From Cupriavidus sp. YR651 (GTDB lineage Bacteria > Pseudomonadota > Gammaproteobacteria > Burkholderiales > Burkholderiaceae): a DNA stretch of 64,000 nucleotides. Below are positions 1 through 64,000 of the stretch, piece by piece. The notes beneath the pieces were generated by a model that did no database searches, had not been told where the DNA came from, and worked only from the letters and a program-made list of their open reading frames with translations. The DNA lies in contig NZ_FMYZ01000002.1 of NCBI RefSeq assembly GCF_900101625.1, forward strand, positions 682,001 through 746,000. The letters run 5' to 3'. The position numbers and the translations under genes are program-made. Every line of letters starts with the position of its first letter. The stretch's first letter is position 1.

Positions 1-960
1 CGCGTGCACCAGAACCTGGCTACCCGGCCAGACCTGCCAGAACCCGAACGCGAGCATGCGTTGTATGAACTGGGCCAGGACTTCCTGCGCGCCGGTTTGC
101 TCGATCGTGCCGAAGAATCGCTGCGGCGCCTGATGTCCGGGCCGTATGCGGTCTCCGCCAAGCGCGTGCTGCTGGAGCTTTACGAAGTCGAGAAGGAATG
201 GCAGAAAGCCATCGACGCCGCGCGCGAGCTGCAGACGCTGGAGCAGAAGGACTACCGTGTGCAGATCGCCCAGTTCTGCTGCGAGCTGGCACAAGACGCG
301 CTGCAGAAGAAGCGCCCCGAGGATGCCATCAGCTGGCTGCGCCGCGCCTCCGAGGAAAATCCCGCCAATGTGCGGGCGCCGATGCTGCTTGGTGACGTGG
401 CCGCCACGGCCGGCGATGCCCGCGGCGCGCTGAATCACTGGCTCGGCATCGAGTCGCAAGATGCCGCGTACCTGCCGCTGGTGGCCGATCGCGTGGTCAA
501 GGCATACGCCACGCTCGGTGAGCAGGGCCAGGCCCTCGACTGGTTGCGTGGCCTGTTGCAGGGCAATCTGGCGCCCGAACTACTCGATACCGCCTATCGC
601 ACCGAGTTGGACGTCAACGGGCCCGTTGCAGCCGCCGCGCTGATGCGCGATCAGCTGCGTCGCCAGCCGACGCTGCTGGCCTTGACGAAGTATTTCGAGG
701 CGCAGGCCGCCGAGATGCAATCGCTGGAGACCGTTGCGACCGAAGGCGGCGCGGTAGCCACGACCGGTGACGATGCGACCGCGGAGGGGCAAGGCAAAGA
801 GACCGCGGCCATTCGCGATCTACTGCAGCTACGCACCCGCAACCTGGCCCGCTATACCTGTCGCGAGTGTGGTTTCCGTGCGCGCCTGTTCTACTGGCAA
901 TGCCCCGGCTGCAATCGCTGGGAAACCTATGCGCCGCGCCGTTCCGAAGCGCTCGGCTAA
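1..960 (+). CDS. lapB: Lipopolysaccharide assembly protein LapB (YciM), 5' end outside window
   Basis: C-terminal part of LapB, the inner-membrane-anchored TPR adaptor that controls LpxC turnover by FtsH and so lipopolysaccharide synthesis. The frame is open from the first base; the membrane anchor and first TPR units lie outside the window, leaving about 319 of roughly 390 residues. Helical TPR-like repeats fill the first 230 visible residues, followed by an acidic linker and the diagnostic C-terminal rubredoxin-type knuckle with the cysteine pairs CREC and CPGC. It leads a same-strand run of envelope genes, 46 bp ahead of ugd. The GTG near base 4 is an internal Val codon, not a start. Confidence 0.93.
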   Translation, partial: RVHQNLATRPDLPEPEREHALYELGQDFLRAGLLDRAEESLRRLMSGPYAVSAKRVLLELYEVEKEWQKAIDAARELQTLEQKDYRVQIAQFCCELAQDALQKKRPEDAISWLRRASEENPANVRAPMLLGDVAATAGDARGALNHWLGIESQDAAYLPLVADRVVKAYATLGEQGQALDWLRGLLQGNLAPELLDTAYRTELDVNGPVAAAALMRDQLRRQPTLLALTKYFEAQAAEMQSLETVATEGGAVATTGDDATAEGQGKETAAIRDLLQLRTRNLARYTCRECGFRARLFYWQCPGCNRWETYAPRRSEALG

Positions 961-1006
961 ATCCGCCTGACGCGACTGAGACCCTCCCTGTATTGGAGCT
1001 TCTGCT

Positions 1007-2380
1007 ATGAAAGTCACGATTATCGGTAGCGGCTATGTTGGCCTGGTTACCGGTGCCTGCCTGGCCGAACTCGGCAATTCCGTGTTCTGCCTCGATGTCG
1101 ATGAAAAGAAAATTGCGCTGCTGAATGCCGGCGGCGTACCAATTTACGAACCCGGCCTGAAGGAGCTGATCGAGCGCAATCGCGCCGCCGGCCGCCTGAC
1201 GTTCTCCACGGATGTCGCCGCCAGCGTGGAGCATGCCGATGTGCAGTTCATCGCCGTCGGCACACCGCCGGATGAAGATGGTTCCGCCGACCTCCAATAC
1301 GTGCTCGCCGCCGCGCGCAACATCGGCCGTCACATGACCGGTTTCAAGGTCGTGGTGGACAAGTCGACCGTGCCAGTGGGCACTGGCGATCGCGTGACCG
1401 CCGTGATTCGCGAGGAACTGGCCGCACGCGGCCTGGAAGACCTGCAGTTCTCCGTGGTGTCGAACCCCGAGTTCCTGAAGGAAGGTGCCGCGGTGGAAGA
1501 TTTCATGCGGCCGGACCGCATCGTGCTGGGCTGCGCGCCGGACGCGGCAGGCCGCCATGCGCAGGCCATCATGCGCCAGCTCTACTCGCCGTTCAACCGC
1601 AATCACGAGCGCACGTTCTATATGGACGTCCGCTCGGCCGAATTCACCAAGTACGCCGCCAACTCGATGCTGGCCACGCGGATCTCGTTCATGAACGAAC
1701 TGGCCAACCTGGCCGACCAGGTCGGCGCCGACATCGAACTGGTGCGCCTGGGCATCGGCTCCGACCCGCGCATTGGCTACAGCTTCCTCTACGCCGGGGC
1801 CGGCTACGGCGGCTCCTGTTTCCCGAAGGACGTGCAGGCGCTGATGCGCACGGCCAGCGCGCATGGCAAGCCGATGCGTGTGCTGGAGGCGGTCGAAGCG
1901 GTCAATGATGCCCAGAAGCAGGTGCTGGCCAACAAGGTGATCAAGCGTTTCGGCGAAGACCTGACCGGCAAGACGTTTGGCGTCTGGGGCCTGGCGTTCA
2001 AGCCGAATACCGACGACATGCGCGAGGCACCGTCCCGCGTGCTGGCCCGGGAACTGGTTTCGCGCGGCGCCTCGCTGCGCGTGCACGATCCCGTGGCGAT
2101 GGAAGAAGCCCGCCGCGTGATCGAGGCCGACCTGGCCGACATTCCCGGCGGCATGGCGCGGGTACACTTCTGCGACGCGCAGATGGATGTCCTGCGCGAC
2201 GCTGACGCGCTGGTGATCGTGACCGAGTGGAAGGTGTTCCGCAGCCCCGATTTCGCGCAGATTCGCGGCTTGCTGAAAACGCCGGTCATCGTCGATGGTC
2301 GTAACCTCTATGAGCCCGATGCGATGGCCGAGGCCGGCATCGAGTATCACGCGATCGGGCGTTCCACCTCGAATCGCTGA
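1007..2380 (+). CDS. ugd: UDP-glucose 6-dehydrogenase
   Basis: Oxidises UDP-glucose to UDP-glucuronate with two NAD+, a cytoplasmic step feeding polysaccharide and lipid A decoration. The 457 residues match the family length. The N-terminal Rossmann motif [17 protein letters not shown] is at residues 7-23, the central domain contains [17 protein letters not shown], and the catalytic cysteine lies in [10 protein letters not shown] near residue 270. The C-terminal UDP-binding domain ends in VDGRNLYEP. The ATG follows a weak GGAGCTT site. Its neighbours are LPS genes, consistent with an envelope-sugar role. Nothing is missing or truncated. Confidence 0.96.
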
Positions 2381-2448
2381 CACGTTCAACCCGCGTATCC
2401 AGACCGCCGCGCCATGACCTGGCGCGGCGGCTTCGCAAAGGGAAGTTC

Positions 2449-3393
2449 ATGAGCAAGAACCCGATTCCGCAGGACCAGATCCGACAATCTCACGTACTGG
2501 TGGTGGGCGACATGATGCTCGACCGCTACTGGTTTGGCGACGTCGAGCGCATTTCGCCCGAGGCTCCCGTGCCCGTCGTGCGAATCAAGCGCAGCGACGA
2601 GCGCCTGGGCGGCGCCGCCAACGTGGCGCGCAACGCCGCCGCGCTGGGCGCAAGAGTGGGAATGCTGGGCGTGGTGGGCGACGACGAGCCCGGACGCACG
2701 CTGGAGGCGCTGCTGGCCGAAAGCCATGTGCAGCCTTACCTGCATCGAGATGCCAGCCTCAACACCACCATCAAGCTGCGCGTGGTGGCGCACCAGCAGC
2801 AGTTGCTGCGCGTCGATTTCGAAAATGCGCCCGCGACGGAAGTGCTGGCTTCGGTACAGGATCGTTTCAACAGCCTGTTGACGGACTACCGGGTGCTGGT
2901 GCTGTCCGATTATGGCAAGGGCGGCCTGACGCACGTAGGCCGCATGGTCGACGCCGGTCGCGCGGCGGGCTGCGCCGTGCTGATCGATCCGAAGGGCGAC
3001 GACTATTCACGCTATCGCGGGGCCACACTGATTACGCCCAATCGCGCCGAGATGCGTGCCGTCGTCGGCGCCTGGAAGACCGAGGCCGACCTGACGATCC
3101 GCGCCCAGAACCTGCGCCGCGAACTCCAGCTGGAAGCCCTGCTGCTGACGCGGTCGGAAGAGGGCATGACGCTCTACACCGAGGCGGAAGTCCTGCACGT
3201 CTCGGCCCAGGCCCGTGAGGTCTATGATGTATCGGGGGCTGGCGACACCGTGATCGCCACGCTGGCCACCATGATCGGCGCAGGTGTGCCGCTCAAGGAG
3301 GCCGTCCAGCACGCCAACCGTGCCGGCAGCATCGTCGTGGGCAAGCTGGGTACCGCCGTTGTCACTTATTCCGAACTGTTCGGCGCTGCCTGA
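2449..3393 (+). CDS. rfaE1: D-glycero-beta-D-manno-heptose-7-phosphate kinase (monofunctional RfaE1/HldA type)
   Basis: PfkB/ribokinase-fold kinase that phosphorylates heptose-7-phosphate at C1 in ADP-heptose synthesis for the LPS inner core. At 314 residues it covers only the kinase half of bifunctional HldE; no cytidylyltransferase domain follows, so RfaE2 must be encoded elsewhere, as is usual in Burkholderiaceae. Visible signatures are the N-terminal VVGDMMLDRYWFGDVERISPEAP, shortened here as GDMMLDRYWFG, the glycine-rich GGAANVARNAAALGA, and the C-terminal PfkB anion-hole motif DVSGAGDTVIATLA with catalytic Asp near residue 267. It lies 27 bp upstream of rfaD, so the two are probably co-transcribed. 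Confidence 0.94.
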   Translation: MSKNPIPQDQIRQSHVLVVGDMMLDRYWFGDVERISPEAPVPVVRIKRSDERLGGAANVARNAAALGARVGMLGVVGDDEPGRTLEALLAESHVQPYLHRDASLNTTIKLRVVAHQQQLLRVDFENAPATEVLASVQDRFNSLLTDYRVLVLSDYGKGGLTHVGRMVDAGRAAGCAVLIDPKGDDYSRYRGATLITPNRAEMRAVVGAWKTEADLTIRAQNLRRELQLEALLLTRSEEGMTLYTEAEVLHVSAQAREVYDVSGAGDTVIATLATMIGAGVPLKEAVQHANRAGSIVVGKLGTAVVTYSELFGAA

Positions 3394-3420
3394 CGCGCGC
3401 CCATCGCCCCTGTATCCATC

Positions 3421-4416
3421 ATGACCATCATCGTGACCGGCGCCGCCGGCTTTATCGGCAGCAACCTCGTCAAAGGCCTGAACGAACGTGGCGAGACGAA
3501 TATCGTCGCCGTGGACAACCTGACACGCGCCGAGAAATTCAACAACCTCGTTGACTGCGAAATTGCCGACTACCTCGACAAGGAGGACTTCGTCGCCCGC
3601 TTTGCGCGCGGCGACTTCGGCAAGGTGCGTGCGGTCTTCCATGAAGGCGCCTGCTCCGACACCATGGAGACCGACGGCCGCTACATGATGGACAACAACT
3701 ACCGCTACACGCTGGCGTTGATGGAAGCATGCCTGGAGCAGGGCACGCAGTTCCTCTACGCGTCGTCGGCGGCGACGTATGGTGCGTCGACAATGTTCCG
3801 CGAGGACCGCGAGTATGAAAAGCCGCTGAATGTCTACGGCTACTCCAAGTTCCTGTTCGACCAGGTGGTGCGCCGTCGATTGCCGTCGGCGCATTCGCAG
3901 ATCGTGGGCTTCCGCTACTTCAACGTGTACGGACCGCGTGAATTCCACAAGGGCCGCATGGCATCCGTGGCGTTCCACCACTTCAATCAGTTCCGCGCGG
4001 AAGGAACGGTCAAGCTCTTCGGTGAGTACAACGGCTACGCGCCCGGCACGCAGAGCCGCGACTTCGTCTCCGTCGAGGACGTGGTCAAGGTGAACCTGCA
4101 TTTCCTGGACCACCCGGAAAAATCCGGCATCTTCAACCTGGGTACGGGCAGGTCGCAGCCGTTCAATGACATCGCCATGTCGGTCGTCAACGCGCTGCGC
4201 GAAATCGACGACAAGCCGCCCCTGACGCTGGAAGAGCTGGTGCAGGAAGGGCTGGTCGAGTACGTCAAGTTTCCCGATGCGCTGCGCGGCAAATACCAGT
4301 GCTTCACGCAGTCCGATGTGTCGCGGCTGCGCGCGGCCGGGTACACCGCGCCATTCCTCACGGTCCAGGAAGGCGTGTCGCGTTACTGCAAGTGGTTGCT
4401 GGAACGCAACGCCTGA
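3421..4416 (+). CDS. rfaD: ADP-L-glycero-D-manno-heptose 6-epimerase
   Basis: Short-chain dehydrogenase-like epimerase that converts ADP-D-glycero- to ADP-L-glycero-manno-heptose, the last step before heptosyl transfer to LPS. Its 331 residues include the NADP-binding [18 protein letters not shown] at residues 7-24, the YGYSK catalytic Tyr/Lys pair near residue 140, and [11 protein letters not shown] typical of RfaD. The ATG is 27 bp after rfaE1. A GC-rich hairpin with arms CCGCAAC and GTTGCGG at 4445-4464 follows the gene but has no T-run, so termination there is uncertain. Confidence 0.95.
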
Positions 4417-4602
4417 AGCCGTTTCGGACGTTTCCGACCCGCAACCGCAACAAGCCGGTTGCGGTCCGCCACACAACCGCGCGGGGGTTGTGAACCTTTG
4501 TGGCAAGCCGTTTCCGACGGCTGCGCACGCTCCTATCCTGACTGTCCCTCACTGCCATCCCGGCGGTGGGGCAGTCACCAGAAACGGAAAGGAGTCTCCC
4601 AG

Positions 4603-4974
4603 ATGCGCAAGTCTTCTGATCATCGTTCGTTCAATACTTCCCTCTTTCGATGCATTCGCCGCGCGGGCGCGGTCCTGGCCATGTCGGTCGCGATCGCCGG
4701 CACGGCCTACGCCGAGGTTGACGTCAACGCGGCCGACGAGGCGGCGCTGACCGCGGTCAAGGGCATCGGCCCGGCCACCGCAAAGCGCATTGTCGAAGAA
4801 CGCGGCAAGGGTGGTGCGTTCAAGGATGCCAACGACCTGGCAGACCGCGTGCCGGGCGTCGGGCCCAAGTCCGTGGCCAACCTGCAGGAAGCCGGGTTGT
4901 CATTCGGCAAGACGGCGGCGACGGCGGCGGTAGCCCGCAAGGACACCAAGCCGGCGCCGAAGGCCCAGCGCTGA
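4603..4974 (+). CDS. ComEA-family helix-hairpin-helix protein
   Basis: Small exported DNA-binding protein of the ComEA family, which in competent bacteria binds incoming DNA in the periplasm. The chosen ATG follows a strong GGAAAGGAG site and gives 123 residues: a basic N-terminus and hydrophobic signal segment (AVLAMSVAIAGTAYA, cleavage after about residue 37), then two helix-hairpin-helix motifs (VKGIGPATAKRIVEERG and VPGVGPKSVANLQEAG), and an Ala/Lys/Pro tail. An upstream in-frame extension exists but lacks a ribosome site and would bury the signal peptide. A direct role in transformation is not shown by its neighbours. Confidence 0.88.
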   Translation: MRKSSDHRSFNTSLFRCIRRAGAVLAMSVAIAGTAYAEVDVNAADEAALTAVKGIGPATAKRIVEERGKGGAFKDANDLADRVPGVGPKSVANLQEAGLSFGKTAATAAVARKDTKPAPKAQR

Positions 4975-5207
4975 GGCCAGCGCCTCGCTCCGGGGTCAAC
5001 AACGCGGGGTTGGTATGCGTTGTGCTTGATTGACGACCGGCGCCACCCCGCCGGCCGTCTCGCGGTACGCGAACGCGCGGAGTATCATGCGCAACGCTGC
5101 TGGCGGCAGCGCCTGCCGCATCGCGCAATACAGCAATTCCATCCAACAACGACACCACGAATGGGCCGGGCCTCTGCAGGCCTGGTCATTGAAAGGGAGA
5201 GAAAAAC

Positions 5208-6521
5208 ATGGCGAATGGCGAGGACGCGGGCTTCCTGCCGACCTGGCGGCTCAAGACCGAGGGCGTGATCGGTCCGGATGAGCGGTTACCCGCAGGGCAG
5301 ACGCTGCTGGCCGGGGTCCAGCATGTGGTGGCGATGTTCGGTTCGACCGCCATCGCGCCGATCCTGATGGGCTTCAATCCGAATATCGCCATCTTGTTCT
5401 CGGGCATTGGCACGCTGATCTTCTTCCTGTGCGTGCGCGGCCGGGTGCCAAGCTACCTGGGATCGAGCTTTGCGTTCATCGCCGTGGTGATTGCGGCCAC
5501 GGGCTACGCGGGTAGCGGCCCCAATCCGAACATTCCCGTCGCGCTGGGCGGAATCATTGCGGCCGGCGCCGTCTACACCGTCATCGGCCTGATCGTCCAG
5601 GCGGCAGGCTATGCATGGGTGGAGAAGCTGATGCCGCCGGTGGTAACGGGCGCGATCGTCGCCGCCATCGGCCTGAACCTGGCCCCGGTGGCCGTCAGGG
5701 CCGTCAGCGGCGCGCCGCTGGACACCTGGATCGGCTTGCTGACCGTGCTGGCCGTGGGACTGATCGCCGTGCGCGCGCCCGGCATGGTGGGCCGACTGCC
5801 GGTTCTGCTGGGCGGACTGGCCGGCTATGTCGCGTACTACGTCACCACCAACATCATGGGCCTGGGCAAGGCCATCGATTTCTCTGGCGTGGTCGCGGCC
5901 AGCTGGTTCGGCCTGCCGGCGTTCGCGGCGCCGGTGTTCGTGCCGAGTGCGATGCTGCTGATCGCACCAGTTGCCATCGTGCTGGTGGCAGAGAATTTGG
6001 GCCACATCAAGGCGATCGGTGTGATGACGGGACGCAATCTCGACCCTTACATCGGCCGCGCCTTCATCGGCGATGGCGTGGCGACGATGCTGTCCGCCAC
6101 CGGGGGTGGCACCGGCGTGACCACCTACGCCGAAAACATGGGCGTGATGGCCGTGACGAAGATCTATTCGACACTGATCTTCGTGGTGGCTGCCGCAGTG
6201 GCCATCCTGCTGGGATTCTCGCCCAAGTTCGGTGCGCTGATCCTGACGATTCCCGGTCCCGTGATCGGTGGCCTGACAATCGTTGTGTTCGGCCTGATTT
6301 CGGCCACCGCTGGCCGGATCTGGGTGCAGAACCACGTGGATTTCTCAAGCTCTCGCAATCTGATCACCGTAGGTGCCACGCTGACCGTGGCGGCCGGCGA
6401 TCTGACGCTCAAGCTGGGTGGCATGACGCTGGGCGGCATCGGGACGGCCACCTTCGGTGCCATTCTGCTGTATCACCTGCTGGGCAAGGGCCGGACCGAA
6501 GAGCAGAGCCTGACGCACTGA
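5208..6521 (+). CDS. Nucleobase:cation symporter-2 family permease (uracil/xanthine type)
   Basis: Inner-membrane permease of the NCS2/NAT family that imports uracil, xanthine or a related base by proton symport. The 437 residues are almost entirely hydrophobic, with about 12-14 membrane segments. The family hallmarks are GSTAIAPILMGFNPNIAILFSG near the N-terminus, VLVAENLGHIKAIG (the NCS2 QNxGxxxxT-type region) near residue 262, and GVTTYAENMGVMAVTKIYS near residue 303, which is typical of the UraA/RutG branch. The ATG follows AGGGAGAG. It appears monocistronic. Substrate cannot be fixed from sequence; uracil is the best guess. Confidence 0.88.
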   Translation: MANGEDAGFLPTWRLKTEGVIGPDERLPAGQTLLAGVQHVVAMFGSTAIAPILMGFNPNIAILFSGIGTLIFFLCVRGRVPSYLGSSFAFIAVVIAATGYAGSGPNPNIPVALGGIIAAGAVYTVIGLIVQAAGYAWVEKLMPPVVTGAIVAAIGLNLAPVAVRAVSGAPLDTWIGLLTVLAVGLIAVRAPGMVGRLPVLLGGLAGYVAYYVTTNIMGLGKAIDFSGVVAASWFGLPAFAAPVFVPSAMLLIAPVAIVLVAENLGHIKAIGVMTGRNLDPYIGRAFIGDGVATMLSATGGGTGVTTYAENMGVMAVTKIYSTLIFVVAAAVAILLGFSPKFGALILTIPGPVIGGLTIVVFGLISATAGRIWVQNHVDFSSSRNLITVGATLTVAAGDLTLKLGGMTLGGIGTATFGAILLYHLLGKGRTEEQSLTH

Positions 6522-6617
6522 CCGGGGTCTGGCGGGGGCGGGTGCAATGCCCGCCCTGGCGATGCGGGTAACGTGGGTGCATTACAATGGCCTGCGAAAA
6601 CTGACTCTCCCCGCACC

Positions 6618-7520
6618 ATGGCCTACAAAACGATTGAAGACACCATCGGCAATACGCCGCTGGTCCGACTCCAGCGCATCCCCGGCGCCGCCATCGACGC
6701 GCGCGGTAATACGATTCTCGGCAAGCTCGAAGGCAACAATCCGGCTGGTTCCGTCAAGGACCGCCCGGCATTGTCGATGATCCGTCGTGCGGAGGAGCGT
6801 GGCCGCATCAAGCCCGGCGATACGCTGATCGAGGCGACTTCCGGCAACACCGGCATTGCCCTGGCCATGGCCGCCGCCATCCGCGGCTATCGCATGGTGC
6901 TGATCATGCCCGAGGATCTGAGCCTGGAGCGCCGTCAGAGCATGGCGGCCTACGGGGCGGAGATCATCCTCACGCCAGTCAAGGGCGGCATGGAATACGC
7001 GCGTGACCTCGCGGACGCCATGGAGCGCGAAGGCAAGGGCGTGATCCTCGACCAGTTTGCCAATCCGGATAACCCGCTGGCCCACTACGAGACCACCGGC
7101 CCGGAAATCTGGCAGGAAACGGAAGGCCGCATCACGCACTTCGTGTCGGCAATGGGTACCACCGGCACCATTACCGGTGTCTCGCGCTACCTGAAGGAAA
7201 AAAATCCCGCGATCCAGATCATCGGTGCCCAGCCGGCGGAAGGTTCGCGTATCCCCGGCATCCGCAAGTGGCCGGAAGCCTACCTGCCGAAGATCTACGA
7301 TCCGAAGTTCATCGATCGCCAGGAGCCGGTGAGCCAGGCCGATGCCGAGCACATGGCCAGGCGCATGGCGCGCGAGGAGGGCATTTTCTGCGGGATCTCG
7401 GCCGCCGGCGCGCTGTGCGTGGCGCTGCAGATTGCCGAGGAGGTGGAGAATGCCACGATCGTGTTCGTGGTCTGCGACCGCGGCGACCGCTACCTGTCGA
7501 CGGGCGTTTTCCCGGCCTGA
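6618..7520 (+). CDS. cysM: Cysteine synthase B (O-acetylserine/O-phosphoserine sulfhydrylase)
   Basis: PLP-dependent beta-replacement enzyme that makes cysteine from O-acetylserine and sulfide or thiosulfate. The ATG at 6618 gives 300 residues, the normal CysM length, starting MAYKTIEDTIGNTPLVRLQR. The PLP lysine is in NPAGSVKDRPAL, the phosphate-binding loop in EATSGNTGIALAM, and the C-terminal region contains GISAAGALCVAL. The shorter CysM-type loop GMEYARDLADAME supports CysM over CysK. A strong hairpin terminator at 7614 follows, shared with the convergent mltB. Confidence 0.93.
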   Translation: MAYKTIEDTIGNTPLVRLQRIPGAAIDARGNTILGKLEGNNPAGSVKDRPALSMIRRAEERGRIKPGDTLIEATSGNTGIALAMAAAIRGYRMVLIMPEDLSLERRQSMAAYGAEIILTPVKGGMEYARDLADAMEREGKGVILDQFANPDNPLAHYETTGPEIWQETEGRITHFVSAMGTTGTITGVSRYLKEKNPAIQIIGAQPAEGSRIPGIRKWPEAYLPKIYDPKFIDRQEPVSQADAEHMARRMAREEGIFCGISAAGALCVALQIAEEVENATIVFVVCDRGDRYLSTGVFPA

Positions 7521-7613
7521 CAGCCCGAGCGAGCGTGCCCGGTGAGCGGGGATGGTCTTGCTGACCGACGCCTGTCGAACGAAGTCAGCGGCCGCCGCGC
7601 CGCCCAGTCAGTT

Positions 7614-7648
7614 CAAACTGCCCGCGCCATGCGGGCAGTTTGCTTTTC
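7614..7648. terminator. Bidirectional intrinsic terminator between cysM and mltB
   Basis: Perfect 12-bp stem (CAAACTGCCCGC and GCGGGCAGTTTG) with loop GCCAT, followed by CTTTT on the + strand. It sits between the ends of two convergent genes. Confidence 0.85.
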
Positions 7649-7663
7649 GGGCTCGTCAGCCCA

Positions 7664-8770
7664 TCAGCCCATTGCCGCCTTCACTGCCTCACCCAGTTGA
7701 TATACCGCCAGCGCGTAGAAGAAGCTGCGGTTATAGCGGGTGAGCACGTAGAAATTGCGCAAGCCGATCATGTACTCGGTCGGCTGGTCGGGCGTGGGCA
7801 GGTCGACGACCAGTACGCCGGTTTCGCCTTCACGGTTGACGTCGATGGGCTCGTCCACGCGCAGGCCTGCACGCGTCAGCTGATTCAGCGTGCGGGTCGG
7901 CCACGGTTCGCCATCCGCTGCGGCGGTGGCGATGCCCCGGCTGCCGTCGTCGCCCGCGATGCGCCAGACGACCGGACGGCCCTGTTCCCAGCCATGCAGC
8001 TGCAGGAAGCGACCCACGCTGCCGATGGCGTCGGTCGGGCTGTTGCGCAGGTCGACGTGGCCGTCGTTGTCATAGTCGATCGCGTACTCGCGCAGGCTGG
8101 TCGGCATGAACTGCGGAATGCCGACAGCACCAGCGAACGAACCCAGCACCGAGTACACGTCGGTCTTTGTCTCGCGGCACCAGAGCAGGTAGTCGGCCAG
8201 CTGGTCACGGAACAGTTTGGTGCGTGACTCGCGGTTGGGCGTATCGGGATAGTCGAAGGCCAGCGTGGAAAGGGAGTCGAGCACGCGGAACGTGCCCATG
8301 TCGCGCCCGTAGATGGTTTCCACGCCGATGATGCCGACGATGACCGATGCCGGTACGCCGAACTCGGCCTCCGCGCGGCGAAGCGTGTCGCGGTGCTGCT
8401 GCCAGAAGCGGACGCCGGCGTTGATGCGGATCGGCTCGATGAAGCGCGAGCGATACGCGCGCCAGCTCTTCTTGCCCGGCGTGGCCGGCGGCATGATCAA
8501 CCGGGACACCGTGGCCGAATACACGGCCTGGCTGAACCACGTGTCGAGCTCGGCCCGCTGAAAACCGTGGCGTGCCACCATGTCGTCGATGAACGCGCGG
8601 GTTTGCGGATGATTCTGATAGCGGCCCGGTTCGATTTCTTCCTCCCGGACGCTCACGCGGCGTTTGCCGGCGGCGAGGAGCTGAGGAGAAACGCCGCACA
8701 GGCCCAATGCGGCAGCGGTGAGTGCGGCGCCCATCAGCGGGCGGCGCAAGGAACGCTGTTTGTCGGTCAT
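7664..8770 (-). CDS. mltB: Membrane-bound lytic murein transglycosylase B
   Basis: Periplasmic peptidoglycan-cleaving enzyme producing 1,6-anhydro-muropeptides. From the ATG at 8770 the protein has 368 residues: an N-terminal basic region with a hydrophobic signal (LMGAALTAAALGLCGVSPQLLA), where the Cys could be a lipobox residue, then the SLT_2 domain. The catalytic Glu is in IIGVETIYGRDMG near residue 163, followed by GSFAGAVGIPQFMPTS, the family signature, and an EF-hand-like IDYDNDGHVDL loop. A much longer frame continues upstream but is the shadow of the gene on the other strand. Divergent from the deacetylase gene at 8912. Confidence 0.92.
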   Translation of the reverse strand: MTDKQRSLRRPLMGAALTAAALGLCGVSPQLLAAGKRRVSVREEEIEPGRYQNHPQTRAFIDDMVARHGFQRAELDTWFSQAVYSATVSRLIMPPATPGKKSWRAYRSRFIEPIRINAGVRFWQQHRDTLRRAEAEFGVPASVIVGIIGVETIYGRDMGTFRVLDSLSTLAFDYPDTPNRESRTKLFRDQLADYLLWCRETKTDVYSVLGSFAGAVGIPQFMPTSLREYAIDYDNDGHVDLRNSPTDAIGSVGRFLQLHGWEQGRPVVWRIAGDDGSRGIATAAADGEPWPTRTLNQLTRAGLRVDEPIDVNREGETGVLVVDLPTPDQPTEYMIGLRNFYVLTRYNRSFFYALAVYQLGEAVKAAMG

Positions 8771-8911
8771 GTTGTCCTTTGCAAGTCGCACCGAGTATAG
8801 CGGATGGCATGGACGCCACGGCCCGCATCCCGGCCCACATCCCGGTCCACGCAGGCCCGGCACGTCCTGTGCTAACGTAACGTTTGGAGACAAACTTGAC
8901 CCACAACGACA

Positions 8912-9835
8912 ATGCCAACGGGCTACTACACACACCCGGCGTTCCTGTTGCACGAGATGGGACATTTCCATCCTGAGTGCCCGGAACGACTGCAGGCGAT
9001 CGAGGACCATCTGATCTCGCATGGGATGGATGGTCTTCTGGACCGGCGCGACGCCCCGGCCGCGACAGAAGAGCAGATCGAGCGGGTGCACCGGCCGGAC
9101 TATGTGGCCAGCCTGGCCACCGTGAGTCCGGTCAGCGGCTACCATCCGATCGACCCGGACACGACGATGAACCGCCACACGCTGACCGCCGCCACGCATG
9201 CGGCTGGCGCGGCGGTGGCGGCCACCGACGCCGTGATTGCCGGCGAGCTGGAGAATGCGTTCTGCTGCGTGCGGCCGCCGGGACACCATGCCGAGCCCGA
9301 TCGCGCGATGGGGTTCTGCTTTTTCAATAACGTCGCGATTGCCGCCCGACATGCGCTGGCCGCGCACGGACTGGCGCGCGTGGCGATCATCGATTTCGAC
9401 GTCCATCACGGCAACGGCACCGAGGCCGCATTCCGCGGCGATCCGCAGGTGCTGATGTGCAGCTTCTTCCAGCATCCGTTCTATCCGTACAGCGGCACGG
9501 AGCATATCGCCTCCAACATGTCGAACATCCCGCTGCCGGCCTATTCCAATGGCATGGCGGTACGTGAGGTGGTGGAGACGATCTGGCTGCCACGCCTGAA
9601 TGAGTTCAAGCCGGAGATGCTGTTTATCTCCGCCGGCTTCGATGCGCACCGGGAGGACGACCTCGGGCAGATGGGGCTGGTGGAGCAGGACTACGCCTGG
9701 ATGACCGAGCGGCTGGTCGAAGTGGCGCGTGCCTATGGCAAGGGCCGCATCGTCAGTTGCCTGGAAGGGGGCTACAACCTCAGCGCGCTGGCCCGCAGCG
9801 TCCTGGCTCACCTGAAGGTATTGGTGGAGAGCTGA
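8912..9835 (+). CDS. Histone deacetylase family (AcuC/HDAC-like) amidohydrolase
   Basis: Zinc-dependent deacetylase of the arginase/HDAC fold; bacterial members act on acetylated proteins or acetylpolyamines. Its 307 residues begin MPTGYYTHPAFLLHEMGHFHPECPERL, shown in part, with the charge-relay histidines in RPPGHHAEPDRAMGFC near residue 127 and the metal ligands in IIDFDVHHGNGTE near residue 164 plus the Asp in FISAGFDAHRED near residue 237. The catalytic tyrosine region is CLEGGYNLSALA near the C-terminus. All key residues are present. The physiological substrate is not evident from the neighbours. Confidence 0.92.
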   Translation: MPTGYYTHPAFLLHEMGHFHPECPERLQAIEDHLISHGMDGLLDRRDAPAATEEQIERVHRPDYVASLATVSPVSGYHPIDPDTTMNRHTLTAATHAAGAAVAATDAVIAGELENAFCCVRPPGHHAEPDRAMGFCFFNNVAIAARHALAAHGLARVAIIDFDVHHGNGTEAAFRGDPQVLMCSFFQHPFYPYSGTEHIASNMSNIPLPAYSNGMAVREVVETIWLPRLNEFKPEMLFISAGFDAHREDDLGQMGLVEQDYAWMTERLVEVARAYGKGRIVSCLEGGYNLSALARSVLAHLKVLVES

Positions 9836-9997
9836 TCACGCGGTGGATGGGGTGGAAAATGAGACGCCAAGACCTCAATTTGTGGCGAATTGGCGTCCAA
9901 AAGCCACGCTATATGCCGTCAGCGCATAAAGCCATCGAAAAATTCTCGTTTGAGGTATGAAGCGGATCGCATAAAATGCGGGCTTCAGAAAAATAAT

Positions 9998-10046
9998 GAG
10001 CGGCAACAACGCAGGAGACCCCGCGCTGTTGCCGTTTTCTTTTCCT
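9998..10046 (+). promoter_or_regulatory. Hairpin followed by T-rich tract upstream of metN
   Basis: Arms CGGCAACAACGC and GCGCTGTTGCCG can pair with one mismatch and are followed by TTTTCTTTTCC, ending 7 bp before the metN ATG. It could be an attenuator for the methionine importer or the terminator of upstream read-through. No known SAM riboswitch consensus was recognised. Confidence 0.45.
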
Positions 10047-10052
10047 CTTTCC

Positions 10053-11087
10053 ATGATCGAACTGCAAGGACTCTCGCAGCGATTCCCCGGCGGGTCGGGG
10101 GAAGTGCATGCACTGCGGGACGTCAGTCTCTCCATCGCGCCTGGCGAGGTCTTCGGCATCATCGGCCGTAGCGGCGCCGGCAAGAGCACGCTGGTGCGTG
10201 CCATCAACCTGCTGAACCGGCCGACCAGCGGTCGTGTGATCGTCGACGGGCAGGACCTCACCACGCTCGACAACGGCGCGCTGCGCGAGGCTCGCCGCGA
10301 GATCGGCATGATCTTCCAGCACTTCAACCTGCTGTCGTCGCGTACCGTCTATGACAACGTGGCGCTGCCGCTGGAGCTTGCAGGCAAGTCGCGCGACGAG
10401 ATCGCCGCGACGGTGCTGCCGCTGCTGGAACTGGTTGGCCTGTCGGCGCTGCGCGACCGCTATCCCGCGCAGATCAGCGGCGGCCAGAAGCAGCGCGTAG
10501 GCATCGCCCGCGCGCTGGCTAGCAAGCCGAAGGTGCTGCTGTCCGACGAAGCGACCTCGGCGCTGGATCCGGAAACCACACGCGCGATCCTGGATCTGCT
10601 CAAGCAGATCAATCGCGAGCTGGGCCTGACCATCGTCATGATCACGCACCAGATGGAAGTGATCAAACAGGTCTGCGATCGCGTGGCCGTGCTGGAAGCC
10701 GGGCAGGTGGTGGAGAGCGGACGAGTGATCGATGTTTTCCTGCGCCCGCAGCACGAGGTCACGCGCGCGATGATCGGCGACGTGATCGCGCAGGAACTGC
10801 CGGCGAGCGTGCTCAGGCGCGTGGAAAGCCGCCTCGGCAACGGTCGCGACCATGTCTATCGCCTCGCCTTCACGGGCGATAACGTGGACCAGCCGGTGCT
10901 GGCCCAGGCGATCCGCCAGCACGGGCTGGACTTCAACATCCTCCACGGCCACATCGACGAGATCCAGGGGCAGGCCTTTGGCTCGCTGGCGATCATGGCG
11001 ACGGGCGAACCGGCCGACGTGCGCGCGGCCATGGGCTATCTGCAGGCGCAAGGCGTTCTGGTGGAGGAGATCGAACATGTGGTCTGA
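10053..11087 (+). CDS. metN: Methionine ABC transporter ATP-binding protein
   Basis: ATPase of the MetNIQ D/L-methionine importer, on the cytoplasmic face of the inner membrane. The start [13 protein letters not shown] at 10053 gives 344 residues. Walker [10 protein letters not shown] is near residue 40, the Q-loop in [21 protein letters not shown], the signature [16 protein letters not shown], Walker [14 protein letters not shown] and the switch His in VMITHQMEV. Beyond residue 260 lies the C-terminal NIL/C2 regulatory domain that binds methionine and gives trans-inhibition. It overlaps metI by 11 bp, indicating translational coupling. Confidence 0.95.
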
Positions 11088-11730
11088 AATGTTTGACCTG
11101 TTCCTGGCCTCGTTTGGCGAGACCCTGCTGATGGTGAGCATCTCCGGCGTGGTGGGCGCGCTGTTTGGCGTGCCGCTGGGCGTGCTGCTGCATCTGACCA
11201 ACCGTGGCGGCGTGGTGTCGCATCCGCTGTTCAACCGCACGATCGGTGTGGTTGTGAATGCGGTGCGCTCGATTCCGTTCATCATCCTGCTGGTGGTGGT
11301 GATCCCGTTCACGCGCTTTATCGTCGGCTCGTCGATCGGCACGACCGCGGCCGTGGTGCCGCTGACGATCGCCGCGATTCCGTTCATCGCGCGCCTGGTG
11401 GAAGCCGCGCTGCGCGAAGTGGACAAGGGCCTGGTGGAAGCCGCGCAGTCGATGGGCGCCACCACCGGGCAGATTGTCTGGAAGGTGCTGCTGCCCGAGG
11501 CGATGCCGGGCATCGTGGCGGGCCTCACCATCACGTTCGTGAGCCTGGTTGGCTATTCGGCCATGGCCGGCGCCATCGGCGGCGGCGGGCTGGGCGACTT
11601 GGGCATCCGCTACGGCTACCAACGCTACATCACCGAGGTCATGGTCGCCGTGGTGGTGATCCTGATCGTCTTCGTGCAGGCCGTGCAGAGCTTTGGCGAC
11701 TGGCTGGTCCGCCGCATCAGCCACCGCTGA
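11077..11730 (+). CDS. metI: Methionine ABC transporter permease
   Basis: Inner-membrane permease of MetNIQ, 217 residues with five or six membrane segments. The start [20 protein letters not shown] lies inside the end of metN. The EAA coupling loop that contacts the ATPase is visible as [24 protein letters not shown] near residue 130, given here in part as [20 protein letters not shown]. Late glycine-rich segment [20 protein letters not shown] is characteristic of MetI. It is followed 45 bp later by metQ in the same operon. Confidence 0.95.
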
Positions 11731-11775
11731 CTACGTCATTCCACATACATAACAGGGAACAAGGGGTACATCGAA

Positions 11776-12570
11776 ATGCAACGTCGCAATTTGCTCAAGA
11801 CCGCCATCGTGGCGCTGGGTGTGGTGGTGTCCGCTGGCGCCTTCGCGCAAGACAAGCCGATCAAGGTTGGCGTGACTGGCGGCCCGCACGCCCAGATCAT
11901 GGAGCAGGTGAAGAAGGTGGCGGCCAAGGATGGCCTGAATATTCAGGTGGTGGAATTCAGCGACTACATCCAGCCGAACGCGGCGCTGGCCGCCGGTGAC
12001 CTGGACGCCAACAGCTACCAGCACCTGCCGTACCTGGAAGCCCAGATCAAGGATCGCGGCTACAAGTTCACGCACATCGGCTTCACGGTGACGTTTCCGA
12101 TGGGTGTCTACTCGAAGAAGGTGAAGTCGCTCGACCAACTGAAGCAGGGTGCCCGCGTGGGCGTGCCGAATGACCCGACCAACGGCGGCCGCGGCCTGCT
12201 GCTGCTGCAGGCGAAGGGCCTGATCAAGCTTCGCCCGGATGCCGGCCTGAAGGCCACGCCGCTCGACATCGTCGAGAACCCGAAGAAGATCAAGATTGTG
12301 GAACTGGACGCCGCGCAACTGCCGCGTTCGCTGGACGATCTGGACGCCGCCGCGATCAACGGCAACTACGCGGAATCGGCTGGCCTGTCGCCGACGCGTG
12401 ACGCAATCGCCACGGAAGGTCCGAAGGGTCCCTACGCCAACCTGATCGCCATCCGCGAAGCCGACAAGAACAAGCCGTGGGTCGCCAAGCTCGTGAAGGC
12501 CTACCATTCGCCGGAAGTGAAGCAGTACATCGCGAACACCTACAAGGAATCCGTGATCACCGCATGGTGA
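11776..12570 (+). CDS. metQ: Methionine-binding protein of the NlpA/MetQ family
   Basis: Periplasmic substrate-binding component of MetNIQ. Its 264 residues start with a signal peptide (MQRRNLLKTAIVALGVVVSA, cleavage near AFAQ); no clear lipobox Cys is seen, so unlike E. coli MetQ it may be soluble. NlpA-family features are VGVTGGPHAQIMEQVKKVA, FSDYIQPNAALAAGDLDANS (20 residues) and INGNYAESAGLSPTRDAI. The C-terminus YKESVITAW matches the family. A hairpin terminator at 12656 closes the operon. Confidence 0.94.
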   Translation: MQRRNLLKTAIVALGVVVSAGAFAQDKPIKVGVTGGPHAQIMEQVKKVAAKDGLNIQVVEFSDYIQPNAALAAGDLDANSYQHLPYLEAQIKDRGYKFTHIGFTVTFPMGVYSKKVKSLDQLKQGARVGVPNDPTNGGRGLLLLQAKGLIKLRPDAGLKATPLDIVENPKKIKIVELDAAQLPRSLDDLDAAAINGNYAESAGLSPTRDAIATEGPKGPYANLIAIREADKNKPWVAKLVKAYHSPEVKQYIANTYKESVITAW

Positions 12571-12655
12571 TTGCCGCCGGGCAGGTTTTCGAGGTTTTCA
12601 TCCAAACTCTGTGCGCGCAGGGCATCCTGCGGCACAATGGGTGAACTTTTTATGG

Positions 12656-12683
12656 ATTGCCGGGCTATGCCCGGCAATTCTTT
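12656..12683 (+). terminator. Intrinsic terminator after metQ
   Basis: Perfect 10-bp stem ATTGCCGGGC and GCCCGGCAAT around a TAT loop, then TCTTT. Ends the metNIQ operon. Confidence 0.75.
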
Positions 12684-12697
12684 GCCTATAAAATAGT

Positions 12698-12705
12698 ACG
12701 ATCGT
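12698..12705. promoter_or_regulatory. Short palindrome ACGATCGT upstream of etfB
   Basis: Perfect 8-bp palindrome about 90 bp before etfB, in an AT-rich stretch (TATAAAATAG just upstream). TetR-type fatty-acid regulators of betaproteobacteria bind similar palindromes, so this may be an operator for etfBA, but 8 bp can occur by chance. Confidence 0.25.
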
Positions 12706-12792
12706 TCGAAAAACAAAAGCGCCGCCACCCCGGTGGTTATAATGGCGAGCGATTCAAATCTTTGGACTATCAGCTATCAGTGGAGTGAGCGC

Positions 12793-13542
12793 ATGAAAGT
12801 ACTCGTCGCAGTCAAGCGGGTGGTGGACTACAACGTCAAGGTCCGCGTGAAGTCGGATGGCACGGGCGTCGACCTGGCCAATGTCAAGATGAGCATGAAC
12901 CCGTTCGACGAAATCGCCGTGGAAGAGGCCGTGCGCCTGAAGGAAGCTGGCGTCGTCACCGAGGTTATCGCCGTGTCGTGCGGCGTGACGCAATGCCAGG
13001 AAACCCTGCGCACCGCGATGGCCATCGGCGCCGACCGCGGCATCCTGGTGGAGTCGAATGAAGACCTTCAGCCGCTGGCCGTGGCCAAGCTGCTCAAGGC
13101 CCTGATCGACAAGGAGCAGCCGCAACTGGTGATCCTGGGCAAGCAGGCCATCGACGACGACTCGAACCAGACCGGCCAGATGGTGGCTGCGCTGGCGGGC
13201 CTGCCGCAAGCGACGTTCGCCTCGAAGGTGGTTGTCGCTGACGGCAAGGCTTCGGTGACGCGTGAAGTGGATGGCGGTCTGGAAACGCTGTCGGTGAAGC
13301 TGCCGGCCGTGGTGACCACCGACCTGCGCCTGAACGAGCCGCGCTACGTGACGCTGCCGAACATCATGAAGGCCAAGAAGAAGCCGCTGGACATCGTGAA
13401 GCCGGAAGACCTCGGCGTTGACGTCAAGCCGCGCCTGGCCACCGTCAAGGTGGTGGAGCCTGCCAAGCGCAGTGCTGGCGTGATGGTGCCGGACGTAGCC
13501 ACGCTGGTGCAAAAGCTGAAGTCTGAAGCCAAGGTTATCTGA
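12793..13542 (+). CDS. etfB: Electron transfer flavoprotein beta subunit
   Basis: AMP-binding beta subunit of ETF, which carries electrons from acyl-CoA dehydrogenases to ETF-ubiquinone oxidoreductase. The ATG at 12793 follows GGAGTGAG and gives 249 residues beginning [20 protein letters not shown]. The ETF-beta signature lies around [20 protein letters not shown] near residue 180, and [14 protein letters not shown] near residue 117 is part of the nucleotide site. It is followed 17 bp later by etfA. Confidence 0.96.
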
Positions 13543-13559
13543 GCGCGGGGAGAGAAAAC

Positions 13560-14495
13560 ATGACTGCACTCGTCATTGCTGAACACGACAATCAATCGAT
13601 CAAGGCCGCCACGCTCAACACCGTGACGGCGGCTGCCCAATGCGGTGGCGATGTCCACGTGCTGGTGGCCGGCTCGAACGCCAAGGCTGCCGCCGATGCT
13701 GCCGCGAAGATCGCCGGCGTATCCAAGGTGCTGCTGGCCGACGCCGCCTACTTCGGCGACGGCCTCGCCGAGAACGTGGGCGAGCAGATCCTGGCCATCG
13801 CCAACGACTACTCGCACATCCTGGCCCCGGCGACTGCCTCGGGCAAGAACATCCTGCCGCGCGTGGCCGCCAAGCTGGACGTGGCCCAGCTGTCGGACAT
13901 CACCAGGATCGATTCGCCTGACACGTTCGAGCGCCCGATCTACGCGGGCAACGCGATTGCCACCGTGAAGTCGTCGGACAAGATCAAGATCATCACCGTG
14001 CGTGGCACGGCGTTCGACCCGGCTGCCGCCGAAGGTGGCTCGGCTGCCGTCGAAGCGCTGCCGGCCGTGGCCGATGTGGGCATCTCGCAATTCGTGTCGC
14101 GCGAAGTGACCAAGAGCGACCGTCCGGAACTGACCGCCGCCAAGATCATCGTGTCCGGTGGCCGTGGCGTGGGTTCGGGCGAGAACTACACCAAGGTGTT
14201 GACCCCGCTGGCCGACAAGCTGGGCGCCGCCCTGGGCGCCTCGCGCGCCGCCGTGGACGCCGGTTTCGTGCCGAACGACTACCAGGTTGGCCAGACCGGC
14301 AAGATTGTGGCACCGCAGCTGTATATCGCCGTGGGTATCTCGGGCGCGATCCAGCATCTGGCCGGCATGAAGGACTCCAAGGTGATCGTCGCGATCAACA
14401 AGGACGCGGAAGCCCCGATCTTCTCGGTGGCGGACTACGGCCTCGTGGGTGACCTGAACACCGTGGTGCCGGAGCTGGTGGCCGCACTGGGCTGA
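13560..14495 (+). CDS. etfA: Electron transfer flavoprotein alpha subunit
   Basis: FAD-carrying alpha subunit of ETF, 311 residues. The FAD-binding domain II signature is in the second half: [33 protein letters not shown], and [17 protein letters not shown] with the terminal [10 protein letters not shown]. The N-terminal half is the adenine-nucleotide-hydrolase-like domain. Start ATG follows GGGGAGAG. It is co-transcribed with etfB; a terminator lies between it and the acyl-CoA dehydrogenase gene. Confidence 0.96.
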
Positions 14496-14544
14496 TGCCC
14501 GACCGGCCGGGGCAGACCCGGCCGGCAAGAACAAGAGAAATTGA

Positions 14545-14578
14545 GCCGTTCCGGGCGCGTCCCGCGAGCGGCTTTTTT
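14545..14578 (+). terminator. Probable terminator after etfA
   Basis: GCCG...CGGC outer arms and CGGG...CCCG inner arms form an imperfect hairpin followed by six T. It lies 20 bp before the next start codon, so transcription of the acyl-CoA dehydrogenase gene may partly depend on read-through. Confidence 0.55.
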
Positions 14579-14597
14579 ACAAACTCTGGAGACATCG

Positions 14598-16382
14598 ATG
14601 ACCTACCGTGCACCGCTCAAGGACATGCTGTTCGTCATGAACGAACTGGCGAGCCTGGAAACCGTCAGTCAGTTGCCTGGCTATGAGGACGCCACGCCGG
14701 ACACGGCGCAGGCTGTGCTGGAAGAAGCCGCCAAGTTCAACGAACAAGTGTTGGCGCCGCTGAACCGCATCGGCGACACGGACCCGAGCAGCTGGAAAGC
14801 CGGCGTCGTGACCACCACGCCGGGCTTCCGCGACGCCTTCCGCCAGTTTGGTGAAGGCGGCTGGCAGGGTGTGCTGCACCCGGTCGAGTTTGGCGGCCAG
14901 GGTCTGCCCAAGCTGGTGGCCACGCCGTGCAACGAGATGCTGAACACCGCGAACCTGTCGTTCGCACTGTGCCCGTTACTGACCGATGGCGCGATCGAAG
15001 CGCTGCTGACCGGCGGCACGGAAGCGCAACGGACAACGTTCCTGCCGAAGCTGATCTCGGGCGAATGGACCGGCACCATGAATCTGACCGAGCCCCAGGC
15101 CGGCTCGGACCTTGCCGCGGTGCGCACCCGCGCCGAACCGCAAGGCGACGGCACGTACAAGGTCTTCGGCACCAAGATTTTCATCACCTATGGCGAGCAC
15201 GACATGGCGGACAACATCGTCCACCTCGTGCTGGCGCGCACGCCGAACGCGCCGGAAGGCGTGAAGGGTATCTCGCTGTTTATCGTGCCGAAGTTCCTCG
15301 TCAATGCGGACGGCAGCGTTGGCGAGCGCAACGACGTGCATTGCGTGTCGATCGAACACAAGCTCGGCATCAAGGCCAGCCCGACGGCCGTCCTGCAGTT
15401 CGGCGATCACGGCGGCGCCATCGGCACGCTGGTGGGCGAGGAGAATCGCGGGCTGGAGTACATGTTCATCATGATGAACTCCGCGCGCTTCTCGGTAGGC
15501 ATGCAGGGCATCGCGGTGTCCGAGCGTGCCTATCAGCAAGCGGTGGCCTTCGCGCGCGAGCGCGTGCAGAGCCGCCCGGTCGATGGGTCGGCGCGCGAAG
15601 CCGTGACGATCATTCACCATCCGGACGTCAAACGCATGCTGATGACGATGCGGGCACTGATCGAAGGCGCGCGCTCGGTCGCCTACGTGGCCGCCGCCGC
15701 GTGCGACACCGCGCACCAGCATCCGGACGAGGCCGTGCGCAAGCAGAACCAGGCGTTCTACGAGTTCATGGTGCCAGTGGTGAAGGGCTGGAGCACGGAG
15801 CTGTCGATCGACGTGACGAGCCTGGGCGTGCAGGTGCACGGTGGCATGGGCTTTATCGAGGAAACCGGCGCTGCGCAGCACTATCGCGACGCCCGCATCC
15901 TGCCTATCTACGAAGGCACGACGGCGATCCAGGCCAACGACCTCGTCGGGCGCAAGACCTTGCGCGACGGTGGCGCCGTGGCACGCGCGATCTGCGCGCA
16001 GATCGCCGAAACCGAAGCTGCGCTGGGCAAGCACGGCGGCGCGGCATTCACTGCCGTGCAGGGGCAACTGAAGAAGGGCCGCGAGGCGCTGGAAGCCGTC
16101 GTGCGGTTTGTTGTCGACAACGCCAAGGGGGACCCCAACGCCGTGTTCGCGGGCAGCGTGCCGTACCTGAAGCTGTGCGGCATCGTCTTCTCCGGCTGGC
16201 AGTTCGGCCGCGCGATGCTGGCAGCGGATGCCCGGCGCGGTGAAGATCCGGCGTTCTACGATGCCAAGATCGCCACGGCGCATTTCTTCGGCCAGCACAT
16301 CCTGTCGCAGGCATCGGCATTGCGTGACGCCATCGTCGACGGCGCCACGCCGGTCAATGCGCTGACGGCGGATCAGTTCTGA
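14598..16382 (+). CDS. Acyl-CoA dehydrogenase (long DmdC-like family with C-terminal extension)
   Basis: FAD-dependent dehydrogenase that introduces an alpha-beta double bond into acyl-CoA and passes electrons to ETF, encoded just upstream. The ATG at 14598 follows CTGGAGA and gives 594 residues, about 200 more than classical ACADs but normal for the DmdC/FadE-like branch. Motifs: MNLTEPQAGSDLAAVRTRA near residue 160, GIKASPTAVLQFGD near residue 258, and QVHGGMGFIEETGAAQHYRDARILPIYEGT, shown in pieces: VHGGMGFIEETG carries the predicted catalytic Glu region and YRDARILPIYEGT the FAD loop. Substrate is not identifiable. Confidence 0.9.
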   Translation: MTYRAPLKDMLFVMNELASLETVSQLPGYEDATPDTAQAVLEEAAKFNEQVLAPLNRIGDTDPSSWKAGVVTTTPGFRDAFRQFGEGGWQGVLHPVEFGGQGLPKLVATPCNEMLNTANLSFALCPLLTDGAIEALLTGGTEAQRTTFLPKLISGEWTGTMNLTEPQAGSDLAAVRTRAEPQGDGTYKVFGTKIFITYGEHDMADNIVHLVLARTPNAPEGVKGISLFIVPKFLVNADGSVGERNDVHCVSIEHKLGIKASPTAVLQFGDHGGAIGTLVGEENRGLEYMFIMMNSARFSVGMQGIAVSERAYQQAVAFARERVQSRPVDGSAREAVTIIHHPDVKRMLMTMRALIEGARSVAYVAAAACDTAHQHPDEAVRKQNQAFYEFMVPVVKGWSTELSIDVTSLGVQVHGGMGFIEETGAAQHYRDARILPIYEGTTAIQANDLVGRKTLRDGGAVARAICAQIAETEAALGKHGGAAFTAVQGQLKKGREALEAVVRFVVDNAKGDPNAVFAGSVPYLKLCGIVFSGWQFGRAMLAADARRGEDPAFYDAKIATAHFFGQHILSQASALRDAIVDGATPVNALTADQF

Positions 16383-16407
16383 CGTAAAGCCGTTCTCGCT
16401 TCAAAAG

Positions 16408-16440
16408 AAAACGAGGCAGTCATCGCGACTGCCTCGTTTT
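16408..16440. terminator. Bidirectional terminator after acyl-CoA dehydrogenase gene
   Basis: Stem CGAGGCAGTC and GACTGCCTCG with loop ATCGC, flanked by AAAA and TTTT. Confidence 0.85.
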
Positions 16441-16582
16441 GCATCTGGCGTTTGATCTCGGAGCACGTGCCAGCGGAATTGGTGCCAAACCGGAAACACC
16501 GTGCATCCCTGGAAGGCCCTACCGTCACAATCGGAGGTCATCTAGGATTGACACGGGTTGTACCGTAGCCTTGCCAACATCG

Positions 16583-16666
16583 ACGTGCGTCACGAAGATC
16601 GTCGTGACTGGGGGTACCGGCCCGATCGGCAGCAAAGGTCCAGGCGCAGCGCGCCCTGGCAAGTGA
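16583..16666 (+). pseudogene. Fragment of an NAD(P)-binding (NmrA/SDR-like) gene
   Basis: One frame reads TKIVVTGGTGPIGSK (16592-16636), the classic first strand and glycine loop of an NmrA or extended-SDR protein, then stops after ten further codons. No downstream remainder is present before ohr, so it looks like the 5' stub of a deleted gene. It is short, so chance similarity is possible. Confidence 0.4.
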
Positions 16667-16724
16667 GGCTTCGACGAATGGATGACTGCGTCGGAGCGCT
16701 CGTCACTGAGCTCGAGAATGCAAC

Positions 16725-17225
16725 ATGGACAACGAGAAGCTGCAGCCTCCCCCACTTTCCCTCCTCGACAGGTATCGGGGCCGGGATTTTGAGCCACTGT
16801 ACACAACGACCGTCACCGTTTCCGGCGGCGAGACCGGACACGGTCGGGCATCTGGCGTGGCCCGTTCCGATGACGGGAATCTTGTCGTGGATCTGCGGTT
16901 GCCCGAGGAGCTCGGAGGGCCCGGCAATGGGACCAATCCCGAGCAGTTGTTTGCCGCGGGCTTTGCCGCTTGCTTTCACGGCGCGCTGAACTTGCTTTGC
17001 AAGCGTGTCAACATGGAGAGCAACGATACCTCTGTGGAGGTGCAGGTGTCGTTCGGCCGTGACCCCATGGATGGAGGCTACGCATTGCTCATCGATGTCC
17101 GGGTCCGGGTGCCGGGCGTTGAACGCCACGTGGCGGAAGAGCTGGTTCGAAATGCCGAGCGCTTGTGCCCTTACGCAAAGATGGCCCGGCAAGGGACCGT
17201 CAATGTCGTGGCCGTTGTGGACTAA
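16725..17225 (+). CDS. Ohr/OsmC-family organic hydroperoxide resistance protein
   Basis: Thiol peroxidase of the Ohr subfamily that reduces organic hydroperoxides through a reactive Cys pair. The 166 residues include the TVTVSGGETGHGRASG strand region, NPEQLFAAGFAACFHGAL with the peroxidatic Cys near residue 86, and AERLCPYAKMARQG with the resolving Cys near residue 150. It has about 25 extra N-terminal residues (MDNEKLQPPPLSLLDRYRG) compared with usual 140-residue Ohr proteins; a later start without them is not obvious because no ATG follows before the conserved core. No adjacent ohrR is seen. Confidence 0.9.
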   Translation: MDNEKLQPPPLSLLDRYRGRDFEPLYTTTVTVSGGETGHGRASGVARSDDGNLVVDLRLPEELGGPGNGTNPEQLFAAGFAACFHGALNLLCKRVNMESNDTSVEVQVSFGRDPMDGGYALLIDVRVRVPGVERHVAEELVRNAERLCPYAKMARQGTVNVVAVVD

Positions 17226-17300
17226 GAGGTGGCTTCAAACTGAAGCGAAATTGAAGCGAAGCGGTTCTGGTTCGGATATTCGGCATCGACATGCTCCGTG

Positions 17301-17897
17301 CTAGGAGCGGATGCCGAACAGGCCGTGCCAGAACGAATCGAAGGCGCCGGGGTGGCGCCTGGCTCGCGTCCCGTCGTCAGCGTTTGACGCCGCCGCGCCA
17401 GCGGACGCCTTGGCCTCAGCTGCATCCGCAGCCAGCTCACTGGCCCGCCGGGACTCCTGCAAGGCCCATACGCTGTCCGCGATGCGTCCCGCCAGTTCCG
17501 CCTCGCAATCCCGGCCGAGCAACACGCCGAAGAGGACGTCGCGATGGTGGCCCTCGCCGGCATATCGCATCGCGATCGCCACCATCTTCTCGTAGTGTTC
17601 CTGCTCGATGCGCTGGGCTTCGCGTTGCGCCTCGCGTTCCTGTTCTTCCTGCGCCGCGTGTTCAGCCTCCCAGCGTCGCATCTCCTGCTCGAATACCTCG
17701 TCGTAGACGCGGCGCTGTTCGGCATCGGAAAGGATGGAGTAGGCATCGCGGATTTCCTGGAACGCAGCATGCGCTTCCGCCTCGCGGCCAAGGTTGCGGT
17801 CGGGGTGCCACTTCATGGCCGCGCGGCGGTAGGCGCGCTTGATCTCGTCCAGAGTGGCGTCCGCGTGCACGCCGAGGGTCGTGTATAGGGTAATCAT
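17301..17897 (-). CDS. J-domain (DnaJ-like) protein
   Basis: Small cytoplasmic co-chaperone candidate, 198 residues. The N-terminal J domain (residues 2-66) carries LYTTLGVHADATLDEIKRAY and the essential HPD tripeptide in KWHPDRNLG. Residues 70-105 are a strongly charged, Glu/Arg/Gln-rich helix likely to be a coiled coil. No zinc-finger or substrate-binding DnaJ domains are present, so it is a type III J protein that probably recruits Hsp70 to a specific client. The ATG is at 17897. Its partner is unknown. Confidence 0.85.
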   Translation of the reverse strand: MITLYTTLGVHADATLDEIKRAYRRAAMKWHPDRNLGREAEAHAAFQEIRDAYSILSDAEQRRVYDEVFEQEMRRWEAEHAAQEEQEREAQREAQRIEQEHYEKMVAIAMRYAGEGHHRDVLFGVLLGRDCEAELAGRIADSVWALQESRRASELAADAAEAKASAGAAASNADDGTRARRHPGAFDSFWHGLFGIRS

Positions 17898-18084
17898 GAG
17901 CCGATGAGGCGACTGCGGGGGAGGGCGTTCATCCTAGCACGGGGTGACGTGGCGGCATGGCCGCCGCAGCGTCGAGGTGGTTCTGCACTGCAAAAAACGC
18001 ACTGATGCGCACGTCGATGTTCGCGGCAAGTCCCTTCGCATTTGGCGCGTGCGCTTGACGCCATGCAGATCGACGAAGCCGCTT

Positions 18085-18744
18085 TTATCTGGCCGGCCGG
18101 CTGCCTGCGAGATAGCCGACCACGAGCCGGACCAGTGCATCTTCAAACGCCGGCTGGCTCAGCATGGCGACATCCTGCCGTAGCGCCGCACGCAGAACGC
18201 CCATCACGGCGCGCCCAAGCACGAAGGCCTGCATGGCGTCGAGCGGTTCGGCGTGCGCGTCCAGCGGCGCACGCCAGCCCAGGAGCAGGCCCTGCGTCAT
18301 GGCGTCGATCTGGGCATCGATCGCGCCTGCCTGCCCGCTGCGCGCCATGATCTCAAGCATCTGCTCACGGGCCCGCATGCGGCCGCCGAAAGCGCCGAGG
18401 ATGGCGCGCACGGCCATCCGGGCGCCCTGATGAGGTGCCGCATCCGTCGCCTGCGCAGCATCCGCGCGAGCCTGCATCTCGGTGCGCAGCCGCTCGAAGG
18501 TCTGTTTCATTTCGCGTTTTGCCAACGCCAGGAGCAAGGCTTCCTTGTTTGGAAAGTACTGATACAGCGTGCCGATGCTGATGCCGGCCAGCTCGGCGAC
18601 GCGGTTCGTCGTGAAGCCCTGCAAACCGTCCTGCTCCAGGATGCGGATCGCCGCCTCGAACATGAGTCCAATCTTGTCCAGGGCGCGCTGCTGACTGGGC
18701 TGGCGCCGCGCAGGGCCTTGTTTGGCAACGTTTTTCTCTGGCAT
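18085..18744 (-). CDS. TetR-family transcriptional regulator
   Basis: Repressor-type protein of 219 residues from the ATG at 18744 (MPEKNVAKQGPARRQPSQQR). The N-terminal HTH is classic TetR: GFTTNRVAELAGISIGTLYQ followed by YFPNKEALLLALAKRE, residues 45-75. The C-terminal ligand domain has the PF17918/PF14246-like AefR pattern (MARSGQAGAIDAQIDAMTQG). It is divergent from the desaturase gene with a 100-bp shared intergenic region, so it probably regulates itself and that gene. Confidence 0.9.
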   Translation of the reverse strand: MPEKNVAKQGPARRQPSQQRALDKIGLMFEAAIRILEQDGLQGFTTNRVAELAGISIGTLYQYFPNKEALLLALAKREMKQTFERLRTEMQARADAAQATDAAPHQGARMAVRAILGAFGGRMRAREQMLEIMARSGQAGAIDAQIDAMTQGLLLGWRAPLDAHAEPLDAMQAFVLGRAVMGVLRAALRQDVAMLSQPAFEDALVRLVVGYLAGSRPAR

Positions 18745-18844
18745 GAGGGTGGGCGGAGAAGGCGAGTACAAGAAACTGAGCTTTGTTCATATTATCGCCA
18801 TACCGCTGCAATGCGCGACTCTTGTCGATCCGTCCCGAGACTTC

Positions 18845-19795
18845 ATGGTCCCCTCGAAAATCTTGTTGTGGGCGCTGCCCGTCGTATTCCTGCTCTCGCT
18901 GGCCGAGGCGATCACGCTGACGCTCCGCGCGCGGTTCTCCGGCACCGAGCCGTTTGACTGGCGGGCCATGAGCGTCAGCCTGTTCGATCAACTCGTGCGG
19001 CATTTCATCCTGGCCGTCCCCATCTCGCTGGCCGCGCCGGTATTCGCCCTTGCCTGGCAACATCGCGTCGCGACGATCACGCTGGGGCCGTGGTGGACCT
19101 TTGCGGTGCTCTTCGTCGGGCAGGAGTTCTGCTATTACTGGTTCCACCGCGCCGCGCACCGTGTGCGCTGGTTCTGGGCCACGCATGCGGTCCACCATTC
19201 GCCGAATCAGCTGAATCTGTCGGCCGCGTATCGGCTGGGCTGGACCGGTCGGCTCACCGGCTCCACGGTGTTCTACACGCCGCTGGTCTGGCTGGGATTC
19301 GAGCCCCGGCTGGTGCTGACCATGCTGGCGCTGAATCTGCTGTACCAGTTCTGGATCCATGCCACCTGGATTCCGCGTCTGGGCTGGCTCGAGAAAATCC
19401 TCAACACGCCGTCCGCGCATCGCGTGCATCACGCGTCCAACCTGCGTTACCTGGATGCCAACTATGGTGGTGTGCTGATTCTGTTCGACCGGCTATTCGG
19501 AACGTACATCCCGGAAGACAAGAGCGAGCCGTGCATCTACGGCCTAGTCAAGCCGGTCACCAGCTATAACCCGCTGGTGGTGGAGCTGTCGCAATGGGTT
19601 GCGCTGGGCCGCGATTTGCTCGCGGCGCGATCGTTGCGGGAAGTCATCGGCCTGCTCTGCATGCCCCCGGGATGGCGCGCCAATGGCGAACACGAAACCA
19701 CCGAAGCGTTGCGCGCCCGCGCCGGCCTCGCGGTCTCGACCCTGCCGGCGCCATCGCAGGCCGCGCTGGCGGAGGTGCAGCGGCTTCCGGGATAG
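18845..19795 (+). CDS. Sterol desaturase/fatty acid hydroxylase family membrane protein
   Basis: Integral-membrane di-iron enzyme family. The ATG at 18845 gives 316 residues starting MVPSKILLWALPVVFLLSLA, a membrane segment. The three iron-binding histidine boxes are present: HRAAH (near residue 100), HAVHH (near residue 114) and HRVHH (near residue 196). Four or five membrane helices are predicted by eye. The substrate is unknown; bacterial homologues hydroxylate fatty acids or lipid head groups. A divergent TetR regulator is adjacent. The start is chosen because the upstream extension overlaps tetR and lacks a ribosome site. Confidence 0.88.
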   Translation: MVPSKILLWALPVVFLLSLAEAITLTLRARFSGTEPFDWRAMSVSLFDQLVRHFILAVPISLAAPVFALAWQHRVATITLGPWWTFAVLFVGQEFCYYWFHRAAHRVRWFWATHAVHHSPNQLNLSAAYRLGWTGRLTGSTVFYTPLVWLGFEPRLVLTMLALNLLYQFWIHATWIPRLGWLEKILNTPSAHRVHHASNLRYLDANYGGVLILFDRLFGTYIPEDKSEPCIYGLVKPVTSYNPLVVELSQWVALGRDLLAARSLREVIGLLCMPPGWRANGEHETTEALRARAGLAVSTLPAPSQAALAEVQRLPG

Positions 19796-19831
19796 TCTCC
19801 TCCGCGATTGCTCGACGGAGGTGGATAAGAC

Positions 19832-19857
19832 AAAGGGCGACCCGCGGGTCGCCCTTT
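19832..19857. terminator. Bidirectional terminator between desaturase gene and dadA
   Basis: Near-perfect palindrome with arms AAAGGGCGACCC and GGGTCGCCCTTT, ending in TTTCTCG, between convergent genes. Confidence 0.85.
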
Positions 19858-19877
19858 CTCGTTCCTGCTGTCGGCGG

Positions 19878-21182
19878 TCAGGCCGGCATCGGACGCGGCA
19901 CGCCTTGCATGCGCGCCGGCTTGCGATAACGGTCGACCGAAAGGTCGTCGGCACGAATGGCCGGCCGCGTGCCGGAAACCAGGTCGGACAGCAGCTGGCC
20001 GGAGCCGCATGCCATCGTCCAGCCCAGCGTGCCGTGACCCGTGTTCAACCACAGGCCGCGAATGCCGGCAGGGCCGACCACTGGCGTGCCATCGGGCGTC
20101 ATCGGGCGCAGGCCAGTCCAGAACGTGGCGCGGCTCACATCGCCCGCGCCTGGGAACAGGTCGGTCACCACATGTTCCAGGGTGCGGCGCTTGGCCGGAT
20201 CCAGCGACCGGTCATAGCCGACGATCTGCGCCATGCCACCCACGCGGATGCGGTCGTCGAAGCGCGTAATGGCGACCTTGTACGTTTCGTCGAGCACCGT
20301 CGACACCGGGCTGCGCGACGCATCGGTCATCGGCACGGTGATGGAAAAACCCTTGAGCGGATACACCGGCAGGTTCGACAGGCCCGGCAGCACATGCTTC
20401 ACGAACGGCGTGGACCAACTGCCCAGCGCCACCACGACGGCATCGGCGAACATCGGCTGGCCGGCCACCAGGGCGCCGGTCACGGCGTCGCCTTCGGTCA
20501 GCAGGCCGTCAATCGAACGGCCATAGAGGAACTGCACGCCGATGGATTCGGCCATGGCTGCCAGCCGCTGGGTAAACAGCTGGCAATCCCCGGTTTCATC
20601 ATTCGGCAGGCGCAAACCACCGGCCAGCTTGTGGCCGACGGCGGCAAGCGCCGGTTCGCTCGCGGCGAGTTCCTCGCGCGAGAGCAACTCGTAGGGCACG
20701 CCTGCGTCCTTCAGCACGGCGATATCCTTGGCCGCGCCTTCCATCTGCTCGGCGGTGCGGAACACCTGGAGCGTGCCTTGCTGGCGGCCTTCGTAGGAAA
20801 TACCGGTCTCGGCACGCAGCGCGCGAATGCAGTCGCGGCTGTATTCGGCCAGGCGAACCATGCGTTCCTTGTTGACCGCGTAGCGGTCGGCCGTGCAGTT
20901 CTGCAGCATTTGCCACATCCACTGCAGCTGGAACAGCGTGCCGTCAGGTTTGATGGAGAGAGGAGCGTGCTCCTGGAACATCCATTTGATGGCCTTGAGC
21001 GGGACCCCAGGGGCCGCCCACGGCGACGCGTAGCCCGGCGAGATCTGGCCGGCATTGGCAAAGCTGGTGCCGAGCGCGGGCGCTGCCTCGCGATCGACCA
21101 CGATCACTTCGTGACCGGCTCGGGCCAGATACCAGGCACTGGTGACGCCGATGACGCCACTGCCAAGAACGAGAACGCGCAT
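19878..21182 (-). CDS. dadA: D-amino acid dehydrogenase small subunit
   Basis: FAD-dependent inner-membrane-associated dehydrogenase that oxidises D-amino acids (mainly D-alanine) to 2-oxo acids. The 434 residues begin with the dinucleotide-binding motif [20 protein letters not shown] and the acidic end of strand 2 in VIVVDRE. Family motifs include [20 protein letters not shown] and the C-terminal [15 protein letters not shown] and [16 protein letters not shown]. Divergent from the Lrp-type regulator at 21292, the usual arrangement in which the regulator senses alanine and controls dadA. Confidence 0.95.
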
Positions 21183-21291
21183 TTTCGGGGGCTCCCAACT
21201 GCAATGTCAGGGTAATAAAGGATTCGTATCTATACTATTGACTTCCAGGCAGTCATAGTTATCGAACTTATCTCGAAAACAGGAAAAAATC

Positions 21292-21807
21292 ATGAGAACG
21301 AGTCGTCAGCCAGTACGGACCCTGGATCGACTGGATCGGAAAATCCTGACGGTGCTGCAGGCGGACGGACGGGTGTCGATGAAGGATCTGGCGGAGACCG
21401 TGGGACTGACCATCACGCCGTGCATCGAGCGCGTGAAGCGGCTGGAGCGCGACGGTGTCATCATGGGCTACTACGCACGACTGAATCCGGCGTTACTGGG
21501 CAGCGCGTTACTGGTGTTCGTCGAGATTTCGCTGGGCAACAAATCAGGCAACATGTTCGAGCAGTTCCGGCGCGAAGTACTGCGCATTCCGGAGGTGCTC
21601 GAGTGCCATCTGGTATCGGGTGATTTCGACTACCTGATCAAGGCGCGCATCCGCGAGATCGGCGAGTACCGCCGGCTGCTCGGCGATATCCTGCTGCAGC
21701 TGCCGGGCGCCGCGCAGTCGAAAAGCTATGTGGTGATGGAAGAGATCAAGGAGACACTGGCCATCTCGGTCGAAGAGAAAGAGCGGGGCCAGCAAGGCTT
21801 GGCATGA
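21292..21807 (+). CDS. Lrp/AsnC-family transcriptional regulator
   Basis: Feast/famine regulator of 171 residues. The N-terminal winged helix spans residues 10-65 ([20 protein letters not shown], then [20 protein letters not shown]); the C-terminal RAM domain contains [20 protein letters not shown], the effector-sensing core. Divergent from dadA across 109 bp, which suggests a DadR-like role in alanine catabolism. Its stop overlaps the following radical SAM gene by ATGA, so the two were probably co-translated before the island arrived. Confidence 0.92.
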
Positions 21808-22169
21808 GCGAACAGCGGCGCGACCAGACACGCGAAGAGAGGGATCGGAGCGACCGCGACGACGACGGCCAGGGCCAGCGTCGACCAACGGCGGCCCGCA
21901 AGGGGCGAGGCGCGGTCAGCAACCTGCAGGGGCGCTTCGAACGCGATCAGCGCGAGGCGTTTGACGATGGCTGGGCGTCGGCCGACGAAGATGTCGTGCA
22001 CACGGTTGAGGTTGCTGCGGGAGCGGATGCGATCGAGTCGCCGCCGGCCCGCCTGATCACGCAGGTGACCACGGAGCGAGCGCGCTCGATTCTTACGCGC
22101 AATGCATCGCCGGACATTCCGTTCGATGTTTCACTGAATCCCTACCGAGGGTGCGAGCACGTTATGTAG
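21804..22169 (+). pseudogene. PA0069-type radical SAM protein, truncated by island insertion
   Basis: The first 118 residues match the N-terminus of the PA0069/SplB-like radical SAM family, which normally runs to nearly 400 residues. The frame ends in NPYRGCEH followed by Val-Met-stop, whereas the family continues [17 protein letters not shown] with the Fe-S cysteines. The gene is therefore cut within one codon of its active motif, at about 22161, and cannot be functional. The sequence after the break is lower in GC and leads into recombinase genes. The remaining two thirds of the gene was not found in this window. Confidence 0.88.
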
Positions 22170-22170
22170 C
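22155..22170. other. Probable left attachment junction of the genomic island
   Basis: Chromosomal coding similarity stops after GTGCGAGCACG, at about 22161. This is the best estimate of the left island boundary. No copy of this sequence marking a right end was found in the window. Confidence 0.6.
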
Positions 22171-22345
22171 CCCAAGAAGTGTTCACGGAAACAGTGAAAT
22201 CCCTTGTGTGGCGGCCGCTCTCGGGGAAGTGCGCAACTTATTGCTCAAGTTGCCGCAATGTTCATGTCCTTGACTTTTGGTCTCTGCTGACTAGGCTCGT
22301 GCAGTACATGCTGCTCCAGAATGTTCAGCACTACGGAGGTCCCAA

Positions 22346-22426
22346 ATGAGCAATGTGAACATTCCATCTGTGCTCAATGAGACTCACCGACGCATTCGAT
22401 CGGACCACCCGTTGCGGCGGACTTAG
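22346..22426 (+). CDS. Possible 26-residue leader peptide
   Basis: ATG preceded by a good GGAGG site (CTACGGAGGTCCCAA) encodes MSNVNIPSVLNETHRRIRSD plus six more residues, ending 23 bp before the first recombinase start. The first recombinase has no clear ribosome site, so this small frame could couple translation. It may also be a chance frame; no family is recognised. Confidence 0.3.
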   Translation: MSNVNIPSVLNETHRRIRSDHPLRRT

Positions 22427-22449
22427 GGCTCAAAGAAACCTAGCCTCAC

Positions 22450-23811
22450 ATGTACCGTGACGCAGTGGAATCACGTCTGCCATATTTTCGTCTCACGGAA
22501 TTCTCAGGCTCCGACGGCGTGGCTTATGCGGTTCGAAAGACTTGGGAGCGTTCAATGAGCGAAGTCAGCGATTTTCTCGAAGGCGAGGTTGTCCTATTCA
22601 CGCATGAAGGGGGCGAAGGGGAACTGAAACCCGGGCATCCATCCTTTTTCATCGAGACCGAGAATGCTGCCCATATTTTGGAAGAGATAACTCTCTTTTT
22701 GGCGAGGCACTTCGTTTATGCGGGTAGTACTCCCAGTCGTCATACATGGGCGGCGGCTGCTCAAGCCCTTAGGACATGGCTTCAATTTCTGCAGGCAATA
22801 GGAAGATTCTGGCGCGACGCGACTGCGCAAGACCGAATTGATTATCGTGAAGCCTATAAAATAGCATATTCACCCCGTACCGGTGAGCAATACGACGCAG
22901 GGACAATAAGCTCCCGGATGTCTATCATCCGGGAGCTTTACGTCTATGGACGTTCTTCCGGTTGGTATGATGGTGATATCGGCGAAAATGTAGAGCTAGT
23001 TCCTGAGCAGACGGGGAAAAGAGGTAAGGGCAGACTTACCGGACAAAAGGATCGGGACCTACCTAAAGCCAGAAAAAGTTCTGTCATCCACCCAATTTCC
23101 CCACTTCCATTGCAAGCGCTTCTTGCATTTGCAGGGCCTCGTGCGTCGCAGCCAGGAAACGATGCTCGGTCGCCTCGTGACAGGCTCACTATGGATTGCG
23201 GGTGGGCTGCGGGCCTAAGGGTAGGGGAAATTGCGAATCTCACTACCCTTCAGTTTCTCAGCCTATCCCCGGATCCCGAAGCGCTTTACGCCGACCTCCC
23301 GATAACAATCCTACGAAAGGGAGGTGTAAAGAAGATTGTCGCCATGCCCACGTGGTTAGTAATGGACATTCTGGCTTACATCGAAGGAGAGCGTGCGGCT
23401 TCTCTTCGAGCCGCAGAAGTGAGCGCGAGGAACGCCCCCATCACTCTCTTTTTGACGCACCCCGACAGCAATCGCGCCGGCCGCCGACTTTCAATTAGTC
23501 GCATGCAAGGCATGTTCGAGGAAGCTTGCCTGGCAACTGGTCTGGTGAAGCACTTCAAGTTCCGAGATGAAAATGGCGAAACTACTCAACGCATGCGAGC
23601 GCGACACTGCATTCACGACTTGCGGCACACCTATGCCGTTTATACCTACCATGCGGAAGTACTGAACGGCAATTCAGAGCCCTGGAAAAAGATCCAAGCT
23701 CAACTGGGCCACGAGAATTTGGAGACCACCATTCAGATTTACCTTGCCTATGTCGAGATCTTCAGCAAGAAGCCGGGCTTGATCAACGTTCGTAAAATGC
23801 TGGGCGTATGA
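22450..23811 (+). CDS. Tyrosine recombinase 1 of an integrase trio
   Basis: Tyrosine-family site-specific recombinase, 453 residues. Catalytic residues are all visible: first Arg in AAGLRVGEIANL (about residue 256), the HxxRH box as HDLRHTYAVYTY (about 389), the GH box as LGHENLETTIQIY with the nucleophilic Tyr about residue 430. The N-terminal part contains the SAM-like core-binding domain. It overlaps the next gene by ATGA, so the three recombinases are one translationally coupled operon. Start is uncertain: no clear Shine-Dalgarno precedes 22450, and Met at 22555 is an alternative. Probably mobilises the island. Confidence 0.9.
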   Translation: MYRDAVESRLPYFRLTEFSGSDGVAYAVRKTWERSMSEVSDFLEGEVVLFTHEGGEGELKPGHPSFFIETENAAHILEEITLFLARHFVYAGSTPSRHTWAAAAQALRTWLQFLQAIGRFWRDATAQDRIDYREAYKIAYSPRTGEQYDAGTISSRMSIIRELYVYGRSSGWYDGDIGENVELVPEQTGKRGKGRLTGQKDRDLPKARKSSVIHPISPLPLQALLAFAGPRASQPGNDARSPRDRLTMDCGWAAGLRVGEIANLTTLQFLSLSPDPEALYADLPITILRKGGVKKIVAMPTWLVMDILAYIEGERAASLRAAEVSARNAPITLFLTHPDSNRAGRRLSISRMQGMFEEACLATGLVKHFKFRDENGETTQRMRARHCIHDLRHTYAVYTYHAEVLNGNSEPWKKIQAQLGHENLETTIQIYLAYVEIFSKKPGLINVRKMLGV

Positions 23812-25676
23812 AACAGGGCAGAAAGAATTCCGCGTCGGCAGTTGTTGCTCAAGCCAAGGCGCACGCCGAAAAGCAAGGGGAAGAAGGCGATGGGACTGGC
23901 GCGCTTCCGCTCGTTCGCGTCGAGCGGGCTGGGGATGCGACAGGAAAGGCACTCCTTCTAATAGTGATTCCCTCGGCCAAGAGGCCTGTCCCTCACAAAT
24001 ATGATGTGAGCTTCCTTCGTTCCTATCCATTGCTCTGTTCATTCTTCTTGGCAGGATTGATAGGGTATTTGCCCGCGCGTTCCCATAGGACGCGAATGCA
24101 TGGAGTCGACGACCTAAAAGATGGGTTTTTCAAATTTCTTCACGAGTATTGCCCGACCGCAAGCCTGCGACCGGAAGATATAACCGATGAATTGTTGGTT
24201 GAATTTCGAACGTGGCTTACAAAGCAAAAAAGGGCAATAGATGGCAAGCCCTATCATCCCAAATATGTCGGAAGAAAACTAGGTGCCCTTCGGTCAATAT
24301 TGGCAAGTCTTAGCACCGGCAAATGGGTTGCAATAGCCTGTTCAGTGGCGCAGAGGGTACCTTTCGGTCCGCAAGAAATAACCAAACACAACACGCCAAT
24401 CGAGGTGTTAAGCGTCGACACCTTGGTCAACATCATACGTTCTTGCGAGAATGAGGTGTTGGCGTTCAAGGCTCGATGGGAGCAGGGCGAAATTCTTCTT
24501 CGGGAAGGGCGAGTAAAGATCTGTGCTGAAGATGTAGATCTCAAAGATCTGTCAGTATGTTTGGCGCTATTGGCAGATAAGTATCCTGGCGTTGTACCTA
24601 ACGTTGGTGATTTTAAGAAGGAATTTCCAGAGCTTGGGCTGAGGGCGAAAAAGCATGGTATCGGAAAGTTGACATGCTATCTATATCCGTCTGCGCGGGA
24701 CCTTATTCCGTTTGTCATTCTCCTGGCCGTTGTCACAGTATTTAATGCTGATACGGTGCGCAGCCTGAGATGGGATCACATAGATCGGGATGTGGACAAT
24801 GCTGGCTCGCTCGCTATTTTAATTGTGGGCGAGAAGGCGCGTGCCAATGCCGATCCGGTACGCGTTCTAGACCCAAATCCAGGTGGCGATGGCCAGCTTG
24901 GTTTGGGCGAGCTTTTGGAAATCTTGGAGAAGGTTACTGCACGTATCCGTCGCTTTGCGAATGAGGAGGATGCAGAGGATCTTTTTCTTTATGTCCCAGA
25001 AACAAAAACTAAAAGGGTGGCCACTTTGATGGACAAAAATATAGGGCAGAGTGGAGTTAGTTGGACGAATGGTCTAAAGAATTTTATAAAGGATAGCAAC
25101 CTGCCACATTTCGCGCTCGATCAAATCCGCCCCACGATAATAGATCTTGTGCAAATTTTTGGCGGAGGGCTTGAGGAGGCAAAGGCCATCGGTGATCACT
25201 CCAAAATCTACACAACGTGGATAAGTTATACGAGTGATGGCACAAAGAAGAAAAATAGGGAAAGCATAGGGATCGTAACCCTCCTCCGGGAGAGATGGTT
25301 TACCACAGCCGGGAGGATTGATCCACGCAAACTCTTGCCGTGGCAGGATAAGGGGGCGGCGACTCCTGGCTTTCTCTGCGCTGACCCATTTGATTCACCT
25401 CTCTCGAATCAGCGCGGAAACATTTTATGCAATGCTTATGGTGAATGCCCCGGGTGTCCTAACGCTGGAGCTTTACCTCTTGAATCTCTGTGTGTTGCGC
25501 ATTATTTCGCGTTGCAAAAATCTATTTTTGAGAGCCGGTATCAAATGAGTCCAGAAACGTGGGTTCAGCGATGGGAACCGCAACTGATCGCACTGAATAA
25601 TCTCTTGGGCGCCGTTCCGAGTGAGGTGGTTGAAGACTCGAAGAGTTTCAGTGTAACTCTGCCGATGGTGGGCTGA
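23808..25676 (+). CDS. Tyrosine recombinase-like protein 2 of the trio (degenerate active site)
   Basis: Large second integrase, 622 residues, recognised from position and C-terminal pattern. An Arg lies in NADTVRSLRWDHI (about residue 316), but the HxxR box reads ALDQIRPTI with Asp in place of His, and the last box is IGDHSKIYTTWISY, where a Tyr is available (about residue 470). A C-terminal cysteine cluster (CNAYGECPGCPN) resembles a zinc ribbon, a feature of trio-type integrases. It may act as a structural partner, as subunits do in Tn554-like TnpABC systems. It overlaps recombinase 1 and ends 4 bp before recombinase 3. Confidence 0.8.
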   Translation: MKQGRKNSASAVVAQAKAHAEKQGEEGDGTGALPLVRVERAGDATGKALLLIVIPSAKRPVPHKYDVSFLRSYPLLCSFFLAGLIGYLPARSHRTRMHGVDDLKDGFFKFLHEYCPTASLRPEDITDELLVEFRTWLTKQKRAIDGKPYHPKYVGRKLGALRSILASLSTGKWVAIACSVAQRVPFGPQEITKHNTPIEVLSVDTLVNIIRSCENEVLAFKARWEQGEILLREGRVKICAEDVDLKDLSVCLALLADKYPGVVPNVGDFKKEFPELGLRAKKHGIGKLTCYLYPSARDLIPFVILLAVVTVFNADTVRSLRWDHIDRDVDNAGSLAILIVGEKARANADPVRVLDPNPGGDGQLGLGELLEILEKVTARIRRFANEEDAEDLFLYVPETKTKRVATLMDKNIGQSGVSWTNGLKNFIKDSNLPHFALDQIRPTIIDLVQIFGGGLEEAKAIGDHSKIYTTWISYTSDGTKKKNRESIGIVTLLRERWFTTAGRIDPRKLLPWQDKGAATPGFLCADPFDSPLSNQRGNILCNAYGECPGCPNAGALPLESLCVAHYFALQKSIFESRYQMSPETWVQRWEPQLIALNNLLGAVPSEVVEDSKSFSVTLPMVG

Positions 25677-25680
25677 TGTC

Positions 25681-27813
25681 ATGAATGTAAAATACAAGCC
25701 GGAAAAAGTTGCGCCAAACGAAAGGTCTCAGAGCATTTATGATTTGAGCGATGATGAGTTAGGGGATTTCTGGGTAAGCGACTGTAGTCAGGTAAAAGAC
25801 CTTGAATGGTTCTTCCCGAACCAGACGCCCGGAGCAAAGAAATCGAGCAGCACGCTGAATTGGGGGATGAAACTCTATGATGGGAGTCGCTTAAGCGATC
25901 CAGAGCATGCACAAAAGTTGTGCTGGGCCAAAATCGCGATGCTGACTCTATTGAAGGACCCTGAATACGGAGCCCCTCCCGCACCTGGAAGCATGCTTGC
26001 TTACCAGCAGGCATTCAAATGGTTGTTGTCCTGGATGTCTGAAATGGCCTATTTTCTGCCATCAGAACTCACTCCGTCTGTGGTGGAGCACTACATCGAG
26101 GATTTACCTCGATTTATCTTGGACTGCAACGAAGAGGAAGTGCTGACGATCTCTACGACCAGTCGTGCGCTAGACGCGCTGGCTGTGCTTTGGCAACAGC
26201 GTAAGCAACTCAAAAGATTCGGGATTGAGTCACTTCAAAGTGACCCGTTTTTTCAAAAAGGCGTAGCAACAGTCGCAGAGGATATATCGGGGCAAGGGGT
26301 GGGGTGGATTCCCCCACTTCCTGATGAAGTTGCTATCCCCATTTTCAACAAGGCTTTTTGGTTTGTGAGAGTGCCGGCCGAGGATATTTTGAAACTGGTT
26401 GAAGCTCACGAGGTAAGGACGGGGGAAAGTGCAGACGTTAGGTCAAAACGCATACGTCGGAGAATACTGAGTTTCAATTTTGCTCACGATGAAAGTAATG
26501 GTGGTCGGTGGCATAAAAGCATCGCAGATATTATTCCAAAGAGAGCTTCATACGATTTCACACCGACCCTCACTGTGAAACATCTAGTCCGGAATTTGGT
26601 TGGTGCCTGCGCAATCCTCCTGGGAGGGCTGTCGGGGATGCGAATTTCCGAGATGTGCGGTTTGGAGGTGGGTATCGACCCCAAGACTAAATTGCCTACT
26701 AATGTTCGTATAGAAACAGGTGCCTCTGGTTTGTACGAGTGGTTTGTGCTCAAATCGGTTGAGGCAAAGGGAAACAAGGGGATTTTGGTTGAGGTTGAGT
26801 GGGTGCTCGGGATGCGTCTGGCCGGTAGTAATGAGATACCGCCCGCAGTTCATGTATTGCAGTTGCTAAATCGACTTTTTTCGATTTGGCGGGAAACGGC
26901 AGGCTGCACCAAGCTGCTACTACAGTGCTGCCAAAAAAATTCGCTTGCTGTGCCGGGAAATGCGCTTGCAGGGATTCCTGCTGATGAGCTTAGGATGACG
27001 ATGAAGGATTTCGTCGCTAACTGGGTGGATCTATCTAATCTCCCGGATGAGAGTAGGCATAAAACTTCGGATAACGACCTGATTCCTTGGCGGGAGACAA
27101 AAGGAAGAATATTGAGCACTTATATGCTCAGAAAAACATGGGCGAGTTTCACCCTGGCAGTTAACCCTCGTTTGCTTAGAGCGATACAGATGCAGTTTCA
27201 CCATCTTCGCTCGGCTGTTACTGAAGTTAGCTATATCGGGAGCAATCCCCTGTTGGTCGAGTCTCTTGATTCGGTCGCGCGGCAGAAGCGAAATATGTGG
27301 ATATATGAGATGGCGACCGGCCAGTTGGCGGCAAGCGGGAGGATGGGCAAGCAACTGTACGAGGCCTCAAAACATCTTCACGCGCATTGGACGAACTTGC
27401 CCACGGCGGAGCGGTGGAAGAGAATTGCCCGGTGGGCAGACGGAAACGAGATTAACTTTTTCTTCGCAGATCACAGTACATGCAATCCCATGCTGCGCAG
27501 TGAAATGCGGTGTCAGGATGTTGCTAAGACGCCTATTTGGCTGCGTGTTCGGCCGAATTTTCGGACGCGTGAGCCGGGCTTGTGTGCTGGCTGTGCGTGC
27601 GCAATAGTAGATCAGAGTCACGAGCCGTTTTGGGCCAACCGCTATGTGCAACACAAAGTGGCGATCTGGCGTGCTGAGCAACTCGGCACGACCGGCCAGT
27701 TCAAAGTGATACAGGCCCGTGCGGAGCAGGCGAAACGATTCCTGGCGTCTTTTGGAACAGATTTGGCTCCCCTGGATATTCTCGTCAGACAGCAAGTGGA
27801 GGGTGCCTCATGA
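25681..27813 (+). CDS. Tyrosine recombinase-like protein 3 of the trio
   Basis: Largest trio member, 710 residues. The first catalytic Arg is in GGLSGMRISEMCGLEV (about residue 319). The second box reads YMLRKTWASFT (about 482), with Lys in the HxxRH context, then FHHLRSAVTEVSYIG with a candidate nucleophile Tyr (about 518). A C-terminal cluster (LCAGCACAIVDQSHEP) may bind zinc. The last four bases overlap the accessory gene by ATGA. Codon use and GC are lower than the flanking chromosome, as for all three recombinases. Layout recalls gamma-mobile-trio (GMT) and Tn554/RIT elements, but with an extra recombinase. Confidence 0.82.
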   Translation: MNVKYKPEKVAPNERSQSIYDLSDDELGDFWVSDCSQVKDLEWFFPNQTPGAKKSSSTLNWGMKLYDGSRLSDPEHAQKLCWAKIAMLTLLKDPEYGAPPAPGSMLAYQQAFKWLLSWMSEMAYFLPSELTPSVVEHYIEDLPRFILDCNEEEVLTISTTSRALDALAVLWQQRKQLKRFGIESLQSDPFFQKGVATVAEDISGQGVGWIPPLPDEVAIPIFNKAFWFVRVPAEDILKLVEAHEVRTGESADVRSKRIRRRILSFNFAHDESNGGRWHKSIADIIPKRASYDFTPTLTVKHLVRNLVGACAILLGGLSGMRISEMCGLEVGIDPKTKLPTNVRIETGASGLYEWFVLKSVEAKGNKGILVEVEWVLGMRLAGSNEIPPAVHVLQLLNRLFSIWRETAGCTKLLLQCCQKNSLAVPGNALAGIPADELRMTMKDFVANWVDLSNLPDESRHKTSDNDLIPWRETKGRILSTYMLRKTWASFTLAVNPRLLRAIQMQFHHLRSAVTEVSYIGSNPLLVESLDSVARQKRNMWIYEMATGQLAASGRMGKQLYEASKHLHAHWTNLPTAERWKRIARWADGNEINFFFADHSTCNPMLRSEMRCQDVAKTPIWLRVRPNFRTREPGLCAGCACAIVDQSHEPFWANRYVQHKVAIWRAEQLGTTGQFKVIQARAEQAKRFLASFGTDLAPLDILVRQQVEGAS

Positions 27814-28079
27814 TCAAGCTTCGACGTGAGCGGCAAGCAGGACTCGACCCGATAGAGCAGGCATTTCGGGATGCGCTTCAGCGACTGATTGAGGGAGAGC
27901 CCAAGAACAAGAGGCTCAAAGAGTTGGCTTCGAAAGGAATTCTACGAATTAACTCTGCTAGCGTGGCGCTTGAGGCAGGTTACTCGCGTACGCTGATAGG
28001 AATGGACGGATGCCGATACCCAATCGTTCGTCAATTAACCATGCAGCGGAGGGCGCCTCATGACCAAGCTGCGACGTGA
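27810..28079 (+). pseudogene. Truncated first copy of the trio accessory gene (tandem duplication)
   Basis: The first 75 of 89 residues match the N-terminus of the next gene closely (PIEQAFRDALQRLI shared exactly; RTLIGMD shared). The duplication unit is 250 bp, not a multiple of three, so reading runs out of frame at the copy junction and ends in APHDQAAT. The fragment keeps the HTH-like region but loses the coiled coil. Whether the 89-residue product is made is unknown; it has the ATGA overlap with recombinase 3 that the intact copy has lost. Confidence 0.75.
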
Positions 28080-28575
28080 GCCGCCTGCAGACATGGACCC
28101 AATTGAGCAGGCATTCCGGGATGCGCTCCAGCGGCTGATTGATGGAAAGCCTAAGAATGAGAAGCTCAAGGAGTTGGCTTCGAAAGGAACGCTACGAATC
28201 AACCCTACCAATGTGGCGATTGAGGCAGGTCACTCGCGTACGCTGATAGGAATGGACGAATGTCGATACCCCATCGTTCGCCAGTTAATCAAGCAAGCCA
28301 AACAGGGCAAAAGCTCTCTCCCAACAACACACACCGAGCTTATACAGCGGCTGCGTGCCGACAAGGCTGAGCTTATTGTTCGGGTCAACCAGTACAAGGC
28401 TGAAGCGACCGCACACTACCTCGCGCGCGTAAAAGCCGAGAAGAGGGCGGACGTCGCAGAAGGTCGAGCGGCGCGTCTTCGCAGAACGCTGTCTGCGAAG
28501 GGCAACGTTACCCATATCGTTCCTAAGGACGCCTCCCGGCCTTCTGCGCCATCTGACGAACAATGGAGGGATTAG
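28060..28575 (+). CDS. Trio accessory protein (HTH plus coiled coil; GmtX/TnpC-like)
   Basis: Small protein of 171 residues following the recombinase trio. Residues 10-40 are helical (PIEQAFRDALQRLIDGKP); residues 48-75 look like a helix-turn-helix (NPTNVAIEAGHSRTLIGMDE); residues 95-150 form a charged coiled coil (RLRADKAELIVRVNQYKAEA). The same order, HTH then coil, is known in small partners of integrase trios, e.g. GmtX and Tn554 TnpC, which affect recombination direction or target choice. Its 3' end overlaps the convergent phosphatase gene by 53 bp. Family assignment is by pattern only. Confidence 0.7.
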   Translation: MTKLRREPPADMDPIEQAFRDALQRLIDGKPKNEKLKELASKGTLRINPTNVAIEAGHSRTLIGMDECRYPIVRQLIKQAKQGKSSLPTTHTELIQRLRADKAELIVRVNQYKAEATAHYLARVKAEKRADVAEGRAARLRRTLSAKGNVTHIVPKDASRPSAPSDEQWRD

Positions 28576-29005
28576 CCTCTCCTAGGTGCTTCACGTCGGC
28601 CGCATAGCCGTAGAGGCGGTGGAGCCCCAGCGCGATCGCTGCCGACCGAGAATACCCACCTTCACAGTGCACCACCACGGTCGCCACCTCTCCTGGCAGC
28701 TCCACGACGAACCTTAGAATCGCCACTGCGTGCTCCGGCCGGAACGAATCTGCGAGCTTCTCCTTCGCTCGAGCCGATAGCTCCGGGTTCATGAAATCCA
28801 CATCGGCGAAGCTCAGCCGCAAAACCTGGTTGAATCCATCCAGGCTGGCCAACTGCCTCCCCGGCGCTGTCACGGAAATGACGGCCACCGACTCCAATCG
28901 CGGCAACTTCTCTGCGACATCCCGCGACACTGCCAGCACCTGGCGTTTTCCGTCCCTCGGCGGCTTATAGAGCTTGTCGATAGCATCCTTCAACTGAAGC
29001 GGCAC
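28523..29005 (-). CDS. Protein tyrosine/dual-specificity phosphatase-like protein
   Basis: 160 residues from a GTG start preceded by GGGAGGGA. The phosphatase signature C-x5-R is plain: VVVHCEGGYSRSAAIALG, with Cys114 and Arg120; Asp68 or Asp70 in SFADVD could be the general acid. No signal peptide, so it should be cytoplasmic. It is the last gene of a three-gene minus-strand set with the XRE regulator (29690) and the GVQPK protein (29359), spaced by 24 bp from the latter. Target unknown; related proteins in mobile elements are usually uncharacterised. Confidence 0.75.
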   Translation of the reverse strand: MPLQLKDAIDKLYKPPRDGKRQVLAVSRDVAEKLPRLESVAVISVTAPGRQLASLDGFNQVLRLSFADVDFMNPELSARAKEKLADSFRPEHAVAILRFVVELPGEVATVVVHCEGGYSRSAAIALGLHRLYGYAADVKHLGEANPSIVRQMAQKAGRRP

Positions 29006-29029
29006 TTCTATCCCTCCCTGGTTGCCCGC

Positions 29030-29359
29030 TCAGCCCTGCAGCAACGCTGCCAGTCTCCCGATGAGCCAATCCAGCTCATCCTCGGAGCACCAGCCTTTCT
29101 GCGACACTGATATCCGCAGCCTTCGAAGCGTCTTCTCCCGCGCCTGTCCTGGATGCCCCGTCTCGTCCTTCTGCGCAACTTGCAATAGCTGCTGCGCCAG
29201 GTCTTCGCAGATATCCCAACGCTCATAACGCTCTTCCTCGGTCTGACCGACGACGTATCGCCCGTCAATCCCTCGAACGCCGATTTTTGGCTGCACGCCA
29301 GTAACTACCGCGGGAATCGTGATGCGCGGGAAGTTCTCAGGCACGTCATTGAGGTTCAT
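29030..29359 (-). CDS. Unknown small protein with HipA-like GVQPK motif
   Basis: 109 residues from the ATG at 29359, overlapping the XRE gene by 14 bp. Residues 12-35 read TIPAVVTGVQPKIGVRGIDG, close to the (S)GvQPK loop that precedes the kinase domain in HipA toxins, followed by an acidic helix (EEERYERWDICEDLAQQLLQ) and a basic C-terminal half. No kinase catalytic residues follow, so it is not a full HipA. A HipB-like XRE gene directly upstream makes a relationship to Hip systems plausible. I do not recognise the family with certainty. Confidence 0.6.
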   Translation of the reverse strand: MNLNDVPENFPRITIPAVVTGVQPKIGVRGIDGRYVVGQTEEERYERWDICEDLAQQLLQVAQKDETGHPGQAREKTLRRLRISVSQKGWCSEDELDWLIGRLAALLQG

Positions 29360-29690
29360 GTTTGATTTCCGGCTTCTTCGCCCGAGGCTTGCTCGCGCGC
29401 TGGCGAGGCTCAGCACCCCTGGTCATCATCAATGGATTGATGGTCGCAACTGGCCCAATCGTGGCGAACCACTCCTGCCTGCCCAACGCTCGAACGACGC
29501 AGACGAGCGTGTGTAACGACGAGCCGTTACCCAGCTCGAGGTTCCGCAACGCCCGCGTGCTGACGCCGGCGCGCTCAGCCAGGACGGCCTGTTCCAGATT
29601 GCAATTGATGCGTAGGCGCTTGAGACTGCTGCCAATCTCGTGTTCGAGCTCCTCAGGGGTGTACGACCGAGTCGGGTCTACTCGCGCCAT
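29346..29690 (-). CDS. XRE-family (HipB-like) transcriptional regulator
   Basis: 114 residues with a central HTH (QAVLAERAGVSTRALRNLEL, residues 34-53) and a downstream LVCVVRALGRQEWFATIG, the arrangement of HipB-type antitoxin/regulators; the basic Pro/Arg/Lys tail is also common in regulators sitting before hipA. The ATG has an upstream GGTAG site. It overlaps the GVQPK gene, so the pair is translationally coupled, as in toxin-antitoxin loci, though no recognisable kinase toxin is present. Confidence 0.8.
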   Translation of the reverse strand: MARVDPTRSYTPEELEHEIGSSLKRLRINCNLEQAVLAERAGVSTRALRNLELGNGSSLHTLVCVVRALGRQEWFATIGPVATINPLMMTRGAEPRQRASKPRAKKPEIKHEPQ

Positions 29691-29832
29691 GTCACTACCT
29701 TCTGGCGCAAAAATGTCTCTGCAACTACGGGCACATTTGTTCCGCTAGCAGCCGTTTCGACCTCACTACAGGCAACTTCTTGCCGGTTGAAGCAGAGGGA
29801 AAGGGTGGCTCGGTTCGGCATGTTGGTCGAGG

Positions 29833-30261
29833 CTACTCAGGCTTATGTGTGGCGTGGTACTTCGCCATCGTCCTGAGCGCGGCCACGAAGTATGTCTTCC
29901 CCGTTGCTGTGACGTCGTCGATGGTGCAGGTCACTTCTTCTTTGGTGGCGGTGAAACTCGCGCCGTGCGTCTGTGCGTATTCGAGGACGGCCAAGCGGCT
30001 CGTCGAGTCGCAAGGCGTCAGCTGTACATGGGCGTTATTCATCGAATAGACCCGAAGGCTACCTCTGCTGGCGTCGTACGCGGCAAAAGCCTTTGTGGGG
30101 TCGCCAATGATTTCGAGCTCATCCGTTATGCATAGCTGGTACATCAGCTCGAGCTCGTTCATCTGGTCGATGGCTTTGCCAAAGCTGTGCTTGGTAGTGG
30201 TCGTCGCCCCCTCGGGCCACTCATCGAGCAATGCGGCCAAGCCCTTGCGTATGTGTTCCAT
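29833..30261 (-). CDS. Hypothetical protein, divergent from an XRE gene
   Basis: 142 residues from the Met at 30261 (MEHIRKGLAALLDEWPEGAT); a longer frame exists to 30411 but runs through the palindrome that serves the divergent XRE gene. It is acidic, without membrane segments or a signal. The region LEIIGDPTKAFAAYDASRGS and the C-terminal KTYFVAALRTMAKYHATHKP suggest a folded alpha/beta protein. No family recognised. Divergence from an XRE regulator 160 bp away suggests common control. Confidence 0.6.
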   Translation of the reverse strand: MEHIRKGLAALLDEWPEGATTTTKHSFGKAIDQMNELELMYQLCITDELEIIGDPTKAFAAYDASRGSLRVYSMNNAHVQLTPCDSTSRLAVLEYAQTHGASFTATKEEVTCTIDDVTATGKTYFVAALRTMAKYHATHKPE

Positions 30262-30353
30262 TTCAAAATCTCGTAGTCCGGAGGACCAATGTTGAGCCAC
30301 GACCTCCCCTGGTCGGCGCGTTCCATGCGGGAGTGGCAGCTTCAGTAGTTTGC

Positions 30354-30376
30354 GAATACTCCATTTTGGGGTATTC
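30354..30376. promoter_or_regulatory. Palindromic operator candidate between divergent genes
   Basis: Arms GAATACTCCA and TGGGGTATTC (9 of 10 paired) around TTT lie 47 bp before the XRE start, the spacing expected for an autoregulated XRE repressor. An outer ACTCC/GGAGT pair adds further symmetry. Confidence 0.5.
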
Positions 30377-30422
30377 CAAATCGGAGTGCAAGCTGGCCCG
30401 TTCGATTGCACTCGGACTAGTG

Positions 30423-30746
30423 ATGAAGAAGACTATTCATGCGGAGGAGAACCGCCTGATGCTGGAGTTGCTTCGTGTCAAGCGGGAGGAGGCTAAGCTA
30501 ACTCAGGTTGAGATTGCAAAGTCCTTAGGAGTGAGACAGGCGTTCGTCAGCAAGTGCGAGCTGGGGCAGCGCCGGATGGATGTGATCGAACTCCGGGAAT
30601 GGTGCATAGCTTTGGGAACATCGGTAAGCGCGTTCATGGACGAGCTCGAATCTACGTTGCTCGCTTTCGAGGACACCGTTGCTGCGCTTGCTTCACAGAA
30701 GAAGCCGAAGCGGAAAGCGAAGCTGCCGACAACCGGTGGGCACTGA
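30423..30746 (+). CDS. XRE-family transcriptional regulator
   Basis: 107 residues from the ATG at 30423. HTH_3 domain spans residues 15-70: LELLRVKREEAKLTQVEIAK, SLGVRQAFVSKCELGQRRMD, with recognition helix QAFVSKCELGQ. A short helix and basic tail follow (ASQKKPKRKAKLPTTGGH). A palindrome 47 bp upstream is a likely self-operator. It is divergent from the unknown gene ending at 30261. No toxin is evident downstream; about 380 bp without a convincing gene follow. Confidence 0.85.
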   Translation: MKKTIHAEENRLMLELLRVKREEAKLTQVEIAKSLGVRQAFVSKCELGQRRMDVIELREWCIALGTSVSAFMDELESTLLAFEDTVAALASQKKPKRKAKLPTTGGH

Positions 30747-31127
30747 ATTCCGAGCACGACTCGCACCAGTACGTTTTTACGATATACGTTTCGACAAGGC
30801 GCTCCGATCAAGCCGCGTGCGTGTCCACGCCGGAGGTCGGAAATTTTCGTTCATCAGGTGAGCGAGAGAATGGCACGGCTTTACGCCTATTCTTCGGGAG
30901 CGTTTCAGGCGCTTTCGGTCCGCAGATGCGCATTTTCGGCAGCCTCGCGTCGTTCATGAAGCTTTCGCGCACCTACACTCCTATGTAGGCCACGCGCCTG
31001 CGCGAACTGCGCGCCCGCAGCTTCGCAATCTCCGACCTGGTAGCAGCTTCAGCGCGTCCCGGTCGCCTCTGCGAAACACGTGAAACGACTCAATGACTTA
31101 GGCGGCAACGTGCATGCCGTCGGTACC
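30747..31127. other. Intergenic stretch without convincing gene
   Basis: Short frames exist on the + strand but have no codon pattern, start signal or recognisable motif. Nothing else noted. Confidence 0.5.
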
Positions 31128-31661
31128 ATGGACTTCTTCGCTCGATACTGGCGCAAGCCGGAGATGCCGGCGGAAGGTCTTCCTAGCTACGCAATGGCAT
31201 TGACGTGCCCAGTGACAGCTTCAGCCCTGGCCAGCCTGCCCGAGAGCCTCTCGCCGGCGACAATCTCCTTCGAGAGCGTGGAGCTCGGCGGGCATCCGAT
31301 CATTGCGATTAAATTGGTCCTCGCTGGCTTGGAGATTGTCTGGCTCGCCGACGCGGAGGACGCAGACAACTGGATGGGCATCGAGTTCTGGAGAAAGTGG
31401 CAGGTCGTGCCCATCGTGCTTGGCGTGGAAGAGCAGGGCGAGAAGAGTTATCGATTCTTCCTTCCGGCGATGAGCTCGGACGTGCGCCCATCCGGTGATT
31501 TACTGGGCTGGGCCGACGGTTGGGGTGACATGGAGCCATGGACGAGCATGGCTGCGTACTGCAAGGCCCATGGCGCAGCGTTTCCGGTTGTGTCTACACG
31601 GGTTCCGGCGCTTCCGCGTCCCGCCGGCTTCGGAGCTCTTAAGTATCTGGGCATGGATTAG
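31128..31661 (+). CDS. Hypothetical protein, family A member 1
   Basis: 177 residues from the ATG at 31128 (MDFFARYWRKPEMPAEGLPS); a GTG at 31080 would add 16 residues. It is homologous to the protein at 32695: both start with an aromatic M-x-x-FxRY segment, share GLP...ALTC, and share a core reading EIVWLADAEDADNWMGIEFW here, then WxxxxxxPIVLGVEE. Predicted soluble alpha/beta. No known family recognised. The two paralogues flank the AlpA-like gene and its repeats. Confidence 0.65.
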   Translation: MDFFARYWRKPEMPAEGLPSYAMALTCPVTASALASLPESLSPATISFESVELGGHPIIAIKLVLAGLEIVWLADAEDADNWMGIEFWRKWQVVPIVLGVEEQGEKSYRFFLPAMSSDVRPSGDLLGWADGWGDMEPWTSMAAYCKAHGAAFPVVSTRVPALPRPAGFGALKYLGMD

Positions 31662-31718
31662 GTGTGCGGGTCTCAATTGAGTCGGGCGGGGATTGCGGTC
31701 CTGCTACATGTCCAGGTA

Positions 31719-31862
31719 GGTATCACGACTGGTCTCGCCCGAAGGGCCCGCCAGCATTCTCTTGGTAAGAGCGCGCCCTCCATTGCGTGCCAGTCTAGTT
31801 GCGGTATCACGCGGTATCACTAGTTTTGAAACTTCTCAAAACGGATGACACCTCGTGATACC
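31719..31862. repeat. GGTATCAC repeat cluster and palindrome upstream of AlpA-like gene
   Basis: GGTATCAC occurs at 31719-31726, 31803-31810 and 31813-31820 (the last two as a tandem GCGGTATCAC pair) and inverted as GTGATACC at 31855-31862. Between them GTTTTGA and TCAAAAC (31823-31842) form a 7-bp inverted repeat with a 6-bp spacer. The set lies 70-210 bp before the AlpA-like start and could be an operator or excision/arm-type site cluster. Confidence 0.6.
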
Positions 31863-31930
31863 TCGGGCGTGGTTTTTCTTATTTACGCCGCGGGAGTGCG
31901 CTGAGGATACCTGCTGTCCCTATACTCAGG

Positions 31931-32131
31931 ATGCAACAGACATCGACCACCTACCTCGACGCTCACGACCTTGCAGCTGTTCTCAAGGTCACTCCCGCCA
32001 CAATCCTCCGCCGCTCCAAACGACGGCCTCATACGTTGCCTGCGCCCGCTTACCTCGGGCCGCGCTTTCCACTTCGCTGGCGTCGGACAGACGTAGACGT
32101 TTGGCTTGATGTTCGCCGTGCGAGTGCTTAA
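31931..32131 (+). CDS. AlpA/excisionase-like HTH protein
   Basis: 66 residues, basic, with a MerR-like HTH of the AlpA/excisionase kind: YLDAHDLAAVLKVTPATILR followed by a DVDVWLD ending that matches the W-region of helix-turn-helix_17 proteins. Such proteins act as recombination directionality factors or activators of integrase genes. It is bracketed by two clusters of short repeats (GGTATCAC upstream, ATCCGCTCA downstream), which are natural candidates for its binding sites. A broken second copy of the gene lies downstream. Confidence 0.75.
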   Translation: MQQTSTTYLDAHDLAAVLKVTPATILRRSKRRPHTLPAPAYLGPRFPLRWRRTDVDVWLDVRRASA

Positions 32132-32150
32132 ACAGTCATAAAACGTGAGT

Positions 32151-32203
32151 ATCCGCTCAAGTATCCGCTCATTTCGGCTGGAATCCGCTCATTTTGAGCG
32201 GAT
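32151..32203. repeat. ATCCGCTCA iteron-like repeats
   Basis: Three direct copies of ATCCGCTCA at 32151-32159, 32163-32171 and 32183-32191 plus one inverted copy TGAGCGGAT at 32195-32203. The last two form a perfect inverted repeat with 9-bp arms and a TTT centre. Likely protein-binding array downstream of the AlpA-like gene. Confidence 0.7.
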
Positions 32204-32304
32204 TCGGGGTCTGTACATGAGCGAATTGGACCCGGACGTCGGCCCTGGCAGCCCATCTTTCGGCTCGCCGCAGCGGCGCGATTACAGGTTTATCGCCCGA
32301 TGCA

Positions 32305-32468
32305 ATGAGTGTTGCCGTCGGCTCCAACATCACTGCCGCCATCATCCTCCGCCGTGTCCGAGGTCACCCCCATACTTTGCCGCCGCCGCGCATCTCGGCC
32401 CTCCCTTTTCGCTTCGTGGGAGACGGGCGGACATCGACTCTTGGCTGACTGAGCGAGGTGCTTCCTGA
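32305..32468 (+). pseudogene. Frameshifted second copy of the AlpA-like gene
   Basis: One frame reads ITAAIILRRVRGHPHTLPPP and a neighbouring frame continues AHLGPPFSLRGRRADIDSWL, together aligning to ATILRRSKRRPHTLPAPAYL and the following residues of the intact copy at 31931. The frame break is near 32390. It is a decayed paralogue. Confidence 0.7.
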
Positions 32469-32694
32469 TAAGCAGAGCAGCGCAGAAGGGGCGCGACCCG
32501 CAGAAACTTCGCAAATTAGAGGAATTCTTCAAATTTGAAATTCTCTGCCTAATCCAAACCAGTTTTTTCAGCGAGCTTCGAGGCGCCTCACGAACGGCTC
32601 GTTTGGGCTCTTTTCCCCGCGAATTTCACGCCGTAACATGCGGCCATTCGCAGCTGGAAACCCTCCGCATCCGGATGATTCCGGGTCATGTCAG

Positions 32695-33462
32695 ATGCAG
32701 GAGTTTTGGCGCTATACGGGATTGCAGATCGCAGAAGCCCACGACGGTGCATGGCGCCACGTGGACCTCATCTGCCGCGTTCGACTAGAGCGCGCAATCC
32801 TTGGTCATAACTTCAGCAGGACATTGGAAATGGATATTAACTACTTCGTGGGCCCGAATCGGATGCCCATCGCTTTACTGCGCGCACTGGACGAAGTGGG
32901 CGCCCCGTTCAGGCAAGCGCGAGGTTTGCCGGGCGACATGCCCGCACTTACGTGCGCGATCCCGAAGGAAAAACGACACCTCTTGGGCTCGACGTATGAA
33001 AAGTCAACCCTCGGGTTCGGGTTCATCGACCTTGATGAGCGGCGCAAGCTGCAGACGCTTCGCTTCCAGATGGGAGATTTGCAGTTCTACTTCGTGGCAG
33101 ACATGCTCGACGCAACGATGTGGGAGGCAATCGACGTGTGGCGAACGGTGGGACGTCTTCCGTTCCTGTTCTACGTCGAAGAAGGGGACTCGTGGGACGC
33201 GTCGTTCGTTGTTGTCGATGCGATTACAGGTCCGCTGCGGAATGAAGCATTTAGGGGCACCCCGGACGCGGTACCGAGCGCTAGTACCCTATACGAGTTG
33301 TTTGATTTGGTTTCAAGCGGACAACTGCAAGAGGCCGCGACCTCCGACATCCCCGGGGTGCCACTTCGTCATGTTTTTGTGAACGCGATGTCAACCTATT
33401 CGATGGTCCAGGCCCTCATGCCGGACAGGACAGCTAAGCTGGAGGCAAGAAGGTACGTTTAA
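32695..33462 (+). CDS. Hypothetical protein, family A member 2
   Basis: 255 residues from the ATG at 32695 (MQEFWRYTGLQIAEAHDGAW). Larger paralogue of the protein at 31128, with about 75 additional N-terminal residues inserted before the shared GLPGDMPALTC segment. The shared core reads QFYFVADMLDATMWEAIDVW then PFLFYVEEGDSWDASFVV. No signal or membrane segment. Function unknown. A frame start further upstream at 32638 is less likely because it has no ribosome site and the paralogue starts at the equivalent residue. Confidence 0.65.
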   Translation: MQEFWRYTGLQIAEAHDGAWRHVDLICRVRLERAILGHNFSRTLEMDINYFVGPNRMPIALLRALDEVGAPFRQARGLPGDMPALTCAIPKEKRHLLGSTYEKSTLGFGFIDLDERRKLQTLRFQMGDLQFYFVADMLDATMWEAIDVWRTVGRLPFLFYVEEGDSWDASFVVVDAITGPLRNEAFRGTPDAVPSASTLYELFDLVSSGQLQEAATSDIPGVPLRHVFVNAMSTYSMVQALMPDRTAKLEARRYV

Positions 33463-33637
33463 GAACTCTCAAGTGCGCGACCCATGTGGTTGCGCATTTT
33501 TTGCGCGGTGCACTACTACACAAAAAGTCTCACCTCAAGCCTGAACCGTCAGCGAGCAAAGGCACTGAGGCGGCCCATTGCGGCGGGCGCACCTTCCGCC
33601 TCTTCCGATGTCTTGGGATTCGGCAGCAACCGTTGGG

Positions 33638-34087
33638 CTATCGCCGGCCGGCCATGAAGGCAAGCCAGTCCGACGCGTACGCGCATTGCATTGGCTCGGG
33701 GTCTTCTTCGATAACTGGACAACCCGAAAACTCAATGCGCTTGCGAAAGAACGTGGCCGCCGGCTCAGGGATCTCAGAAAGCCGAACGTAGCTGGTGTTT
33801 CCAGATTGGTGAATGGGGACACCCACAGCCTCAGGTCGCGGTGGCAACTCTTCGGTCCCAGTTAGTCCTACTGCCAGCGCACGAGCTACTAAATCAAAAA
33901 CAGATGATGCGTAGCGGGGGTAGGCGCGCAAAGTTTGCTTCACCCTATCGCCAAAGGGAAGCTCGTTCAGTTGCACGGAGTAGTCGGACATTGCGCTGTG
34001 CTCAAGCCTGCCGATGTATGCCGTTGCAATCTGCCTTCCTGAGTCGTCGCGCCCCGGTCGAACTACTTCTACAGTGACTTTAAGCAT
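33638..34087 (-). CDS. Conserved-looking hypothetical protein
   Basis: 149 residues starting MLKVTVEVVRPGRDDSGRQI, with a beta-strand-rich first half (ATAYIGRLEHSAMSDYSVQL) typical of small ICE/phage proteins whose products begin LKVTxEV. The second half has the helix SSVFDLVARALAVGL and RLSEIPEPAATFFRKRIEFS. No catalytic motif or membrane segment is seen. I cannot name the family. It stands alone on the minus strand. Confidence 0.55.
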   Translation of the reverse strand: MLKVTVEVVRPGRDDSGRQIATAYIGRLEHSAMSDYSVQLNELPFGDRVKQTLRAYPRYASSVFDLVARALAVGLTGTEELPPRPEAVGVPIHQSGNTSYVRLSEIPEPAATFFRKRIEFSGCPVIEEDPEPMQCAYASDWLAFMAGRR

Positions 34088-34341
34088 GATGATGAACGTC
34101 GTTACAGCGACTCTCTTGCGAGACAGTGGAAGCGCAGTGTATTGCGATTACAGCGGGGGTAGGGAAGTCTTCGCGTAACCGGCACGATCTTGCCGGTTAG
34201 TCCGGGCCAGCTTGAAGATGATTTCCAATCATGGCTTGGCCTTGATAATCTCCATCGCAACGCGAGGAGAAAGACCATGTTTGGCGGGAAGTATCGGCAC
34301 ATCCATTCGAACGACTGCATGCTGAAGCCAAGGCGGCTGTC

Positions 34342-34557
34342 ATGATGGCAGAGATGTCCGTCACGCAGCTGCACATGCTCTACTTGGGTTTCGATGGATC
34401 GCGCCATCCCGAGGGGGTCTACCGGACCCCCAACGGCATTGAGCTGTTGCGCCATCCCCGGTACAGTTTGTTCGAACACGTGCCACTGCTAGAAGAAGTT
34501 CTAGCTCCGTACCCTGATGTCCCGGATTGTCCTATCGACGTCGTGGCAACCGCTTGA
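34342..34557 (+). CDS. Small hypothetical protein
   Basis: 71 residues (or 67 from the Met at 34354, MSVTQLHMLYLGFDGSRHPE). The composition is protein-like, with GVYRTPNGIELLRHPRYSLF and an acidic Pro-rich end. Start codons follow AAGGCGG. No family recognised and no clear operon partner; a real but unsupported gene. Confidence 0.4.
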   Translation: MMAEMSVTQLHMLYLGFDGSRHPEGVYRTPNGIELLRHPRYSLFEHVPLLEEVLAPYPDVPDCPIDVVATA

Positions 34558-34589
34558 AGGTGGTTATGAGTATGAAAAATCGCGGCCCT

Positions 34590-35024
34590 CTAAAAGCCCC
34601 AACGCGCGGTGCATGGGTGGCACCTTCGACCGGCACGTAACGCGGAAGGCATGGTTCGAAAGCATGTCACGGCCGGACCAAGTCCTTCTCGATGTCTGCC
34701 AGTGGATTGCTGTCGATGATTCGCCGGACAAGTGGCCGTCCTGGACGCTTTCTCACACAGTGCGTACCGACGCCGTGCTTGGCATTGCAGCGCCATCAGC
34801 TTAGCGAGTTTTCGCTTTGCGTCAGATGAGACTCGATACTGAGCAATACTCGACCGTGTCAACAGAGTGAAGAAGATGGGCATCAGGACAGCCGTGATGT
34901 ATCCGATCATCCTGTCATGCCCACTTTCCATCACCGCGGACAGGGCTGGATAGAGACTGCCTGCCAGGAGAACAATCAAGATCCAGCGTCTAGATTTCGT
35001 TGTGAAGCGTGATAGTGCTTGCAT
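34590..35024 (-). CDS. Small membrane protein, second gene of a pair
   Basis: The first 75 residues contain two membrane helices (WILIVLLAGSLYPALSAVME and MIGYITAVLMPIFFTLLTRS) followed by a basic helix. Beyond about residue 85 the sequence becomes Cys/Arg-rich and unlike a normal protein, so the 3' end may be frameshifted or the gene eroded. It begins 29 bp after the stop of the membrane protein gene at 36184-35054 and is probably co-transcribed with it. Function unknown. Confidence 0.5.
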   Translation of the reverse strand: MQALSRFTTKSRRWILIVLLAGSLYPALSAVMESGHDRMIGYITAVLMPIFFTLLTRSSIAQYRVSSDAKRKLAKLMALQCQARRRYALCEKASRTATCPANHRQQSTGRHREGLGPAVTCFRTMPSALRAGRRCHPCTARWGF

Positions 35025-35053
35025 TGGATTGGTTGAGGCCGTGAGCGAAGGGG

Positions 35054-36184
35054 CTAGCGTCTCTTCGTCGATGTGGGCTGCGTCTCCTTCGCGGATGAAG
35101 GCGTGCTGGCCGACTGGATGGCGCGTGCCTGCTGGTCGAGAAATCTTTGCTGCATGGCGAGTTGCTCGCGAAGGATGGACTCGACCCGCTGCTGTTGCGC
35201 CCCGTTATCTCGATCCATCTCTATTGCCACCCAGAGCTGAATACCGGTGGCGAAGACCGTCACCACCACGGATGCAACGACAGCCCATTTGGTCCACCAA
35301 AGGCTCCTCGCCGCTTGGGCGACCGTCTCCTTTGCCCCCTTCTGGTCGTCCTCCACCTTCTTGAACCAGGCCGGCAGTACCTCCTTGACCATCGTCTCAT
35401 TCAGCCCCGCGACTACGTCGACCAGCGCATTCATCTTTTGCAGCGTCTCGCGGCTGTTTGCAGCGTTCTCAAGCGTCGCTCGCCCGAGCGGCATTTCCTC
35501 GGGTCTTGAGATACGAGGAACTATGAGATCGGCAGTCCTCGGTCTGACAGGATCGCTCGGGATACCACGGCCTAGGTCAACCTCCGTCGGCAGCTTAAGT
35601 CCGCTCCATGCTTTGGCGGCGCCGCCAAGGTCGGGAAGTTTGTCGAGTTGCTCGCGAAAGCCGCTCGCCGCTGATCGGATGTTTGCAAGCCCGTCAAGGC
35701 TACCTTGTAGCTTCTTGAGCGTATCTCCTGCAAGGAAGCTGTAGCCCGCCCCGATTTGCATCTTGTCGAATATGGCCCGGAGGCGCTCAGTCTCCTCACC
35801 TTTCTGTTTAATAAGCAACTCGCCGAACGCCGTCATGTCGGCGTCCGGTGGCAGATCGTCCCAGTCATTACGCTTGGTCAGAACCGTTGCCAGCATCGAC
35901 AAGTCTTCCGGAAGCAGCGCCACCATGTCGCGATCGTCCAGTGGACTGGCGTCTTCCCTATCGGGATTGCGGTTTGTAAGCAGTCGGATCGCTGTGCTGC
36001 CTACTAGCGGAGCTTCCTTGTCATCGAGCGACGACCATTCTCTCCAGGTTGGAGCTCTGACATACAGTGTCCCAATGGATGTTTCCACGGCGGACTTCTT
36101 TGGGATGAGGTCATCAAGCTTAAGCTGTTGCTTGCCTGGCCGATTCGGTTCGTCAGGCGGAATAGGGGGAGTTTCTGCTGTCAT
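35054..36184 (-). CDS. Unknown single-pass membrane protein with coiled-coil tail
   Basis: 376 residues. Residues 1-30 are Pro-rich and charged; residues 22-110 (DDLIPKKSAVETSIGTLYVR and LLPEDLSMLATVLTKRND) recall phage tail-assembly chaperone-like domains by pattern only; the middle is helical; one membrane segment lies at about 296-320 (WAVVASVVVTVFATGIQLWV), and residues 325-360 form a Gln/Arg-rich coiled coil (QQQRVESILREQLAMQQRFL). No signal peptide, so the long N-terminal part should be cytoplasmic. Paired with a small two-helix membrane protein downstream. Function unknown; defence is possible from location only. Confidence 0.7.
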   Translation of the reverse strand: MTAETPPIPPDEPNRPGKQQLKLDDLIPKKSAVETSIGTLYVRAPTWREWSSLDDKEAPLVGSTAIRLLTNRNPDREDASPLDDRDMVALLPEDLSMLATVLTKRNDWDDLPPDADMTAFGELLIKQKGEETERLRAIFDKMQIGAGYSFLAGDTLKKLQGSLDGLANIRSAASGFREQLDKLPDLGGAAKAWSGLKLPTEVDLGRGIPSDPVRPRTADLIVPRISRPEEMPLGRATLENAANSRETLQKMNALVDVVAGLNETMVKEVLPAWFKKVEDDQKGAKETVAQAARSLWWTKWAVVASVVVTVFATGIQLWVAIEMDRDNGAQQQRVESILREQLAMQQRFLDQQARAIQSASTPSSAKETQPTSTKRR

Positions 36185-36289
36185 GACGGAACGTTTATGA
36201 ACACAAGAACCTGGAGCCTGAGTGCTCGATAGCCGGGACTCAACGCATGCTGGGTACTGGGTGAGGCGGAATGCGATGGCAAATCGAAG

Positions 36290-38611
36290 CTAGATGATCT
36301 TCATCATCGCCTCGAAATGATCCTTGTCGTTGGTCTGGATGAGGCCAAGCAAGTCCGTGAGCACGGCGGGAGCCTCGGACAGCACCGACAGGTCGTGGTC
36401 AGCTTCGACCTGTTCCATATGCGAGTGGGTGTGTAAGAACCGCACGACTCTCGCCTTCGCTGCGGCGTCGCCCTGCAATGCATCAATCTGCTGCCCGAGA
36501 TTCCCAGCGCGACCAGGGACTCGGAACGACAAGAACGATTCAAGCAAACGCCGAGCAATATTGGGTAGACCGTACACTTCAGCGAGACTCTTTGGTGCAG
36601 CCGCTTTGGAGCCGTCACTCACGCACCGGAAAAGGTAGTGATACTCCGACTCGTATTCATGCAAGAGCGGATCCAGCGTACGGAGGGTGGCACCCCGTTG
36701 TCCGTCTTCTATCGTCGGTGCGAGCATATAGAAGTGTGTGTCCTTGGACTTCGCGGGCTCGTACGGTTTGTTGTTGATCTTCCCTGCATAGTTGAACCAA
36801 TTCTTAACTTGCCGGAAGAAGCTAAAGTTGTGGGTAAGGATGAAGATCTGCTTTGCGTCCTTCGTACGCGTCTTCATGTAGCCGAAGGCGCAGTACAGCG
36901 AATTCGCGTCTAGGCTCGATACCGGGTCGTCGATGACCACGATGCCGTTCTTGATGTCGAACGTCGCATCACTCAGCGTCTTCAAGAAATACATGAAGGC
37001 TATCGCCGTCCGCTCCCCGTCACTCAAATGCATGGCCGGCAGAGCGCCCCGCATGATGGTGTAACCCGTATCCCTCACCTCAAAGCGAAGCTCGTCTCTT
37101 CCTAGATAGGCAGCCATCTCACGGTTGAGCTCTTCGGCGGGCTTGAGATGCTGTCGAATCTCGCGCTGGAGATTCCGCACCTGGCCAGCAATTGGTTCGA
37201 GCCTGACGCTCTCTACGTCCAGCAAAACTCTTAGGTCGGAGATAGACGTAGTCCGAGAACCCCATTCTTCCAGCGTCTTGACGCCTTCATCGATTTCCAG
37301 GGCTGCTCGGGCGGCTGCGGCGGCTACGTCAAAATTGTCGGTGTGAGTGTTGTGTTTCTGGACCACATTCAGTAGTCGCTGCACTGCCGAGAAACCCGAC
37401 AACGCCCCGATTGCTGTTACGCCATTGAATATCAGTTCAATGAACTTCGCGAGCCCGGAATCTGTGGGGAAGTCGAATCTCGGAAGATAGTCCGTGAGAT
37501 TGAGCGAGCGGAAGGGCTGTTTGAGTTTTTCCTCAAGGGCACTTTGAACTCCCTTGAGATACATCTCAACACTCAAAGACTGGGTCTTCAGTTGCCCAAT
37601 GGCGGCATCGAACTCCGAATGGAGATGAGGATAGAGTGCTGACCGCTCTGGGATGGTCTTTGCCAAAGCCTCGCTGCGAATCGAACCAACCGTTTCGATG
37701 AGGATTTGAAGGCGCTCCTGATGTGCCTTGAAATTGTCGTTGAAGTGTGCGGCGAGAGTCTTTAGTCGAAGAAGCGGCAGCGGCTGATCACAGAATTTGC
37801 AGTGCGTCGCGTCTTCGCTATGCAAGTGAACACCTTCTTCGACCCAGTCTGCAAGCTCTGGAGCTCGAACGAGTTCCTCGATGGTACTTGAGACAACTGT
37901 GACCCGAAGTTCTTCAATAACTGCTTGCGTGAGTTCGGGGAGTTGGATATTTCCAGATGTAGGTTGGGGCAGCTTGGGCATCTGCGTGCCCTTAATAGCA
38001 TCCTCTAGCCGTTTGCGTTCCGCATCGTCCAACTGCGCGGTCGCGGACTTTTTGCCAGCTACGCGACGCATCAATTCCTTGAACTTCGGCGCTTCGTAGT
38101 TGTTGTAACGCGCATCACCGAGAAGGAGGTTCCGAATGCTACGGGCTTGGTTGGTGCAGAAGCTATTGAAGTCAGCTGTAGTCGTCTCTAGCTGCTTGGA
38201 AATCGAAGTGACCCGTTTCCGGAGGTCGTCTTGAAGCTGTAGCAGATCAGTGACCTGCTTCTGTTTGTTTGTGCTGTCCTCTCCCAAATAGAAAACAGGA
38301 GGTAGTTCATGCCCAGGCACTTCGAAGACGTTTCGATCGACGAAATCTCGGTTGAAGACCCTGATGGGAGGTGACGTGGCCACTCCGAAGTCTGCCCCCT
38401 TTAGCGCACCGCTTTCCAACAGCAGCTCCACGTAGGCCGCATCGGGTGTCTCGCCCCGCTGGAGAAATCGAAATAGGGTGGATAGAGAGGTCTTACCTGC
38501 GCCGTTCCAGCCATAGATGAGGTTGTAGCGACCAAAGTCTGGAAGCTCGTTCCACTTGAAGTTCCTGAAGATTCGGTAACCTTGAAGTTTCGTAATCTGC
38601 TTGATTGCCAT
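36290..38611 (-). CDS. AAA_13-family ATPase resembling anticodon nucleases RloC/PrrC
   Basis: 773 residues from the ATG at 38611, which follows a GAGAGG site. ABC/SMC-type ATPase: Walker A GWNGAGKTS (34-42), signature LSDGER (529-534), Walker B IVVIDDP (557-563), D-loop SSLD, switch His594 in LTHN. A single CKFC motif at 271-274 inside a helical region resembles the RloC zinc hook. The C-terminal region contains NIARRLLESF with Arg687 and Glu691, then HTHSH at 727-731: the Arg-x3-Glu then His order matches the ACNase triad of PrrC/RloC. Likely a tRNA-cleaving abortive-infection protein, inferred, not proven. Divergent from hns across 190 AT-rich bp. Confidence 0.75.
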   Translation of the reverse strand: MAIKQITKLQGYRIFRNFKWNELPDFGRYNLIYGWNGAGKTSLSTLFRFLQRGETPDAAYVELLLESGALKGADFGVATSPPIRVFNRDFVDRNVFEVPGHELPPVFYLGEDSTNKQKQVTDLLQLQDDLRKRVTSISKQLETTTADFNSFCTNQARSIRNLLLGDARYNNYEAPKFKELMRRVAGKKSATAQLDDAERKRLEDAIKGTQMPKLPQPTSGNIQLPELTQAVIEELRVTVVSSTIEELVRAPELADWVEEGVHLHSEDATHCKFCDQPLPLLRLKTLAAHFNDNFKAHQERLQILIETVGSIRSEALAKTIPERSALYPHLHSEFDAAIGQLKTQSLSVEMYLKGVQSALEEKLKQPFRSLNLTDYLPRFDFPTDSGLAKFIELIFNGVTAIGALSGFSAVQRLLNVVQKHNTHTDNFDVAAAAARAALEIDEGVKTLEEWGSRTTSISDLRVLLDVESVRLEPIAGQVRNLQREIRQHLKPAEELNREMAAYLGRDELRFEVRDTGYTIMRGALPAMHLSDGERTAIAFMYFLKTLSDATFDIKNGIVVIDDPVSSLDANSLYCAFGYMKTRTKDAKQIFILTHNFSFFRQVKNWFNYAGKINNKPYEPAKSKDTHFYMLAPTIEDGQRGATLRTLDPLLHEYESEYHYLFRCVSDGSKAAAPKSLAEVYGLPNIARRLLESFLSFRVPGRAGNLGQQIDALQGDAAAKARVVRFLHTHSHMEQVEADHDLSVLSEAPAVLTDLLGLIQTNDKDHFEAMMKII

Positions 38612-38665
38612 GCCTCTCGCCTTTCTCTGGACGATTCGCGCCGAATGGGTACCCGTTTGAACGAA

Positions 38666-38687
38666 ATACATTCTACGCCGAATGTAT
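38666..38687. promoter_or_regulatory. Inverted repeat in the divergent ATPase/hns promoter region
   Basis: ATACATTC and GAATGTAT with a 6-bp spacer, 55 bp upstream of the ATPase start. The shared 190-bp region is AT-rich and must hold both promoters. Plausible operator. Confidence 0.4.
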
Positions 38688-38803
38688 CAATTTCAACGTC
38701 AAGAGAATTTTAGGTAATTTTTCTCCGCTGTTGAAATGCAGCCTGAGACAGTTAAGCTATTGCGCCACCTTAAGTTGGCAAATCAACAAGGAGAACGAAC
38801 GCA

Positions 38804-39118
38804 ATGGCTACTTACAAGCAACTGTTGGCCCAAAAGGAAGCACTGGAAGCGCAAATCGCAGAGGTGCGCTCGACCGAAGTCGCCGGCGTCATTGAGCAGA
38901 TTCGCACGTTGATGGAACAGTACGGGCTGTCCGTCGAAGATGTCCAAGGCAAGCGTCGCCGCGGTCGCCCAGCAGGAAGTGGGGCAGTGAAGGCCGCCAA
39001 AGAGCCGTTGCCCCCGAAGTATCGTGACCCGAAGACTGGCGCGACTTGGTCGGGCCGCGGCCGTGCGCCTGCTTGGCTGGGAAAGAACCCCAATCGGTTC
39101 CTTATTGCCGAGGAGTAA
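38804..39118 (+). CDS. H-NS histone family protein, copy 1
   Basis: 104 residues, preceded by AAGGAG. N-terminal coiled-coil oligomerisation region (MATYKQLLAQKEALEAQIAE), linker GKRRRGRPAGSG, and the C-terminal DNA-binding module YRDPKTGATWSGRGRAPAWL of betaproteobacterial H-NS proteins, binding AT-rich minor grooves. About 90% identical to the copy at 48643. The two copies stand at either side of the main defence block, 9.5 kb apart and in the same orientation. Both have GTTAAGCTA shortly upstream (38751 here). Confidence 0.93.
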   Translation: MATYKQLLAQKEALEAQIAEVRSTEVAGVIEQIRTLMEQYGLSVEDVQGKRRRGRPAGSGAVKAAKEPLPPKYRDPKTGATWSGRGRAPAWLGKNPNRFLIAEE

Positions 39119-39180
39119 CCTCAGGTGGCCCCTACCTCAGCGAGGCTAGGGGCATCACTTTGCAAGTGTATGGTACGTTC

Positions 39181-40464
39181 TCAGTTGAGCGTCGGGTCGA
39201 ATGACTCAAGGAAGTCGTCCGCATTCTGACGAACTCCAATCAGGTTGAACCGTGCGAGTGTTATGTCGTCTACCTCGACTTGGGCCGGTGATACATAAAC
39301 GCTCCGATCGCCATTCCGATTGCGGTCTTCCATAAGTTCCGCCATGTTGCCATCTCGCAAAGAGTGCCCGACCACCGCCACCCGGCTTGTGGACAATAGT
39401 GCGCGTAGGCTCTGAAATACCGGGCGATTTTCGATGGCTCGAAGATCGGCTGTCGTAAGACACAGTGACTTCAGATCAGTAATGCTCCCGTTCATCTTAT
39501 AGATGCGAAGGCGACCATCATTTGTCGCAGGGGCCTCAGAGTCAGGGGTGATGACTTCATAGGGAACGTTCTTCTCGATGCAAGCCAACTCGAAGAGTGT
39601 GTCGAAATTCGTCGTCACGATGGCCTTAAACTTCAGCACAGCCTGCTGGTGAGCTACGGTTGGGCGTACGTGCTGTGGCGGATTCATCGTCTGTTCGACT
39701 ACATCTAGAAGCTTCGCTCTTCCAAGGCGCGCCTCCAAAAGACTAGCTACCTCGCTAAAGTTGTATCGATAGAGGTCTGACGTATCTTCCATTGATGGCC
39801 ACAAGAATCGTGCCAACGCCGTGGTCAGTACGTAGGCGGTCGGGTAGCCGGCAATTATGGAAAGTCCTGCTCCTGCAACAAGAACCCATTCGGAGTCTTG
39901 AGTGTTGGTACGAGCGCCCTCTTGAGAGGGTCTCGGAATGGCAGGTACGGGGGTGATTTTTGAATCCCGTGATCGAACGTGTTCCTTGAGGAAAGAATTC
40001 GTCCATAGACTCACAAAAGCGCTGGACGCTTTCTCTGCCAGATCGTCAGCCCATTCGAACTCGGTGCGAAATAGCCCATTATGCCAATCAGAAACTTCCT
40101 TTCTAAAGTTATCCCGCTGCTCGTCCGGTTTAGTGCCATATGAAAGCTTCTTCATGAAGGCGATTACGGGAATTCCCAACTCGCGAGCGTAGTCGAATTC
40201 CAGGTGAGTCACAGATTTCTTCTGTCCTGCTCCGTAGCCACTCGTGGGGTTCCAGCCATAACTAGTACCAAGTATGAGCACGCAAACATGGCATTGCTCC
40301 ATCTTTTCCCGAATAACTTCCCAACTGGACTCGCCAGTAGGACTGAATTCCTCGGCGAATACCGGGTCGATTCCCAGGCCTTTCAAGCTCTTTACTACTG
40401 CCCTGCGTTCGTTCTGCAGGTCTTCCATCGTGCTGCTGATAAATGCGCGAACCTTGGTCGACAT
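39181..40464 (-). CDS. DUF4062-SIR2-like fusion, candidate NADase effector
   Basis: 427 residues. Residues 4-106 are DUF4062 (AFISSTMEDLQNERRAVVKS), a TIR-like-fold domain common in NLR-type and defence proteins. Residues 192-375 are SIR2-like: GAGLS (198-202), TTNFD (284-288), GHSLRDGN (366-373). Where catalytic SIR2 proteins have His (KLHG), this one has Asn325 in KMNGS, so NAD hydrolysis may be altered. It follows hamB on the same strand after 62 AT-rich bp that could hold its own promoter. A defence role is likely from domains and context; a place in the Hachiman complex is unproven. Confidence 0.78.
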   Translation of the reverse strand: MSTKVRAFISSTMEDLQNERRAVVKSLKGLGIDPVFAEEFSPTGESSWEVIREKMEQCHVCVLILGTSYGWNPTSGYGAGQKKSVTHLEFDYARELGIPVIAFMKKLSYGTKPDEQRDNFRKEVSDWHNGLFRTEFEWADDLAEKASSAFVSLWTNSFLKEHVRSRDSKITPVPAIPRPSQEGARTNTQDSEWVLVAGAGLSIIAGYPTAYVLTTALARFLWPSMEDTSDLYRYNFSEVASLLEARLGRAKLLDVVEQTMNPPQHVRPTVAHQQAVLKFKAIVTTNFDTLFELACIEKNVPYEVITPDSEAPATNDGRLRIYKMNGSITDLKSLCLTTADLRAIENRPVFQSLRALLSTSRVAVVGHSLRDGNMAELMEDRNRNGDRSVYVSPAQVEVDDITLARFNLIGVRQNADDFLESFDPTLN

Positions 40465-40526
40465 ACTGGACTCAAATTAAATCATAGATTGATAACAAAT
40501 AATGCGTCTCATCGGCAAATTTATGG

Positions 40527-42611
40527 CTACGGCTCGAGTGCTGAAATGACCCATTTACGTTCGAACGGCGTCAAGGCGGCGCTCTTAGACTGTGCTATAG
40601 CTGCCAGCTTAGCCGTAAGGCCAGCCTTGGTATCACCGGTGTGGAAGCGTTCCGAGATCTGAATGGGGATGCCCTCTTCGTCAAGGTTCTTCAATATCTC
40701 GTCCTTAAACCACCGGCTCAGCAGCTGAACAAAGAGACTGTAGTCCGCCGGCTTCTGCTCAGCCCGTACAAAAGCTTCAACAAGTGAGAACCACTGAGGG
40801 AGACCGTACTCGCAAGCCCGAAGAAAGCGAAAGACGTTGTCGTAGTTCTCTGGGTTGCCGATGTACTTCGAGTCATACTCGTTAAGAAAGGCCTTCATCG
40901 TGCGGGCCTTTCGAATGGAGTAAATTAGGTAGGTAAGCGATTTCGCCGTGAAAGCGCCGAACTCGTTTGGCCGCCTGACCGAGCACACTACATCTACAAG
41001 CGTCTTGATTTGCTCATAGTGAGGGTATCTGGTCCATGTCAGCTCCGCTCCTTTTTTTAGAGCCTCTGAAACGGCGTCCTTCAATCGACCAGCGCTTTCG
41101 AGGCCTAGGGAAGCTGCTAGCTTGAGCCCCGGACCGTCGAGGCCGAGGAGCTCACGTACGGATGTCAGTCGCTCGTCCGTTGACTTCTTCGCAGGCATAT
41201 CATCGAGCTGCACGACGTAATCCAAGGGTACAACGTCCTCATCTGCGAACAGGGTTGGATACACCTCCATCTCTTCTTCAAGAGGTGTTTCGTTAAACAA
41301 GAAGACCTTTCCTACGTGGTGTTGTCCGAGTCGTCCGGCTCTTCCCTTGATGTTGGAATACGTGAAGAAGTCGTATGGCTCCTTGTTTATGCTCTTGTCA
41401 TAAATAAGGACGGTTTTAGCGGCCGTGTTGACACCTTCGATGAGCGTGGATGTACAGAACATGACGGGGAGCGTGTCATCATTGAAGAGCCTAACCATAT
41501 GAGCAGCAATGGCACGAGGCAATCTGCCGTGATGGACCCCGAATCCAAACCTCACAGTGGAAACTAGAGACCAGTTTGCACCTACGTTCTCCGCTAACCA
41601 AGCCGAGAACTGGTCCGCGGTATCGGATACCGCCATGCTGTCTGCCGCGGATGCGGCGATCTTGTTGGCGCGGTCGGGAGACGACACGAAAACCAGCGCC
41701 GGCCAGTTGTCGTCCTCACCAATCTCGTCAAGAAGTCGCTCCTCCTTGTTGTCAATACCACGCAAGTCAAAGGTGTCGACGGCGACAGTAGAGAACTTCG
41801 TTCGAAGAAACTCGAACTTCCAGCGCCCGCCTTCGGTGAAGTGGACGTTGTCGATGTTCGGGCCGAGGAAGAAGTATTGTCTCGAGCGGTTGAGCAGCTT
41901 GTACACCGCAGCGTTCAGCGTGATGCTTCTATCGTCCCGCCTGTTCGGGTCGAGCTTATAGAATTCATCGACGACTGTGAGGTCCAACTTACCTAAGTCT
42001 GTGCGATGAATCAGTCGTTCCTGGGTGCCCAAGAAGATGGTCGGTACGCCTTCTGGTGCCGCCTCGTTAGGGTGCATCACCACGACGAATCGGTCCCTGA
42101 ATCGCCGTTGGAACCTGCGACGGAACTCATCCAGGAGGGCGATAGTCGGCAATACGATGGCAATCCGGGAATACTTTCCAGAGGCGAGCAACGCATCGAC
42201 CAACAGACTCTTTCCGAAACTCGTGGGGGCGCTAAGTATGAGGTTCTTGCCAGCCAGGAGGATATTTAGGGCTTCGATCTGTTCACGGTGCAGGGTAACC
42301 CCGTCAAGCTCGGGAACCGTCACTGCTTCCGCAAGCAGCAAATCCGAATCAGTAGCTGCACCCTTGTCGATATAGTTCCAAAGTCCGCAGGCTCGGGCGA
42401 GCGAGCTCAAGGGCTCACGGAAGGAGTCCAGTTCGGGACGCTCGACAACAAGCTCGGAAAGTCGTGGGACTATCTCGAGCACGCTTGGGCTGATTGGCGC
42501 CTCCGATTGGACCGCGCTCGCTGCACGTTGGAGGACACTGAACACCTGCGCCTTCAGGGCTTGCCCTTGCATAGCTGTGATCGTTGACCATTCTTGGGCA
42601 GAAATTTGCAT
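40527..42611 (-). CDS. hamB: Hachiman helicase HamB
   Basis: Superfamily 2 helicase of 694 residues, partner of HamA in the Hachiman antiphage system. Motif I is SAPTSFGKSL (127-136), motif Ia LPTIALLDEF, motif II VVDEFYKLD (213-221, DEFY type), and motifs V/VI FCTSTLIEGVNTAAK and NIKGRAGRLGQ. The N-terminal 100 and C-terminal 250 residues are helical and of family-specific type. It starts 2 bp after hamA, so the pair is coupled. In characterised systems HamB holds HamA inactive until it meets damaged or exposed DNA ends. Confidence 0.85.
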   Translation of the reverse strand: MQISAQEWSTITAMQGQALKAQVFSVLQRAASAVQSEAPISPSVLEIVPRLSELVVERPELDSFREPLSSLARACGLWNYIDKGAATDSDLLLAEAVTVPELDGVTLHREQIEALNILLAGKNLILSAPTSFGKSLLVDALLASGKYSRIAIVLPTIALLDEFRRRFQRRFRDRFVVVMHPNEAAPEGVPTIFLGTQERLIHRTDLGKLDLTVVDEFYKLDPNRRDDRSITLNAAVYKLLNRSRQYFFLGPNIDNVHFTEGGRWKFEFLRTKFSTVAVDTFDLRGIDNKEERLLDEIGEDDNWPALVFVSSPDRANKIAASAADSMAVSDTADQFSAWLAENVGANWSLVSTVRFGFGVHHGRLPRAIAAHMVRLFNDDTLPVMFCTSTLIEGVNTAAKTVLIYDKSINKEPYDFFTYSNIKGRAGRLGQHHVGKVFLFNETPLEEEMEVYPTLFADEDVVPLDYVVQLDDMPAKKSTDERLTSVRELLGLDGPGLKLAASLGLESAGRLKDAVSEALKKGAELTWTRYPHYEQIKTLVDVVCSVRRPNEFGAFTAKSLTYLIYSIRKARTMKAFLNEYDSKYIGNPENYDNVFRFLRACEYGLPQWFSLVEAFVRAEQKPADYSLFVQLLSRWFKDEILKNLDEEGIPIQISERFHTGDTKAGLTAKLAAIAQSKSAALTPFERKWVISALEP

Positions 42612-42613
42612 GG

Positions 42614-43468
42614 TCAGTCCTTAATCAATAGACCCTTCAATCGCCTATCAAACGCGTTCGCCAGCCGCTCTTTAGATTCTAGCGGTACGTAAATTAGATG
42701 AACCTTAATCTTCTGCGGGAGCTTTGATGCCGAAAGCTTGTCGCGAAGTGCGCTGAGTTCCTGCAACACGCTTCCTATGTACTCATCCGTATGGGACTTG
42801 TGCTGTTTGACAGCATTGCTATCGCAGGCAATACATATTGGGAAGACCGCGTTCTCGAAGAGAGCGTCGATGGAAGTCTGACTCGAGAGAATCTTTCGGA
42901 TCTTGTCCGAGTGTGGTAGATATTTTGGAACCAATGGCGAAAGCAAGAGCTTCTCTTGCTTGAGGAAACCGGCATCAATGTGCTCGCTTACGGACTTGAT
43001 GGCTGATGCGACAGCGTCGGTACCGTCCGTGTAGAACTTGGACTCCCCCAGCCATACCTCGAAATCATCTTCGCCGATGTAGCGAACATGGATCAAGTCA
43101 AATGACTTTACGACATCGTTCGACGCTGTTTTATAAAATACTCTTGGGGCTAAGGGAACTGTGCCGAAAAAATCTCGACAGATAGCATGTAGGGCGATCT
43201 CTCCAACCTCACCGCGCTTGTGGTAGTTGTCGGTTGCATAAACTCGCACAGCGGCCTCTTTGAGGCGGACGTACATGTTTCCGTGATGCACGTCCAACTC
43301 TTCCTCTTTCAAGGCGTAATCGGGAATCCATTCGATTATGTGGTCGGCAAGCGCACCACATCGCCATTCGCTAAGCTCATACCCCGCGCAATAGCTGTAG
43401 TGCAGCCAGGGATCATCAAGCGCATGGAGTTCAGCAAGTAGCCGCTCAGGCAATGAGTGAACCTTCAT
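42614..43468 (-). CDS. hamA: Hachiman nuclease HamA (DUF1837)
   Basis: 284 residues. The first 95 residues lead to RGEVGEIALHAICRDFF, and the nuclease-like core has Asp124 in KSFDLIHVRY and the GExK motif VWLGESKFYTDG with Glu142 and Lys144, matching the PD-(D/E)xK active site of DUF1837/HamA. The C-terminal half (KIKVHLIYVPLESKERLANA) is also family-like. It precedes hamB by 2 bp. In Hachiman systems HamA degrades DNA after release by HamB. An inverted repeat CTAACTGG/CCAGTTAG lies 17 bp upstream. Confidence 0.85.
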   Translation of the reverse strand: MKVHSLPERLLAELHALDDPWLHYSYCAGYELSEWRCGALADHIIEWIPDYALKEEELDVHHGNMYVRLKEAAVRVYATDNYHKRGEVGEIALHAICRDFFGTVPLAPRVFYKTASNDVVKSFDLIHVRYIGEDDFEVWLGESKFYTDGTDAVASAIKSVSEHIDAGFLKQEKLLLSPLVPKYLPHSDKIRKILSSQTSIDALFENAVFPICIACDSNAVKQHKSHTDEYIGSVLQELSALRDKLSASKLPQKIKVHLIYVPLESKERLANAFDRRLKGLLIKD

Positions 43469-43484
43469 CGTGCACCCCCGTGAG

Positions 43485-43529
43485 CTAACTGGGCTGATTT
43501 TCTTGGGCAGCCCATGTCAGGCCAGTTAG
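43485..43529. promoter_or_regulatory. Inverted repeat upstream of hamA
   Basis: CTAACTGG (43485-43492) and CCAGTTAG (43522-43529), perfect 8-bp arms with a 29-bp spacer just before the hamA start. Could be an operator or an RNA hairpin in the leader. Confidence 0.4.
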
Positions 43530-43639
43530 TCTGACAGGTATGATGCCTTCCCTTCATGTACCCCCCGATTCATTATTTTTAGTTCTTATATACTGATTGT
43601 AGTGCGATTTGAATTATGTCTTTAGGAAGGTTACCGATG

Positions 43640-43984
43640 TCACGGTGTTCGCGACCCGGCCACATCAAGTGCCTTCCGGGTGCTGAAGTCAATGCTTGTT
43701 CCATCGCTGCGAACGACGAAGAAACACGACGTATCGCCGGGGTGGTCTTGGTCCTTGCGGCGCTCAAAGTGCGAAATGCCCGAGCCGACTTTGGTCGGCT
43801 CACCTGGACTCAATACCGAGTCGTAGACCTGTAGCAGCGCTGCCAGGTCGTCGTGGTCGCCTGCGTCAGTGACACGCGCCCCATCTGAGTACCTGGCGAG
43901 CATAGCCTTAAAGTGCTCAACCGCATCGCCCTTCTTCGACCAGCTACGGCCGTTGGGCAAGTTGATGGAAACAGATTTTCCCAT
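43640..43984 (-). CDS. DUF3223-family protein, last gene of the ABC-3C-like operon
   Basis: 114 residues recognised from the DUF3223 pattern: NGRSWSKKGDAVEHFKAMLA near the N-terminus, HDDLAALLQVYDS in the middle and VGSGISHFERRKD then FFVVRSDGTSIDFSTRKAL at the end. It starts 10 bp after the SMC-like ATPase stop with a GGGAGAG ribosome site, so it belongs to the same operon. DUF3223 has no settled biochemical role that I know; in this position it may be a regulator, immunity factor or nucleic-acid sensor. It is not a standard part of ABC-3C systems. Confidence 0.75.
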   Translation of the reverse strand: MGKSVSINLPNGRSWSKKGDAVEHFKAMLARYSDGARVTDAGDHDDLAALLQVYDSVLSPGEPTKVGSGISHFERRKDQDHPGDTSCFFVVRSDGTSIDFSTRKALDVAGSRTP

Positions 43985-43993
43985 GATCTCTCC

Positions 43994-46051
43994 CTAGTTC
44001 AGTGGCCGAATGACCTTGCCTTCCCACTGAATCAGCTGGAACTTGAGGCCGGCGGTCGCCTCAAGAAACACCGACTCCATCTCATCGAAAGAAGCGGCAA
44101 CGATGGACTGCAGACCGGTTTGCGCGCTCAACAGCTGAAGTAGGGCGTGCTGGCTCATGGCGCGCATCGAATGCTGCCCGGGCTCATCCATTAGAAGGAT
44201 CCCCGGATGATGTCCTTCTACATCTGGCATCGAAGATGCTTGGTAGAGAGCCAACAGGTAGCCCCAAATGAGTCGTACGAAGTCGCTTGCGCTGGAGTCG
44301 GCGGTGAGGTTTGTTTGCTGGCCCTTGGTCTTGATGATCTGCCTCAGCTCAATGTCAGAGAGGACGGGTGTCAAAGTGTCCAGACTGATGCGGATGTCCT
44401 CAACTTCCGCGCTCTCGTAGCCAAACGAACTCGCATTGCTCCGGAAGAAGTTCTCAAAGTACCGGATGTGTGCGAGGTCCGTTTTGCTGTATGTCTCTTT
44501 CGGTAGAGCGCGGCGACTGGCTTGGTTGGCGCCAAGACGACTCGCCACCCCTTCAAAGACGGTTATTAAGGTATCAAACTGGGAAGTCAGGACTTTCAGG
44601 TTGGACAGTTCCAGTTCAATCTGAATTTGCCTGCGAACGACGGCGCGAGACTCAACAACGCCATTGCTGAGGTCGCCGCGCAGCGAGTTATGATAGTCGC
44701 GGGTTGCCGCCAGACGTGCCGCTACGTCGCCTGCGGCAATCTCGGAGTTACGAATTTCCTCCAACACGCCGTTAATTTGGCTCTGCAGCATGAGCCGCTG
44801 ACTGTCGAGGTATTTGATGTTCGTCTCAAGATCCATCTGAGGCCCGGAGACGATTCCCGCCAGCAGGGTGCTCTCGACGGCCTGATGGCATGTAGGGCAG
44901 TGATCGGTGGCAAGCTCGAGGTCCAGCTGAGCTCCGAGCACACGTAGCTTTAGTGCGGTCTTGTTACGCTCTACATCTTCGGTCGCTTCAGCGTGCAACT
45001 GACGAAGCTCCGCCAGAGATGCATTCTGCAGCGTGAGGTTCGTCGTCACCCGCTCATGCAGAACGCTCAGCCGTTGAAGTTCCGCCGAAACCGACTCGAG
45101 TTCCTGAAGCGCTTCAGCACCCGAAGCCTCCTTGTATGCCTCAGCTTTTGCGCCGAGCGTTGCGTGCTCCTCTCGCAGGGCGCTGACATAGTATGCCAGC
45201 GAAGTCTGGGTCTTCCCGTCTGACTTTACGAGTTGCACCGATGACGCGTCGAAGGTGGACGTTGCAGTCGCAGAGAGGCCCTCGATGACGACTCCATTCG
45301 CGGTCGTAGCAAGGCGGAGCTTCTCGTAAGCCTTTCGCCAATCGGAGTCGATTCCCAGCGACTCAGCATCCAGCTTGGCGCGCTCGGCCTGCCGTTCGAA
45401 AACGCTCAACCCCAACAAGAACTCGGTCACACGGATGCGGGTATCCCGAATTCCAAAGAAAGGAGCATTGGCAATGTAGTCTGTCCATCCGCGCTTCTGC
45501 TCCACCGCCAGGGCCGCGAAAATCGTCTGGAGGTAAAGTTTCGCCATCCCTCCGTTCGTCGTTGGGACCTGAGGAAGTTGATAACCCAGGAACTGCTCTA
45601 GGAACAGAAAGAAGCCTTCTTCCTTTTGGGCGCTACCGGAGTCAAATAGATAGGTCGGTCGTGGAGATCCCAGTGCCGCGTCGCCAGTCAGGCGCGCACC
45701 TTCAAAGATTTCCACAAGTTTGGAGCTACGGGCGTCATCATTGATGGCCCTTCGAAGGGTGACGATTCGACCGTCAGCATTCTCCAGTTCGAGAAGTACC
45801 TCAGACATGTCGACCTGAATGCGTGTCTCACCATGAACGAAGTAGTCCTTGACGGCGTAGTTGAGAACCTTCTCGCCTTTGCCGCCAATTAGCTCCTCCA
45901 TGCCTAGCCCGTAGATCAGGCAGTTGAAGAGGGTACTCTTCCCGCTTGAATTGCTCCCACGGATAACAGTAAGGCCGCGCCCGAACTCGAATTTGAAGCC
46001 AAACTCTCCGGCGGCGGTCTTCAATCTCAGCTTGATGGCACGGATGATCAT
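43994..46051 (-). CDS. SMC/Rad50-like zinc-hook ATPase (ABC-3C ATPase)
   Basis: 685 residues from the ATG at 46051, which overlaps the preceding gene by ATGA and follows GGGAGGC. Walker A GSNSSGKST (32-40), long helical region, zinc-hook HCPTC at about 384-388, second helical arm, signature-type SSASDFVRLIWGY, and Walker B ILLMDEPGQHS (about 618-628). This matches the ABC ATPase of ABC-three-component conflict systems, in which an SMC-like ATPase acts with a middle component and an effector. Nucleic-acid sensing is inferred from the family. The first and last parts are complete. Confidence 0.82.
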   Translation of the reverse strand: MIIRAIKLRLKTAAGEFGFKFEFGRGLTVIRGSNSSGKSTLFNCLIYGLGMEELIGGKGEKVLNYAVKDYFVHGETRIQVDMSEVLLELENADGRIVTLRRAINDDARSSKLVEIFEGARLTGDAALGSPRPTYLFDSGSAQKEEGFFLFLEQFLGYQLPQVPTTNGGMAKLYLQTIFAALAVEQKRGWTDYIANAPFFGIRDTRIRVTEFLLGLSVFERQAERAKLDAESLGIDSDWRKAYEKLRLATTANGVVIEGLSATATSTFDASSVQLVKSDGKTQTSLAYYVSALREEHATLGAKAEAYKEASGAEALQELESVSAELQRLSVLHERVTTNLTLQNASLAELRQLHAEATEDVERNKTALKLRVLGAQLDLELATDHCPTCHQAVESTLLAGIVSGPQMDLETNIKYLDSQRLMLQSQINGVLEEIRNSEIAAGDVAARLAATRDYHNSLRGDLSNGVVESRAVVRRQIQIELELSNLKVLTSQFDTLITVFEGVASRLGANQASRRALPKETYSKTDLAHIRYFENFFRSNASSFGYESAEVEDIRISLDTLTPVLSDIELRQIIKTKGQQTNLTADSSASDFVRLIWGYLLALYQASSMPDVEGHHPGILLMDEPGQHSMRAMSQHALLQLLSAQTGLQSIVAASFDEMESVFLEATAGLKFQLIQWEGKVIRPLN

Positions 46052-46518
46052 GCTGCCTCCCATCCCTTAGCAACTTTGTCGATCATAGCCTCGGTTATGT
46101 CCTTGCCAATCTGTATCAGTAAGCTGCGTTCTTCTGCGAACGCGCCGGAGTCTTTGAGCACCTCCGCGATGAATGCCTTGCCTTTGTCTGCGATTTGGTA
46201 TCCGGTCGATGTCGGTTGAACAAGTTCTTCCGCGATCGCGAAACGAACGGCAATAGCTAATGCCGGGTCGAATCCCCAGGCCGTCATGAGAAGGACCTTT
46301 GCCTTCGCCGCTTCCACGAGCTTCTGAATGCGGTCGGTTCTCTTCAACGCCCAATTGAACAAATGGAGGCGAGCCAGGGAGGACTTCCCGCCCCGAGAGG
46401 ACAAATGAAGTACTAGTAGTACCTGCGCGATCTTATACAGTGGGCGGTGCTCTACGAGAACAGGAGAAGGGCGGCGTACAAAGCGAAGATGGCGCTTTTC
46501 AGCCAATAGTTCAGCCAT
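46048..46518 (-). CDS. Middle component of the ABC-3C-like system
   Basis: 156 residues from the Met at 46518 (MAELLAEKRHLRFVRRPSPV), overlapping the effector gene by 8 bp and the ATPase by 4. The pattern HRPLYKIAQVLLVLHLSSRG, ARLHLFNWALK and a C-terminal winged-helix-like region (FAIAEELVQPTSTGYQIADK) is typical of the middle component, which bridges effector and ATPase. It has no catalytic motif. A longer start at 46539 is possible but the chosen one has the better ribosome site (GCGAGG). Confidence 0.75.
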   Translation of the reverse strand: MAELLAEKRHLRFVRRPSPVLVEHRPLYKIAQVLLVLHLSSRGGKSSLARLHLFNWALKRTDRIQKLVEAAKAKVLLMTAWGFDPALAIAVRFAIAEELVQPTSTGYQIADKGKAFIAEVLKDSGAFAEERSLLIQIGKDITEAMIDKVAKGWEAA

Positions 46519-47437
46519 AGTCAACCTCGCACACGGCAATCCATCTCGACACCATCAGCCGCGCGATCAACGCAGCTTCAGTCCCGTCGATGGCGGGGGC
46601 CAATTCCTTGGTAATGCGGTCAGTCAAGCCATCGCGAATTTTTTCGGTAAGTTCCTGAGGTGTTCCTTCCCAGGTGGCGCACGCCTCGACGACGTCGGCC
46701 TCATAGCCGTTGATGAGCTTGGCCAGTCGCGAGTGAACAGCAGGCGCTTCTTCATTTATCCGTCTGAAGTGAGCGTCATGCTCCAAGAACTCCTTCAACG
46801 TTATTTTCGCGAACTTTTCGGTCAATGAGTCGACCTTTTCGGGCGGATATCTCCCTTCAAATCTAGCCCTGGTTTTTCGTGCGACGTTCTCGTGGTATAT
46901 GGCCGCGCCGACGTCTACATGCGGAAGCGTAACAGGCAGGCCGCCGAAATTCATGGACTGACCGGTGGCGGCCATCATCTCCTGAATCTCTGCCGCGTAG
47001 TGGTCGCCGTCATGCACCAGAACTTGAAAGTCCGGTTCGAGAATCGATAGACTCCATCCGCGAACCTCTGCTTCCTTTGTCTGAGCGTGCTTGAGTAGCT
47101 CGTTGTGGGCGATGACCGGGGTGACCAAGTACCAGCGTCGCAACTTCGTGGGCCCCAAAAGCTTCTTCAGGTCTGCCTCGTTGGTCCGCAGCTTTTTTAG
47201 ATCAGTCGTAATCTTGTCGCGTTGCTTATCGTGCAGGTCCTTGGTGGGGTAGGCCTTGTCTGGGCAGTAGCACTGGTATCCACATCCCGTGCTCTTGGTG
47301 AAACCTTCCAAGCCATAGTCCCCAGGTGTGGCGGGAATATTGAGATAGCCGTCCTCAGCGAATTTGCGCTTGAAGACGAGTTGGCAGAGTCTTTCCCAGC
47401 TATTCCCATCAAACGGGCCGTACGGAGTCGAGAACAC
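46511..47437 (-). CDS. Restriction-endonuclease-like effector of the ABC-3C-like system
   Basis: 308 residues. The N-terminal 130 residues look like a PD-(D/E)xK nuclease: Glu15 in NSWERLCQL, Asp40 and Glu44 in TPGDYGLEGFTK, and Gln55 in YQCYCPDK. The last Lys of the usual (E/Q)xK is replaced by Tyr57, with Lys61 or later lysines as possible substitutes, so activity is uncertain. Residues 180-308 are helical, probably the docking region for the middle component. It is first in the operon 47437-43640. Mobility as a cassette is suggested by hns/HU flanks. Confidence 0.75.
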   Translation of the reverse strand: MFSTPYGPFDGNSWERLCQLVFKRKFAEDGYLNIPATPGDYGLEGFTKSTGCGYQCYCPDKAYPTKDLHDKQRDKITTDLKKLRTNEADLKKLLGPTKLRRWYLVTPVIAHNELLKHAQTKEAEVRGWSLSILEPDFQVLVHDGDHYAAEIQEMMAATGQSMNFGGLPVTLPHVDVGAAIYHENVARKTRARFEGRYPPEKVDSLTEKFAKITLKEFLEHDAHFRRINEEAPAVHSRLAKLINGYEADVVEACATWEGTPQELTEKIRDGLTDRITKELAPAIDGTEAALIARLMVSRWIAVCEVDYG

Positions 47438-48006
47438 AGTGGATTCTCCCGCCCCTAACCCAGTCCTCGGAGGAGGACGAAGTGGATCGGCGTATTCCAG
47501 TGACCTGATGGAGTCCGATCCCGGAAAATTCGGGTAAAAGTGTTTTGGTCAAGGCCCAAGTAATGCTCCCAGGTCGCCAACAGCTGCGAAATTTGAACTA
47601 AATGTCGCTCTGTCGCTTCGAAGCACATTTTTCGGCATCTGTAGCAATTTGTAAAGGCAACAACAGCCCCAACGTTGTTCTGCAGCGCCAAGGATTGGGC
47701 GCCCGCGCGCGTGGGGACGCCTTCGGCAAGCGTATCGGGCGTGGGAACAGATGAGGGAAGAAGAATGGTTGGGACCGTTTTCGCGCGCTTGCTGGTCAAC
47801 CCCGATCGGGGAGGGGTGAGCAAATGGAACGCCTTGGTAACTCACACTTCCACTGCCGTAGCAATAGCGCTGTTTCTATGGGCTGGCCCGGCGCGATTTG
47901 GACGCCGGAAAATTGTGACATCTCCACCCATTGCGCGCCGGTTCAAATCTTCGCTATGCTGCGCGGATTCCGGCAATAGTGCCGGTAGTTCTGCGACAGG
48001 AGCCAC
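47438..48006. other. Intergenic region between divergent effector operon and HU gene
   Basis: 569 bp. One minus-strand frame (47455-47823) ends FRDRTPSGHWNTPIHFVLLR but has no convincing start or domain; it may be a transposon scar. Promoters for the ABC-3C-like operon (minus) and HU gene (plus) must lie here. No clear operator seen. Confidence 0.5.
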
Positions 48007-48450
48007 ATGGCAACGAAGAAGACGGCCGCCCCGAAGACTGCGGTAAAGAAAGCGGCAGCACCGGCAAAGAAGGCTGCTCCCGTAGTGAGGAAGGCCGCGC
48101 CCGTAGCGAAGAAGGCTGCAGCAGCGCCCGTAGCAAAGCCGCTGAAGGACACGTTCAACAAGTCGAGCCTGCTGGCCCACCTGGTTACCCAGACTGAGTT
48201 GGACAAGAAGACGGTGCAGACGGTCCTGTCGCACCTCGAGAACACCATCGTGAGCTCGATCCACAAGAAGGGCGCAGGCGAATTCACGCTGCCGGGCCTC
48301 TTCAAGGTGTCGGCCATCCAGGTTCCCGCCACGAAGAAGCGCTTCGGCAAGAATCCGTTCACTGGCCAGGATCAGTGGTTTGCTGCCAAGCCGGCGTCCG
48401 TGAAGGTCAAGGTTCGTCCGCTGAAGAAGCTGAAGGACGCTGCGGTGTGA
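48007..48450 (+). CDS. HU-family DNA-binding protein with histone-H1-like tail
   Basis: 147 residues in two parts. Residues 1-45 are an Ala/Lys/Pro tail with repeats such as KKAAPVVRKAAPVAKKAAAA, resembling histone H1 and AlgP tails; residues 46-147 are an HU/IHF fold starting LKDTFNKSSLLAHLVTQTEL, with the beta-arm region GAGEFTLPGLFKVSAIQVPA and RFGKNPFTGQ in place of the usual RxGRNPxTG. Such tailed HU proteins occur in Cupriavidus/Ralstonia and bind or compact DNA. Placed between the ABC-3C operon and the second hns gene. Confidence 0.88.
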   Translation: MATKKTAAPKTAVKKAAAPAKKAAPVVRKAAPVAKKAAAAPVAKPLKDTFNKSSLLAHLVTQTELDKKTVQTVLSHLENTIVSSIHKKGAGEFTLPGLFKVSAIQVPATKKRFGKNPFTGQDQWFAAKPASVKVKVRPLKKLKDAAV

Positions 48451-48642
48451 GGTACAGCAGCTAGCAGTGATAAAAAGAGGGGCCCCTTTCGCATTTGGAA
48501 TCCTTGGGCAGGTGTTCTCATTTCCGATCCCTGGCGACGGGCGCAAAAATGGAGCCGTTGGGACGGTCACTGAGCTGGCTCTATTTTGGCGAAGCTATCT
48601 GTTAAGCTACCTATCAGCACGAAACTAGTGGAGAAAGACCGA

Positions 48643-48957
48643 ATGGCAACCTACAAGCAACTGCTGGCTCAAAAGGAAGCGTTGGAGGCCCAACTCGCTG
48701 AAGTCCGCGCTAATGAAGTGGCCGGCGTCATTGAGCAGATCCGAACGCTGATGGAGCAATACGGTCTGTCCCTCGAGGACATCCAGGGCAAACGCCGTCG
48801 TGGTCGACCGGCCGGAAGCGGCGTTGCTAAGGCAGCCAAGGAACCCCTGCCGCCGAAATACCGCGACCCGAAGTCAGGCAAGACATGGTCGGGCCGCGGT
48901 CGGGCGCCCGCTTGGCTTGGCAAGAACCCGAATCGCTATTTGATCGCAGAAGAGTAA
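48643..48957 (+). CDS. H-NS histone family protein, copy 2
   Basis: 104 residues from the ATG at 48643 (upstream GTGGAGAAAG). Differs from the copy at 38804 at about ten positions, mostly conservative (e.g. SVEDVQG to SLEDIQG; GAT to GKT). Same architecture: coiled coil, GKRRRGRPAGSG linker, YRDPKSGKTWSGRGRAPAWL DNA-binding module. GTTAAGCTA at 48601 matches the motif upstream of copy 1, so the two arose by duplication including promoter. It may oligomerise with copy 1. Confidence 0.93.
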   Translation: MATYKQLLAQKEALEAQLAEVRANEVAGVIEQIRTLMEQYGLSLEDIQGKRRRGRPAGSGVAKAAKEPLPPKYRDPKSGKTWSGRGRAPAWLGKNPNRYLIAEE

Positions 48958-50298
48958 AGCATCGCGCGATGCTGGACCGACGGCCCCAGGCCTTATCGTT
49001 AGGCGCCAATAGATCCTCACAAGCTCGCGCAGGCGAGAACCCGCTGCTGGCGTGCTTGATTAAGAACCGCCTTGCCTACCTGGAGCCACAGAACCACCTG
49101 CGGTGGAACTGCTGAGGCGCTACCGGGCTAGCTAGGATGCCGACGGCCTACGCGCGCGGCGAGGATTGACGGCGCACCCGTCGTATGGAACGAGTCAAAC
49201 TAAGGTTCAATGGAAAACATCGAACCTAGTTTTCGCCATTATCAAGTCCCTACGGGGGATGTCCCTTGTCGCCTCCGCCAGTCCCGCCAACTCCGTACGC
49301 GTTGCATGGCGGGAAAAGCCCTGGCAACCGACCGTAAGGGCCGCGACGGTCTTCTTCGCCAGCATCCATTGCAAAAGTACGGCAATCAAAGCCGGCTTCA
49401 CGATGTCTTGTCGTCGTCGAAAGTGACGGTGCCCACCTTGAGCCGTAGATCGGCGGATAAGTGAAACGACTGGGGCTCAGAGGCGACTTCATTCGAGGCA
49501 GGAAGACCGCATATTTCCGGCTTTATCCTGGCACGCCCCCTTCGTCAGAGTCGATGACCGCTTCTGGCCCGATCTCTGCCCTTGGTCAGGCCTGGCAGGA
49601 ACCAGCCCATCGGCCCAGCTTGCGGGTGACAAATTCAGTTCACAACCTGCAAACGCTTGTCCAGTAAAGGCTGGCGCAGAAGGGGTTCTGAGTCTTTTGA
49701 TCCAGCGGTTGGAGGGCGCAGTGGGCAAGGTTTTGTTGCAATTTCGGACAGGACCTTCGCCGGCTCGTGTGGTGGGCCTCGACTATTCCTGTTCTTGCTG
49801 GGCATTCTCCCGGGCATTTGCGGCGGCCACGGCATTACCGATTTGTGACCGCTGCCGCCCAGATCTGTGGCAAGAGTTCAAATGGGTCTGTCGCTTCGAT
49901 TTGTACAACCTTCATCACGAGTTGATCGTGAGGACTTTGCGCTGAAACGGCTTTCGCTGGAAATGGACGGTCGCCACGCGGCTATCGATTGCTGCATCTG
50001 GCCCAGCGAGCGCCTGATCCAACTTGGCGATCCGGCGAGCCGAGCACGGCAGGCACCAGTCGCACCTTTCTGGGACATTCGGCCGCCTTGAGGCGTGCGG
50101 TCGATCCGCGAAACGCAGTCATCAAGGTGTTCCAAGCTTGGAGGACGAATTGTTCACCGCGCACGATCCTACAGCACATCCGGATGGGGCTTTGCGTGCC
50201 TGAAGCGCGATTGGGCCCGGCCCTCAGCGAGCGCGGCATGCCGGGCGGCAAGCCGAGGCCGGGGCGGGCGATCTGTCAGCTTCGATGCAACATGCGCA
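48958..50298. other. Degenerate region without confident genes
   Basis: About 1.3 kb in which no frame on either strand looks coding for long. On the minus strand, 49207-49401 reads LLQWMLAKKTVAALTVGCQG, which vaguely resembles the C-terminus of a LysR-type regulator; this is weak. The stretch looks like decayed accessory DNA. Confidence 0.45.
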
Positions 50299-50589
50299 TC
50301 AATCGGGCCATGCCATGCAGCAGACCGATTCACTGAGACATTTCTTGCAGCAATATGTGGTCGGGTTGCGTAGCGTTGTCCCGTACTCTGGGAACGAGAC
50401 AACAATGCTTCTGATACGCTCTAGGCCCGGAACCCCACTCGCGGTTAGCGTCTGTGCTAGCGACTGCGGGTTCCGGATTGCCCCCAACAGCTCATCTTCG
50501 GTCAGTTCGAAGTGATAGTCAGGCGGGCAGTCCTGCAGTTGGGGATTCGAAGACCCCTTCCCTTGGGTCTGGACGAGCTTCGTAGGCAT
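50299..50589 (-). CDS. Small Cys-rich peptide, possible orphan RiPP precursor
   Basis: 96 residues from an ATG directly behind a near-perfect AAAGGAGG ribosome site, the best start signal in this 3-kb stretch. Residues 1-75 are leader-like with an acidic amphipathic segment (FELTEDELLGAIRNP) and residues 76-96 are a short core rich in Cys, Thr and Ser (TTYCCKKCLSESVCCMAW), with two CC pairs and a single C between. No signal peptide. No modification enzyme or transporter is encoded nearby. A metal-binding small protein is an alternative. No family is recognised. Confidence 0.55.
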   Translation of the reverse strand: MPTKLVQTQGKGSSNPQLQDCPPDYHFELTEDELLGAIRNPQSLAQTLTASGVPGLERIRSIVVSFPEYGTTLRNPTTYCCKKCLSESVCCMAWPD

Positions 50590-51844
50590 AAGAACCTCCT
50601 TTGGCGGCACTAGGCCGCGCACACCATCCTAACGTCAAGATCGCTTTTCCCGCATCTTCCTATCGTGTCTACATGAGTTCGGTCTGAAGTCGCGCTTGCG
50701 CTAGTGAGAAAAACCAGTGGCAACGTCAGCAAACGGAAACTCTTTGCCGGGGCATTGTGCCCGCTTGCGCAGGCCACGGGTGCCGATCAATTTCGAAATG
50801 CAATTTTTTATCCTCTCCCAGTCACTCTGTCGATCGTCTGGAGTCTCGCCCGCCGCCGTGCCTGGTGTCATCGAAGGCGCTACCGCTGTTTTGCATTCTT
50901 CTTGCGTACTTAAATGCGGACGCACGTGAATGCACTTCAGGAAATGTAAGAAGCGTAGAAGACGGCCAGCAAAGTGCAACTGCATGCGGTTTCATGCTGG
51001 TCTGCACGGTATTTTCGGCGTAGAGCTCCTATGGCCGAGCCGGGCCGGGCCCAACCCCGCGCCACCATACCGCCGGGCGCAACCGTCCTTGGACAGTGCG
51101 ACTGTTGACATATATACGAAATTGGAAGCGAGTGATGTATATGCGCCTTCAGGTTTAGTCGTGCATCGCGATTTTCCGAAGGACTATTAACGATGCAATC
51201 TCCCGAACACGCACGGGGCCAGATGTTGGGGAGTTCGCCATTAACGCTCGAAGGCGGGAGCACACGCCAGATGCCTGCAACTTTAAAGTTGGCTGACATT
51301 TCCGGCCCCCTGCCATGAAGCTTCCGACTGTCTCTGAACCCTTCTGTGACATTCGCCCAAAGTCCGACGAGCGGCTGCTTTAAACGCACTACAGATATGC
51401 GAGCGACAGCTAGGCTTTCGCTGATTAGCCTGTGAGCGCCACGATTTCAACTGACGCCAAATATAGCAAGCGCTGGAGACCGGTGAGGAGAAGGTCGCAC
51501 TTTGGAGGATCAGCCCGATGATCCCGATCTGGTCGCGAAGATGCTAGCGTCGAATGATGCTCAGTATGGCCACGTCGAGCACGCCGAACTCCCACTCGTT
51601 CCCAAGCGGGCAAGTGTTCTAAACGTGGGTCAACATTCGATGCAAGAGCCTGCCGTGGGTGGGTCAGGATTCAGTGCAGGTCAACAGCCTGGGCTAAGGC
51701 CGCAGTGGGATGTTGTCGAAAATATGCATTGGGAGCCCTGAATAGAGGCACCGGCCCGCACGCCGGCAATCCGCCCCGTCGATGTTTGACAATAACCAAC
51801 CAGTCGGCTATTATTTTTTCGAACTGCTCACCAACCATCGCGAC
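50590..51844. other. Region with no confident gene except insertion-sequence remnants
   Basis: About 1.25 kb. A minus-strand frame 50701-50871 (DRQSDWERIKNCISKLIGTR) is possible but has no ribosome site. The right part (51625-51686) holds an insertion-sequence end, listed separately. The immediate upstream region of tetR (51797-51808) holds an operator-like ACCAGTCG. Confidence 0.45.
51625..51686 (-). mobile_element. Left insertion-sequence end remnant (IS21-like terminal repeats)
   Basis: Read on the minus strand this is a terminal TGTTGAC, then CTGAATCCTGACCCAC (51659-51686), then TTGCATCGAATGTTGACCCAC further in. The same two-block end occurs in opposite orientation at 59093-59221. IS21-like elements have such multiple terminal repeats. 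No transposase gene remains. Confidence 0.55.
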
Positions 51845-52435
51845 ATGCCAAGACCTGCCAACCCCGAAATCCGTCACCGCCTCCTGATCGACGGTGGCCG
51901 TGTGATCCACACCGCCGGGTTCAACGGGGCCGGTGTGCAGGACATCGTAGCTGCCGCGGATGTTCCCAAGGGATCGTTCTATAGCTACTTCGAGAGCAAG
52001 GAAGCCTTTGCCGCCGCAGTGCTCGAGGCTTATTGGGATTCAGTTGAGCAACGACATGGCAAAGTGATGTACGACGCGCGCATCGCGCCGTTGGCCCGGA
52101 TCGAAAAGCTATTCGAGTTGCTGGTGGTCGATCACGCAGCACAGAAATTCAGACCTGGATGCCTTGTAGGCAATCTTTCCCTCGAATTGTCCAATACCAG
52201 CAGTGAAGTCCGAAAGGTCCTGGAGCGCATTCTGGCGCGCTGGCAAGGCATGATCACAGCCTGTCTAGACGAGGCCAAGATGCGCCAGGAACTGCCCGCG
52301 GACAGTGACTCCGAGCAGCTCGCGTCCATCATCATCGAAGCCTGGGAAGGCGCGGTCATGCGCAGCAAGGTCGAGTGCAGTGGCGACGCGTGCCGCCGGT
52401 TTCAGCAGGTAACGCTCAAGCGATTGTTGATCTGA
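51845..52435 (+). CDS. TetR-family regulator (NemR/AcuR-like)
   Basis: 196 residues from the ATG at 51845. The N-terminal HTH is TAGFNGAGVQDIVAAADVPK followed by GSFYSYFESKEAFAAAVLEA, close to NemR-type regulators that sense electrophiles and other reactive compounds. The C-terminal ligand domain includes a Cys in GCLVGNLSLEL and another near the end (VECSGDACRRF), possible sensing residues. It is 80 bp before the exported hydrolase gene. Short palindromes of similar sequence lie before both tetR and the hydrolase, so it probably represses the module. Confidence 0.85.
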   Translation: MPRPANPEIRHRLLIDGGRVIHTAGFNGAGVQDIVAAADVPKGSFYSYFESKEAFAAAVLEAYWDSVEQRHGKVMYDARIAPLARIEKLFELLVVDHAAQKFRPGCLVGNLSLELSNTSSEVRKVLERILARWQGMITACLDEAKMRQELPADSDSEQLASIIIEAWEGAVMRSKVECSGDACRRFQQVTLKRLLI

Positions 52436-52458
52436 TATTTTTTTGCCTCTTTAAATAG

Positions 52459-52470
52459 ACGACTGGTCGT
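52459..52470. promoter_or_regulatory. TetR operator candidate before hydrolase gene
   Basis: ACGACTGGTCGT, a 5-2-5 palindrome in ATAGACGACTGGTCGTATAT, resembling the NemR box. Its core (ACCAGTCG on the other strand) recurs at 51798-51805 upstream of tetR, suggesting autoregulation and module control. Confidence 0.5.
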
Positions 52471-52514
52471 ATATACAGAGCAATGCGCTCACCCACCAAG
52501 AAAGGAGCCTCCTC

Positions 52515-53504
52515 ATGTCATCCAACCACAACCTCGACCAAGGCGTTTCGCGACGCAACCTGCTGCTCGGCAGCGCGGCCGCAGCCGGCGCGCTGGCGGC
52601 TTCCGGCCTGCCCGGACCTGCTGCGGCAGCACCGTCGGCAAAGGGGGCGAGTCCTGTAACGGCAAACGGCAAGGCCTCAGGCAGCTACCTCACGGCAAAG
52701 GATGGCACCCAACTCTATTTCAAGGACTGGGGCGCCGGTCGCCCGGTGGTGTTCTGCCACGGCTGGCCGCTTAGCTCGGACAGCTGGGAGTCCCAGATGA
52801 TGCTCGTCGCGTCGGAAGGGTATCGCGCGGTCGCGCATGATCGTCGTGGCCACGGCCGTTCAAGCCAGCCCTGGAATGGCAACGAGATGAATACCTATGC
52901 CGACGATCTGGCGACCGTGTTCGAAACCCTCGACCTGAGGGACGCCATCCTCGTGGGTTTCTCCACCGGCGGTGGCGAGGTGGCGCGGTATATCGGCCGG
53001 CACGGCACGCGACGCGTCTCAAAAGTGATGCTGGTGTCGGCAGTGCCGCCCCTGATGCTCAAGACCGCCACCAATCCGCGTGGGCTGCCGGTTGAAGTGT
53101 TCGACGGCCTGCGCGCTGCGCAACTCGCCAATCGATCCCAGCTCTACAAGGATGTGCCGGCCGGGCCGTTCTACGGCTTCAACCGTCCCGGCGCCAAGCC
53201 GTCGCAAGGTCTGATTGACGCATGGTGGGCCCAGGGCATGCAGGGCGGACACAAGAACACCTATGACTCGATCAAGGCGTTCTCGGAAACCGATTTCACC
53301 GAGGATCTCAAGAAGATCGACGTGCCCGTCCTGATCATTCACGGCGACGACGACCAGATCGTTCCGATCGATGCCGCCGGACGCGCATCCGCGAGGCTGG
53401 TTAGGAACTCGAAGCTGATCGTCTACCCCGGTGCGCCGCATGGGCTTACCGACACGCACAAGGAAAAATTCAACGCCGATCTGCTGGCATTTGTCCGCAG
53501 CTAA
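52515..53504 (+). CDS. Exported alpha/beta hydrolase (non-heme peroxidase/arylesterase type)
   Basis: 329 residues with a Tat-type signal ([20 protein letters not shown], residues 12-31; cleavage near AAAAP). The mature part is an alpha/beta hydrolase of the haloperoxidase/esterase branch: oxyanion [19 protein letters not shown], nucleophile Ser150 in GFSTGGGEV, acid in HGDDDQIVP (276-284) and His309 in GAPHGLT. The triad is complete. Such enzymes can form peracids from H2O2 and carboxylates, or hydrolyse esters; which applies is unknown. Next to tetR, isochorismatase-like proteins and catalase, it suggests detoxification. Confidence 0.88.
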
Positions 53505-53668
53505 CGCCGCCGAAATGGCCGGGCACTCTCGCGGTGTCCGGTGCCGATGGCATCACCACAAGCGGTGCCTCCCATGTGCAATCACCGTACCCCTTACGCA
53601 GATGCCATTGACGTGGCGCTGCCGAAGGTCAATTCAAGCTGGACCCCACTCAACTTCCAGGAACCAAC

Positions 53669-54532
53669 ATGACACCGCACAGCAACTACTCGCAGCAGTC
53701 GCGAGAACCACTCAAGAGTCGTGAGTACCGATGCGCCAACCGCACTGCCCTTCGTTGGACGGCTGCGCTTGCCATAACCGTGGCAAGTATCGCAAGCATG
53801 ACAGCACAAGCACACTCGGTAAGTCCGGCGCAGTACAACGAACCGGTCGAGCGCGCGATGCCCGTCCCCGAAATGACGCTCGACCTGGAACGCACCGCCT
53901 TGGTCGTGATTGATCCCCAAATCGACTTCATGAGCCCGAAGGGCGCCGCTTGGTCCGCCGTGGGTGAAGCCGTCACCGAGCAGCAGCTCGTCCCACACCT
54001 GCTTCGCCTGTTCGAGGCATCAAAGAAGGCCGGCATCGTCGTCGGGATCTCGCCTCACTACTACTACCCGCACGACCACAGCTGGAAATTCCAGGGCCCC
54101 GTCGAGCTGTTCCAGCACAAGATCAAGGTCTTCGACCGCCCCAGCGCTCTAAGCCTGGATGGCTTCCGCGGTTCGGGCGCTGATTTCATGCCTGAATTCA
54201 AGCCCTACATCGAGGACGGCAAGACCATCATCGCCTCGCCGCACAAGCTCTACGGACCGCAGACCAATGATCTCTCGCTGCAACTTCGCAAGCAGGGCGT
54301 GACCAAGATCATCCTTGCCGGCATGCTGGCAAACCTGTGCGTTGAGTCGCACCTGCGCGAGTTCCTAGAAGAGGGCTTCGAGGTGGCCGTCGTGCGTGAC
54401 GCCGTTGCGGGACCGAAGCTGCCCGAGGGTGATGGCAACCTGAGCGCACTGATCAACTTCCGCTACTTGGCCAACGCGCTCTGGACCACGGATGAGGTCG
54501 TCGCGCGACTTCAGAAGCCTGCTAAGCGGTGA
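53669..54532 (+). CDS. Exported isochorismatase-like cysteine hydrolase, copy 1
   Basis: 287 residues with a signal peptide (RWTAALAITVASIASMTAQA, residues 29-48). The isochorismatase-like core carries the full catalytic triad: Asp82 in VVIDPQIDFMSP, Lys193 in SPHKLYGPQ, and Cys224 in GMLANLCVESH. Paralogue of the protein at 58202 (about 70% identical over the mature part by eye), but with a Sec- rather than Tat-type signal. Substrate unknown; the secreted location is unusual for this family. Placed between the exported hydrolase and catalase on the same strand. Confidence 0.87.
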   Translation: MTPHSNYSQQSREPLKSREYRCANRTALRWTAALAITVASIASMTAQAHSVSPAQYNEPVERAMPVPEMTLDLERTALVVIDPQIDFMSPKGAAWSAVGEAVTEQQLVPHLLRLFEASKKAGIVVGISPHYYYPHDHSWKFQGPVELFQHKIKVFDRPSALSLDGFRGSGADFMPEFKPYIEDGKTIIASPHKLYGPQTNDLSLQLRKQGVTKIILAGMLANLCVESHLREFLEEGFEVAVVRDAVAGPKLPEGDGNLSALINFRYLANALWTTDEVVARLQKPAKR

Positions 54533-54815
54533 TGTGTCGCAGCGCTGGTTGCGAGACCGAGAGCTTTGGCGCCACACCGAGCAAACGGGCAAGTCGACCA
54601 GCGCGTATTTATACCCGCTAACAAAACTCCTCAACGAATCGAGAGCAGATGACAGCGCAGGCGAGCGTGAGCAGAGTGGGATGGATATCGACGCGACGTT
54701 CGAAGCGAATGCGTCAGCTTGCCGAATTTGCGAGCCAGGCATGCGTGCGGGCAGTCGCGCTGGACCCGGTTCACCATAGTGCTGTTACTCCAAACCATAC
54801 CTGAAGAGAAACACA
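54533..54815. other. Intergenic region before catalase
   Basis: 283 bp. A + strand frame reads VGWISTRRSKRMRQLAEFAS, which looks like a transposase fragment but is too short to assign. Catalase promoter must lie here. Confidence 0.35.
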
Positions 54816-56273
54816 ATGTCCGATCGAAAACTGACCACGGCGAACGGGGCGCCGGTCGTCGATAACTTCAACATTCAAACTGCAGGCCCGCGCGGGCCCG
54901 CGCTGCTCCAGGATGTTTGGCTACTGGAGAAACTCGCTCATTTCGATCGCGAAGTCATCCCTGAGCGCCGCATGCATGCCAAGGGCGCGGGCGCCTACGG
55001 CACCTTCACGGTCACGCACGACATCACCCGCTATACGAGGGCCAGCATCTTTTCGCGCGTCGGCAAGCAGACGCCGCTGTTTGCGCGCTTCTCCTCCGTC
55101 GCCGGGGAACGTGGCGCGGCCGACGCCGAGCGGGACATCCGGGGCTTCGCGCTGAAGTTCTACACCGATCAAGGGAACTGGGATCTCGTCGGCAATAACA
55201 CCCCAGTCTTCTTCTTCCGTGATCCATTGCGTTTCCCGGACCTGAATCATGCGGTCAAGCGCGATCCACGTACCGGCCTGCGCAGCGCCGAGAACAATTG
55301 GGATTTCTGGACCCTTCTCCCCGAGGCGTTGCACCAGGTCACAATTGTGATGAGCGAACGTGGCATTCCCAGAAGCTTTCGGCACATGCACGGCTTTGGC
55401 AGCCATACCTACAGCTTCATCAACGCCGCCAACGAGCGTCACTGGGTAAAGTTCACGTTCAAGACGCACCAGGGCATACAGAACCTGACGGATGCGGAGG
55501 CGGCGGATGTGATCGGGCGCGACCGCGAGAGCCATCATCGTGACCTGTTCGAGAGCATCGAGCGTCGCGAGTATCCGCGCTGGACCTTGTATGTGCAGAT
55601 CATGACCGAGGAGCAGGCCCTGGCGCACGAGGTCAATCCGTTCGACCTGACCAAGGTGTGGCCACACCAGACGTATCCACTGATGGAAGTTGGCGTCCTG
55701 GAGCTGAACCGCAACCCCGATAACGTGTTTGCGGAGGTCGAGCAAGCCGCCTTCTCGCCCTCGACCATCATCCCGGGCATCGGCTTTTCGCCGGATCGGA
55801 TGCTGCAGGCCCGCTTGTTCTCGTATGGCGATGCGGCGCGCTATCGGTTGGGCGTGAATCATCACCAGATTCCCGTCAACGCGCCACGCTGCCCGGTCCA
55901 TAGTTTTCATCGCGATGGCGCCATGCGCGTCGACGGGAACAACGGCGCGACGGTCTCCTACTCTCCGAACAGCCAGGGCGAATGGGCGGAGCAGCCTGAC
56001 TTCCGGGAACCACCCATGGCACTGAGCGGCGCGGCGGCCCACTGGGATCATCGTGTCGACGAGGACCATTATGAACAGCCCGGCAAGCTGTTCCGGTTGA
56101 TGTCGCCTCAGGAAAAACAAGCGCTATTCGAGAACACCGCGCGGGCACTGGCGGGCGTGTCTCAACATATCCAGGAACGGCACATCGACAACTGTTCCAA
56201 GGCTGATCCCGCTTACGGTGCTGGAGTTGAGAGGGCTCTAGGCGATGTAGCCGGTGATCACGCGGTCCGCTGA
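54816..56273 (+). CDS. Monofunctional heme catalase (small-subunit type)
   Basis: 485 residues, complete. Disproportionates H2O2. Distal His54 in [14 protein letters not shown], Asn128 in [13 protein letters not shown], and the proximal heme ligand Tyr337 in [15 protein letters not shown]. No signal peptide, so cytoplasmic, unlike its hydrolase neighbours. Length and motifs fit clade 3 small-subunit catalases (KatA type). Downstream terminator at 56361. Placement next to exported hydrolases in the TetR-linked module supports an oxidative-stress cassette. Confidence 0.95.
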
Positions 56274-56360
56274 TAATGGGCCGGAGTTTGCCCGCCGTCA
56301 ATCTGCATAACGCGTACGAATAGGCGTACGGGCTAGACTTTCATCGACTTCGTCCCGCTT

Positions 56361-56395
56361 GCCGGCGTCTTCCTCCTCCGGGACGCCGGCTTTTT
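56361..56395 (+). terminator. Intrinsic terminator after catalase
   Basis: Arms GCCGGCGTC and GACGCCGGC with a 12-nt loop, followed by TTTTT. Confidence 0.8.
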
Positions 56396-56717
56396 CACGG
56401 GCGCGTGATGCGCGCGGCGTGGGTGGAGCAGGAACGCGCCCGCCTGCATGGAGGCGAGACAGGCTGATGCGCCCAGGCACTCACTCAACCGGATCGGTCG
56501 TTCCCCACCCTTCGTGCGCGTGAGTCAGGAGGCGCTCCCCGATATTTTGGCGCGCGGCGGGATGATGTGGAAAGCAGCGCTGCGCCGCTTCCGGATTGTT
56601 GCCACGCCGGAAACTCTCCGCGCTTCCCGTCGATTTGGCGCGGGGATGCCGCGTCGTTTAGCATCCAACACATCGTAAATATATCGCTCACGATTTAATG
56701 GCGTACTAGTAACATGA
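56396..56717. other. Stretch without gene upstream of truncated LysR
   Basis: 322 bp. The N-terminal HTH expected for the LysR fragment below is not found in any frame here. Confidence 0.5.
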
Positions 56718-57464
56718 GTGCTTTTATCCTCAACAATCAATCGGCAGCTTACCCAGGCATCATCGTGTTCATGGCGCGCGCCGCGGAGTTCCATTCGGAT
56801 TAGCTCGCCGGTCACATTCGGCAGAAGGATCATTGCGCCCCTATTAGACAAGTTTATCAATGCCTACCCCGAGGTCAAAATCGAGCTTCTGCTAGACGAT
56901 CGTCCCACCGACTTTGCGACGGACCAGGTGGATGTAGCGTTCCGGAATGGGCGGGTAACGGATTCGCAGGTTATTGCGAAGCAATTGGTCCCGATGCGCA
57001 TGGCAACCATCGCCTCGCCGTCGTATATCGCAGCCAACGGTCTTCCGGATACGCCGGAGGACATGATTCACCATAAGTGCATCAACTATCGGTATTGGAA
57101 CGGCCTGGGACTGGAGTGGGAATTCCGTGCGGATGGGTTGACGCGGAAGCTTCTTCCGGGCGCCCATCTTACCTTCAACAATTTCGATCTGGTCCTGCGC
57201 GCCGTTCTGCAGGGGAGAGGCATTGCACATCTGCCGGGATATCTCATTCGTCCCTATGTGCAGGCAAGGGAACTCGTAGTGGCACTGCCGGAATATGCAC
57301 CAGAAGATCGGGGGCACTACCTTTGCTACCTGAGTCGGCAGCATATGCCGTCGCGAGTGCGTGTGTTCATTGACTTCATGACTGAAGAGGTCCGTGCGCT
57401 CCATTTGGATAACTTTGACGATTGCGGCGACGACATACACGGCATATGTCAGTCTGCCCACTGA
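56718..57464 (+). pseudogene. LysR-type regulator lacking its DNA-binding domain
   Basis: From about 56796 the product aligns to the LysR effector-binding domain: ISSPVTFGRRIIAPLLDKFI, VKIELLLDDRPTDFATDQVD, LPDTPEDMIHHKCINYRYWN and VLQGRGIAHLPGYLIRPYVQ. The first 26 residues are unrelated and the HTH that should precede it (about 60-90 residues) is missing. The gene is therefore a 5'-truncated remnant, unless expressed as an effector-domain-only protein. Downstream of catalase, so it may once have regulated katA or the hydrolase. Confidence 0.75.
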
Positions 57465-58201
57465 GACTTTCCCGTCCCCACGCCATCGTCACCGCGAGCG
57501 GTCCACTAATCATGTGATGCGCTCACGCTATTGCGCGACTGTCCAACCCCGCCGGAGTGCGGCAATGAAATAGGAGTTCCACAATGTCTGCTTCCGTCGC
57601 CTTCTGCGAGCGCCTGTCGGGACCAGGCGAAGCAGGCGCATTGCGGCGACGACACGCCCGGGAGAAGCGAATCGCCGTGGTCCATTCGTATCGTATTCGC
57701 CGATGCCGCCAACGCTTGCCGTAGCCGCGTTTTGGCTTGAGGTGCATTCACACCTGCGCCATACTAAATTGCAGGTGGAGCCCGATCGCGAATAGAGCGC
57801 CAGTGGTCGCGGCTTACTGTCGTTGTGCGCGGGACAGGGGGTAAGTTAGCGAGATAATCATCACTCTTCCTTCGATCTTCTTCGGACAGGAAGGGGCATC
57901 CAACGGATGCCTGATGGCAACGCTCCGCTACACAAGTCAGGACGCAAGGCGGTCAAATACAGAAGCACTCGCTCAATGGGCCACGCGAGGAGCAGGCGAT
58001 TGCTTGTGAAGATCGGCTTCACCGAGGCACTTCCAAATATGGGGTGAGCTCTTCATGCGGTGAAGGAAAGCTTGCGATCGTGACGATACCGCGCCTATTC
58101 CCGGCTCTAGAAGGCATGCCAACGAGAGTGCGCTATGGACCCCATGGTGGTGCGTTTGTTGCACCTGCTCGCGTCCCTGCGCATCTGACCTGAGAATCAT
58201 T
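57465..58201. other. Region without confident gene
   Basis: 737 bp. Short frames in several phases but none with a good start or a recognisable product. Probably decayed DNA plus the promoter of the next gene. Confidence 0.5.
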
Positions 58202-59023
58202 ATGTCTGAGACCTCAGAATTTAACGGCCGCCGTACGTTCTTGAAGGGCACGGTTGCCGCCGCCGCGGTAGCGTCCACGCAACTGCCCTCGCTGGCCAAC
58301 GCAGCTCCGGCCGGTGGTGTTGCCAAGTATGCAGATCCATCCAAACCGGCACTGCCCAAGACGGGCATGAAGCTAGATCTCGCGCGCACTGCGTTTGTCG
58401 TCATCGATCCGCAGATCGACTTTATGAGTCCGACGGGCAAGGCGTGGGCAGTGGTGGGTGAAAGCGTGACCGAGCAGAACATGGTGCAAAACCTGCTGCG
58501 CCTGTTTCAGGCGTCCAAGAAGGCCGGCATTACGGTGGCGATTTCCCCCCATTACTACTACCCGCAGGACCATCGGTGGCGGTTCCAGGGGGGGGCGGAG
58601 ATCTTCCAGCACAACCTCGGCCTGTTCGACCGTCCGGGCGCGCTGTCGCTCGAGGGCTTCCGCGGGTCGGGATCGGATTTCCTCCCGGAGTTCAAACCGT
58701 ACATCGAGGATGGCAAGACCATCATCTGCTCGCCGCACAAGCTCTATGGCCCGCAGGTCAACGACCTGAAGCTCCAGTTGGGCAAGCAGCGGGTGGACCA
58801 GGTCATTCTCGCGGGCATGCTGGCCAACCTGTGCGTGGAGTCGCATCTGCGCGATCTGCTCGAGCAGGGCTTTGAGGTGGCAGTGGTGCGTGACGCCGTA
58901 GCCGGGCCGAAGCTACCAGAAGGCGACGGCTATGGCGCTGCGCTGGTCAATTACCGCTTCATCGCCAATGGGGTCTGGACCACGGACGATACGGTAAAGA
59001 TGCTGGAAGGCAAGGCGGCCTGA
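58202..59023 (+). CDS. Exported isochorismatase-like cysteine hydrolase, copy 2
   Basis: 273 residues with a Tat-like signal (NGRRTFLKGTVAAAAVASTQ, residues 8-27; cleavage near ANAAP). Catalytic triad Asp69 (VVIDPQIDFM), Lys180 (SPHKLYGPQ) and Cys211 (GMLANLCVESH) is intact. Paralogue of the 53669 protein. The different export signals imply that one paralogue needs folding, or a cofactor, in the cytoplasm before export, or simply diverged. Monocistronic; followed by the insertion-sequence end at 59093. Confidence 0.87.
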   Translation: MSETSEFNGRRTFLKGTVAAAAVASTQLPSLANAAPAGGVAKYADPSKPALPKTGMKLDLARTAFVVIDPQIDFMSPTGKAWAVVGESVTEQNMVQNLLRLFQASKKAGITVAISPHYYYPQDHRWRFQGGAEIFQHNLGLFDRPGALSLEGFRGSGSDFLPEFKPYIEDGKTIICSPHKLYGPQVNDLKLQLGKQRVDQVILAGMLANLCVESHLRDLLEQGFEVAVVRDAVAGPKLPEGDGYGAALVNYRFIANGVWTTDDTVKMLEGKAA

Positions 59024-59092
59024 CGCATTTCGACCCCGGCGCCCAGTCATGGTGTCACGCGCGCACCTCAAGGTACAACGCATGGACATCAG

Positions 59093-59221
59093 TGTTGATT
59101 TGCCCTGAATCCTGACCCACGGGGGTGCGGCAGGAATCTTGGACTCGCGGCATAAACGAGTCCAAGATTCCTGCCGCACCTCCACGATTTGCATCGAAAT
59201 TTGCATCGAAAACTGACCCAC
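59093..59221 (+). mobile_element. Right insertion-sequence end remnant (IS21-like terminal repeats)
   Basis: TGTTGATTTGCC then CTGAATCCTGACCCAC (59093-59120), and inside it TTGCATCGAAATTTGCATCG leading to TGACCCAC (59189-59221). Mirrors the end at 51625-51686. No transposase follows, so only the terminus survives. The two ends point away from each other, with 7.4 kb of cargo between them. Confidence 0.55.
59124..59180. repeat. 23-bp perfect inverted repeat with 11-bp loop
   Basis: Arms 59124-59146 and 59158-59180 (starting GGTGCGGCAGGAATC, centre GCGGCATAAAC) pair perfectly. It sits between the two blocks of the insertion-sequence end and is not followed by a T-run, so it is more likely a nested insertion or recombination site than a terminator. 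Confidence 0.75.
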
Positions 59222-59382
59222 CCCAAAGGCTGTCAGTTGTTGCTTGGTGCGAAACACGGCGTTGCCCGTTTTGTGCTGGCCATGAAAGTGGAAAGAATGC
59301 GTGCCTAGATCACGATGGGGGACCGCCGCTTATAAGGCGCCCCCCCTTCGAGACGTCACAACTGCTTTATTTTGATAACGCC

Positions 59383-60408
59383 CTACAGGCTCCCGTACGA
59401 GTGCAGCCCCGCGAGATACATATTGACGCCGAGGAACGCGAACAGCGTGACGAATAGCCCGATCAGCGACCACCATGCCAGTGCAACCGGGCGCACCTTG
59501 CCGAGCATGCGGAAGTGCAGCCACGCGGCGTAGTTGAGCCAGACCACGAGCGCCCAGGTTTCCTTCGGGTCCCACGACCAGTAGCCGCCCCAGGCTTCCG
59601 CGGCCCAGAGCGCGCCGAGGATCGTCGCCACTGTGAAGCAGGCAAAGCCGACCGCGATCGCACGATACATGGCCTCGTCGATCCAGGCCACCGCGGGTAG
59701 CCGTGCGGACAGGAAACGCACGCCGGACAGCAGCCGTGCGGCCGCCAGCATCGCGGCGATCGAGTACGCGCCGTAGGCGAGGAAGTTGGCCGGTACATGC
59801 AGCTTCATCCAATAGGACTGCAGCGCGGGGATCAGCGGCGTGATGGCGCCCGCGCCACGCGTGCCGCCGTACCAATAGAGAAAGGCGTATGCCGCGCCGA
59901 CCAGCGGCAGCGTGAACACGGTCATGCCGTCTGAACGGTAACGATCCTCGACGTACAGCATCATCACGCCGGTCAGGATGATGAAGACGACAAATACTTC
60001 ATAGAGGTTGCTCACCGGTATGTGGCCCATGCCGGCGCCGATCTGGTAGGACTCGTACCAGCGCACCACCCACGCGCAGGTGGCAAGGCCCAGCGCGACC
60101 CACATCGACAGGCGGCCGGCGGCCGTGACGCGCGTCCGCCGCGCGAGCCAGCCGGCCAGATAGAGCGCCATCGCCACGCTGGTCAGCAGGCCCGATGCCA
60201 GCAGCATCGGCTGGCTCACGGGGCCGTTGGCCATGTCGTTGGGCTGCAGCGTGCGGCCGGAATCGCGGCCGATCTGCCAGATCGTGAGCAGCGCCACCAG
60301 CGCCACGCCGAGCAAGTACACGATGAACTGGCGCCAGAACCGGCCGACCGTAGCGGTGGGTGTGGCGGCTGCTGCATTGCCGGGCATGGGGGAGGCTATC
60401 GTGCGCAT
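59383..60408 (-). CDS. System II cytochrome c biogenesis protein CcsA/ResC type (often named CcsB)
   Basis: 341 residues from the ATG at 60408. Polytopic inner-membrane protein of about eight helices that handles heme for cytochrome c assembly with ResB. The tryptophan-rich heme-binding signature WGGYWSWDPKETWALVVW is near residue 280. Conserved histidines (LHVPANFL, WLHFRML) flank it. The start overlaps the ResB stop by 13 bp, indicating coupling. A longer frame upstream is a shadow of resB. Gene naming differs among annotations (ccsA/ccsB/resC), so no symbol is given. Confidence 0.9.
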   Translation of the reverse strand: MRTIASPMPGNAAAATPTATVGRFWRQFIVYLLGVALVALLTIWQIGRDSGRTLQPNDMANGPVSQPMLLASGLLTSVAMALYLAGWLARRTRVTAAGRLSMWVALGLATCAWVVRWYESYQIGAGMGHIPVSNLYEVFVVFIILTGVMMLYVEDRYRSDGMTVFTLPLVGAAYAFLYWYGGTRGAGAITPLIPALQSYWMKLHVPANFLAYGAYSIAAMLAAARLLSGVRFLSARLPAVAWIDEAMYRAIAVGFACFTVATILGALWAAEAWGGYWSWDPKETWALVVWLNYAAWLHFRMLGKVRPVALAWWSLIGLFVTLFAFLGVNMYLAGLHSYGSL

Positions 60409-62363
60409 GATGACTCCAGGAAAGGGAGTGGCGCGGGACGGGCGGTGCCGGGCCGCGCTGGCAGGGGAGAGAGCAGGCCGGACAGTTCCTCGTCCAGGCC
60501 CGGGATCTTGCGGTGCGCGCGCAGGCCGGCCACGGCGGTACGGCTGGCGGGGTCCCACCAGAGCCAGAACCGGCGCTCGCGCACCATGTATTGCAGGCAG
60601 ACGCCGACGGCCAGCATCAGCAGGCTGAGCGTGAGCAGGCCATCGCCGCCTTGCCGCGCTACCTGCAGGCCTGACGCGTTGCGCTTGTCGAACGTGCCGC
60701 CGAGCACCCAAAGCGGCGCATCCAGGGTGGCCAGGTCGTCGTGCGCGGCGAGCAGCCGCTGGATCTGGCCCAAATCGGGAGCACCGGTCAGACCCGCCAG
60801 CACGGGGGTGGTGCGTGCGACCAGGCCGATCAGCAGCGCCGTGGCGCCGGCCTGTTCGGCCTCGGGTACGGAGGCCTTGACGAGCGCGTCGATACCTCTC
60901 AGACCATCCTTGGTGAAGGCTTCGAGCGCGCGCGCGGCAAGCGCCGCGCTGTCTTTCGACTGCAGCGCGTCGTGGGTGGCGGCGACACGGGCCTCGGCGT
61001 TACGCAGCCGCGCCTCGAAGTGCTCGAATGTCGCGGTGCCACCATCGGCATCGACGGGTACGCGAACGTAGTCGAAGCCGCCGCCATCGGCGCGCCGCAC
61101 GCCGCTCACGCGGTAACGGACACCTTCGAACGTCAGCGGCTGCAGATAGGTAACCATCGCGCGTGCCTGGCCGGACGGATCGCGCAACTGGTATTCGAGG
61201 CTCGGGCCAAGGTCGGCCGCGTCCGTGCCTGCCGGCCCATGACCACGCAGGAAGCGGGACAATGTGCCACCGCCGGCCGCCTCGCCCGCGCCCTGGACGT
61301 TCTCGAGGCGCAGGTCCGTCGCCTCGAACGTCCACGGCGCGTCGCCGACCAGCACCGGCACGTCGTTGCCGACCGTCGCCTCGAGCGGCGTCGTGCTGCC
61401 GTCGCGCGACAACGTGGCTAGCCGCAGCGTGCTGCCGCCGTCGGCAAAGCCGGACTGGTAGAGCGTAACGCCATCGACGACGAGCGGGTGATTGACGCGC
61501 AGCGCGTGCTGCGTGGGCGCATGGCCCGGCCGCCGCACTTCGAGTTCGCTGACGAAATCGCGCGGCTGGCCGTTGGCGTAGCGCACGATATGGAAGCGGC
61601 GCAGATGCACCGAGAACGGCAGCGACTGGACCAAGTAGCCGTCGCCCATCGCCACGATCGCATGGCTGGCATCCTCGCCCTCGGACAACGTTACCTGGCC
61701 GCGATAGCTCAGCGTGTCGTTGGCCAGCTTGCTCTCGGCCGGCACCTTGCCGACCGAGAGGCTGCGCGTCTCGATTTGGCTCAGACCCAGTGCCACGCGT
61801 GCACGCAGCGCGATATCGCTGTTGAGGAACGCCGCCACTGTGATCAGCACGATGGCTGTGTGCGTGAACAGATAGCCGAGGCGGCGCGAGCCGCCGCGCC
61901 GGGCAGCGATCAGCAGCGCACCGTTGTCGTGGCGGCGCACGGCCGTCCTGTAACGCGCGCGGCGCAGCAGTGGCGACACCTCGGCCAGCAGGGCCTCGCC
62001 GTCCGCGTGTTCGAGCGCCGTGCGCGCCGGCATGCCCGCGACGAAGCGCCGGTTGACGTGGTCCTGCGGATCACGCATCTGGCGCACCATCGGCACGCCG
62101 TTGCGAATCACGCAGATGCCCGTGGACATGGCCATGATTACCAGCAGCGCGGCGAACCAGACCGTGTGATAGACGTCGGTCAGGCCGAGGAACGCGAGCA
62201 AGGATGCCAAGGACTCGCCGTAACTGGACACGTAGGCGGCCAGCCCGGCGTTCTGCGGTACCACGCTGCCGATGCTGGCCGCGATGGCTACCACCACGAG
62301 GATGCCGACCGCGAATCGCATCGATCCGAGCAGCCGGTAAAGGTCATGGAAGTTCGGTCTCAT
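60396..62363 (-). CDS. resB: System II cytochrome c biogenesis protein ResB/Ccs1 type
   Basis: 655 residues from the ATG at 62363, which overlaps the RND stop by ATGA. Opens with FHDLYRLLGSMRFAVGILVV, the ResB hallmark of an N-terminal region ahead of helix 1; three further helices (near 80, 180 and 590) frame a large periplasmic domain. It works with the CcsA-type protein downstream to attach heme to apocytochromes c on the periplasmic side. Much of the longer frame continuing upstream is a shadow of the RND gene. Confidence 0.9.
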   Translation of the reverse strand: MRPNFHDLYRLLGSMRFAVGILVVVAIAASIGSVVPQNAGLAAYVSSYGESLASLLAFLGLTDVYHTVWFAALLVIMAMSTGICVIRNGVPMVRQMRDPQDHVNRRFVAGMPARTALEHADGEALLAEVSPLLRRARYRTAVRRHDNGALLIAARRGGSRRLGYLFTHTAIVLITVAAFLNSDIALRARVALGLSQIETRSLSVGKVPAESKLANDTLSYRGQVTLSEGEDASHAIVAMGDGYLVQSLPFSVHLRRFHIVRYANGQPRDFVSELEVRRPGHAPTQHALRVNHPLVVDGVTLYQSGFADGGSTLRLATLSRDGSTTPLEATVGNDVPVLVGDAPWTFEATDLRLENVQGAGEAAGGGTLSRFLRGHGPAGTDAADLGPSLEYQLRDPSGQARAMVTYLQPLTFEGVRYRVSGVRRADGGGFDYVRVPVDADGGTATFEHFEARLRNAEARVAATHDALQSKDSAALAARALEAFTKDGLRGIDALVKASVPEAEQAGATALLIGLVARTTPVLAGLTGAPDLGQIQRLLAAHDDLATLDAPLWVLGGTFDKRNASGLQVARQGGDGLLTLSLLMLAVGVCLQYMVRERRFWLWWDPASRTAVAGLRAHRKIPGLDEELSGLLSPLPARPGTARPAPLPFLESSCAR

Positions 62364-64000
62364 ACGATGGCCTTGTGATCGGTGGGTATGGCCGTGCCGG
62401 CCAACGCGGGCTGGGCCCGTGTCGCCCGCTCGCCGAACATCCACACGTACAGCGCCGGCATCAGCAGCAGCGAGAACAGCGGGGCGGACAGCATGCCGCC
62501 GATCATTGGCGCGGCGATTCGCTGCATCACGTCGGTACCGGTGGCGTGGGACAGCATCACCGGCAACAGGCCCGCGAGAATCACCGACACTGTCATCGCC
62601 TTCGGGCGGAGCCGCAACAGCGCGCCGCCAACGATCGCCCGGTAGAAGCCGGTGCCGCCGAGCGGCCGGCCGTGCGTCTCCCAGCGTTCCACTGCCTGGT
62701 CGAGGTAGAGCACCATCACCACGCCGAACTCGGTGGCCACGCCGGCCAATGCGATAAAGCCGATGATGACGGCCACGGACATCTGGTAGTCGAGCGCCCA
62801 GATCAGCCACAGGCCGCCTGCTACTGCGGCCGGCAAGCACAGCAACACCAGCAGCACGCGGCGCAGACTGTGGAAGTGCAGGTAGAGCAGGGCCAGCACC
62901 AGCGCGGCCGTTCCGATGCCGATCGCCGTTAGGTTGGCCGACGCGTGCTCGAACTGCAGATACTGGCCGGTCCACGTCGCCGTATAGCCTTCATGCTGCA
63001 GATTGGCCGCCGCAAGCGCTGCGCTGGCACGCTTGTAATAGCCACCGATATCGGCGCCGGCCACGTCGACGAACACATAGCCGATCAGCTTGGCGTTCTC
63101 GCTCTTCACTTCATTGGGACCATCCGCGATCTCGATGCGCGCGATGTCGCGCAGCAGCACGCGCGCGCCGGATGGTGCTTTGATCTGCAGGTTGCCGATC
63201 GCATCGGTCGTGTCGCGCAGCCAGCTCGGCAAGCGCAGCGTGACGGGCACGCGTTCGCGGCCGTCGAGGAGGCTGGTCAACTGCTGGCCGCCCACGGCGC
63301 CCTCGATCACGGCCTGCACGTCGCCCATGCGCAGGCCCAGGCGGCCCAGCGCGGCGCGGTCGATGTCGATATCGAGGTAGCGGCCGCTGCCAGCACGCTC
63401 GGCGAACACGGACCGCGTGCCCTCGACGTTGTGCAGCACGGCCTGGATCTCGCCGGCCATGGCGTCGATGCCGGCGAGCGTCGGACCGCTGACCTTCAGT
63501 GCAAGCTGGCTGCGGATGCCAGTGGACACCATGTCGATGCGCGTGCGGATCGGATAGCCCCACGAATTGGTCAGGCCGGGCACGCGCACGGCCGCGTCCA
63601 GCTTGGCGATGATGTCCTGGATCGTCTCGCCCTTGGCCCATTGCCGGCGCGGCTTGAGGCGGATCGTGGTTTCGATCATCGCCAGCGGAGCGGGGTCGGT
63701 GGCCGAGTCGGAGCGGCCGACCTTGCCGAATACGTGCTCGACTTCCGGCACCTGCAGGATCATGCGGTTGGTCAGCTGCAGGATATGCTGCGCCTCCGCC
63801 GCCGATACCGACGACAGCGTGGTGGGCATGTAGAGCAGGTCGCCCTCGTCAAGCGGCGGCATGAATTCGCTGCCCATCTGGGTGAGCGGCCAGGCGGCGC
63901 TGAGCACGAACAGCAGGCCGCCGGCCAGCGCGAGCCGCGTGCGGCGCAGCGTGCCGAACAGTAGCGGGGCGTACAGCGCGCGCAGCACGCGGCTGAGCGG
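62360..64000 (-). CDS. CusA-like heavy-metal efflux RND transporter, N-terminal half outside window
   Basis: C-terminal 547 or so residues of an about 1,040-residue HME-type RND pump. Signatures: GSEFMPPLDEGDLLYMPTTL, APLAMIETTIRLKP, RIDMVSTGIRSQLALKVSG and GFIALAGVATEFGVVMVLYL. CusA uses three methionines to bind Cu(I)/Ag(I): the first two regions keep Met (LAMIE and RIDMV), but where CusA has the third (RYGMTVADVQ) this protein reads RLGLRMGDVQ with Leu, and a Met two residues on. Likely monovalent metal (Cu/Ag) exporter; substrate inferred. The membrane fusion and outer-membrane partners are not in the window. Confidence 0.88.
   Translation of the reverse strand, partial: PLSRVLRALYAPLLFGTLRRTRLALAGGLLFVLSAAWPLTQMGSEFMPPLDEGDLLYMPTTLSSVSAAEAQHILQLTNRMILQVPEVEHVFGKVGRSDSATDPAPLAMIETTIRLKPRRQWAKGETIQDIIAKLDAAVRVPGLTNSWGYPIRTRIDMVSTGIRSQLALKVSGPTLAGIDAMAGEIQAVLHNVEGTRSVFAERAGSGRYLDIDIDRAALGRLGLRMGDVQAVIEGAVGGQQLTSLLDGRERVPVTLRLPSWLRDTTDAIGNLQIKAPSGARVLLRDIARIEIADGPNEVKSENAKLIGYVFVDVAGADIGGYYKRASAALAAANLQHEGYTATWTGQYLQFEHASANLTAIGIGTAALVLALLYLHFHSLRRVLLVLLCLPAAVAGGLWLIWALDYQMSVAVIIGFIALAGVATEFGVVMVLYLDQAVERWETHGRPLGGTGFYRAIVGGALLRLRPKAMTVSVILAGLLPVMLSHATGTDVMQRIAAPMIGGMLSAPLFSLLLMPALYVWMFGERATRAQPALAGTAIPTDHKAIV

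Follow-up and report, generated by a model that had tools for sequence, protein, structure and literature searches.

Recombinase module and cargo

The window, that is, the whole stretch of 64,000 nucleotides from Cupriavidus sp. YR651 analyzed here, encodes four genes termed A to D and a partial copy of the last one:

22450–23811, plus strand: A, tyrosine recombinase in IntA-like position, R-H-R-H-Y intact
23808–25676, plus strand: B, recombinase-fold protein in Tfp-like position, four conserved Cys
25681–27813, plus strand: C, large tyrosine recombinase in IntB-like position, C-terminal Cys motif
27810–28079, plus strand: truncated D duplicate (first half of D, 89 aa), 70% identity to D
28060–28575, plus strand: D, small HTH-like and long-helix accessory protein in Srap/GinD-like position

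Genes A and B overlap by 4 bp, B and C are separated by a 4-bp gap and the last 4 bp of C lie within the following ORF, verifying both the coordinates and the tight coupling of three consecutive recombinase genes given in a preliminary description of this DNA. The HTH/coiled-coil protein placed there behind the recombinases is present as D, but the truncated duplicate stands before it. Of the deduced proteins of 453 (A), 622 (B) and 710 aa (C), A is matched by the Pfam model Phage_integrase (E 6.9e-9), and the same search gave nothing above cut-off for B or C. The AlphaFold model of B resembles XerA, XerH and Cre (14 chains, E 1.1e-4 to 9.3e-4, probability 1.0), with TM values over the query being low (0.22–0.33), and on this structural model B is predicted to possess the recombinase fold. 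As had been claimed for the second recombinase, its active site is degenerate, with Asp in place of the catalytic HisII; in addition, ArgI is invariantly changed to Asn. Searching 369 class genomes with the B profile resulted in 179 matches at E ≤ 0.01, of which those listed are mostly short XerC/D-like stretches and therefore have only the fold in common with B. In C, HisII is replaced by Tyr. A Foldseek search with D gave no match at E ≤ 0.001. The HisII substitution in C, the truncated D duplicate and a cut radical SAM gene just upstream of A are absent from the preliminary description.

Beyond the recombinases, the following cargo was assigned:

28523–29005, minus strand: phosphatase-like protein, weak PF00782 match below cut-off
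36290–38671, minus strand: PDC-S06/AAA_13, candidate defence protein, E 1.6e-286
39181–40464, minus strand: DUF4062 and SIR2-like protein
40527–42611, minus strand: HamB helicase (Hachiman), E 2.7e-216
42614–43468, minus strand: HamA (Hachiman), E 1.9e-127
43994–46063, minus strand: LmuB (Lamassu), E 7e-116
46048–46539, minus strand: LmuC (Lamassu), E 2.5e-23
46511–47437, minus strand: LmuA (Lamassu), E 3.4e-38

Cargo shared with an island of Cupriavidus sp. D384 starts with the phosphatase-like gene (28594–30264, 80% DNA identity). The earlier view that a betaproteobacterium here harbours several recombinase genes in one module, together with an accessory protein and genes for defence, is borne out.

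Distribution of the module

Scanning 84,980 species genomes yielded 16 related loci, 15 of which possess all four genes (D is absent from L065), so that the arrangement is not due to chance and A, B, C and D form a single module. The order of positions 1–3 is the same in all 28 modules compared. The survey of neighbouring genes across genomes, as suggested previously, accordingly found the recombinases co-occurring. With the C profile, eight of the 369 class genomes matched at E ≤ 0.001, among them G000, G153 and G369 with long or strong matches. Among viral contigs, 36 stretches fitted a pattern, none of them being a relative. The window clade represents a separate lineage comprising Betaproteobacteria, sphingomonads and MAGs. 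The proposal of a distinct lineage holds with respect to a separate clade including Betaproteobacteria, but this clade is neither confined to them nor of the gamma-mobile-trio (GMT) kind (see below).

Integration site and element ends

Immediately upstream of A, the remains of a host gene meet the putative left end of the element:

21804–22169, plus strand: 5' fragment of the host radical SAM gene, NCBIfam NF033668, E 2.2e-19, profile residues 1–69
22161–22175, no strand: left element end, GTTATGTAG..., its terminal motif resembling the right end in inverted sense
22180–22186, no strand: subterminal TGTTCAC, candidate arm-type site

The window fragment is cut after the CEH codons (22152–22160) and its frame ends at a stop just inside the element, the remainder of the gene being found on contig C28 of G000. 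In 8 of the 17 clade loci, the module lies inside this PA0069-family radical SAM gene, and in all eight the cut falls at the identical codon boundary (CEH/GC, the slash marking the cut) within the [4Fe-4S] motif. Both halves were recovered in seven of these eight genomes. In three of them the halves share a contig, and the elements delimited in this way measure about 56.8, 50.7 and 17.9 kb. As the halves of the window's gene reside on two contigs, its right end is deduced indirectly; provided that contigs C34 and C28 abut, the element would span at least about 79 kb. By sequence, a target site within the radical SAM gene and re-supply of that gene are indicated. A tRNA as target was discarded, the window containing none. 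A relic of element loss in Cupriavidus G001 was likewise rejected, since the intact gene but no type-1 fragment was found there.

Separation of the halves by chromosomal rearrangement or misassembly, with the module being a mere neighbour, might be suspected from G000, D384, Massilia kyonggiensis and Variovorax, in which they lie on different contigs. This explanation is, however, extremely improbable and has largely been overturned by the three genomes with a single contig, where both halves have the same orientation and the module is located beside the 5' half; moreover, the cut is identical in all genomes.

Comparison of the junctions places the ends of all seven elements in the same register, the right motif being separated from the target by 5 foreign bases. 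Left and right ends agree at 7–11 of 14 positions among the seven elements, the value for the window being 7/14 and not significant (p about 0.46), as is also the case for D384 taken alone. All seven elements have TGTTC about 20 bp inward of the right end, whereas only three of the seven have it near the left end.

Carried radical SAM gene

A complete radical SAM gene is present on the element side in six of the seven genomes having both halves, the exception being Janthinobacterium lividum with a split gene and no replacement. The carried copies stem from at least three origins. Their distance to the right end is about 0.2 kb in Cupriavidus and about 5 kb in two Massilia; in M. aurea the copy directly follows D, and in Variovorax some 88 kb lie between it and the left end. 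Upstream of all six, an exact LexA-type box (CTGT-N8-ACAG) occurs, compared to 42 of 6000 shuffled windows. No exact box of this type was found for the split genes of the window and Variovorax. PA0069 belongs to the LexA regulon of P. aeruginosa; in the open-licence literature, nothing linking the two was found. The carried copy is probably inducible by DNA damage and may be under SOS control. The idea that recoding provides the carried copy with target immunity was dropped, as the M. aurea copy is nearly like a target.

The complete gene could also be ordinary cargo without functional replacement. In line with this, its place differs among the elements, J. lividum lacks it, and in Cupriavidus G013 and G029 the radical SAM gene is interrupted without any replacement. 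On the other hand, each of the at least three independent acquisitions is found in a genome with its own copy split, two complete copies occur in none of 38 other Cupriavidus genomes, and the LexA-type box accompanies every carried copy. Ordinary cargo is hence judged improbable.

Proposed mechanism and implications

Probably, the module lies at the left end of a large integrative element of SE/GInt kind (see below) that inserts site-specifically, splits a radical SAM gene and re-supplies its own copy. A and C would be the catalysts of strand exchange, assisted by B as a catalytically impaired recombinase-fold partner that may help in binding and synapsing the ends and by D as a putative accessory DNA-binding protein. 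Movement would be SE-like, via a circular intermediate and with a 6-bp footprint. Integration at the CEH/GC boundary of the [4Fe-4S] motif would split the PA0069-family gene, and the element's complete gene behind a LexA-type box would let the host retain the function while bearing the defence cargo, suggesting selection for re-supply.

More tentatively, the clade might be a four-gene element lineage specialised on SOS-response genes and radical SAM enzymes, cutting them at invariant codons of catalytic motifs and re-supplying the function under LexA control; the element's allele would then replace the host SOS gene, so that loss of the element would come at a cost. On this view, use of the radical SAM target would predate the deepest branching within the clade, and re-targeting would have led to dnaE2, a B12-binding radical SAM gene, a recJ-like gene and a PAPS-reductase-like gene.

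The window's element clearly exemplifies an island that disrupts a conserved gene at the catalytic motif while bringing along an intact substitute, which seems to have been acquired more than once. In addition, the PA0069-family gene is marked out as bearer of a LexA-type box, and the invariant ArgI-to-Asn change opens the role of the impaired recombinase B to testing.

Comparison with known systems

GMT elements (GmtY-GmtZ-GmtX; Mahata et al., 2024), initially proposed as possible kin, share linked recombinase-type genes, a small accessory gene and defence cargo with the module. Their loci, in contrast, consist of three genes, the second encoding a large protein (756–1011 aa), and have no degenerate middle gene as counterpart of B. 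GmtX was found in four loci over 299 genomes, and GmtY/Z/X from three of these (all except G216) match none of the A–D profiles (best E 0.08). Conversely, the suggested profile search yielded no NCBIfam Gmt model matching A–D at E ≤ 1; in the own genome, GmtY gave one weak match outside the module (E 2.9e-4, below cut-off). The likeness to RIT and Tn554 elements was not sustained either. RIT elements, known from Cupriavidus, also have an overlapping tyrosine recombinase trio, but as described in the accessible parts of PMC3414803 and PMC10214605 these are of 315–410 aa, each retaining the catalytic Tyr and motif, and a fourth gene is lacking. Tn554 (TnpA, TnpB, TnpC) shares an ordinary and a large recombinase and a small accessory protein, and has a 6-bp footprint like the one proposed here, yet in the published descriptions available from the same sources there is no counterpart of B, which sits between A and C.

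The closest kinds, SE and GInt, had gone unnamed in the preliminary description. Likeness to both is judged from the accessible parts of published descriptions. GInts (ginABCD; Bardaji et al., 2017; PMC5385486) resemble the module in having three integrase-like genes and a small fourth one (all four needed for recombination in GInts), in carrying large cargo (up to about 70 kb), in inserting site-specifically within genes and in being known from Betaproteobacteria (PMC5385486, PMC10214605). Since SE and GInt are told apart mainly by sequence clusters, the element could be a plain GInt of the kind already described, with only the host gene being new. This appears rather unlikely, as the impaired protein of GInts is the third one, GinC, adjoining GinD, whereas in the window and all modules compared it is encoded by the second gene, beside A. 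The GInt targets named in the accessible parts of PMC5385486 comprise ssb and genes for an ABC transporter and a ribonucleotide reductase, whose products are little altered or re-expressed, while the radical SAM target of the window clade is split and re-supplied.

The SE/GInt-kind element proposed here corresponds in gene order to SEs (strand-biased circularizing integrative elements; intA-tfp-intB-srap; Idola et al., 2023; PMC10214605), which likewise insert site-specifically and encode an impaired recombinase-fold second protein, a large third recombinase and an HTH/coiled-coil fourth protein. As B keeps ArgII and Tyr, it is impaired but not wholly RHRY-less like the SE second protein. SE ends are imperfect terminal inverted repeats of 13–19 bp, and the module's end bases are compatible with the SE 6-bp footprint. 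Modules of the same order on Vibrio and enterobacterial plasmids match the profiles of A and C and, more faintly, that of B (mostly E 2e-6 to 9e-4), with D matches weak or absent in several; this comparison excluded four further plasmid loci. The median SE length of 15.7 kb contrasts with about 18–79 kb in the window clade. According to the accessible text of PMC10214605, the search made there for homologues of Tfp and Srap came up empty in Alpha- and Betaproteobacteria, and this text describes neither a radical SAM target nor re-supply, 'radical SAM' not being mentioned; in the open-licence literature, no paper on the PA0069-family gene as integration target was found. An element kind described as confined to Gammaproteobacteria is extended and its exact att site given, the new trait, as read from the DNA, being the PA0069-family radical SAM gene as target at one codon boundary.

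Gene organization and catalytic residues

The ORF positions in the window bear out the module coordinates of the preliminary description, with A, B, C and D sharing one direction and being joined by 4-bp overlaps or a 4-bp gap.

22450-23811, (+), A, tyrosine recombinase by Pfam match, 453 aa
23808-25676, (+), B, second protein, 622 aa
25681-27813, (+), C, third protein, 710 aa
27810-28079, extra ORF directly before D, duplicating D's first half in truncated form
28060-28575, (+), D, fourth protein, 171 aa

No counterpart of the D duplicate was seen among the related loci scanned. Pfam and NCBIfam searches with B, C and D gave nothing above cut-off. The predicted structure of B, modeled from 13 sequences at fairly good local but middling global confidence, matches XerA, XerH and Cre. 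For D, the model has short helices forming a bundle and, after them, a single 58-residue helix (good local, lower global confidence); its comparison with the PDB gave no significant match. At loci L069-L071 (14139-15074), an extra C-terminal domain is fused to D, resulting in 303-311 aa versus about 160.

Catalytic residues were compared in 28 position-1, 29 B-type and 29 C-type proteins from the window clade, other alpha- and betaproteobacterial modules and plasmid modules, the pPUV-1 module having no separate first gene. R-H-R-H-Y is retained at position 1 throughout (28/28). In the B type, ArgI is replaced by Asn in 28 of 29 proteins, the exception being from an E. coli plasmid, HisII is present in none and ArgII in 28, while a Tyr is found in the last motif of all 29, at a varying column. 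All C-type proteins retain ArgI, ArgII, the second His and Tyr; HisII is present in 26 and replaced by Tyr in the window, Ser in Cupriavidus sp. D384 and Gly in Variovorax YR216.

Relatives of the module

A scan for two peptide patterns, built from three B proteins, across 84,980 species genomes resulted in 16 loci, from Massilia (3), Duganella, Janthinobacterium, Herbaspirillum, Rhodoferax, Variovorax, Cupriavidus sp. D384, a Comamonas MAG and a betaproteobacterial MAG as well as from Novosphingobium (2), Sphingobium, a proteobacterial MAG and an acidobacterial MAG. Among the sphingomonads, the three loci are almost identical to one another. The A-B-C-D set is complete in 15 of the 16, the Duganella locus (L065) bearing A, B and a shortened C. 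In each of 28 modules, positions 1-3 match the profile of their own position best, some of these modules also having gone into building the profiles. Matches to the B profile are weak in three gamma-type modules (E 2e-4 to 9e-4), and those to the D profile are weak or absent in several. In a tree of C (32 rows), 14 rows with those of the window, of D384 and of the acidobacterial MAG fall into one clade (100/99), separate from the gamma-type modules.

Radical SAM target gene

Upstream of A, a 121-aa ORF encodes the beginning of a PA0069-family radical SAM protein, and the remainder of this split gene lies on another contig of the same genome (C28), adjoining a complete copy. The arrangement in D384 is the same, despite A, B and C being only about 24-31% identical to those of the window. 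The 5' fragment is found upstream of A in 7 of the 16 scan loci (8 of 17 counting the window), and the cut falls after the CEH codons in all eight split genes. Both halves were searched for in 15 genomes, six of them with the 5' fragment upstream of A, and found in five of these six (M. kyonggiensis, Massilia sp. Bi118, M. aurea, J. lividum and Variovorax YR216); the acidobacterial MAG has, besides the 5' half, a complete copy that is not linked to it and an ambiguous partial one. With the window's genome and D384, both halves are thus located in seven of eight genomes, in three of them on a single contig, giving elements of about 56.8, 50.7 and 17.9 kb. Right end and length of the window element (about 61.9 kb on C34 plus about 17.2 kb on C28) presume that these contigs abut.

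Left and reversed right ends align best in the same register in all seven elements, with 7-11 matches of 14, which fail to reach significance for the window and D384 taken alone. Five foreign bases, in six different sets among the seven elements, separate the right motif from the target. Since these differ from the radical SAM codons, the donor site would be another locus under a scheme like that of the strand-biased circularizing integrative element (SE). The whole account of the element is inferred from sequence.

Sister elements are associated with other genes: a gene for a B12-binding radical SAM protein, interrupted at the RGCPF motif (L069-L071), dnaE2, which breaks off at profile residue 445 of 1047 (L065), and weakly matching recJ-like (L075, E 0.002) and PAPS-reductase-like (L072-L074 and L030, E 0.016) targets. 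Near some of the gamma-type modules are umuD/umuC, polymerase or PAPS-reductase genes, which may be target or cargo. Several of the sister-element targets (L065, L069-L071, L075, L072) are cut at catalytic motifs. On the C tree, the radical SAM target label requires five changes and is present on both sides of the clade's deepest split.

Probable re-supply of the gene and LexA-type box

A complete radical SAM gene is present on the element side in six of the seven genomes with both halves; J. lividum is without one. Among 40 Cupriavidus genomes, the gene is split at the CEH codon in the window's genome and D384, and none of the other 38 has two complete copies. In two of the latter, the gene is interrupted at other codons by about 4.1 kb (G013:C1:1041863-1047050) and 1.7 kb (G029:C3:856593-859322), with no second copy in either genome.

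A tree shows the carried gene to have at least three apparent origins. The Cupriavidus-type genes (window's genome and D384) are 93% identical mutually and 53-56% to their own split host genes, and their clade also includes the intact gene that other Cupriavidus have in single copy. Identity to the split gene amounts to 79-97% for the Massilia type and 59% for the Variovorax type. An exact LexA-type box (CTGT-N8-ACAG; background 42 of 6000 shuffled windows) lies upstream of all six carried copies, of 15 of 18 intact Cupriavidus genes (the best-matching 18 of 38 genomes) and of five of seven split host genes, those of the window and Variovorax lacking it, as well as of one of six other complete genes (Duganella, Herbaspirillum, three sphingomonads, acidobacterial MAG). 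The radical SAM gene adjoins Lrp and DadA genes in 17 of these 18 Cupriavidus genomes. In Cupriavidus relatives (L011-L029, L036-L038), two radical SAM gene types, about 52-56% identical, are found beside Lrp-DadA in either orientation, indicating that this locus was turned over often.

Cargo and possible module exchange

The window cargo comprises Hachiman, Lamassu, PDC-S06/AAA_13 and DUF4062-SIR2. The islands of the window's genome and D384 have left and right stretches in common at 69-90% nucleotide identity, yet no DNA match between their recombinase modules was obtained in this comparison, which suggests that modules may have been exchanged at one att site.

The Cupriavidus islands of the window (module at 22450-28575) and of L033/L077 occupy one and the same codon and have cargo and right ends in common, but their recombinase modules are only about 24-31% identical, an apparent module swap. 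Positions 38804-39116 and 48643-48955 of the window both match one D384 segment (81-84% identity), so that the SIR2/Hachiman/Lamassu block lies between two copies of a repeat of about 313 bp. Elsewhere in the window's genome (G000:C11:6197-6789), a further C-type recombinase is left as two fragments in different frames, read as a decayed second module.

Comparison with known systems

The preliminary description had proposed kinship with gamma-mobile-trio elements, which the profiles do not support, as GmtY, GmtZ and GmtX of three loci match none of A-D (best E 0.08). In the GInt element (ginABCD), as described in PMC5385486, the impaired protein is GinC, adjoining ginD. The SE (intA-tfp-intB-srap), according to PMC10214605, has the same gene order as the window module, its second protein being impaired and its fourth a coiled-coil protein; the authors report no Tfp or Srap homologues in Alpha- or Betaproteobacteria. 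Both systems were compared by published description, and the window module is named SE-like on account of its order and architecture.
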